Shown in pieces: positions 1-64,000 of a stretch of DNA of 64,000 nucleotides; the stretch's first letter is position 1, and every line of letters starts with the position of its first letter. The notes under the pieces are model-generated. The model had not been told where the DNA came from. It searched no databases and saw only the letters and a program-made list of their open reading frames with translations. The stretch lies in the NCBI GenBank assembly GCA_035771165.1, contig JAWNZC010000013.1:728501-792500 (forward strand), in the 5' to 3' direction. This DNA comes from Paragorgia papillata. Its lineage: Eukaryota > Cnidaria > Anthozoa > Scleralcyonacea > Coralliidae. Position numbers and translations under genes: made by a program.

Positions 1-590
1 GTTGTTGTTGTTAATGTTGTTGTTGTTTATGTTTATGGTTATGTTGTTGTTCGTGTTCGTGTTGTTGTGGTTTATGTTGTTGTTAATGTTGTTTGGATTT
101 TTTTACGTTGCCGTGGTTTATGTTGTTTTATAATGGTGCTGGTCGTGATTTTGGTGGTGATGCTGGTTGTTGCTAGTGGTGTTAATGGCGGTGATAGTGG
201 TGATGGTGTGTTGATGGTGGTTGGTGCTGGTGGTATTGTAATGATGCTGGTGGTGGTGTTGATGGTGGTGTGTTGGTGATGGTGGTGTTGTAGTCATGCT
301 GGTGGTCTTGATTGTGTGGTTGGTAGTGTTGGTGTTGGTGCTGGCGCTGATTGGTGCTGTTGGTGTAGATGGTGGTATTGATGGTGGTGTTAGTGTTGGT
401 ACTGGTGGTGTAGATGGTGGTGTCAGTGTTGGTTGGCGCTAGTGATGTTGATTGTGCTGGTTGCTGCTGGTGTTGGTGCTGGTGGTGTTAGTGGTAGTGT
501 TGATGGTGGTGTTGGTGCTGGTAGTGTTATTATTATTGTTGGTGCTGGTGGTGTTGATGGTGGTGCTGGTGCTTGTATGTTGTTGTTATT
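1..590. repeat. Minisatellite in the G-A intron of module 1
   Basis: Degenerate GTT/GGT-rich tandem DNA built on units like ggtgctggtggtgttgatgg. Equivalent tracts lie at 7690-8240, 44880-45380 and 52795-53750, at the same intron position in each module. The long frames within it are low-complexity artefacts. Confidence 0.85.
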
Positions 591-643
591 ATTCATGGTT
601 GTTGTTATATATGAGTCGTAGGCGATCTTACTAACATCTACAG

Positions 644-17051
<16,408 letters not shown>

Positions 17052-17213
17052 GCATGTATACACTGGTACCTAAGGATTTACTTGCATATAGTTGTCGTGA
17101 GAAAATGAAATTTTCTTCTACAGTTGACGTATAGCAAGGCAAATACATGCATAGTTGTATATTTGTCAGATTTGTAGAAACGTTGATATTGCATTAGCTA
17201 AGCTTTAAGCTTT

Positions 17214-17219
17214 AATAAA
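17214..17219 (+). terminator. Poly(A) signal of gene 1
   Basis: AATAAA lies 163 bases after the stop codon, inside an AT-rich 3' UTR. It is the first such signal downstream. Confidence 0.6.
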
Positions 17220-17511
17220 GTATTCCTAAAAACAGTTTACATGTACTATACTAGGAGAAAAATTTGGAATGTGCATTATATCATGTTTGTAGTTTGAGCT
17301 TATTCGCAGATTTAAGACAGTTTTAATTTGTTTGTCCAAATGAAACCGGTCCTACTAATTACTGCCCGAGACTGCCCTAGGCTCCTTAGCAGGCGTTCTT
17401 TGCGGGCCTCGATATTTTCGTCCCCGACTAACGCCTGCTCAAACGAGCAACACATTCCGTTCCGAGAGGTTGACCAATCAGAGATAGGCTCCTAAAATCT
17501 GGGAGGCTGGC

Positions 17512-18221
17512 CAGTGGCGTACTGGCCTTTGTTCGTCAGGGGAGGCCAACAGTGAATTTGGCGCCCCCCCCCCCCCATAGTTCAGGGGTGGCGCCGGGAA
17601 TTCCCAACACAGGGGCTAAGGTTTCCGACATGTGGGCTAGTAGGGGGATCTGGGAGGAAAAAAATTCAAAATTTGAACATCTAAAATAGTTTTTTCCAGT
17701 CTTTTCAGCGTGAAATTATCGCAATAACCGACAAACTACATAATCTATTTTCAAGCTATCAATAGACGAAAAATCTGTTGAACACCTAGTGATGGACAGG
17801 TCATTAACTTTTGACATTTTCGTTCAATTTTGCAGACAGAAAATGGAATTTTGTGTTGTAATTATTATTGTCAGCTTCTACACAATATAATATACCGTAT
17901 ACTGTATTTCAAAAAAATCTGGTGTATTGGAATTCAGAAGTCTTGTCAGCTTGTCAGAACGACGGAATTCGGAAAGGTGTTGCAGGGCGCGAGGTGTTCG
18001 ATAAAAGACAATGCATTGTCTCCAAGCTGACAAGCTTCTCCACAATCTCAAACTCTTGTTTCTCTTTTTGGCTTATCAGATTCTGACAAAATTCTGGCTA
18101 ACGTTTTTGTGTCCTTTGGGGCAATTTTGGCACCCACTTTAAGCTTTGGCGCCCCCTAAAAAATCTTCACTGGGGGGGGGGGGGGCATTGCCCCCCGGGG
18201 TCCCCTGCCAGCACGCCACTG
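17512..18221. mobile_element. Nonautonomous hAT-like element, 8-bp TSD
   Basis: Ends CAGTGGCGTACTGGC / GCCAGCACGCCACTG, typical hAT termini, flanked by AGGCTGGC and AGGCTGAC (7 of 8 match). C- and G-runs lie just inside both ends. No transposase. Confidence 0.75.
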
Positions 18222-18229
18222 AGGCTGAC

Positions 18230-19070
18230 CTTCACGTTGGCCATATATACATTATACAACATGACCGAGCTTGATGAAAGTTAACCGATCTAAATTCATA
18301 TGAAAGGGAAGGGTTGGTGTGGTATATTTATAAATTATAGTGAAGATGGAGTATTTATATAGGACCGATACAAAGAACGCCTGTAAATGAGTCTACTGCG
18401 ACGGATTCTTTGGACAACGAAGAAAATCTGAATAGGCGAATCCGATCCATCTACTGCTATAGACCTTGAAGCTTGAGCTGGCCGTTTTAACCAATATTTC
18501 AAAGACTATTGCTTATACGGTTTAGTAAAAATTTTGCGTGAATAGAATCAACAAGATGATGTTGTAACTGTGAATCGCGATATGAATACATGTGCATGAA
18601 ATAAAGTTAAAAGCGTCACTGGAATATATGAAGCTGGCCAGACATCCCCAGGTAAATAATTATTATCCGCTAGATACATTTCGCCGATATACTTGTAACT
18701 TTTTTAAAGCTTTTCGCACAGATTTATTTACACGACCAGCAAAAACATATTCCTAATACCATTCTTCGTAAATTTTGTAAAGCTCTGAGCTGTAGTAAGC
18801 GAAATATTAGCTTTCAAGTAAACTAATTCGGGTAGTCGCTTCAGACACTATTTTTGTTTACAATCTTAAATTTCTCTTACGCTCTACACTAACTTTCACG
18901 CTTATTTGTTTGCATAGGGAGCAAGAACATAGTCAAAACAATATTCTTCGTAAATTTCGTGAAGTTCTAGGCTAAACTTTTCAAAATATTAGCTTTCGAC
19001 TAAACAAATTACACATAACAATACCAGCCCAGGACGGCTTTATTTAGCACGTCAATGGTGTAATTTCATT
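18230..19070. other. Unassigned intergenic stretch
   Basis: AT-rich sequence between the two hAT elements. I see no gene, RNA or clear repeat in it. Confidence 0.4.
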
Positions 19071-19078
19071 GGTCCATG

Positions 19079-19676
19079 CAGGCTCGGACTGGGCCCAATT
19101 TAGGGGCCTTGCCAATTCAGCTGTGAGGGGGCCCAGCCCTAGGGGGACAATTCGAGAAGCCTCTAGGGGGGTCTGGGGCATGCCCCCACCGGAAAATGTT
19201 GAAATCTAGAGTGTGAAATGGCATTTCCTGCGTTTTGGGGGAAGATTTTATAGAATTCCGGAGATTATAAAACATTAAAACGTCATATAAAACACACAAT
19301 TTACACAAAATACAACAGATTTCAGGACTTTTCAACATTTAGAACAAAACATTTTTAACATTTCAGAACATAAGAAGCTGTTCCATTTCCGAGGACTTTG
19401 ACGCAAGTTTTCGATACACTGCCTCGTTATCAACAGCCTTCAGTAAATCAACTTCTACAGAACAAATCATTACTGCTTCCAAAGTGTTACTGTTGGTCAG
19501 TTGCAAACTATTTTGAGTATTTTCCTTATCACTAATTTCACAAATGCGGAATTAAGTAATTGCTTCAATGCTTCCAATTTGATATTTTATGGGTGTGTCT
19601 GGTCAGGGGCCCATTTTGATGTCCCAGAAGGGCCCATGTGCCATGGCACAATGCCACATAGGCCAGTCCGAGCCTG
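19079..19676. mobile_element. Nonautonomous hAT-like element, perfect 8-bp TSD
   Basis: Ends CAGGCTCGGACTGG / CCAGTCCGAGCCTG, flanked on both sides by exactly GGTCCATG. 598 bp, no transposase. Confidence 0.85.
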
Positions 19677-19768
19677 GGTCCATGTACACAAAAGGACCGG
19701 AATGTGTTGCTCGTTTGAGCAGGCGTTAGTGGGGGACGAAAATATCGAGGCCCGCAAAGAACGCCTGC

Positions 19769-20594
19769 GAAGGGCCCAGGAGTATAAAATGACTGCCTGA
19801 AACGGTATACATATATGTTAGAGGCCTTATATGACAAAGAATAGATTCACATTTACGGCAAACCTCAAACTGCAGTTCGTAATCAGCAGTTTATAGCCGT
19901 TATATATAGAAGTTAGGACAATTGCAATTTGTATGTTAAGATTGAAAGCTGCCGTTTGTGATTTGCCGTATATAAACGGCAATCTTAACTTGCTGGGCTA
20001 ATATTTTGAACATAGCAAAATGAAAAAGCTGGAACTGACCAGTGCCGGTGAGTTTCGAGGAACGAAATACTGATGTTTCGAGCGGAGCCCTCGGAGATTA
20101 ATCATGAAAATATTTACAGACGTAACACTCGTGTTTAATACTTGTTTAACTAAAATCAAATCGAAAAATCGGAGAGCAAAGAAAATCTGAACTCAACAGT
20201 AGACTACTAGTCCCTTTATAAAGATATGGTTAACAACATTATTTATTAAAAAATAATTAATAATGGCAATTTCGCAAAAAAGATTGATTTTGGTGCCCTT
20301 GTTTTTCTCTCAAATAGAAATAGCGGCATTTTGCACATATTATTAACGTCTTAATTATCGATCAAAATTTGCTGAAGCAATATAGTGGCTTGACATGTAT
20401 GGAGGCTAAGTAATTACTCGGGCTACCGCAGGTAGCCGATCGAGTCTAGCTAGGTTTCGGTCGTGTTTTTGCGGATACTGGTTGTAAACCATACCCGCTA
20501 TGTCGTGAGCTGAGATGCACTGGGTTGGCGGACGGACGGACGGCCGTGTTTCGTTAATCACGTGATTAAGGATTTGTATATACGAACGCTTGAC
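19769..20594. other. Unassigned intergenic stretch
   Basis: No gene was recognised. A short part (20415-20530, ctcgggctaccgcaggtagc) resembles 4870-4990 inside the P1 composite element. Confidence 0.4.
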
Positions 20595-21127
20595 TTGTTT
20601 CGTACCTGATATTCACCTTTGTAGTCTTTATATATTTGCATATTTCCAGTGAATCTCCGACTAATTCCCGCTTCGTCAGTTACGCTCGAGATTCAATCGG
20701 AATTGACCGTACCGAAAAAGATGGCGACTTGTACATTTAACCACAATCCTTTGCGTGCAGTAAATATTGTTTCTTGCAGAATTATTGGAAGATTGGTGGG
20801 AAAAAAGTTCTTGCTTACTTAATCCATCTTAGCATGATAAACAATGTTTAGTTGTTATTTGAGCTGATTTGAGGTCGCAAAGCATTGTGGTTAAATGTAC
20901 TGCCGCCATCTTTTTCGGGACCATCAATTCGTTCACATACCAGTGACGACATTGTTGTAGGACAGCGGATATCCGTATTAATTTTAAAAGATGGCGATAT
21001 GGAGAATGGAGATTCACTGGAAATATGCAAACATATAAAGAATACAAAGGCACAGAATAGATACTTCTGGTTGAGTATCTATTCTGTTATTCTGTGACAA
21101 AGGTGAATATCAGGTACGAAACAAATC
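20595..21127. mobile_element. Foldback element, intergenic
   Basis: Outer arms tttcgtacctgatattcacc and its complement; inner arms around cgccatctttttcgg. About 530 bp, no protein. Confidence 0.6.
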
Positions 21128-21303
21128 AAATAGGATTCTGCTGTGTCCCTTGCGAAGGCAAGCCGAATCACGCTTCAATGAATGTGATGTACGCCATGAT
21201 GAAAGCCACAGTAGCAAGACAAGAGTAATTTAAAGAACTTTTCAACGACGATAAGATTAGATATCTGTTTTAAGGTAAGAAAACCTATACATGAATATAG
21301 ATT

Positions 21304-21735
21304 TTAAAGGGCAATAGCACTAAAAATTAAGTTTGTCTAATTTGAAAGAACTCATAAAATTGTAATAGAACATCCTTTACATTTTTCGTATCTCTCTTCG
21401 TTTTCAAGATATTTCAATTTGTTTGATATGTAAATGAGATGGTCTCTGACGTCAGGTGTGGGGTAAAATATTTGAAACTGTGCGAAATCATTTGAAACTG
21501 TGCACATAAAAACTCCTTGCGACGCTGAACATTTCATGTTAGATATGTAAGTGATTTTGCTCTGTATGAAAATATTTTACCCCACTCCTGACGTCAGAGA
21601 CCAGCCATTTACATATCAAACTAATTGAAATATCTTGAAAACGCAGAAAGATACGAAAAAGTTGTAAAGGATCTTCTATTACAATTTTATGAGTTCTTTC
21701 AAATTAGACAAACTTTTAATGCCAATCCCCTTTAA
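21304..21735. mobile_element. TTAA-type foldback element, family P2
   Basis: Arms start TTAAAGGGCAATAGCAC; palindromic and bounded by TTAA. It shares the subterminal ATTAAGTTTGTC and gacgtca segments with family P1, so the two are related. Confidence 0.7.
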
Positions 21736-21994
21736 ATATTTACGTTGATGGTCCATTTTCAGTTTCAAAATGGTGGCATTTATAGTACGTTGAACGAAGA
21801 TTTACCACAGGAAGGTGCCAGCCAGCTATTATTTATTTGCCCTTCTTCATCACAGTTGGATATCAAGTTTAGATTAAGAAATATTAAGAGAGACAACTTA
21901 TAATTTGGCTCAACTATTAATATTGTGAGTATATACAGTATTTTTAACCATTTCCAAGTATTGATGTAGTTTTTCTTGTTTTTAGGTGTGCGCG

Positions 21995-22040
21995 TATATA
22001 AAGCGCTATGTATTTGCGAGTTCACTCAGTTCTCACTGCA
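21995..22040 (+). promoter_or_regulatory. Possible TATA/initiator pair, intergenic
   Basis: TATATAAAG is followed 33 bases later by CTCAGTT, the same spacing as in front of gene 2. No gene was recognised downstream before 26545, so this may be chance or an unseen transcript. Confidence 0.2.
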
Positions 22041-22855
22041 GACCTCACTGCAGACAGAGTCAGTCAATCAACAATCTCATCAGACTCTGAATATATCCGT
22101 CAGTGTGTAGTCTGTGTGGATACACGTATCTCAAACCAAAGTCAAATGTTATTTTAATCCAACTCAAAACAAACCTTTTCTGCCCGGTTGTGCTCAAACT
22201 GTGCTATATTAAAATGAACAGTAAACAATTGATTAATAACAATTGTAACTTGCTTTCAATAAATCAGTAATGTACAATAGTTTGCAAATAACTTCCAGTG
22301 ATGAATGAGCAATATTATAATGCTAGAATTTGTTTGACTTGTGACCTCCGAATCCTAGCTTTAAAATGAAAGAATTGTTGAAAAAGCAATTATGGTTGAA
22401 CTTTGTCAATTTACGGCAGGAATGAGCAATGAAAATGCACTTTAGTTTACCTGGAGACTCTTCAATTCATGCTTTTTCACAACAGTTAAACCTTGAATTA
22501 CGCTACACTGTAGCCTACACTTTAACAAAATTAATATCAATCTCATTAACTCTTGGTCAGTTGACAGTCTTCGATAACTCAGTAAAACAAAAAACAATAA
22601 GAAAACATGTACTTTCCTGACTGTCGAATTTGCTTTTGTTCGGCAGATATTTAATTCATTTTTGTCGCTAAAAATACTGTGGGCAGAAGGTCGGTAATTC
22701 TAAAACATACTGGTTTCTTCATTGTCATCTGTAAGAAAGTTTAGACCGAATTTCCTGGTGGGTCACAGAGTTAAAAAACTCAGACGTACATTTGTTGAAC
22801 AGTGGCTGGTTTTGTTTACATACAAGATCTCAAAACTGAGCATGATGTGTGTCCC

Positions 22856-23342
22856 TTAAACTGCTTATGAAACGAAAATTAAGTTTGTCTTATTTGAAAG
22901 TACTTTTGAAATGACAAAGTAACATCTTTTGCAGTTTTTTGTTTCCTTGCTTTGTTTTTAAGATATCACAGTTTGTTTGATATGTGAAACTAACCAGTGA
23001 CATCACAACGTGCATAATGACTTACTGGGAAAGGTTATATATCTTTGCTATTATTACATGTAAACGGAATCAGTTGAAAATGTATATTTTTGTTGTTGGA
23101 AGGGAAAAACACACACATAATTGCTTCGAAGTGATTCCGTCTGGTAATAGAAAAGATATATAACCTTTCCCGGTAAGTCATTATACACGTTGTGACGTCA
23201 CTGGTTAGTTTTGCTTATAAAACAAACTGTGATATCTTAAAAACGAAGCAAGGAAACAAAAAACTGCAAAAGATGTTACTTTGTCATTTTAAAAGTACTT
23301 TCAAATAAGACAAACTTAATTTTCGTTTCATAAGCACTTTAA
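22856..23342. mobile_element. TTAA-type foldback element, family P1
   Basis: Complete palindromic element of 487 bp, with arms of more than 200 bp and TTAA at both ends. Confidence 0.75.
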
Positions 23343-23935
23343 CTTCAGCCTTGGTAGTTTTAAACAAGCTGCAGTTCTCTTCATCAGATTCCAGTGTTGA
23401 TTTACATGATTTGTTTCTAAATTCATTCTGAAATTTCAGTCTATCCTTGTATAATACAGTTTCTTGCAGACCTTTCCAAACTCATCTTATACAATCACTA
23501 TCATATGTTTACTTTATAAGTAAAGTAGTAGTATCTTCAGTACATTAATGTAGTGTGTTTGCAATATACAATTTACATTGTTCAGTCGTCTGGTCCAGCC
23601 AAACTGACCAGTATCCGCATGTACGCAATGCGTACCTATTTTGAGGGGGTCGCGAGCATCAGTCTCCCGGCCGCGTGATATTACCCCAAGCGGCTTTGCG
23701 AAACTGAGGCACGTGTCTAGAATTGCACGGGGTTGTCTAATGATTGCTTGAATCTATCCACAGTATCTATCGAATCTAGCACTGTAGGTTATTTTGTACT
23801 TTTTAACAAATGCTTAATATGTCAAGCTGCATTGCTACGAGTAGCCCTAGTGAACGCCTAAGCAGGTGTCATGTTAATGTAACATTTATAGATGAAAAAA
23901 TTCGAGTGCCTTATATTATGGCCATTTAAAAGGGA

Positions 23936-24578
23936 GAAAATAAGTCACGACTTTTTTTTTTTTTTTTTTTTTTAATTTATTAATTCAAAATTTACACGTA
24001 GAATAGCTACATGAAAGCTCATTTGGAATGCGTATTACGTATATTGTTTTATAAATATTAAAATATGTGTACAATTCTACTAATTTATAATAATACTATA
24101 GTTCAAAGATGTATTACTTTACATAAAAATTAATTCAAGTTAAAAATAGGAATGCATGTATCTTTTAGTTGCTTCAGCCTGGACATAGTGTTGAATTATC
24201 AATGGCGTAGGCGATTGGGCTCCTCATAAAACGTCCAGTTTTGATTAGGACGCGTCCTATTTAAGTCGCGAACACACTCGTATATAGGTCCGTCCGTATA
24301 AATGGTGAATTTGTCCGTGACCAAAGTAAGTCGCGACTAAAATAAGAACAGAGTTAAGCCGGTTTTCCACCAGGCGACTTTTTTCGCGCGAAGCGACTTT
24401 TTCTTTTGTCTCATGAGCTCTGAGCTGGAACTAATCAGAAATCTATTGAATTCGAACAAAAGAAGGTCGCTTCGCGCGAAAAAAATCGTCTAGTGGAAAA
24501 CCGGCTTTATAGTTTGTTCGCGACTTAAATAGGACGCGGTCTTAATTAAGTCACGACTTATAATTTTCTCCCCTTTAA
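23936..24578. mobile_element. TTAA-bounded foldback element, family P4
   Basis: Arms read agggagaaaataagtcacga at the left and its near complement at the right. It contains a nested palindrome at 24357-24507 (ccggttttccac...) and a poly(T) tract at 23950. It shares its right TTAA with the P3 element at 24575. Confidence 0.6.
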
Positions 24579-25089
24579 GGTGGCTCCATACAGTTTCTTG
24601 AAAAATGGAAAATACAAGTTTGAGAGTCCAAAACACGTGATTAAACAATTCGGGAAAAGAATTAAACTAAATGTTATGCATAGTTAAACAGTCTGACAAT
24701 CAAAAACTGTTACCAAATAAATAGCAACAGTTGTTGATATGGCAACAATGACGTTTCAAAGTGGCTGCTGCGAAATTTTTAAAAAATTAACAAACATGAT
24801 TTTTCCGGAAAAAAGATTATTCGTTCTACAGAATTTTTTTTAAATCGGCCTATTGATTACTCATACTTCAAGAAAAGTTTTAATGAAAAAGAAAATTGGG
24901 GGTCACCAAAGTTTTTTTCGAATTAAATTAGTTTGAAGGGTAATTTTGAAACGTCATTGTTGCCATAGCAACAACTGTTGCTATTTATTTCGTAACAGTT
25001 TTTGATTGTCAGACTGTTTAACTATGCATAACATTTAGTTTTATTCTTGTATTTTCCATTTTTCAAGAAACTGTGTGGAGCCACCTTAA
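24575..25089. mobile_element. TTAA-bounded foldback element, family P3
   Basis: Arms start TTAAGGTGGCTCCATACAG and end with its near complement. The inner arms include ggcaacaatgacgtttcaaa. The related element is at 33285. Confidence 0.68.
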
Positions 25090-25484
25090 ATAGCCCTATT
25101 GTGCTCCGCGAATATATTTAACAAATAGATTCCATTTTGCCGTTGTCTGTTCAGTTATAGATGCACAGATGACGTCACAACGTGGTAAGAACAAAAAAGT
25201 GGCCCACGAGACGCAGTCGAGTGGGTCACTGATGTTCTTACCACGTTGTTACGTCCTCTGTGCATCTATAACTGAACAGACAATTGCAACAAAAAATGGA
25301 ATCTATTTGTTTTATACAATACAAAAATTTAAAAGGTTTTTATCAAAGCTCTTGTCGGATTTCGGGGCATGAAGAAAGAAAAAAGCAAGTCAGCTGACGT
25401 GATCTGACGTGTCTTTCCTCTAATAGATCATGGGCAACAACCAATGAAAACACGCATATCAACCACGGTATTGTATAAATATAT
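25090..25484. other. Intergenic stretch with a short palindrome
   Basis: Around 25155-25275, inverted arms gatgcacagatgacgtcaca and its near complement surround a short loop. Nothing else was recognised. Confidence 0.4.
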
Positions 25485-25506
25485 ATATATATATATATAG
25501 TTCAAT

Positions 25507-25549
25507 CTACAAACACGGTGTTTCGCTGTACAACAGCTCATCAGTGTAG
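25507..25549 (-). ncRNA. Type I hammerhead ribozyme (intact)
   Basis: Read on the minus strand: stem I CUACA / UGUAG, core CUGAUGA, stem II GCUGU-UGU-ACAGC (perfect), GAA, stem III ACA-CCG-UGU, cleavage residue U. Core positions fit the hammerhead consensus. Only sequence and pairing support this. Confidence 0.85.
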
Positions 25550-25783
25550 CTTGGAACAATCTGAATGAATTTCATCAATTACTTATACACATGCGATCGT
25601 CGGTGACAACCGCATGTGGGACAGCATCGGTGAAGTACATTCAGATAGCGTGAAGTGCGCATGGGCCCAGAGTGCTCAAACTTCCACAAGGGTAGTGAGC
25701 GTTGCATTATCGCTAATAGGAACCAAAGGCAACTTCACAGAGTGCTCAACAACACCGAAGTGAAGGAGCGTACATAGTTCAAT

Positions 25784-25826
25784 CTACAAACACGGTGTTT
25801 CGCTGTACAACAGCTCATCAGTGTAG
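25784..25826 (-). ncRNA. Type I hammerhead ribozyme (intact, second copy)
   Basis: Identical in sequence to the motif at 25507-25549, with cleavage residue U. Being second in tandem, it would define a 277-nt circularisable monomer. Confidence 0.85.
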
Positions 25827-25829
25827 CAG

Positions 25830-25861
<32 letters not shown>

Positions 25862-26139
25862 TTCCCTCCCTCCGTAAAATCAACACCATGCATAGTTCCC
25901 CCAATTAAAATCTACTAACTAGTTCCACCAAGGGGGTTATGAGGTAACCATTCCAAATGTGTTATTTTGCTATTTCACGGTGAAAAACACCACCCTCAAT
26001 AAGTAAGGTCGCTTACTGACTTACTTACGAGTGCAATCAAGCATTTTATTCATTCATACAGGCATACAGGATTCAGTATTCATTCATACAGGCATAGTCT
26101 CGTGAGCTAGCCTGTATGTTAGTAGTGGGATGGCTAGTT

Positions 26140-26255
26140 TTCTTTTAACCCCTTGGCTACCAGGGGTCTTCCCTTGACGAGTAAAATCGTCTGTCGTTAG
26201 CCAGAGTAAAATACTAAAGCTGCGTCTGCATGCGTGCTTACGAGTCAAAGGGTTA
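26140..26255. mobile_element. Short MITE with TTAACCCTTTG-type ends
   Basis: About 115 bp, ends tttaaccccttggctac and gagtcaaagggttaaa, with the internal segment gagtaaaatcgtctgtcgtt. A related element lies at 41226-41342 and a partial one at 63920-63965. Confidence 0.6.
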
Positions 26256-26426
26256 AACATCTCTAATAACCAGCTGGCGGCGGTATATACGCAGTCTCCG
26301 AGTGCCCTCTTGTTCGTCGTGCTTTTGGTGGCCACTTCAAGAACGTCAAACGGCCCTTGAACTGTTCACATGATAATCTTAATAGTGTTCGTTTACTAAA
26401 TGTGGTCTTGTTTTGGTGGCGTTACA

Positions 26427-26465
26427 TATATAAGGCTATTTTAACAGCAGTAAACAAACAGTTAT
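26427..26465 (+). promoter_or_regulatory. Candidate TATA box and start site of gene 2
   Basis: TATATAAG at 26427 is followed about 33 bases later by an initiator-like ACAGTT, 85 bases before the ATG of gene 2. The position is plausible for a core promoter, but the evidence is motif and spacing only. Confidence 0.35.
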
Positions 26466-26544
26466 AGATGAAAAATATATATACGAGTTTTTGCAAGGGA
26501 CTTACATGATACAGTATTCAAGTACTTTTGCGTCGAGTGTGAAA

Positions 26545-26604
26545 ATGGCTTTCCTTATTCTGTTCATTCTACTTCTCCAAGCAATTTCTGGCCTGGCAGC
26601 TTCA
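26545..26604 (+). CDS. Gene 2 exon 1: signal peptide
   Basis: It encodes [20 protein letters not shown] and ends at a GTAGGT donor in phase 0. A single hydrophobic core with small residues at the end is a textbook secretion signal. This ATG is the only one that gives it. Confidence 0.8.
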
Positions 26605-28871
26605 GTAGGTTGCTTTTTACTTTGTAGTTCAGTTTTTTAATCCATCTTTTTATCTTACAAATTACTTTTTATTGTGTTCTTTTTTAGCCAGCGAAAGATT
26701 CTTGCCATGACTTGATGTCGAAGCCAAACGGTGAGTTTTTGTCGTTGAATGCCTAACATCTGTTTTATTGTTGATGTCATATGAAATAGGTTATATACTG
26801 AAGACTACAGCGACATTTTAGAATAGAACGATATGGTTAAAGCGCGATTAAGTTGAATGAAGAATTTTTAGTTGTTATTATTTTATCGTATACTGACAAA
26901 ACAATACTTTATTAAATACTATATCTGTCTAAGTCTTTGGGTTCGAGTCTCGGCGTCTAGAAATCATGCAGTGGCTTTCTGGGGCTTAAGCAAATGCAAC
27001 ACCCGTTCTACATACAACGTTATTCAGATCGTTTCACGTTAACTCGTGAAACGGCGAAACCTGTTAGTTCAGTTTGACTTCAAACTATATGCGACAAAAT
27101 CCTTTTAGAACTTTAAAGCTTTTGGATGTCGAAAAACATACTTTGAGCATTCAATACTATACGTAAATGGATTCGTGGTTTCTGCCAGATACGGCGGCTT
27201 ATACAGCAAAAATCTGAAAAAAACTATGCTGCTCTCAGTTATATTATAGCTCGACGACGCGGCTTTAGAAACGTTAAAAAGCAATGCATTTAAAAGAAGA
27301 CACGGTATATTAACTGCCGTATTTCATGTTTAAGCCTGTGTAATGACTTTCAAGACGCTCCAGTTCTTGCTAAAACAGGTGTAGTGTCTGAGCTAAAGTC
27401 AACGTTAATAAGAAACATCTCTCACTTCTCTGCGTGTTCGCGTCGTCTTTGAAGACGTGAAAATGCTGAGAGTGGCGTTGTTTACAGAACGAGGACCGTA
27501 TTGATATATACTCTTGGGATTACAAATTATTCATTCACTTTCTTTTCATTAAGAATTATTTTGTTTTTAGCTTCCCGCGTCGTGGATCTTAAAGTCCCTA
27601 CATATCGCTGATCGCGACCATGCGGCTGATCGCGGCATTGTTTTAGTGGTCCGCTGGGATGACAATATACTGATCGCCAATATCGCTGAGATTGCAAAAT
27701 GATTAGATAGAACATTTTCTATCTCGGCGATCGTTGCGTCTGTGGTTTCCATATGATCACTACGATCGCCGCGAGTTCATTCTTGAGTTTAGCATTAACA
27801 ATATATTGTTCATGTTGGTTTGGACATACTACTCTCAGTTATACTGAAGAAGCAATACATTAGAAGTAAAGAGTTTAGTTTTATATGGCGTCCAGAGTTT
27901 GAATGACAGTTATTGTTCATGTTGGTTTGGACATACTACTCTCAGTTATACTGGAGAAGCAATACATTAGAAGTAAAGAGTTTAGTTATATATGACGTCT
28001 AGAGTTTGAATGACAGTTATTGTTCATGTTGGTTTGGACATACTACTCTCAGTTTGAATTACAACTGTATATTTTGTGTCGGTTTTTATGAATAGCACAT
28101 CAGTTTAATAAGCTAAAGAAGAAATAGTTTAAAAGCATTCATTGCTAATTTCTTTTTCAGTAGATTTTATATGACACAAACACATTCAAAGATCAGTTTA
28201 GAATTTATTCAAACAAGAAACTAGATATATAATGCAGATGTGATCAATTCTTCTTGACTGTGCATGAGATTCGAACCCGCGACCTTATGTTAATTACTTT
28301 AATCTGACGCTCAAAATATTAATAATACAAGACCCCTGCTCAGCTGTTTACTCGGGCTGCTGATCTGTGTATAAACCTGACGCGGCGAACGTAAAAATGA
28401 CAAGCTGCAATATATTAAAATGTAAACACATTTGTCGCACACAAAAGTCTAAAGAATGCGTAATATAGCAAAACGAAAACACAATTCTCAATACAATAAA
28501 TAATAACTGAGTTTCAAAAACAGATATTAAATAAAATGACCGGACACACAAGGTGACCAGTGAGGTATAGACGCTGCCCATCTTGTATTCCTGTGTTTAT
28601 TTGTGTTCGTAAATATTCTCTGTGTTTGGCTTATCTTGAAGTTTGTTTCCAGTAGCCGTTGCGGGTTTACATGCACCATCTGTGGGTTAATCGAAAGTGC
28701 GCTTTACGAAAATTTAATATTCTTACAAGTTCCTCATGCACATCTCTTCGTCACAACCATGCTTTACCGATTATCATCAATACAATACAATACAATACAA
28801 TACAATACAATACAATACAATACAATACAATACAATACAATACAATACAATACAATACAATACAATACAAT

Positions 28872-28902
<31 letters not shown>

Positions 28903-28937
28903 GACATTTTAAATTATATATATATATATGACATTTT

Positions 28938-29004
<67 letters not shown>

Positions 29005-32000
29005 CATTTTAAATTATTAGATATAACATTATAAAATTAAGCCATTAGTAAGTCACGCAAATCTTTGTGGATAATTTTTGACGGAAAGTGCGGTTTTCTG
29101 GAGGTAAGGGCCCCCATAAAAAGCTGGAGAAGCGAAAGTCAGAGTGAGAGTAAGGGCCCTCACTGTTATGGACCTTGCTCTCATGTCCCAGCCGGGCTTC
29201 CCCGTGGTGAAGTTACCGAGAGAAGCGAAGATCAGGGTGAAGGTAAGGGCCCTCACCGTTATGGACCTTGCTCTCTGTCGACGGTGTGTGCTTCACCGTG
29301 GGCGAAGTGTGGCCGAGGGGACACCACTTTCAATTCCGCCCCGATTTCTTTATTAGTAGCTAGAATTTAAAAAAAATATATATATACAATTTTGGGTTTG
29401 TTCTTTACCTCGCTTTTCGTATTACACAAAAACTAAATGATATACTAGTACACGTGGTCGAACTCACGCCCCGATGAAACGACGTTTGGAGATTGAAGGC
29501 GATTTCGAAACGAGTTACGAAACATCATATACAAATACTGTCAACTAATGTCTCAGTGTCACCGATTCAGAATCGAAGTGACCGGCTGCAAAGTACAACG
29601 AACGTTCATGAACACGAAATGGACAACTCGCTTATTACAAACTTAGCTGTAAATGCGCTTTCTCGTTAAACCGAGCAGAATTAGCTCTGTAAACAGATGA
29701 ACGGCTCCCGTGAAGCGTTTGATTCAGTGTTGATTCAGTGTTTCTTTCTAGTTCAGTTCAGACTCCGCGAGAGTATCGTATTACATATTGCGCAATAATT
29801 GCACATTCGTGACACCCCAAAAAATAATAAAAATAAAAAGGAAGAAATAGAAACCGGCCTGCCACAGTAGCCTGAGTAATAAAAAGCGCCATGTAGCTCA
29901 GTTTTGGTAGGATGTCGGACTAGTAAACCAGTCACGGCCAATTAGGCCCAAGTACAATTTTTCTCTACTTATATTCCACCCGAGTACACAGTCACACTTT
30001 TATTTAACATTAAAATAATCATGAAATAGATGACGTATAAGTATTTTAAGGTTGGTGATGAACTTTCATCTAACATTTAATTCATTCTCTAATATGCCAT
30101 AGCCGCCCGTGAGCCTGTTGTGGTGAACCTCAACCAAACCTTAACCCTGAACAGTAGTGACGGCATCAGGAAGCTCTGTACCAATGGAAGCAATTGTACT
30201 TCGGTAAAGATTGGGATTGTTAAAACTAAAGAAGCACAGCCAACACAGTTCACGTTTCTCTACAATGTAGAGATATATGGGACACTTGAGCTGGTTGGAA
30301 AACGAGGTGTTTCCGTCGAGAGTTGTTTTGGTAATATCATTATCAATTCAACACAAGATACAAAGGTTTACTGCACTAGAAAAGATAACTCGAGAAAATC
30401 TTGCCGAGGAACAAAGAACTGCACAGGCTGTGTTAACTGTAAGTTTTGAGAAGTTGCATTTAGGCTTGCAAAAAATTAAATTTCGATAATTTATCTACTT
30501 GTTTAGTTAGACAGGCAGGTCTTGCAGAGAATATTTCCGAAACAAGTTACCGAAACACGGTTTCAGAAACAAAAGTTTCCAGTGTATGTTGAAAAGTTTC
30601 CGAAACATTGTTTCAGAAACAAAGTTTCCCTGATTAGAGCACTGTTCTATTTTTGGAAACAAGTTTTGGAAACTTTTTCGAAAATGTGTTTAGGAAACTT
30701 GTTTCGGAAACTTGTTTCGGAAACTTGTTTCGGAAACTTGTTTCGGAAACTTGTTTCAGTGTATGCCGACCTAATTTACCTGTTTCACAAACCTGAATAT
30801 CTCGAAAAAGAGACAATATATTGAAAAACTGAAAACGCCCGTATTCATCATTTGGAAATTATATTTTACTGAAATCAAAATTAGACACACGATTTTCTCG
30901 TCATAGTGCCACTTTAACGTTTCAACGTACAGGTCTCCGCTGGCCACATAAACAGCTCTCGCGGGCCTCAGGTTGCGCATCCCAAAGCTGCCTCATGACG
31001 TCATTTACTCACACAGGCTAAAACTAAGATTTACAAAATGAGTAATATATCTGAAACTAATTAAGAGGTAGAAATAATTCAAACTTTGCACAACAATAGT
31101 TATGGGGAAAGACACTCCAACGTTCACATTATGTTGTTTCCATGGATACCGTTTGCAAACAGGCGCCTTCCATTTGTAAAACAAAAATGTTTATTTTTTC
31201 TCCATAAAACAACTTTTACTGCAATACATTGATATGAATATTTGTAGACACACAGATATTGTATTTCGAATGTTTCAATCATCATATTCTTTTGAAAAGA
31301 AACATACAATTAATATTTTAATTTTTTAGTAAAATGGCTCGTGTTTCTAAACAGTTTCCGTTAGCAACAACATGATGTGCACAGTATGTGCATACTTGTT
31401 TGAATGCAAAGTTTGAATTATTTCTCCCTGCTATTTGCATAGATATTAGTCATTTTGTTTAAAGTGTTTATGAAACGAAAATTAAGTTTGTCTTATTTGA
31501 AAGTACTTTTGAAATGACAAAGTAACATCTTTTGCTGTTTTTCGTTTCCTTGCTCCGTTTATGAGATATTTCAGTTTGTTTTATATGTGAAACTAACCAG
31601 TGACATCACAACGTGCATAATGACTTACTGGGAAAGGTTATATATGTTTGCTATTACTAAACGGAATCAGTTGAAAATGTATATTTCTGTTGTTGTAAGG
31701 GAAAAAACGCACACATAATTGCTTTGAAGTGATTCCGTTTGATAACAGAAAAGATATATAACCTTTCCCAGTAAGTCATTATGCACCTTGTGATGTCACT
31801 GGTTAGTTTCACATATAAAACAAACTGAAATATCTCATAAACGAAGCAAGGAAACGAAAAACAGCAAAAGATGTTACTTTGTCATTTCAAAAGTACTTTC
31901 AAATAAGACAAACTTAATTTTCGTTTCATAAACACTTTAATCTCATTTTGCCTGTGTGAGAAAATGACGTCACAAGGCACCTAATTTACATGTGGAGAGA

Positions 32001-35000
32001 CAATATATTGAGAAACTGAGAACGCCGGTATTCATCATTTGGAAATTATATTTTACTGAAATCAAAATTAGACTCACGATTTTCTCGTCATAGTGCCACT
32101 TTAATAATAAAAGTCATAATTATGAAATGTTTAATGGTTTGGCGTGGTCCATCGAGTTATGGATGCACGCGGGAAATTCGGAGACCGCGAAGAAAGAGTA
32201 AGATTCCCAAGTGCATCCATAACTCAATGGAGCACGCCAAACCATGAAACATTTCTTTTATAACAGAGAATCAGACACAAAACAACGGAAAACAATATTT
32301 ATTTCGCTGATTAAAAATGAGTTTCTCATTACGTTTGAAATTACCGTGCGTTCCATCGAGTTATGGAGCACGCACGGTAGCCAATCAGAAACGCCGTTAT
32401 ATTACATCTATGTTATAACAGTAATTTTCTCACAAGTTGGCACCGTAATTAGTTTAATCACTCTAATCAGTTAAAACGTTGAATTCAGCCGGTAAAAATG
32501 TCAAGAGCTTGCATGTGTGCTTTTATAGCAATATCGTATTTACAGTACTTTATCAAAGCGTTAGTTTATGTAGCTTCAAGTTTAATAGTATTAATTTTTA
32601 ATATCAACAGCTAAGCTTTGGACATGGGAACCATCTTCTCATCGTTAACGACATAAACATTTACATTTATTGCATGGCTTTAGTTTTCAACTTTTGAAGA
32701 TACAAAACGTATCCACTACTTTATACTCTTAGACAAGGCTTAAATTCCGACAACACTCAGTCACTACACTACACTGCACTGCACTGCACTGCATTGCACT
32801 GCACTGCACTGCACTGCATTGCACTGCACTGCACTGCACTGCACTGCACTCCACTGCACTGCACTCCACTGCACTGCACTCCACTCCACTCCACTCCACT
32901 CCACTCCACTCCACTCCACTCCACTCCACTCCACTCCACTGCACTCCACTCCACTGCACACTGCACTACAGTAGAAGCTATTTAGGTTATATAGGGGGAG
33001 AAGTGCATGGCAATTTGCCAACTATCTTACACGGCTATTTCAATATTTTTTCGCTCTTCAAAATTTTAAAATAAAAGCAAGAAAAAATTCCGCGGTTTAT
33101 ATTTTTCAACTTATTTTTGAAGGCCAAGGAAGAGGAGGAGGAGGAGGAGGAGGAGGAGGAGAATTAGTTGGCTCTGTTTGTAATGTTATTCCCTCCGAAT
33201 GTCGTCCAGTTAATGCTCATAACAACCCTAATGATACTTCAATTCTTTTGGGAGGTAATCCAGGTAAGAACCTAAGCTAGCCTATTTAGGGTGGCTCCCT
33301 ACTGTTTCTTCAAAAGTAGAAAAGATGCAGTTTCAACTTCAGAAAGTGCTCATGAATATTTTGGAAAAGAGTGAAACTGACGTTATGCAAACAAATAAAG
33401 TGTTTCAGCCGTTACTGTGACAACAATGACGTTTCAAAATGGCCGTAAATTTACATTTAATCCACTTCATTTCAAAAACGAGTTCGGTGTCCCCCAATTT
33501 TTTTTGCATTAAAACATTTCTTTAAGTTTAAGTAATCAATAGTAAGATTTAAAAAAGAATCTGTAGATCCAATTTTTTTGAAAAACAGAAAACCATAATT
33601 TTTCTTCGGTAAAAAAATTGGATCCACAGATATTTTTTTAAAAATCTTACTATTGATTGCGTAAACTTAAAGAAATGTTTTAATGCAAAAAAAATTGGCG
33701 GTCACCGAACTTGTTTTTGAAATAAATTGGTTTAAATATAAATTTACGGCCATTTTGAAACGACAATGTTGTCATAGCAACGGCTGAAACATTTCATTTG
33801 TTAACTGTGTTTGACACCTTGAACGTTATTCTATGCATAACATCAGTTTCATTATTTTCCAAAATATTCATGAGCTGACTTTCTGAAGTTGAAACTGGCA
33901 TCTTTTCCACTTTTGAAGAAACAGTACGGATCACCTTAAAATCTTTATGTTTAAAAGAAGAACATTTTTTATGAATAGTAAACAATTTTTGTGGGTAACC
34001 AGGTGAAGGACAAGACATGGTGTATAGTGCTGCTCTGGTTCAAAGTAAAAACGAACTAGAAATACATGAACGCAACAACCCCTCGCCCGCTTTTACATGC
34101 GTTTACGTATTCCCTCCCACCCCGATTAAAATAAGCAATACCTCACCTGTTTTTGTATACAAGTATAAACCCCCGCCCCTCCTTTACATCCTGTTTTATA
34201 CACGTAGTTTTTCTATTATTGACAAATTTCCAAAGCAATGTTTTATTCCAAAATATATAGTAGTGGTTGAGTAAAAACTTGTGCGCCACGTCCTAATAGC
34301 GCCAGAAACTGATAGCAAAAACAAACAATAATTACAGAGGCTTATATAAACTTAAGGTGACTAACTCTTTTAATTCCAATGTATAAACCTTAAAATAACC
34401 TATCAGAATAGAAAAAAATGTAGTTAACAGCCTGAAAACTATAAGTATGAGAGAGAAAAAACAAACCAGGGAAGAATTATAATGCAAAGTTTCACTCGAA
34501 CATTTGGAAAAAACACCTGGAAAAAAGTGTAAATATTTGACAAGATTTTTGCTATTTTAACTGAGTTACTGAAAAGGTTTGGGATATATACCGACTCTAA
34601 TCAGCTAAACAAAACTGGTAACTTAAATACGAATCTCTTACCGTTTTTTACTTGTCTTTTTACGTACGGCGTTTGGTTTCTCTTGGTTTTCTAGTTCGGT
34701 TCTTGACAAAAAAACAATCAGTTCTTTTCACAATGTAAAAAGCTGGGTTTTTTAATGTTCTTTTTAATTCATTGTTCTCTCTCGAGTTAAGTAAGATATA
34801 TTAGTGCATAAGTCTTTTAAACAGACACATGAAGAAACATCTTTTTGGTTTTTTTCAGTCACGACTATTTTCGGTCTTTATCGCAATTTGTTTTGCTTTT
34901 TCAATGGTTTCTAGTCCCCGATCCCTTGCGTAATCTCGACATGCGTGGAGTCCACTTTACACGCGTGTTAAAATCACTGACCAGATCAGATATATATATA

Positions 35001-37097
35001 TATATATAATGGAAACAATATAGTTCTTGACAAAAGAGATTTGAACTAATATATTCTTGACAAAAAGACTTGAGAAAGCAGTTGGGATAGTCATACGTAC
35101 ATTCCTTTCAAAAGAACAGAAACAAATCAACGTTTACGTAAAGTCTTGACTAGAAGCAAAACCGTCAAACCGAAACTCGAAAGAAGGAAAAAGAAATAGT
35201 CAAAATAAGAACACCAACGAAGTTGAAGGCCGAAAAGTTTAAGCTTATACGGTAAAAATATAGAGCAGCCGCTCTCAGTAATCACGAACATTTAGTAGCA
35301 AAACTGTTCGAGTTTCCTTGTTTACATGCATCCTATCACTGTTAATTTTATTTTCTATTTTGTGTGTCCTTGAAGTATTTTAAACGTATCATATCCATTG
35401 CATGTTTTTTCTTGACAATGCCCGTTGTATTTTTTACCTGTGGCTGCCGTCTTATCATCTTTTAGATAGTTTTCTTATTGTAAAACTACTTGTGACTAGC
35501 GTAGTTTGTTTATAATTTGGCATAAAAAAATGAAAAAGAAATGCTGTTATGAAAACATTTTCAGCAATTCTGATTTCGAAATGAAAAATTGTTTTTAGTT
35601 TAAATAAATTTAAAATGCCATCATAAATGAATATATAGCCGTGGCAGGCAGTTGTTTGAGTAGTTTTCAAAATGCAAATATTTTAGATACCTAGCAATGT
35701 TCTTTGTAAACATGGGAAGAAGGAACTGTAAAATATAACCCTAATATTTTATGACGCCTGCTTCAGTAGCCTGGTGGTAACATCGTCGGTTGGCACGCAA
35801 GCAAGATCGAGTTCAAACCTGGGATGCGACGTACAATCGCAGAATTTCCTTCCCACTCGCGTGTAATTTCGCGTGTAAGTGGACTCCACGCGTGTCGAGA
35901 TTAGCACCCTCCCCGGGCTCCGGGCCCTCGGCCCTCCGCCCGGGCTTGGGCATCAAGCTCAATGTTGATATCTCCCCGAGATTAAATAGGTCTAAATATG
36001 AAAATATTGGGTCACCACTTAGGTGAGTGTTCAAGTCAAATCTCCCATGTTGTTTCTCCTTGTTGTGTTTACACGAAGAAGATTGAAAGTTTTCGATCTG
36101 ATTGAAACGAATGGCTAAAGTTAATCCACGCAGTGGAGTGGATTGACTTGAGATTCAAGCAAGGATCGACTTGAATGTCTCTAATCTGATTCATGTAAAC
36201 ACGGTTTGATTTGAAAATGACTTGATACGCATGAGTGAAGTTGGTGCGTGTCGTGCTAATAAATGGCAGACATTGAGGAAGCACAGAAAATAGTGTTCCA
36301 AAATCGAAAAACAATGTTCCAAGCAGATCGGATTCTCCATGCAAACATGTGCCCGGATTGACGTCATTCGCGTTTTTCGATCCGATTGGACTGTCAATCG
36401 CTTCATGTAAACAGGGCCTAAGTCGCGAACAGCTCGTATAAACGTCGATTCTGGAATAAGCCCCGGGCTTATTTTGGACTACATGACCGTTTATACGAGC
36501 TGTTCGCGACTTATTTAAGCCACGACCTATTTTGCCCCTTATAAAAAGGCCCTAATATGACTGAACTACATTTTTACTTTGTGGACACTTTTTTATTTTG
36601 GATTTTGTGTTCCTGGGGTGACTTCAATTTTATCTCCCAGGGTCACCAGGGCTTGCACGTTAGCTGAAAATCTCGAAGCAGGCGAGACTTCGGCTTCTTG
36701 ATATAAAATCAGCATGTCATTGCTATGATGTATTTGTCTTGGATAATTATTTTATATAATATTTAGTAAATACAGGTCTTGATAGTCAAGTGTCTTCAAC
36801 ATCCAATAGCTTTATTCAAATTGTTCAATCTGTACTTGAAAAGATATTTCCCTCTTTAAGGATGTAAAAGCCAAAAAGCCAAAAGAGCTGGAGGAGGTGC
36901 TATTGAACTAAAAGCTTTGAGCGGTAAAATATTAATAGGTAGGGAATGAATATGATTCTAATAACGTTGTTGATGATGATGATTGTGATGATAATGAGAT
37001 GATGATGAACGTGAAGATAATGACGATGATGATGAACATGAAAATAATGATGATGATGATGAACGTGAAGATAATGATGATGCTGATGAGGTCGTCG

Positions 37098-37195
<98 letters not shown>

Positions 37196-40100
37196 GACGA
37201 TAACGATGACGATGTTGATGATGGCAATGATGACATTATTAATCTATTCTACCACATTATAAAACAACTTCTTTTTTAGCCAGCGTCATAGATGTAAGCG
37301 GCCAGTCTTACAGCCATGTTGGTGGTAATGATGATGATAGTGGTGGTGGTGGTGGTACCATTCGCTTGTCAGCAAATGAGGTTTGTGTTGTTTAATTAAT
37401 TCTAAATCATTACTGTATGGAGTACGTCAAATATAACACAATCAAGAAATTATTCCGTGAAAATAGCGAAATGATTTAACATTTTCGGATCTCATTAATT
37501 ATCAGTATGTTTACTCCCCGAGCATTTGATTGGCTACTTTTAATCTACGTCCCTCTTCTGGCATACAAACCCTGTTTTTATTTCATTACATTTTACTCTG
37601 ATGAAGGGCTTCGCTCGAAACGTCATTATTTCGTTCCAATAATCTCAGCAGTTCACCACTTTTTCACTTTATTATAATTAACACCTTTCATTAGGTAAAG
37701 GTCAGCGGCAATGGAAAGTTAATTGCTGATGGTGGCTCTGGATGTCCTTATGATGCTGATGGTGGTGGTGGTGGTGGTGGTGGTGGTGGTGGTGGTGGTG
37801 GTATAATTCACATCATAGCTACCACTTTTTTGCATCTCGACATCAATGTTACATCTGTGAGGAATGGTACCGGTCATTGCCCAGGCAGTACTGGATTTAT
37901 CCTGATAAGAAAGATAGCCGGTAAGACATGTTTTTAGACATTAGAAAATAAATAGAAAATGATTTAATGAAACTATATTTGAATTTTAGTTCATCTTGAA
38001 AAATCGTCTGTGCATCGTTCTGTGTTGTTAGAGTACAAATGAGTCGACAACATCTCAGTTTTCACCCTACCTATCCTCTCTTATCCTATCTTATCTTATC
38101 TTATCATTTCCTATTCTATCCTATCCTATCCTATCTTATCCTATCCTATCTTATCCTATCCTATCTTATCCTATCCTATCTTATTCTATCCTATCCTATC
38201 CTATCCAACCTATCTTATCCTATCCTATCTTATCCTATCCTATTTTATCCTTTCCTATCTTATTCTTTCCTATCCTATCCTTCCTTATCCTTTCTTATCC
38301 TTTCCTATCTTATCCTATCCTATCATCTCTTATCTTATCCTATCCTAACTTATCTTTGCTATCCTATTCTTTCCTCTCCTTTCCTCTCCTACCCTATCCT
38401 TTCCTATCCTATCCTATCCTTTCCTATCCTATCCTATCCTATCCTATCCTATCCTATCCTATCCTACCTTAGTCTACCTTATTTTATCTTATATGTTGCT
38501 TGAAGCTTTACATGGCGATATATCTTATGTAAAATGTTTGTAGGTTTACTCTGTTGTTTACAGGAATAGACCACTTTCATAATGGCCGCCGCTTTAAATA
38601 TTCTTTTATGTGCATCTAAATTAGCCTTTCTAGCCTCGTTAAGGAGCAAAGATTCTTTTGAATTGCAGACACGCAAACGAGGCCAGAAAGGCTTATTGAG
38701 ATGCACACAAAATATATTTAAATTGGTCGTCATTATGAAAGAGGTCTCTATGACCATCTACACGACACTTGGTCGACGCTTTTTTATTCTCCATAGTCAA
38801 ACCTTTAATTAGAACTTATAACTATCTAATCGCTGATTAAATGCAATTTAGTTTATTTTTTGAACAAGACGCGTGTGCACGCTGGATGGGGCATTGCAAG
38901 ACGACCATAGAATAAAGAACAACCAGAAGTCTGACTCGCATGAAAACTTGTCCCTTTTTTCTCAATGAGCATTACGCATAGAAATAATATACCTAGAATG
39001 CGGGCTCCTATCTCCTGTCAGTCAAAAAATTGTCGCCACAAAATGGTGGATTTATAAGGGCAAAAGGAACTCGCCCTAGGAGTTTTTAACAGTTTTTTAC
39101 ACGGCCGCGGTTGATAACCGGTGTGGAGTGGACGATGGATGTATTTCAGCACTGAATTTCTTTGTTTTTTACGCCGGGAAATTTACTGGATTAGTGAATT
39201 TAAAGATAAAGGCATGTGAAGTGCAATATCCTTCGCCAAAACATTTCGAACATCAAACTCTGGATGTAGAAATGGCGACGATAGCAGCCTTTTAATACGA
39301 ATGTCGAATGGTTTCAGTGTTTTTACTGTTTTACATTATATATATTTTAATGATTCCCACTTGCCAATCTGTATGTGATTTATACTGAATGTGGAGGATT
39401 AATCCAGGAGACAGTATAAAGTGTTTTGTTCTTTTTTATCCAATCTAATAGGGATTCTAGCTTGTGATTTTTGAAATATAAAATGTTTATGCACCTGTCA
39501 TACTTTTTATACATCAGTCTTTTCGACATCTATTTATATTGACATCTTAAATCCGTGTTTTTCTTAAGATTTTCTCTTAGTTTCCATTACGTATTTGATT
39601 ATTTTCTTTTGTTTTAAACGGGCTTCCTTTGATGCAGACAATTTATGAGTTTCAAGTTTAGCATGAGCCTATCTTTTTGTTGCTTTTTGTAATTGTGGTG
39701 AATTGATCGAAATATAATTTTGAACTTATAGTTTTAGTACATTTAATAAAGCAAGTGTCTTGCAAATTGTTTTATTTTATGCTAATGTGTATGTGGCTGA
39801 TTTGTTGTCATGCATGTATCCAATTTATCCCTGAAACGTCCTCCAATTCTTTATTTTGAGAGGCGATCATTGTTATATATATATCCCACCCGTTGCAAAA
39901 TTCAAAATGGCGGATCTATAAGGGCAAAATAAATTTAATTTGGACACCTGTCACGTGACAGAGCACGCATTCTAGGTCTATTATTTCTATGGCATTACGC
40001 CATCGTGGTAAGTTCCACCGGCACTTTTGAAGGTCAAATTTCCCGGTGGAACTTACCAGGGTGGCGTAAAATGACGAGTGATGGCGACACAATGACGACG

Positions 40101-40833
40101 ATTGAGATGCCTGGAGGGCAAAAAGTGCCGGTGAAACTTACCAGGATGGCGCAGAATGGCGACGTTTGACGTGCGCGAGGCAACATGCGAGGACACGTAC
40201 ATCAAAGGTACCGACACAGAGTTGCACTTCTGATTGTTCTTTATTCTGTGATCAAAGGTACCGACACAGAGTTGGACTTCTGATTGTTCTTTATTCTGGG
40301 ATCAAAGGTATATACCGACACAGAGTTGGACTGCTGGTTGTTCTTTATTCTGTGATTATTATCTCTGTAGACGGCCCACGTACACTTGCCGAAAGCTCAG
40401 AATCAAAAATTTCAAAACAACATTGTGTAAATCTACCTTACCTCCTCTTCCCTCCCTTTCCGACCCCTCTCTGAAAACAAATTTGTGCGAAGTTAAATTT
40501 CTTGCTTTAATCAGAGACAATCCAGAAGACAATCTGTCTTCTGGATTGTCTATGCTTTAAAATATGGCACAGTATTCTTGAAGCAGTCAACGATAGTGAA
40601 TTTGTAAGCCGTTAATGTATTATCTTTTTTGTGAGATGTTTTAACGTTAGATTTAACAACTATTGTTTCTCGTTGACAAATGTAGCTAATCAAGTTGATC
40701 AGACCAGATCTTACACAAAGTACCCCACAGAAGAACTGCACTGGTCAGGTAATGTAAAAAGAAACAAACTGCTAACTTTTTAAAGATACCAAACCTCTTC
40801 CTGAATATCTAATTATCTAACTGTCTGTCTGAC

Positions 40834-40872
<39 letters not shown>

Positions 40873-41271
40873 TTGTTTGTTTGTTTGTCTGTCTGTCTGT
40901 CTGTCTGTCTCTCTGTCTGACTATTTGTCTATCTGTCTATTAGTCTGTCGGTCCGTCCGTCTCTCCACTTGCCTGACCGACTTTCTGTCTGTGCTTGTTT
41001 ATTTGTCTTGATCGGTGTCTTAGTACTAACGTTATTGCATGTTATTCCAGTTTTTGATTTATTAAACATGAACACAACGGGACCAAGTTCGACCAGTAAT
41101 GACAACAGTCAGGTACATTGTCCTTTTAAATGAATAAATAAGAATCTGTGTGCTTATGAGCGATCCTATGTCCGTATAATATCTACTGTAAATGAATCAA
41201 CAGCAATCACATTAACCTATCTCTTTAACTCTTTCACTCCCAAATACGGAATTTACTTACTTTATTATTTC

Positions 41272-41307
<36 letters not shown>

Positions 41308-44300
41308 AGAGAGCTCCCGGAAAGTTGGTAGTGAAAGGGTTAAGCAGTTCCGTCACGTCGTATTCAACCACCCTTGTGCCTTCTCGGCTATCACTTTGCG
41401 GTTTCCTTGCAACACCTTGGCACTAGAATGGGACAAAGAATGCAGGACTCTAGGAACACGATTAGGGTGTAGAGAGATACGTTGTCTGATAATGTTAAGC
41501 CCAGTTCCCACTTATTATAGATATTATGTGGTTGCTATTTTTATTGTATATAAATGTGTTTTAGTCTCCCAAGGATGTAAACAAGGCAGTAAAGCTCCTT
41601 CAAAATTTTACCAAACTGCTGAACAACACTGAATCGTATAATAAGATGCCAGAATATTGCTATGTGAGTATATAAACGAAAACCTCAAATTTTGCTTTGT
41701 AGCAATAAGTGAAGTGAAGTGAAGCGAAAGGAAGTGAAGTGAGGTTGAGTGAAGAAAAGTGAAGGGAAGGAAATGGAGGGAAGTGAAGTGCGGTGAAGTG
41801 AAATGAAGTGAATAAAGTGAACTGAAGTTGAAGTGAAGTGAAATGAAATATGAAGTGAAGTGAAGTGTAGTGAAATGAAGTAAAGTGAAGTGAAGTGAAG
41901 TGAAGTGAAGTGAAGTGAAGTGAAGTGAAGTGAAGTGAAATGAAATGGAATGAAGTGAAGTGAAGTGAAGTGAAATGGAATGAAGTGAAGTGAAGTGAAG
42001 TGAAGTGAAATGAAATGAAGAGAAATGAAGTGAAGTGAAGTGAAGTGAAATGAAGTGAAGTGAAATGATGTGAAGTGATGTGTAGCCTGAGAAAACAGCC
42101 GCCTCTTCTCGCTCGCCCCATCGCGGAAGAGACGTCTGAGCAACGAGCCAAGAAATTCCATACTGATGACGTAAATCTACCGAGATTCCGCTGATTGGTT
42201 ACTTTGTAATCATACGATAATTCAAAACTCTGCTCGACCAAGATCAACTCCAACGTTATCCCTGTTTGAAAAAAACAAAACAAAGTTAAAGCTTAATTTT
42301 TGCCAACAAAGAAAGATAGATAGTTAGTTTTTCTAACTAGCAAGTTTGAGTGCAATAAACAGCAACATTTTCTGGTAATAATTCCATGTCCTACATAACC
42401 CAGGAAAGCCTTACCCCAACACACACCCTAACCTAAGGCCAAAAATTCGTGTAAATAGGACATGGATTTATAACCCATTTTCTTATCGAAATTGAACGTC
42501 GAGCGCCACTTCCTGTCGAGACTTCAAACTATGGTAACGTAGCAACGAAGGTTTCAAATTTCATTCAACAGTTTGAAGTCTCACAGGAAGTGGCGCTCGA
42601 TGTCTGGCAAAATCGTTCAATTTCGATAGGAAAATGTTGCTGTTTATTACAACTCAAACTCGCTTTAGAAAAACTAACTATCTATCTATCTTTCTTTGTT
42701 GGCAAAAACTAAGCTTTAACTTTGTTATTTCAGACAGGGATAATGTTGCAGTTGATCTTGGTCGAGCCGAGTTTTGAATTAATTATCGTATGATTACAAC
42801 GTAACCAATCAGCGCTACTACCCGAATCTCGGTAGACTTACGTCATCAGTATGGAATTTCTTGGCTCGTTGCTCAGACGTCTCTTTCGCGAGGGAGCGAG
42901 CGAAGAAGAGGCCGTTGTTTTCTCAGGCTAAATGATGTGAAGTGAAGTGAAGTGAAATGAAGTGAACTGAAGTGAAATGAAGTCAACTAAAGTGAAATGA
43001 AGTGAACTGAGTTGAAATGAATTGAACTGAAATGAAATGAACTGAAATGAAGTAAAGTGACGTGAAGTGAAATTAAGTAAAGTGAAGTAATATGAAGTGA
43101 AATGAAGTAGAGTGAAGTGAATGGAAGCAAATGGAAGTAAAGAGAAAGAAATGAGGGAAGTGGCTCGTTGCTCAGACGTCTCTTTCGCGAGTGAAGTGTG
43201 AAATGAAGTGAAGTGAAGTGAAGTGAATTGAATTGAATTGAAGTGAAGTGAAGTGAAGTGAAGTGAAGTGAAGTGAAGTGAAGTGAAGTGAAGTGAAGTG
43301 AAGGTTGAACGACCTTCCTATAGTTTTAATTCTCAACAACATTGTTTTGTAGCGAATCTTTGGTGGTGGAGCAAGAATCGTGAATAAGATCTTGAAAAAT
43401 AATAATGCTTTCCGAGTATGTTCTAATGGATTTCCAACATTTGCCTCTTATTAGAAAATGTCACATGGAAAAGCTGAGTCAAAACACAGATGTTTCATTT
43501 ACAAATTGGCATTCAAAAAATTTAAAGTGCCTATGAAACGAAAATTAAGTTTGTCTTATTTGAACGAACACTTAAGATTAATGGTAGAGTAACATATTTT
43601 GCAGTTTTTCGTTTCCTTGCTTCGTTCTTGAGATATTTTAGTTTGTTTGATATGCAAATCAAACATTTTGACGTCACCCGTGCATAATGATTTATCGAAA
43701 AATTTATACATCTTTGTTATTATCAAATATGTTAAATAATCACTTGAAGATCTACAAGTTTAGTGTTGTGGGCTTAACACTTCTACATGCCTCATTCAAA
43801 TTAATTTGGTTTGATAATAGAAAATTCTTCTATACCACAAATGCATATTTATAACGTCAAAATGTTTAATTTGCATATCAAACAAACTAAAATATTTCAA
43901 GAACAAAGCAAGGAAACAAAAAACTACAAAAGATGTTACTCTATAATGTTAAGTATCCTTTCAAATAAGACAAACTTAATTTTCGTTCCATAGGCACTTT
44001 AAAATAATTTAAACGTATAGCTAGGTGAACGTAGTGAAAAGCAGACTATGGTTGGGATAGTATTGATGGTGGTTGTGATAGTAGTTAAGGTAGTGATGGT
44101 GATGATGGCGGTGGTTAAGCTGGTTGTACTGGTGGTAGTGATGGTGGTGGTGATAGTGGTGGTGATGGTTAAGGTTGTGGTGGTTGTTGTGATGGTGGTA
44201 GTAGTGGTGATGGTACCAGTGACGGTAGAGTATGTGATGATGGTGGTCATTGTGATAATAGTTGTGGTAATAGTGGTGGTGGTGGTGGTGGTGGTGGATA

Positions 44301-47300
44301 AGGTTGTGGTTGTTGTAGTGATGGTTGTGGTAGTGGTGATATTAGTAGTGCTGGTATAGTATGTGATTATGGTGGTGGTTGTGATAGTGGTGGTGGTGAT
44401 TGTGGTGATGGTTGTGGTGGTGGTGATGGTAGAGTACGTGATGATGGTGGTGGTGATGATAATAGTGGTGGTAATAGTGGTGGTAATAGTGGTGGTAATA
44501 GTGGTGGTAATAGTGGTGGTAATAGTGGTGGTAATAGTGGTGGAAATCATGGTGGTAATATTGATGATAATAACGATGGTGGTTTGTCGTCGTCGTCGTG
44601 GTTGTTGTCGGCCCTTTAGCGAACTTATATTATGCATGTTATAAAGAAGTCATTGGTGCCCGAAATAACACGCGACATAAATAGACTTGCTGTAGCTTCT
44701 CAAGATTTTTAATCTTCATTATATAATTTTTGTTTTTTACTGAAGCCCGAAACCCTCCTGGTAACGTTTTCTGATTTTGTGTCGGCCTTCTTAAAAACTG
44801 AACGACTTTATCGCCGTATGGAAAAAAAGGACTTCTCGAATCTCAGTGAGTATTTGTCAAAGTATAATATTCTTTTTGTTTATAAAAATTTTGTTGTTGT
44901 TAATGTTGTTGTTGTTTATGTTTATGGTTATGTTGTTGTTCATGTTCGTGTTGTTGTGGTTTATGTTGTTTTTAATGTTGTTTGTTTTTTTACGTTGCCG
45001 TGTTTATGTTGTTTTATCATGGTGCTGGTCGTGATGTTGGTGGTGCTGCTGGTTGTTGCTAGTGGTGATGGTGGTGTTGATGGTGGTTGGTGCTGGTGGT
45101 ATTGTAATTATGCTGGTGTTGATGTTGATGGTGGTCTGTTGGTGATGGTGGTGTTGTAGTGATGCTGGTGGTCTCGATTGTGTAGTTGGTAGTGTTGGTG
45201 TTGGTGTTGGTGCTGGTGGTATGGATGGTGGTGTCAGTGTTGGTTGGCGCTGGTGATGTTGATTGTGCTGGTTGATGCTGGTGATGTTGGTGGTGGTGGT
45301 TGGTGCTGGTAGTGTTGATGGTGATGTTGGTGCTGGTGGTGTTGGTGGTGCTGGTGCTTGTATGTTGTTATTATTATTCATGGTTGTTGTTATATATGAG
45401 TCGTAGGCGATCTTACTAACATCTACAGTGAGATGCAATTCTGTAACCGAACTTGTTTTCTCAAAGATTATAGATTTGAAGTTTTCAATGGCAGGCGGGA
45501 CAATCCAGAAGCAGCAATTAAAGATATCGTTGAGATTTCACTGGATAATGTAACCAATCACGACAACTGTACGCCAAACTGTAAGTACGGAAGTTCACTT
45601 GTTTATAACATCTGCAATCGAGGACGTTAGCTGTATTTGCAATCATAGGTTTCTCAGGCGTTTTTGGACGTTTTTCTACACATTGGCCAAAGACTCAGGT
45701 CTTTTGTCCAATCAGTGTGTAAAGAGTGTGTTTGTTGCGTTTTAGGCATTGTGAAAGTATGTCTTGTGAAGATAAAGAAGATGAGCCTCAACATAACAGT
45801 CGGGTAATTCTTTAACGTTAACTCTGTGATTCCTTTTTGATTCGAAAGGAACCGAATATAAGATATGAATATTTTTAAGATACCTTAATACTCAGAAACA
45901 CGTCCGAACGCTAGGTGGGACTCGAGCTCGCAATCTTGCAAATGCTATGTCTTGGAGTTGGTAAACTTTGTTCAGTTCCGAATGCTATAGCTGGATACTG
46001 CAACCAGCGAGCCAATAGAACTCAGATGGTAGACCGAGCTTCTTTTATAATATTTAGACTTGAGAATGAGTCAAACCGTACGTGCTTGTTAGGCTACAAG
46101 TCGCATTGTGTATAGTATTTTTCAGTTAAATGTTTTTCTACGTTAGTATAGTGTTTGCAGCTTGAAGTCTGTCATCTGAGTTCTAGTGGCTCAATGGTTA
46201 GAGCGTGCTGCTAGAATTCTGAAGGTTATGGATTTGAGTCCCGTCTGGGAGCTCACAGTTTCTGAGTTTAACAACTTACGACAGCTTGTACAGCAATAAC
46301 AAACAAAACTTTACCAACGACATAGTTCAATGCTACTCTGGCTTAAAACGTAGCTTAAAAAGTTACTGTTCATGATCCAACGTTTCGATAATCCGATCTA
46401 GTGTCTTCATCATGAGGGGTGATCGTTGTGAAGATGATGAAGACACTAAATGAAGACACTAGATCGGAGTGTCGAAACGTTGGGTCATGAACAGTAACTT
46501 TTTAAGCTACGTTGAAAAAACGTTTAAGGCAGAGTAGCGTTAAACTATGTCTTGTTCTTCACCTGGCTGCGTTGGGAGTTTATTTGTTAACGTTAGCTTG
46601 TGAACTGCAAACAAATCAACAATAATATCGACGCCATTTTTTAGTTATCGTCAGTTAAACATGAAGCCGAAGAAACTCGTATTATTTTCTACTGCAAATA
46701 ACAAATTGTAAATTTGAGGAGTCGTCAATACTGTAATGGCTTGTATTATTTGTACGCGTGAAGATGTCGAACTCGTTATATTCCTTTCTTGTTCTTAGAG
46801 GAAAAGAATATCTTCTGCGGAGGTCTATTATCTTAGTAGAGATGGTTGTCAATGGGAGACGTGTTACAGAACTTGGAACACAACATGCGATTGTCAAAAT
46901 TCCTTTGGACCCAAAGGTAGGGGAAGACAAAACAATGTTGTTGTATTTTTTCAAACGTTGTTTGAAAAGCACCATTGTTGTATATTTTTAATTTGTTTTT
47001 CAAGTATACTTCACTTTGTTTTATTTCATTCACTTTATTTCACTCCATTTCACTCCATTTCACTTCGCCTCGCTTCGCGTCGCTTCACTTCGCTTCACCT
47101 CGCTTCACTTCACTTCACTTCATTTCACTTCATTTCACTCTTCTTTACTCCACTTCAGTTCACTTCACTTCAGTTCACTCCACTCCACTCCACTTCACTT
47201 CACTCCGCTCCACTTCACTCCACTCCACTCCACTCCACTTCACTCCACTTCACTGCACTCCACTCCACTTCACTGCACTCCACTCCACTTCACTTCACTT

Positions 47301-50300
47301 CACTTCTCTTAACTTCACCCCACTCCACTCCACTCCACTTCACTTCATTTAATTTCACTTCACTTATTTAAGTATTATTACATATATTGATTCAAAGGGA
47401 GAAATTAGACATGATATGAAGTGTGCGTATTTGGATGCGGAATCTAACAGTACTACAAAGGAATGGAGTGTCAAAGGTGTTGAATTTCATTCATTTGACA
47501 CAAACAAGAAGATCGCGAAGTGCAAGATCAATCACATGTCAAATTTTGTAGTGTTGTTTGCTGTTGAAGAACCGGTAAGCCTCCTTGATATTATTCTCAC
47601 TTTGAAATTTACTTCTAAAATTTTGAAATCCCAAAAAGTGCCACAAGCCGGGTTGTTGAGATACCAGTGTGTGGCGAGTGTGACTTCCCTGCGAGCAGAG
47701 CCTCCTGTATCCTTGCGAGGCGAAGGAAAGGAAACTCTGCCGAAATCGTGTATTTTCTTTGATGTCGCCGTCGCCCAAGTGTTGTGGCGAGACAAACCAA
47801 TTCAGTTCCTGTTTCAACAGGTTTTGATACGCACGGCTATATTTAAACGTAAACGTGGTGACTAATATTTGAGCCCAAGTCATAGATCGATGTTGTCAAG
47901 TTATTCTGAAGATTCGAACAATTACGAGTAACCTGCGAATACACCCGCCTCGGATATCTATTCTTTTCACAACGAATTCGATTTGCGATAAATTCAAAGA
48001 TTTCCTATCAAAAGCGAACGATTTTTCAGTCATCAAGCAGGACTTCCTGTTGAATCTTTAAATTGTCGTTTGAATCTTTAAATTGTCGTTTGAATCTTTA
48101 AATAGTCGTAACCTAGCAACGTGCGTTTCAAATTTCACTCATTGGTGAGAATGCCTGTTCAACTGTCTGGACATGAAGTCCTGCTTGAAGACAGAAAAAT
48201 CGTTCGATTTCGATAGGAAATCTTGCAACTTATCGCAAATCGAACTCGTTGTTTTAAGAATAGCTATCCGTTTGCTTTGTTTGGTAAAAACTAGGAATTT
48301 AAGACACAAACTGAGCACCATTTAAATCGTATCTGGGCAACCGTCACGCTTGCTCAAATGAAAAAATACGCGATTTCGGCTGTCTCCTTTCCTTCGCCTC
48401 GCAAGGGTGCGGGAGGCTCTGCTTGCAGGGTAAGGTGTGGCTGTTCGCGACTTATTTAAGCCACGGCTTGTTTTGCCCCGTATAAAAGGCCCTAATATGA
48501 CTGCACTACATTTGTACTTTGTGGACACTTTTCTATTTTGGATTTTGTTATCCTGGGGAGACTTCAATTTTATCTCTCACGGTCACCAGGGCTTGCACGT
48601 TAGCTGAAAATCTCGAAGCAGGCGAAACTTCAGCTTCTTGATGTAAAATCAGCATGTTATTGCTATGATGTAGTGATACGTTGTCTGGTAATGTCAAGCT
48701 TAGTGCCCACTTATTATAATTATTATATGGTTGCTATTTTTATTGTATATACATGTGTTGTAGCTTCCCAAGGATGTAAACAAGGCAGTAAAGAGTATTC
48801 GACATTTAACCAAACTGCTGAACAACACTGAATCGTGTAAAAAGATGCCAGAATATTGCAATGTGAGTAAAAAAAGGAAAACCTCAAATTTTGCGTTGTA
48901 GCAATAAGTGAAGTGAAGTGAAGTGAAGTGAAAGGAAGTGAACTGAACTGAAGTGAAGTGAAGTGAAGGGAAGTAAGGGAAAGGAAATGGAGAGAAGTGA
49001 AGTGAAGTGAAGTGAAGTGAAGTGAAGTGAAATGAAATGAAGTGAACTGAACTAAAGTGAAGTGAAGTGAAGTGAAGTGAAATGAAATGAAGTGAACTGA
49101 AGTGAAGTGAAACGAAGTAAAGTGAAGTGATGTGAAATGAAATGAAGTAAAGTAAAGTGAATTGCGGTGAAGCGAAGTGAAGTGAAATGAAGTGAACTGA
49201 AGTGAAATGAAGTGAAATGAAATGAAGTGAAATGAAGTAAAGTGAAGTGATGTCAAGTGAAATGAAGTACAGTGAAGTGAAGTGAAGTGAAGTGAAGTGC
49301 AGGTTGAACGACCTTCCTATCGTTTTAATTCTCAACATCATTGTTTTGTAGAGAATCTTTGATGATGGAGCAAGAATCGTGAATAACGTCTTTAATAATA
49401 ATGTTTCCCGAGTATGTTCTTATGGATTTCCAACCTTTGCCTTTTATTAGAAAATTTCACATAGAAAAGCTGAGTCAAAACACAGATGTTTCATTTTCAA
49501 ATTGGCATTCAAATGATTTAAAGTGCCTATGAAACGAAAATTAAGTTTGTCTTACATATTTTGCAGTTTTTCGTTTCCTTGCTTCGTTCTTGAGATATTT
49601 TAGTTTGTTTGATATGCAAATCACACATTTTGACGTCACACGTGCGTAATGAGTTATTGAAAAAGTTATATATCTTTGCTATTATCAAATATAATAATCA
49701 CTTGAAGATCTGTATGTTTAGTGTTGTGGGCTTAACACTAGCCTGCGCACAGGCCTCCTGTTGCTGTGTCATTACTCGACCGAGTCTAGGTTTCGGATCC
49801 GTGTCTGTTTCTGGGGTTTTTTTTGACAGTGACTATGCCCGCAATGCTTACAACTGCACAAATAAATAATAGTGAAGACTTGTAGGAGCGGTCAAAGCAC
49901 CCGATTTCAATCATAGAAACTATCACATTTAGTTGCGTAGCTTCTCTGCGCAGTTATTTGTCGGCCAGTCACTGCCATGAATTCTTAACTTTTTCGGCTA
50001 TTTGTAATTTGTGTGCCTATCCGACTACGTCAACTACGATGAACAACACTTTACTTGTTTTCACTTTGGTTTATACGGAGGCGCGGCGCTTCGTCGCTCG
50101 TAGAGATCGACTTGTGGCAAGTCTAGCGTGGCGCATATCTTACACAAAACTGGCCAGTACGCCATTTCTTCTAGGTATTGATAATATTACCTTTAGTACG
50201 GCTGCAATAACAACTCGCGATCGAATGACGATATCCTACACCAACTACACGCGTAAAAATCTCGCAAGTTGTTACAGCATTGTTGCCTGAACAATGCTGT

Positions 50301-53300
50301 ATGTAACAACTTGTTGACATGTGTGAAGAACATTGATGAATTAACAACATTGTTCATCATTGTTTCAACATGTTGTTACTGCTTGACGAAACAACAACCG
50401 TTGTTCACGCATGTTGTAACAAGCGAAGCAGGTTCAATGAACACATTCAATGTTCAATGATTCATTCAATGTTCAATCATCACATTCAATGTTCAATGAG
50501 TCATTCAATGTTCATGTTGATACATCAACCATGTTTACCATTGTTGTAACATTGTTGTTCATCGTTGTTATTTCGTCATGCTGTTACAACGTGTTGTATC
50601 ATGAGCTAGTTTCGAATAGTTTCGTCCGCAAGATTCTTGACTACTTAATGAATGAACACGATAAAGCGACATTCACTGAGAAAGAAATTACAGAAAAATA
50701 TCTTTCTGGAGATCTATTTCTCGAGGAGATAAACGTATCATATAAAACTATGCGTCAGTACTCGCTCCGCCGTTGGGTTTTAAACACATATAAATTCCAA
50801 TCATATATAGTTTCAACACTACACTCGCAATTTTGGAGCCAGTCTAGATCAGAATTCAGATGCGTTTTAAATCAGTTGCGGGAGAGTCAGTATTTATGAG
50901 CAGCTCAACCCTCTAGTCTTCTTCAAATGCATATTTACAACTTGAAAAAGTTTAATTTCCATATCAAACAAGCTAAACTATCTCAAGAACAAAGCAAGGA
51001 AACGAAAAACTGCAAAAGATGTTAAGAGGTTGTGGTGGTTAATGTGGTGGCGATGTTAAGAGGTTGTGGTGGTTAATGTAGTGGCGATGTTAAGAGGTTG
51101 TGGGGGTTAATGTGGTGGTGATGTTAAGAGGTTGTGGTGGTTAATGTAGTGGCGATGTTAAGAGCTTGTGGTGGTTAATGTGGTGGTGATGTTAAGAGGT
51201 TGTGGTGGTTAATGTAGTGGCGATGTTAAGAGGTTGTGGTGGTTAATGTAGTGGCGATGTTAAGAGGTTGTGGGGGTTAATGTGGTGGTGATGTTAAGAG
51301 GTTGTGGTGGTTAATGTAGTGGCGATGTTAAGAGGTTGTGGTGGTTAATGTGGTGGTGATGTTAAGAGGTTGTGGTGGTTAATGTAGTGGCGATGTTAAG
51401 AGGTTGTGGGGGTTAATGTGGTGGTGATGTTAAGAGGTTGTGGTGGTTAATGTGGTGGCGATGTTAAGAGGTTGTGGTGGTGATGGCGGTGGTGGTTAAA
51501 GTGGTGGAGGTGGTGGTAGTGATGGTGGTGGTGATAGTGGTTAAGGTGGTGATGGTGATGATGGCGGTCATGGTTGTTGTGATGGTGGTAGTAGTGATGA
51601 TGGTAGTAGTGATGGTAGAGTATGTGATGATGATGGTGGTTGTGATAATAGTGGTGGTAATAGTGGTGGTGGTGGTTAATGTGGTGGCGATGTTAAGAGG
51701 TTGTGGTGGTTAATGTGATGGTGATGTTAAAAGGTTGTGGTGTTTAATGTAGTGATAGTAGTGATGGTGGTTAGGGTTGTGGTGTTTGTCGTTCTTGTGG
51801 TGTTGATAGTGGTGGTTGTTAAAGTGGTGGTGATGGTAGTGGTGGTGGTTGTGATAGTGGTGATGATAGTGGTGATGGTGATGGTTAAGGTGGTGGTAAT
51901 GATGGTAGTGATGGTGGTGGTGATAGTGGTGGTGATGGTTAAGGTTGTGGTGATTGTTGTAATGGTGGTAGTAGTGGTGATGGTAGCAGTGATGGTACAG
52001 TATGTGATGATGATGGTGGTGGTTATGATAATAGTGGTGGTAATAGTGGTGATGATGGTTCAGGTTGTGGTGGTTGTTGTGATGGTGTTAGTAGTAGTGA
52101 TGGTAGCAGTGATGGTAGAGTATGTGATGCTGGTGGTGGTTATGATAATAGTGATGGTATTAGTGGTGGTGGTGGAGAAGGTTGTGGTGGCTGTAGTGAT
52201 GGTTATGGTAATATTAGTAGTGATGGTAGAGTATGTGATGATGATGGTGGTTGTGATGGTAGTGGTAATAGTGGTGGTGGTGATGTGTGGATAAGGTTTT
52301 GGTGGTTGTAGTGATGGTTGTGGTAATAGTAGTTGGTAATAGTGGTGGTGATGATGGTGGTTATGGTTGTGGTGGTTGTGGTGATGGTTGTGGTATTGAT
52401 GATGGTAGAGTACGTGGTGGTGGTGGTGATGGTGGTGGTAATAGTGGTGGCAATAATAGTGGTAATATTGATGATAATAATGGTGGTGCTTTGTCATCGT
52501 CGTTGTGGTTGTTGTGTTGGTCTTTTGTTGAACTTATATTAAGCGTGCTATAAAGAAGTCATTGCGTGCCCGAAATAACACGCGATATAAATAGGCTTGC
52601 TGTAGCTTCTCAAGATTTTTAATCTTCTTTTTATTATTTTTGCTTTTTACTGAAGCCCGAAACCCTTCTGGTAACGTTTTCTGACTTTGTGTTGGCCTTC
52701 TTAAAAACTGAAGGACTTTATCGCCGTATGGAAAAAGACTTCTCGAATCTCAGTGAGTATTTCTCAAAGTATAATATTCTTTTTGTCTATAAAAATTTCG
52801 TTGTTGTTAATGTTGTTGTTGTTTATGTTTATGTTGTTGTTCGTGTTCGTGTTGTTGTGGTTTATGTTGTTGTTAATGTTGGGGTTTTTTTACGTTGTCG
52901 TAGTTTATGTTGTTTTTTTAAGGTGCTGTTGGTGGTGGTGGTGATGTTGGTGGTGTTAGTGTTGGTGCTGGTTGTTCCTGGTGGTGTTAATGGCGGTGAT
53001 GTTGGTGGTGGTGGTGTTGATGATGGTTCGTGCTGGTGGTATTGTAATGATGCTGGTGGTGTTGATGGTGGTGCTAATGGTGTTGTAATGATGCTGGTGG
53101 TCTTGATTGTGTGGTTGGTGCTGGTGGTGTTAATGATGGTGTTGATGGTGCTGGTGGTATTGATGGTGTTGTTGATGGTGTTGTTGGTAGTGTTGGTGGT
53201 GCTGGTGGTGGTGCTGATGGTGGTGCTGATGGTGGTGCTGAAGGTGATGGTGGTGTTGATGGTGGTTGGTGCTGGTGGTGTTGTAGTGATGCTGGTGGTC

Positions 53301-56300
53301 TTGATTGTGTGGTTGGTGCTGATGGTGTTGGTGCTGTTCGTAGTGTTGGTGTTGGTGTTGGCGCTGGGTGGTGTAGATGGTGGTATTGGTGCTGATTGGT
53401 ACTGGTGATGTTGGTAGTGTTAGTGTACGTAGTTGTTGCTGGTGGTATTGATGGTGGTGGTGTTAGTGTTGGTGCTGGTGGTATTGATGGTGGTGTTAGT
53501 GTTTGTGCTGGTGGTATTGATGGTGGTGTTAGTGTTGGTTGGTGCTGGTAATGTTGTTGATGGTGGTGGTTGGTTTTGGTGATGTTGATGGTGCTGGTTG
53601 GTGCTGGTAGTGTTAATGGTGGTATTGGTGGTAGTGTTGATGGTGGTGTTGGTGCTGGTAGTGTTAAGTGTTAGTGTAATTGTTGGTGCTGGTGGTGTTG
53701 ATGGTGGTGTTGGTGCTTGTGTGTGGTTGTTGTTGTTATTATTCATGGTTGTTATATATGAGTCGTAGGCGGTCTTATTAACATCTACTAGAGTGAGATG
53801 CAAAACTGTAACCGAACTTGTTTTCTCAAAGATTATACATTTGAAGTTTTCAATGGCAGTCGAGACAATCCAGAAGCAGCAATTAAAGATACCGTTGAGA
53901 TTTCACTGGATAATATAACCAATCACGACAACTGTACGCCAAACTGTAAGTACGGCTGCTCACTAAATGTTTATAACATCTGCGATCGAGGACGTTGGTT
54001 GTATATGAAATTTATATACATTGGTTTCTTAAACATTTTTGGGAAGTTTTTCTCCCAACTGGCCAATTAGACTCCGTTTTTTTGTCCAATCAGTGTGTAA
54101 AGAGTGTGTTTGTTGCGTTTTAGGCATTGTGAAAGTATGTCTTATGAAGGTAAAGAAGATGATCCTCAACATAACAATGGGGTAATTCTTTAACTCTGTG
54201 ATTCCTTATTGATTCGAGAGGAACCGAATATAAGATATGAATATTTTTAAGATATCTTAATACTCAGAAACACGTCCGAACTCTATGTGGGACTCGAGCT
54301 TGCAATCTTGCGAATGCTATGTCTTGGAGTTAGTAAACTTTGTTCAGTTCCGAATGCCAGCCAGATACTCTAACCAGCGAGCCAATAGAACTCAGATGGT
54401 AGACCGAGCTTTTTTTATAATATTTATACTTGAGAACGAGTCAAACCGTATGTGCTTGTTAGGCTACAGTTATGTCATTAAGTAATTTTCAGTTAAATAT
54501 TTTTCTACGTTGGTATAGTGGTTGCAGCTTGAAGTCTGTCATCTGAGTTCTAGTGGCTCAATGGTTAGAGCGTGCTGCTAGAATTCTGAAGGTTTTGTAT
54601 GGGTTTGAGTCCCGTCTGGGAGCTCACCGTTTCTGAGTTTAACAACTTACGACAGCTTGTACAGCAATAACAAACAACTTTACCAACTTCGAGTTGAAAC
54701 ACTATACTAACGTAGAAACTAACGTTAGCCCAGACTCAGACATAGTTCAACGCTACTCTGGCTTAAAACGTAGCTTAAAAAGTTACTGTTCATGATCCAA
54801 CGTTTCGATAATCCGATCTAGTGTCTTCATCAGGGGTGATCGTTGTGAAGACGGAGTGTCGAAACGTTGGGTAATGAACAGTAACTTTTTAAGCTACGTT
54901 CAAAAAACTTTTAAGCCAGAGTAGCGTTAAACTATGTCTTATTTTTCACCTGGCTGCGTTGGGAATTTATTTGTTAACGTTAGCTTGTGAACTGGAAATA
55001 AACTCCACAATAAATAATATCGACGCCATTTTTGAGTTATCGTCAGGTAAACATGAAGACGAAAAAACTCGTATTATTTTCTACTGCAAAAACAAATTGT
55101 AAATTTGAGGAGTCGTCAATACTGTAATGGCTTGTATTATTTGTACGCGTGAAGATGTCGAACTCGTTATATTCCTTTCTTGTTCTTAGGGGAAAAGAAC
55201 ATTTTCTGGGGAGTTCTATTATCTTAGTAGAGATGGTTGTCAATGGGAGACGTGTTACAGACCTTGGAACACAACATGCGATTGTCAAAATTCCTTTGGT
55301 CACAAAGGTAGGGGAAGAGAAAACAATGTTGTTTGTTCTTTTCAAACGTTGTTTGAGAAGCACCATTGTTGTATATAATTTGTTTTTCAAGTATACTTCA
55401 CTTCGTTTTATTTCATTCACTTTATTTCACTCCATTTCACTTCGCTTTGCCTCGCTTCGCTTCACTTCACTTCACTTCATTTCACTTTTCTTTACTCCAC
55501 TTCAGTTCACTTCACTTCAGTTCACTTCATTTCACTTCATTTCATTTCACTTCACTTCACTTCACTTTTCTTTACTCCACTTCACTTCACTTCACTTCAC
55601 TTCACTTCATTTCACTTTTCTTTACTCCACTTCAGTTCACTTCACTTCACTTCACTTCATTACACTTCATTTCACTTTTCTTTACTCCACTTCAGTTCAG
55701 TTCACTCCACTTCACTTCACTCCACTCCACTTCACTTCACTTCACTTATTTAAGTATTATTTTGTTTAATATATATTGATTCAAAGGGCGAAATTAGACA
55801 TGATATGAAGTGTGTGTATTTGGATGCGGAATCTAACAGTACTACTAAGGAATGGAGTGTCAAAGGTGTTGAATTTCATTCATTTGACACAAACAAGAAG
55901 ATCGTAGAGTGTAAGACCAATCACATGTCAAATTTTGCAGTGTTGTTGGCCGTTAAAGAACCGGTAAGCTTCCTGGATATTATTCTCACTTTGAAATTTA
56001 CTTCTAAAATTTTACCCCCAAAAGTGCCACAAGCCGGCCTGTTGAGATACCAGTGCATGGCGGATGTGACTTCCCTGCGAGCAGAGCCTCCTGTATCCTT
56101 GCGTGGCGAAGGAAAGGAGACTCTGCCGAAATCGTGTATTTTCTTTGATGTCGCCGTCGCCCAAGTGTTGTGGCGAGACAAACCAGTTCAATTCCTGTTT
56201 CAACAGGTTTTGAATCGCACGGCTATATTTAAACGTAAAAGCGGTGACCAATATTTGAGCCAATGTCACAGATGTTGTCAAGTTATTCTGAAGATTCGAA

Positions 56301-59300
56301 CAATTAGCACGCTTACTCGTACGAGTAACCTGCGAATACAGCCAGCCGCCTCGGATATCTATTCTTTTCACAACGAGTTCAATTTGCGATAAATTCAAAG
56401 ATTTCCTATCAAAATCGAACGATTCTTCAGTCATCAAGCAGGACTTCCTGTTGAATCTTTAAATAGTCGCAACCTAGCAACGTGCGTTTCAAATTTCACT
56501 CATTCGTGAGAATGCCTGTTCAATTGTCTGGACACGAAGTCCTGCTTGATGACGGAAAGATCGTTCGATTTCGATAGGAAATGTTGCAATTTATCGCAAA
56601 TCGAACTCGTTGTTTTAAGAATAGCTATCTATAAAGACAGAAACTGAGCACCACTGCATAAGGAAATTAAATTGTATCCGGGCAACCGTCACGCATGCTC
56701 AAATGAAAAAATACACGATTACGGCAGTCTCCTTTCCTTCGCCTCGCAAGGATACAGGAGGCTCTGCTCGCAAGGTAGGGTGTGATTGCCTCCGCTCAAA
56801 AAGAAAAGCAAAAACAAGAAACGCAGCCTTTAAAGTGGTTCTCTGATGAAAATATTGTTGGTAATGTTTCTTCATAATTCTAAAGATATTGTGGTAGTTG
56901 GTAATCGTGCAAAGTTTATTTTACGTGCGAAGTTTGTATTTTGGAGCTCCGCCATTAAATTGGCCGTGTTTGAGATGAATGAGTTGAGGAGAACTTATGA
57001 CGTCATAGACTCAACAAAAACAAAAGATCATTGTTGTTGTCAACAAAAGGGTCATTGTTGTTATTGAGGCTATGACGTCATAAGCTTTCTCGACTCGCTC
57101 TTCTCAAGCTCGTCCACTTTAATGGCGGCGCTCCAAAATACAAACTTCCCACGTAAGATATCACCTTTTCTTCAACGAATTTTGAAATGAAACTTTGCAC
57201 GTTTACTAACCACCAAAACATCTTTGGGATTATGCAAAAACATTGCCAACAATATTTTCATCAGAAAACCATTTAAAGTTTTTTTCCGTTTGTACAGCTT
57301 GTACAGCAAAAACAAACGTAAAAAATCTTTACCAACTTCAAGCTGGAAAAATTACTACTAACATATATAAAGAACTGAAGCTTTTGTCGGCAAATGATGC
57401 TCAACCTTGACTTTGTTGGCAAATATCTTTAATAATTTTGGTCGTTAAAGGGCAATAGCACTAAAAATTAAGTTTGTCTAATTTGAAAGAACGCATAAAA
57501 TTGTAATAGAACATCCTTTACAACTTCTCCATACTTTACAATCTCTCTTCGTTTTCAAGATATTTCAATTTGTTTGATATGTAAATGAGATGGTCTCTGA
57601 CGTCAGGTGTGGGGTAAAATATTTTCACATGTAGCAAAACCAGTTATATCTCTAAGTTTGTTCAGCGAAATCATATGAAACTGTGCACATAAAAACTCCT
57701 TGCGACGCTGAACATTTCATGTTAGATATGTAAGTGATTTTGCTCTGAATGAAAATATTTTATCCCACTCCTGACGTCAGAGACCATCTCATTTACATAT
57801 CAAACAAATTGAAATATCTTGAAAACGCAGAAAGATACGAAAAAGTTGTAAAAGATCTTCTATTACAATTTTATGAGTTCGTTCAAATTAGACAAACTTA
57901 ATTTTTAATGCCAATCCCCTTTAAAGGAAGGCTGTATTTGCCGCTGTGATTGTCAGATTCTGAGCCCACAATGCTATTATCTGTAGTTTCTGGAGGTATT
58001 ATCTGTAGGGAAAAGGACTTATCATGCATGTGCTGACGTCATCTATTCAGCTAAGCAAAGCGAAGAAAACCGCGGGAAAGAAGCAACTGTCTTTGAATTG
58101 CGTATTTTGAACGTTTTTTCGTTTTGGGAGAGTGATTTTCTTTACATTTTCAACTGAATTATACATTGAAAATGTATAATAAAACAATTATTGAATTCGA
58201 CTTTTTTTGTATCAAGAATTATCAAGGTCTCAGATCGCATTATCAGCCTGACAGCCTTTGGCTTCGGCAGATAACACAGACTTCAACTTTGATAATTCTT
58301 GATATCAAAAAAGTCTCATCCAATAATTGTTTAATATCTGTTTTTTAAGTGTGGATGAAGTGAAAAACTCGTTGGCATTTTTGTTGTTTCAATGAACAGA
58401 GAAGCATGGTAGGACATTCACTGAAAATGTTAAGAGAATCTGGTGTATAGTGTTCAGTTCAAGGGCGACGCATCTAGGGGGGCTAAGCCCCCCTAGACAT
58501 GGCAACAAGATGATGTTTTTGAAAAGGAATACTACTTTCCAAACACAAGAAAAATTTTAGATTCTGTTCAAAAGTGCTCTTAAAATGCAGGAAAGGCCAT
58601 TTTAGAGCCCCAAAATTTGGGGGGAGCACGCCGCAGGACATGTCAAAGTTTACGACGACGCCTCTTTAGCCGGTGGTTTTGCCCCCAGCCCCCCTACTTT
58701 CAAAGATGTTCCGCCGCCACTGGTGTTCACACTATTGACTATTCAATTTTGCCGTGGCTAGGTTTGTTTTCGGTAAAAAGTTTGGCTCTCGGTGACAAAT
58801 TTTCAGTGAGTGCTTCTACCACGATGCTCATATATACTAGAATTATCTCCCCATGCTCGACTTTCGCGACAGCCGAACGTGGTTGCATGACTTTTGCGTT
58901 CTGATTACACACTTTTAAAACCTGACTTGCTTTATACAACAGACTTCTGACGGGCACAAGTTTGCACTGGATCTTATAAGTTATATTGGCTGTGGCCTGA
59001 CGTTGTTAGCTGTGGTCGTTACCTTGGTTATATATCTGATTTTCCGGTATGTATTATAGTTTGGATGTAGATAGTTTTTACTTTTCTCTTTTTCCTGATA
59101 CTATCTTGACTAGACCGGCATCGGATCCACCCTTCTGAAAATTTCACATGTTTTTCACATGGGATTCATATGTGATCACATGCATCACATTATTTTTTGT
59201 GTTCACGTGCTTTTAACACTGACTTATATATAACTGGACTGCGGGTACTCTGTATCAATGACTGACAAAAGGTGACCGATCCATGCACGATGGCGTGCCT

Positions 59301-61138
59301 TCTCCCACAGTAGTAACCGCTTGTCTTTTTTGACTGACTGGATTGATATCGGACTGCGGACTCGCTTGAGCCCACTATCAGATAAACGTGTTGGACAGGA
59401 TAAGATCAGCTGATGCTACCTATAGCTCAGTGTTTTCACGTACTGTATGGAAGAGTTAATTACCGAGAACCGAGGCTTTTAGACAAATACTTTATTTCGA
59501 TAAAAGCCGAGGTTCGAGGTAACTAACTGACTTATTTAATAGTCGAGGAGGTTTTCTAAAAAGCATATCAATATACACTTAATGTCTGCTCGCGAGGGAA
59601 ACAGTTAGTTTTGTTTTCCCGAGAGTCTCTATGTTTCCCGAAACGAGTCGAGGGAAAGCAAAATAAATGTTTCCCGAGGGATCAGACTATTGTTATATAG
59701 CTTGAGTTTCGCTGAATAATTTCGACGTTTATCAACTCGGGAAAGTACACAAAAGACCAAAAAAATTACGCCTGGCTTCGTAATTTCAGTTCAACTAAAC
59801 ATGCAAATATGAGTCTCAGAACAAAAGAACAGCAATACATTTCTCCAATTAATATTCACACATGCTTTGATCAACACCTATAAATAATCTTATTTGTACC
59901 AAACAAGCTTTTGTTTATAGGATACCGTGAAGAGTTCAAAGTTCTGGCGGCCAACAATTGCAATGTTATTGACCAAGTGGACAATAAGTTTTCAATTGTT
60001 GCCCGCTTGGTCGTCATTGAAATTTAGCTAAGGTTATGTGACCACAAACCAACCAATGACAGTCACCGTTTTATCCAGCAAAACTCTAGCTATACAACAA
60101 GTAATAGATAAAGCCCGAGAACGAGGGCTGTATGATCGCATACAGCCCGACGTTCGAGGGTTTTATTTGACTTATTTCATGATTGAGGAGGTTTTCCAAC
60201 AAAGTTTTGCCTATTTTTTCCCACCTTGGACAAAGATTTTCCTAGTTTTTTCTTCATTTCTTATCTAATTAGTATTCATAGGGCTGCATGCTATATACAG
60301 CCCGTGGGACATCAAAGAAAACCGACTCAATCATGAAATAATTACTATATATTGCACTGTTGACCGGGGCAATATCTAGATATTGCCCTGTTGACCTGGG
60401 CAATATCTATATATACAACCCTTGAATTTTTAATTATTGGTTCTCTTGGGATGTATCGATACATCTCTAGAAAGAACAAAGAAAACCGACTCAACTATTA
60501 AATAAGGTTCAGATGTGGAATCATTTCACGTGTTCAATCTTACATGTGGAATTTTCATGAGAATTAGTCGGCTGATTGCTGATGAGACACCCCAAAGAGA
60601 TCATATGCAATATACATTAGAGGGAACAAGAGGACCCTGGTTATCTTTAATATTATATGTCTTGAATTACTTAATCTTGTCTGTGTTGTATTTTGATCTT
60701 GAAGCAAAGATGCACCAATATTTTCTGTGGATCAAAACATTGTGCATGTTCATTTGATGGTCTCTCTGGCGCTTGTTCAGATCGTTTTCCTGGCTACACT
60801 TGGAGTAAGGACGTCCCCAGTAAGTTATCTCTTTGGATAGTATGAGATGGGTGGGTGTTTGGTTGGGTCGGATAGATAGATCGAATGCATGGATGGATAG
60901 ATTGGTGGATAAGTGGGTGGAATATGATAACTCGAAATATAATAAGGTTGGATATACTGCCGCAACGTGGAACGTAGAAGTCTAACGTTTCGAGCGAAGG
61001 CCCTTCGTCAGAGAGAAACGTGGATGGATGCATGGATGGATGGATAGGTGAATGGGAGGGCTTATGGATGGATGGATGGATGGATGGATGGATGGGTGGA
61101 TAAATGGATGGATGAATGGATATATGGATGGATCGAGG

Positions 61139-61171
<33 letters not shown>

Positions 61172-63042
61172 AATGGATGGATGGATGGATGGATGGATGG
61201 ATGGATGGATGGATGGATGGATGGATGGATGGATGGATGGCTGGATGGATGGATGGAAGGTCTTGATGAATGGATGGATGGAGGGGATGGATGAGTGGGT
61301 GGATAAGTGGATGGGTCAATGTGTGGATGGGTAAGTGGATTAATGGGTGAATTGATGAATTGGTGGGTGGATGGGAGTGTGGGTCATTGGATAGATGAAT
61401 GGGTGGTTGGTTGATTGATTGGTTGGTTGGTTGGTTGGATGGGTGAATGAATGAATAACTGCGTGGATAGATGGTTGGTTGGATGGATGGATGGATGAAA
61501 TTACTTTAATGTTGTAGTTTGTACACTGCAGCAGAATGATGATGATGTGGGTATATTTCTAAGTCTATGTTTTAAGTCTTAAAAAATCTTTTTATTTCCT
61601 GAATAATTACTAGAACATCTTGTTTCTTTTTTCCCCTTCTAGGTTGGCTGCAAGATCGTCGCGGTATTGCTTCATTATTTGCTCATGGCTTCCTTCTGCT
61701 GGATGCTTCTCGAAGGCATTCTTCTTTATCTCAAAATTGTAATGGGCTTTGAGGGCGAAAATATCGATTTGAAGAAATTCTATATTTTTGGTTGGGGTAA
61801 GGCAGCAGTATACATTCTACTTTGTCTCCAATGTAACAAGGTCAACCCTAAAATGATAAGTTGTTTTTTTTTCTGCAGTTTTTCCGGCGATTATTATTGC
61901 TATTCTTGTCGCTGTTGTTGTTCCATTGGATAAGATGGATGATGTCTATGGAAATGGGTTGGTGATGTTATTTAGCAATTAAGAGGAGAATTTTTTCTCT
62001 GTCGCCTAACATACACTCAAAACTAAAGTAATGTTTAGTGATGGTATCAACATTAATTCACAAATATGGAAAATACGCATCTCCGACATATTTCTCAACA
62101 TCCAAATGTATTTAAAAGGGTTGTTGAATGTACAAGCTAGACTAAAATGCTAAAATAAAAGAGGTTTTGAGTGGGGAACCAAAACGAAAATGTTGTTTGA
62201 ATTTGAGGCAACTTTGTTTTGTTGATTGCAGTAAATATTTCGGATTCAATATATATACCTACATTTATAATTATGGAAAATATGTATATACCTTTGATAT
62301 TATTAATAAGCAAGAGCATGTTTTTCATGATTTGTTCTCTCTTAATTCCAAGGTGTTTTTTGTCTCCCGAGAAGAAAATTATTTGGATTCTTCTTACCCC
62401 ATCTGCCATTTGTGTAGTGGTGAGTGTGAATGCAGTAACGTATAATAATTATGTAAGGATCAAAGCACTCACGTGAGTCAGTGTTTTATTACATCCACGG
62501 GTGAAATAAAGTGTGCTGCGTAGGCAGTGTTGAAATACAAATCGAAATATAGTAAGGTTTGAGTACTGCCGAAAATATTGATCGTAGTCTCTAACGTTTC
62601 GCGGCGAAGGCCCTCCGTCAGAGTGAAACCCGCCCTTTGCCAGAGAGAAACGTAAAGAGTGTAAACAAACAACGATTCTCTATGACGAAGGGCCTTCGCT
62701 CGAAACGTTAGAAACTAATACGTAAGTATTAAACTAATACGTAAGTATTTTCCTACAACCTTCCGAATGCCAGCCGGACGCTCTCACCATTGAACCACTG
62801 GAACTCGGATGGTAGACCGAGGTTGTTTTATGGGAACTAGTCAAACCATACGTGTGTCACAAGTACCAACTTCAAGCTGAAAACACTAATAACAAATTAC
62901 TATTCCTTTTTCAATTTTAATCTCGCAAACTTAAATGCGACACGTGATTCTTTCTTTTTTAGCTCAATTTGTTCGTTATTGTTGCTGTATTGCGTGTGCT
63001 GTTAACCTTATCCAATGACGACACCCGCAAAGCAAAAGCAAA
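26545..63042 (+). CDS. Gene 2: adhesion GPCR with Gly-rich ectodomain and two tandem GAIN-GPS modules (3' partial; exons joined)
   Basis: Thirty exons join in one frame to at least 1094 residues. The order is signal peptide (1-20), Cys-containing N-terminal region (21-147), glycine-rich beta region (about 148-323), Ser/Thr linker (324-383), GAIN-GPS 1 (384-640), GAIN-GPS 2 (641-895), and 7TM from TM1 to TM5. TM6 and TM7 lie past the right edge. Key 7TM motifs are [11 protein letters not shown] (TM1), [17 protein letters not shown] (TM3) and FGW at TM4. Each GPS has NHMSNF. All splice phases agree. The receptor should sit in the plasma membrane and be cut at one or both GPS sites (inference from the family). 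Its ectodomain modules are near-copies of those in gene 1, but its 7TM is clearly different. Confidence 0.9.
26688..26730 (+). CDS. Gene 2 exon 2
   Basis: A 43-nt exon between ttttttag and [20 protein letters not shown] plus one base. It joins the signal peptide in phase 0 and exon 3 in phase 1. Confidence 0.75.
27066..27800. other. Gene 2 intron 2, unassigned part
   Basis: I see no exon or known repeat here. The following 28.1-30.1 kb part of the intron holds microsatellites, two short tandem copies at 29098-29275 (gtaagggccctcac units) and tRNA-like fragments at 28266 and 29886. Confidence 0.35.
27806..28065. repeat. 107-bp tandem repeat, gene 2 intron
   Basis: Units start ttgttcatgttggtttgg at 27806, 27913 and 28020; two full copies and part of a third. 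Confidence 0.8.
28779..29002. repeat. (AATAC)n and (TA)n microsatellites
   Basis: About 19 copies of AATAC, then TA tracts interrupted by three copies of gacattttaaatta. Confidence 0.92.
30103..30438 (+). CDS. Gene 2 exon 3: N-terminal extracellular region
   Basis: 336 nt, acceptor gccatag and donor GTAAGT. It reads [20 protein letters not shown] early, then [20 protein letters not shown], and ends with a Cys-rich piece ([17 protein letters not shown]). Several sequons are present (NQT, NSS, NCT, NST). Alternating short beta stretches suggest a beta-solenoid leading into the glycine-rich part. I do not recognise a named domain. Confidence 0.82.
30530..30770. repeat. Short GGAAACTTGTTTC repeats
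   Basis: Imperfect inverted copies, then five direct copies, of a self-complementary-looking word (gaaacaagtttcc), just after exon 3. Confidence 0.7.
30809..32103. repeat. Direct repeats flanking a palindromic block
   Basis: About 107 bp at 30809-30915 recurs in direct orientation at 31996-32103, with the P1 foldback and ordinary AT-rich DNA between. Confidence 0.6.
31459..31940. mobile_element. TTAA-type foldback element, family P1, gene 2 intron
   Basis: Complete 482-bp copy, ends TTAAAGTG / CACTTTAA. Flanked further out by direct repeats at 30809-30915 and 31996-32103. Confidence 0.75.
32140..32250. repeat. Short palindrome around ccatcgagttatgga
   Basis: Inverted arms gtttggcgtggtccatcgag and its near complement; one arm piece is repeated at 32351. 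Confidence 0.55.
32761..32966. repeat. (CACTG)n/(CACTC)n pentamer array
   Basis: About 200 bp of pentamers in the gene 2 intron before exon 4, outside the GAIN modules. Confidence 0.9.
33123..33263 (+). CDS. Gene 2 exon 4: start of Gly-rich region, (GGA)n coding
   Basis: The acceptor is ttttgaag and the donor GTAAGA. It encodes [19 protein letters not shown], then [13 protein letters not shown]. The polyglycine tract is a perfect (GGA)n microsatellite, so its length may vary between alleles. Phases match exons 3 and 5. Confidence 0.8.
33285..33939. mobile_element. Foldback element, family P3, gene 2 intron
   Basis: 655 bp with arms like those at 24575 (ggtggctccctactgtttct). It lies 21 bases downstream of exon 4. 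Confidence 0.65.
34911..35915. mobile_element. Probable 1-kb inverted-repeat element, gene 2 intron
   Basis: The segment around tctcgacatgcgtggagtcc at 34935 recurs inverted near 35875. No coding region was recognised inside. Confidence 0.4.
35760..35826 (+). repeat. tRNA-derived SINE head, gene 2 intron
   Basis: TAGCCTGGTGG (A box) and GAGTTCAAACC (B box) are spaced as in a tRNA, but the acceptor stem does not pair. Unrelated to the family at 1399. Confidence 0.5.
36500..36735. repeat. Dispersed repeat, gene 2 intron 4 copy
   Basis: Homologous to 3605-3835 but outside the module duplication, so it marks a mobile sequence. It is preceded at 36420-36500 by a short palindrome around ctcgtataaacg. 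Confidence 0.55.
36861..36923 (+). CDS. Gene 2 exon 5: Gly-rich region
   Basis: 63 nt: [20 protein letters not shown] followed by a split Gly codon. The acceptor is ctctttaag and the donor GTAAAA. The GGGAIELKA pattern is the glycine-plus-strand motif of glycine-rich beta domains such as that of ALK-type receptors. Confidence 0.78.
36968..37197. repeat. (GATGAT)n and (TTG)n microsatellites
   Basis: Trinucleotide arrays 80 bases before exon 6, with about 34 TTG units. Confidence 0.92.
37280..37380 (+). CDS. Gene 2 exon 6: Gly-rich region, (GGT)n coding
   Basis: 101 nt between tttttag and [26 protein letters not shown], then [14 protein letters not shown]. It continues the GGGxGGxIxL repeat pattern of exon 5. 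Confidence 0.8.
37598..37624 (+). ncRNA. Hammerhead-like core (CTGATGA ... GAAACGTC)
   Basis: CTGATGA, a 12-base spacer that can form a short GGG/CTC stem, then GAAACGTC. The ACGU after GAA is self-complementary, as in hammerheads that work as dimers. There is no stem I. Probably a relic of a repeat family seen again at 60979. Confidence 0.35.
37695..37920 (+). CDS. Gene 2 exon 7: Gly-rich region, long (GGT)n
   Basis: 226 nt, acceptor tttcattag and donor GTAAGA. It starts [16 protein letters not shown], has CPYDADG followed by a run of about 14 glycines written as (GGT)n, then [19 protein letters not shown] and [17 protein letters not shown]. This is the clearest part of the glycine-rich domain. 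Confidence 0.83.
38070..38480. repeat. (CTATC)n pentamer array
   Basis: About 400 bp of degenerate CTATC units in the intron after exon 7. Confidence 0.92.
38906..40252. mobile_element. DNA element with CACAGAATA-type ends, interrupted by a nested insertion
   Basis: The left end catagaataaagaacaacca matches, inverted, the right end ending tgttctttattctgtg. The same end type occurs at 9754. The right end is tandemly repeated with a 50-bp period up to 40356, next to the acceptor of exon 8. Confidence 0.6.
38977..39991. mobile_element. Nested DNA element, 26-bp TIRs and perfect 8-bp TSD
   Basis: Ends CATAGAAATAATA / TATTATTTCTATG, with 25 of 26 TIR bases matching, flanked on both sides by GCATTACG. 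About 1 kb, no recognisable protein. The TSD length fits hAT or related superfamilies. Confidence 0.78.
40371..40424 (+). CDS. Gene 2 exon 8: linker
   Basis: 54 nt: [17 protein letters not shown]. The acceptor is atctctgtag; the donor GTGTAA is weak but is the one that keeps phase with exons 7 and 9. The acceptor sits just after three 50-bp copies of a transposon end. Confidence 0.6.
40686..40748 (+). CDS. Gene 2 exon 9: linker
   Basis: 63 nt: [20 protein letters not shown]. The acceptor is aaatgtag and the donor GTAATG. The frame was fixed by exon 10, since the alternative open frame runs into a stop there. Confidence 0.68.
40818..40990. repeat. (CTGT)n microsatellite
   Basis: Tetranucleotide array in the intron between exons 9 and 10. 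Confidence 0.9.
41051..41112 (+). CDS. Gene 2 exon 10: linker before GAIN 1
   Basis: 62 nt: [20 protein letters not shown]. The acceptor is gttattccag and the donor GTACAT, ending in phase 0 so that it joins exon E3. It is Ser/Thr/Asn-rich. Confidence 0.75.
41226..41342. mobile_element. Short MITE with TTAACCCTTTC-type ends
   Basis: Same family as 26140: ends taactctttcactccc and tagtgaaagggttaa, with the shared internal segment around gacgattttactcgtc. Confidence 0.6.
41565..41663 (+). CDS. Gene 2 exon E3 (GAIN module 1)
   Basis: [20 protein letters not shown], then [13 protein letters not shown]. Phase 0/0, donor GTGAGT. It is more diverged from E2 and E4 than those two are from each other. 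Confidence 0.84.
41706..43305. repeat. (GTGAA)n array of E3-F3 intron, split by an insertion
   Basis: Array at 41706-42082 and 42931-43305, divided by the 848-bp foldback element. Confidence 0.88.
42083..42930. mobile_element. 848-bp foldback element inserted in the (GTGAA)n array
   Basis: Ends TAGCCTGAGAAAACA / TGTTTTCTCAGGCTA, with long arms and a nested palindrome carrying (GATA/CTAT) tracts. It splits the E3-F3 pentamer array and is absent from the equivalent arrays at 4063 and 48905. Confidence 0.72.
43353..43415 (+). CDS. Gene 2 exon F3 (GAIN module 1)
   Basis: 21 codons: [20 protein letters not shown] plus Arg. The donor is GTATGT. It is one codon longer than F2 and F4, and the changes keep the frame. 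Confidence 0.78.
43522..44002. mobile_element. TTAA-type foldback element, family P1, F3-G3 intron
   Basis: Complete 481-bp copy at the same intron position as the composite copies at 4648 and 49518, but without the internal insertion. Confidence 0.75.
44045..44580. repeat. GGT/GAT-rich minisatellite, F3-G3 intron
   Basis: Counterpart of 6345-7400, shorter; ends in eight copies of tggtggtaatag. Confidence 0.85.
44746..44849 (+). CDS. Gene 2 exon G3 (GAIN module 1)
   Basis: [20 protein letters not shown], then [14 protein letters not shown]. It is one Lys codon longer than G2 and G4. It has the same two overlapping donors as G2; GTATTT at 44850 keeps the frame. Confidence 0.74.
44880..45380. 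repeat. Minisatellite in the G3-A3 intron
   Basis: GTT/GGT-rich, the counterpart of 1-590. Confidence 0.85.
45429..45580 (+). CDS. Gene 2 exon A3 (GAIN module 1)
   Basis: 152 nt, acceptor ctacag and donor GTAAGT. It encodes [20 protein letters not shown] and [19 protein letters not shown], with the same phases as A1. Confidence 0.85.
45746..45803 (+). CDS. Gene 2 exon B3 (GAIN module 1)
   Basis: 58 nt after gttttag, donor GTAATT. It reads [20 protein letters not shown]. Confidence 0.82.
46191..46256 (+). repeat. tRNA-derived sequence (SINE-like), gene 2 module 1
   Basis: Copy of 1399-1472 at the equivalent intron position. Confidence 0.5.
46320..46550. mobile_element. Foldback element, copy in gene 2 module 1
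   Basis: Near-identical to 1538-1769, in the same B-C intron position. Confidence 0.6.
46799..46916 (+). CDS. Gene 2 exon C3 (GAIN module 1)
   Basis: 118 nt: [18 protein letters not shown], then [20 protein letters not shown]. The acceptor is ttcttag and the donor GTAGGG. Confidence 0.83.
47020..47370. repeat. (TTCAC)n array, C3-D3 intron
   Basis: Counterpart of 2235-2530. Confidence 0.9.
47398..47574 (+). CDS. Gene 2 exon D3 (GPS of module 1)
   Basis: 59 codons: [20 protein letters not shown], then [19 protein letters not shown]. It ends in phase 0 and precedes exon E4, so this GPS lies between two GAIN domains and not next to the membrane. Confidence 0.87.
47678..48440. mobile_element. 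Long-inverted-repeat element, D-E intron of gene 2
   Basis: Copy of 2838-3601, almost identical. Confidence 0.65.
48764..48862 (+). CDS. Gene 2 exon E4 (GAIN module 2)
   Basis: [20 protein letters not shown], then [13 protein letters not shown]. One residue differs from E2 of gene 1. Phase 0/0. Confidence 0.83.
48905..49303. repeat. (GTGAA)n array, E4-F4 intron
   Basis: Counterpart of 4063-4431. Confidence 0.9.
49352..49411 (+). CDS. Gene 2 exon F4 (GAIN module 2)
   Basis: [20 protein letters not shown], identical in protein to F2 of gene 1. The donor is GTATGT. Confidence 0.78.
49518..51020. mobile_element. TTAA-type foldback element (family P1) with internal insertion, gene 2 copy
   Basis: Copy of 4648-6150 carried by the module duplication. 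Confidence 0.6.
50591..50899 (+). CDS. Unidentified open frame, gene 2 copy
   Basis: Counterpart of 5724-6032 with the frame intact and GTG in place of ATG. Function unknown. Confidence 0.22.
   Translation: MLYHELVSNSFVRKILDYLMNEHDKATFTEKEITEKYLSGDLFLEEINVSYKTMRQYSLRRWVLNTYKFQSYIVSTLHSQFWSQSRSEFRCVLNQLRESQYL
51019..51475. repeat. 34-bp minisatellite, gene 2 copy, about 13 copies
   Basis: Same unit as 6151-6345, expanded more than twofold since duplication. Confidence 0.9.
51475..52490. repeat. GGT/GAT-rich minisatellite, F4-G4 intron
   Basis: Counterpart of 6345-7400. Confidence 0.85.
52656..52756 (+). CDS. Gene 2 exon G4 (GAIN module 2)
   Basis: [20 protein letters not shown], then [13 protein letters not shown]. 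It has the same paired donors; the in-frame one is GTATTT at 52757. Confidence 0.74.
52795..53750. repeat. Minisatellite in the G4-A4 intron
   Basis: Expanded counterpart of 7690-8240. Confidence 0.85.
53794..53945 (+). CDS. Gene 2 exon A4 (GAIN module 2)
   Basis: 152 nt: [20 protein letters not shown] and [19 protein letters not shown]. It has Asn where the other copies have Phe at position 4. The donor is GTAAGT. Confidence 0.83.
54124..54181 (+). CDS. Gene 2 exon B4 (GAIN module 2)
   Basis: 58 nt: [20 protein letters not shown]. The acceptor is gttttag and the donor GTAATT. Confidence 0.82.
54549..54626 (+). repeat. tRNA-derived sequence (SINE-like), gene 2 module 2
   Basis: Copy of 1399-1472, with a few extra bases before the B box. 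Confidence 0.5.
54739..54938. mobile_element. Foldback element, copy in gene 2 module 2
   Basis: Same family, slightly shorter. Its left arm, read on the minus strand at 54797-54836, has an exact CTGATGA followed 20 bases later by GAAAC, the best core of this family. Stem II in this arm is mutated. Confidence 0.6.
55190..55307 (+). CDS. Gene 2 exon C4 (GAIN module 2)
   Basis: 118 nt: [18 protein letters not shown], then [20 protein letters not shown]. The acceptor is ttcttag and the donor GTAGGG. Confidence 0.82.
55390..55745. repeat. (TTCAC)n array, C4-D4 intron
   Basis: Counterpart of 9465-9753, without the transposon insertion; contains a higher-order repeat around ttttctttactccacttcag. 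Confidence 0.9.
55787..55963 (+). CDS. Gene 2 exon D4 (membrane-proximal GPS)
   Basis: 59 codons: [20 protein letters not shown], then [19 protein letters not shown]. The predicted cut before Ser would leave [12 protein letters not shown] as the tethered segment, followed by TSDGHKF of the TM1 exon. Phase 0 end. Confidence 0.88.
56066..56790. mobile_element. Long-inverted-repeat element after exon D4
   Basis: A somewhat diverged copy of 2838-3601 in the D4-TM1 intron. Confidence 0.6.
56830..57276. mobile_element. TTAA-bounded foldback element, gene 2 intron
   Basis: Palindromic, with arms around ctgatgaaaatattgttggt and TTAA at both ends. The inside holds the repeat cattgttgttgtcaacaaa. Confidence 0.62.
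57445..57924. mobile_element. TTAA-type foldback element, family P2, gene 2 intron
   Basis: Second copy, 480 bp, TTAA-bounded. Confidence 0.7.
58943..59046 (+). CDS. Gene 2 exon with TM1
   Basis: The acceptor is tatacaacag and the donor GTATGT. It reads [20 protein letters not shown], then [14 protein letters not shown] plus a split Arg. SYIGCGL matches the adhesion family TM1. Confidence 0.9.
59047..60704. other. Gene 2 intron between TM1 and TM2
   Basis: It contains dispersed repeats around cgaggttttctaa/cgaggaggttttcc (59545 and 60185) and a local repeat ggcaatatcta (60367-60415). No exon was recognised. Confidence 0.4.
60705..60819 (+). CDS. Gene 2 exon with TM2
   Basis: 115 nt, acceptor atcttgaag and donor GTAAGT. 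It reads [20 protein letters not shown], then [18 protein letters not shown]. The [21 protein letters not shown] stretch is TM2. A longer open frame overlaps on the same strand but does not join TM1. Confidence 0.87.
60855..61500. repeat. (GGAT)n microsatellite, gene 2 intron
   Basis: Tetranucleotide array between the TM2 and TM3 exons, interrupted at 60940-61020 by the hammerhead-like repeat. Confidence 0.93.
60979..61016 (-). ncRNA. Hammerhead-like core (CTGACGA ... GAAACGTT)
   Basis: On the minus strand: CTGACGA, spacer with GGGC/GCTC, GAAACGTT, with only TCT/AGA as stem I. It sits in a repeat that recurs at 62530-62711 and has been invaded by the GGAT microsatellite. Confidence 0.4.
61643..61796 (+). 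CDS. Gene 2 exon with TM3 and start of TM4
   Basis: [20 protein letters not shown], then [16 protein letters not shown], and ends KKFYIFGWG. This is a near-perfect match to the family TM3 pattern, including the conserved Cys and LHY. The donor is GTAAGG in phase 1. Confidence 0.94.
61879..61957 (+). CDS. Gene 2 exon with TM4 and loop 2
   Basis: 79 nt: [20 protein letters not shown], then DVYGN. The acceptor is ttctgcag. The donor GTTGGT is weak but gives the right phase to the next exon, where the loop-2 Cys appears. Confidence 0.82.
62353..62419 (+). CDS. Gene 2 exon with loop 2 and first half of TM5
   Basis: 67 nt: [20 protein letters not shown], then VV. The acceptor is attccaag and the donor GTGAGT. 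CFLS corresponds to the family CWLS motif. Confidence 0.85.
62530..62711. repeat. Repeat with two opposed hammerhead-like cores, both degenerate
   Basis: The same family as 60940-61016. The minus-strand motif at 62590-62625 has CTGACGG and the plus-strand motif at 62679-62710 has CTATGACGA, so both cores are damaged. They face each other like inverted ends. Confidence 0.45.
62750..62890 (-). repeat. Diverged copy of the tRNA-like SINE, gene 2 intron
   Basis: On the minus strand it has GGTTCAATGGTGAGAGCGTC, an A-box-like start, and shares the acgtgtgtcacaagt segment with the copy at 15366. Confidence 0.45.
62963..63042 (+). CDS. Gene 2 exon with second half of TM5 and loop 3
   Basis: 80 nt: [20 protein letters not shown], then TRKAKA. 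The acceptor is tttttttag and the donor GTAAGT in phase 2. It is the last exon found; TM6 and TM7 should lie to the right of the window. Confidence 0.85.
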
Positions 63043-64000
63043 GTAAGTGTTACATATCCCATGTAGTGTTTGGTCAGAGCTTGACCTATATATAGGAAAA
63101 GGTGGAAAACTATACTGAGTTTCTAGCAACGAAATACTGACCCGTTTACGCGATCTTTATTTAGTATTTGTTGCTAAAAATCTTAGCAGTTTACCATCTT
63201 TTCACTTTGCCCTATTTAAAACACTGCATGCTTACGCAGCACTTCACGTTTTCATCTATATGAGTGGATCTTTGTTGGTCAATCTCGTACCCAGAGCCTG
63301 CGATCCTTCAGTAACAAGGAACGGAGGCTCTGGGAAACTCCGATGAAAAAACCCAACTAAATTGGGTTTTTGTTCCCAGTCCTCTGGTTCCCAGTTCCCT
63401 ATAATTTGTTACTGTCATGGACGATCTTTAGCTTGTTCGAAGAGCAGGGAAAATATTTGTTTACCGATAAAGAATGGCCAACTATGTTTTACAGAGCTCT
63501 TGACAAAGCGTTGCGACAAATGGTCTTTCTTAGCTTTTCTCTAAATCGTCAACCGGACGATTAGACGAGAGTGTTTTATACACTGCAAAACCTCCAATTC
63601 TTGTCAAGATAATTTTTCTTGTTTTGAGATTTTATTTCTTGTTTTAAGATATTTAATCTTGTTTTAAGACAAAATATCTTGTCAAGAAACCGCAGTAAGA
63701 TTATTATCTTGCAAACGGGACAAGAAAATCTTAAAACAAGTATTTTTTTCTTAAAACAAGTTTTTGGGAATTTGCAGTGTATGTCCGCGTCGCCGTCGGC
63801 AAGGAATCTCTCTCAAGCTCTCTCTCTCTCTCTCTCTTCACTGTACCTAGGTACCAGTCTCATCATATACGCGCGTGCTTCAGGCCGACGGGACTAGGCA
63901 GGGTGTGGTAGATTAGCAGTAACGCTTGACGTGTAAAATCGTCTGACGTTAGACAGAGTAAACGGATAAAATTGTCCTGGAACAACAATGTGCGCACGAA
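63043..64000. other. Gene 2 intron after TM5 exon, to window edge
   Basis: No TM6 or TM7 exon is present. There is a repeat end around cgtacccagagcctgcgatc (63288) with an inverted match at 14148, and a tcttgttttaagat repeat cluster at 63595-63765. Confidence 0.4.
63817..63836. repeat. (CT)n microsatellite
   Basis: Short dinucleotide tract in the last intron segment. Confidence 0.8.

Follow-up and report, generated by a model that had tools for sequence, protein, structure and literature searches.

Current models of adhesion G protein-coupled receptors (GPCRs) place one GAIN domain beside the membrane and make this joint responsible for releasing the tethered agonist. Receptors with one juxtamembrane GAIN include ADGRL3, ADGRD1 and octocoral G6/G7-like proteins, and the receptor gene described here (gene 2) likewise has a GPS with an H-[LM]-[ST] triad, an agonist-like last strand, a class B2 7TM and a long ectodomain. 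A single GPS stretch was found in each of 10 single-GAIN adhesion GPCRs scanned (of 35 matches), whereas gene 2 has two, and its modules lack one GPS cysteine pair relative to such receptors. In ADGRF1 and ADGRF5 a SEA domain and a GAIN make two possible self-cutting places in one ectodomain; these are two different kinds of domain, in contrast to the two GAIN-type modules of gene 2. Polycystin-1-like proteins and sea urchin egg-jelly receptors are not known to be class B2 7TM receptors. They are described as membrane proteins with a self-cutting GAIN (PMC13197933, partial text). The phrases two GAIN, multiple GAIN and tandem are absent from the accessible part of a 2026 review and from a GAIN numbering paper covering 14,435 domains, and a literature phrase search, with subscription papers mostly outside its scope, found no description of a double-GAIN receptor.

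We analysed a window of 64,000 nucleotides from Paragorgia papillata (C13:728501-792500, where C13 is contig JAWNZC010000013.1 of a 617.9 Mb assembly in 473 contigs), which holds two adhesion GPCR genes on the + strand, gene 1 (gamma) and gene 2 (delta). Coordinates without the C13 prefix are window positions. The parts of gene 2 are:

26545..41112, + strand: ectodomain, nine exons x1-x9, signal-peptide-like start, Gly-rich
41565..47574, + strand: first GAIN-type module, exons E3-D3, 243 residues
E3 41565-41663; F3 43353-43415; G3 44746-44845; A3 45467-45580, + strand
B3 45746-45803; C3 46799-46916; D3 (GPS) 47398-47574, + strand
48764..55963, + strand: second GAIN-type module, exons E4-D4, 241 residues
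E4 48764-48862; F4 49352-49411; G4 52656-52752; A4 53832-53945, + strand
B4 54124-54181; C4 55190-55307; D4 (GPS) 55787-55963, + strand
58943..63042, + strand: 7TM exons T1-T6, with TM1 at 58943-59046 and the remainder past the window end

The introns of gene 2 have AG/GT borders, and 1,048 residues were read with 0 stops. A preliminary description of this DNA had joined the 14 module exons in a single frame with the second module leading straight into TM1, and this stands: D4 joins T1 in frame, so that the second GPS adjoins TM1. A GPS with NHMSNF closes both modules, as that description had also noted, and both score above the Pfam GPS cut-off of 22.5 bits (24.1 for the first, 32.8 for the second). 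The module lengths that it gave, 257 and 255 residues, were not reproduced; we found 243 and 241. Its phase 0/0 unit was recovered, with E beginning and D ending in phase 0, and phase 0 is also found at the end of E, the start of F, the end of C and the start of D. A class B2-type 7TM is present in both window genes; the one after the second module of gene 2 scores 134.7 bits with Pfam 7tm_2 over its in-window part, TM6-TM7 lying outside that part, and a run of N at C13 792501-795000 probably hides the end of this 7TM. Exon x1, starting at 26545, reads a 20-residue stretch that is signal-peptide-like, and no Pfam family was found in x1-x9 at E<=1.

The preliminary description spoke of two complete GAIN domains, which holds by homology for the C-terminal part of each. 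Residues 146-237 (the last ~92) match GAIN subdomain B with a probability of 97.1 when compared with a profile built from 34 other adhesion GPCRs, a GPS forms the end of subdomain B in each module, and some BLASTP matches extend further N-terminal, as with gamma2 residues 82-236 against P0021 (E 1.8e-4). Once the GPS was removed from the modules, no profile or alignment signal was obtained upstream of it. All 14 windows over exons E-G show helix-like hydrophobic periodicity (no shuffled control); past the G/A border it turns strand-like, in 20 of the 25 windows of A-D. A GAIN has 2-6 helices in subdomain A, which suffice for the assignment, and 12-14 strands (PMC11697300, partial text), and GAINs with a short subdomain A cut themselves (PMC13197933, partial text). 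The Pfam GAIN family PF16489 gave no match in the modules at E<=1, which is not decisive since ordinary adhesion GPCRs often go without one: 5 of 10 had none at E<=0.01 and 2 of 10 scored above its cut-off. At the level of sequence, two GAIN-type modules in one receptor frame are well supported; two complete GAIN folds are proposed tentatively, the first ~145 residues being assigned by the helix-then-strand pattern.

A search with exon peptides against C13:630001-860000 placed gene 2 among five genes in a row, three of which carry the double module, two of these in the window:

alpha: two modules, T-type 7TM
beta: one canonical GPS, U-type 7TM
gamma (gene 1): two modules, U-type 7TM
delta (gene 2): two modules, T-type 7TM
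epsilon: one module, T-type 7TM

Ectodomain exons are common to beta, gamma, delta and epsilon; the alpha ectodomain was not seen in C13:620001-640571, although the segment that adjoins exon x5 in the other genes is also present at C13:610785. Beta and epsilon, with one GPS each as far as read against two in alpha, gamma and delta, thus share ectodomain exons with double genes, and epsilon has the same module type and 7TM as well. Beta has the 7TM of gene 1 and a canonical GPS, CRCNHLTNF, and its single GPS is a count over readable sequence, an N run at C13:680001-685000 hiding part of the gene where a further module may lie. The seven cluster modules each show the seven-exon layout with 0 stops, and AG/GT borders hold across their 49 exons with one exception, the acceptor of epsilon exon E, which is TG. 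The own-genome search, with 75 matches at E<=10, points to single-module relatives outside the cluster at C75:339116-347537, C12:1978092-1985360 and C13:2881974; the C12 copy was read across its module, and the other two at the GPS exon only.

The tandem arrangement bears the mark of its origin in the intron between D3 and E4:

48440..48672, no strand: relic of the x4-x5 intron within the D3-E4 intron, scar of the module duplication

Here 234 bases like the x4-x5 intron (36499-36732, 93%) are fused to a second stretch of 234 bases that resembles the intron preceding E3 (41473-41706, 88%), with TGTA common to both sides at the join. The same join is carried by gamma2 and alpha2. The D-to-E junction DNA occurs at three loci, matching at 100%, 99% and, in two pieces, 92-94%, and no fourth full-length junction was found among 40 scored of 734 first-look candidates. 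In a tree of the seven cluster modules the first modules group together and the second modules group together: the three of each kind stand apart with a split support of 99, the second modules unite at 80, gamma pairs with delta at 95 and 93, and epsilon is nearest the second modules. Since all three double genes share a junction with a relic of an upstream intron, and in view of this tree, we infer a single doubling before the genes multiplied; the module is read as having doubled once, whole genes being copied afterwards. The junction fits a simple history: tandem duplication of a block reaching from intron x4-x5 to beyond exon D, followed by loss of exons x5-x9 from the second copy. The tandem duplication claimed in the preliminary description is supported in this way, with its junction now identified.

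All six double-gene modules and the C75 copy, whose GPS Trp is replaced by Cys, have HMS at the cut triad (H-[LM]-[ST]); epsilon and the C12 copy have HLS, and the copy at C13:2882k has HFS. Of the conserved GPS cysteines, the one following the Trp and the one two residues ahead of the His form a pair; both are gone from the 10 of 10 module copies read, a joint loss that fits this pairing. Two highly conserved disulfides end near the cut site, CxCxHL/T (PMC13197933, partial text); they are common and lie outside the definition of a GAIN. Because the two cysteines are absent, cutting cannot be assumed despite the kept H-M-S. Self-cutting of the modules is plausible, while self-cutting at both sites is put forward tentatively. 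With regard to selection, about 189 substitutions fall on the seven-module tree, on which ~7.9 stops would be expected without constraint and 0 were seen (P of none ~4e-4). Module dN/dS lies near 1 (0.61-1.76 over 21 pairs), so that purifying selection on residues is not supported, and we counted this against the explanation that we favour. Six of the 10 GPS-exon pairs have a dN/dS under 0.7 and two reach 2.6-2.9, and four 7TM-exon comparisons give 0.43-0.94. By these measures the genes are coding, and the modules change fast, through relaxed or diversifying selection.

We consider it probable that gene 2 as a whole encodes an adhesion GPCR whose ectodomain is closed by two GAIN-type modules in series, and highly probable that both modules stand in one protein. 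This explanation is supported by the single frame, the GPS in both modules, the double form and scar kept by three genes, and the H-M-S in all six modules. Each module would fold as a compact GAIN of about three helices and a beta sandwich, with a possible self-cut between Met and Ser. Were both modules to cut, the receptor would consist of three pieces held by two non-covalent joints: the ectodomain with the body of the first module, the last strand of that module running into the second, and the 7TM with a 12-residue tip. With the membrane-near joint open, the usual 12-residue tethered agonist would come free beside TM1, as in known receptors. With the outer joint open, the receptor would lose its Gly-rich ectodomain, and a 12-residue stretch would remain at the tip of the second module, distant from the 7TM. 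Since the freed outer strand would be far from the 7TM, the outer joint could act as a fuse, decoy or spacer, and not as a direct activator. A receptor with both modules cut could separate at two points, where one is usual. A natural two-GPS receptor would allow a direct test of agonist position versus mere shedding, and would show which joint yields first under force and whether a GPS minus one cysteine pair still cuts.

Several other explanations were weighed against this serial receptor. The outer module might have ceased to cut and serve only as added ectodomain length that sets how much force arrives at the membrane-near GAIN. In fly dCIRL, a longer N-terminal part gradually lowered the mechanosensory response, and activity was independent of autoproteolysis and dependent on the tethered agonist (PMC5548486, partial text), so that an outer module left uncut might likewise modulate force. 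The missing GPS cysteines and the fast change of the modules agree with such a role. However, all three outer modules retain H-M-S and the agonist-like strand, and the same cysteines are absent from the inner modules too, so that their loss does not single out the outer one; we regard a non-cutting outer module as quite improbable. Far less credible is an assembly artefact or a decayed extra module, even though the two gene 2 modules share 83% protein identity and the introns are rich in repeats. Matching gamma and delta modules, at 93% identity, are more alike than the two modules within the gene, and the modules have no stops and keep their frames. The assembly error named in the preliminary description as a possible refutation is also very unlikely given that the junction scar recurs at three loci.

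A further explanation, that the modules are used by alternative splicing and most mature receptors carry one GPS, arises from repeat arrays in the introns (limits approximate, no strand):

41707..43352: (AAGTG)n arrays, intron E3-F3
47012..47397: (CACTT)n array, intron C3-D3
48906..49351: (AAGTG)n array, intron E4-F4
55399..55786: (CACTT)n array, intron C4-D4

All seven cluster modules have 27-84 copies of AAGTG in intron E-F and 16-37 of CACTT in intron C-D, with 0-8 copies of either in the remaining module introns; the C12 copy has the same array layout, with YACTT. Across 240 kb, all 16 dense runs (at least 12 copies per 200 bases; 9 of AAGTG and 7 of CACTT) lie within introns E-F or C-D of modules. 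Predicted duplexes reach -234 to -414 kcal/mol, compared with shuffled means of -116 to -144 that rest on 10 single-letter shuffles each, which limits the comparison. Of the complementary arrays, those of introns C3-D3 and E4-F4 lie closest to each other, at about 1.5 kb. Such arrays could fold the pre-mRNA so that a unit that can be removed in frame, exons F-C or D3 plus E4, would be skipped or circularised; the phase 0 boundaries of E, F, C and D would permit this, and in C. elegans exons whose flanking introns carry reverse complementary matches are more prone to skipping and back-splicing (PMC8330042, partial text). Against this stands the youth of the copies (C12 versus delta2 dS ~0.09, with introns still alignable), and the common array layout may for this reason be mere inheritance. 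We consider the splicing explanation unlikely, though the strongest of the rivals, and the array-driven removal of module parts was counted against the serial receptor. Isoforms with one or two domains, called equally possible in the preliminary description, are possible by phase, but the arrays favour skipping of F-C or D3 plus E4 over that of the whole E-D unit. A combined scheme, with two self-cutting joints in series, complementary arrays that select either two GPS, the outer joint serving as a mechanical fuse, or one GPS with D3 and E4 left out, and recombination moving the double unit between 7TMs, is also improbable as a whole.

Gene 1 carries its double module on a 7TM unlike that of gene 2:

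682..2734, + strand: first module, exons A1-D1, with E1-G1 upstream of the window at C13:725311-728440
3924..10370, + strand: second module, exons E2-D2, the end of D2 five codons shorter than that of D4
13091..17051, + strand: U-type 7TM (13091-13209, 15026-15306, 16362-16428, and 16526-17051 with stop)

Pfam 7tm_2 gives 41.1 bits on the first part of this 7TM, which has adhesion GPCR matches down to E 2.2e-77; its closest relatives among the best protein matches come from octocorals (Paramuricea clavata 42-44%, Dendronephthya 42%, Xenia 43%), which agrees with a cnidarian and, more narrowly, an octocoral-like source. Gamma and delta ectodomains are 98-100% alike from exon x3 onward and 93% around x1, and their modules mostly 94-99%, with 89% in the last block, until the similarity ends at 10486, between D2 and TM1. 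From C13:741553 onward gamma is 87-95% alike to beta, whose ectodomain is less like that of gamma than delta's is (about 77-97%, 88% at x3). Gene 1 is a hybrid in which a delta-like ectodomain and double module are combined with another 7TM. The cluster supplies natural controls: the shared ectodomain occurs above a single module or a pair, and the pair occurs on two different 7TMs.

Gene 1 (gamma of the five-gene adhesion GPCR cluster; 682-17051) is a hybrid, in which a beta-like 7TM is joined to a delta-like ectodomain and double module. When it was compared in sequence with delta and with the part of beta given here, the change from delta-like to beta-like sequence fell between exon D2 and TM1.

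C13:695065-699150, part of beta compared with gene 1

In 7/7 cluster modules, exons F-C are flanked by complementary arrays, AAGTG in intron E-F and CACTT in intron C-D, and the same exons likewise lie between complementary intron arrays in the copy on contig C12 (L030). Examples from gene 2 (delta) are the following introns, with approximate limits:

41707-43352, E3-F3
47012-47397, C3-D3
48906-49351, E4-F4
55399-55786, C4-D4

At 47684-48433, inside the D3-E4 intron, lies a dispersed repeat that has inverted arms, a further copy of which follows D4; searched against the same genome (query 286-1036), it had copies on many other contigs among the matches listed.

The gene 2 ectodomain (26545-41112) contains many glycine runs and gave no Pfam match at E<=1. 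Segments adjoining its exon x5 were found again, among the matches listed, in the neighbourhood of further GPS genes, which lie on C13, C12 and C338.

Single GPS exons of the cluster type, both with key GPS residues altered, occur elsewhere:

C75:347340-347537, L035, GPS Trp replaced by Cys
C13:2881950-2882160, L036, H-F-S at the cut triad

In epsilon, the acceptor of exon E (C13:825669) is TG rather than AG, an AG nine bases into the exon would preserve the frame, and exon G contains a stretch of 39 bases that is duplicated within the exon and keeps the frame.
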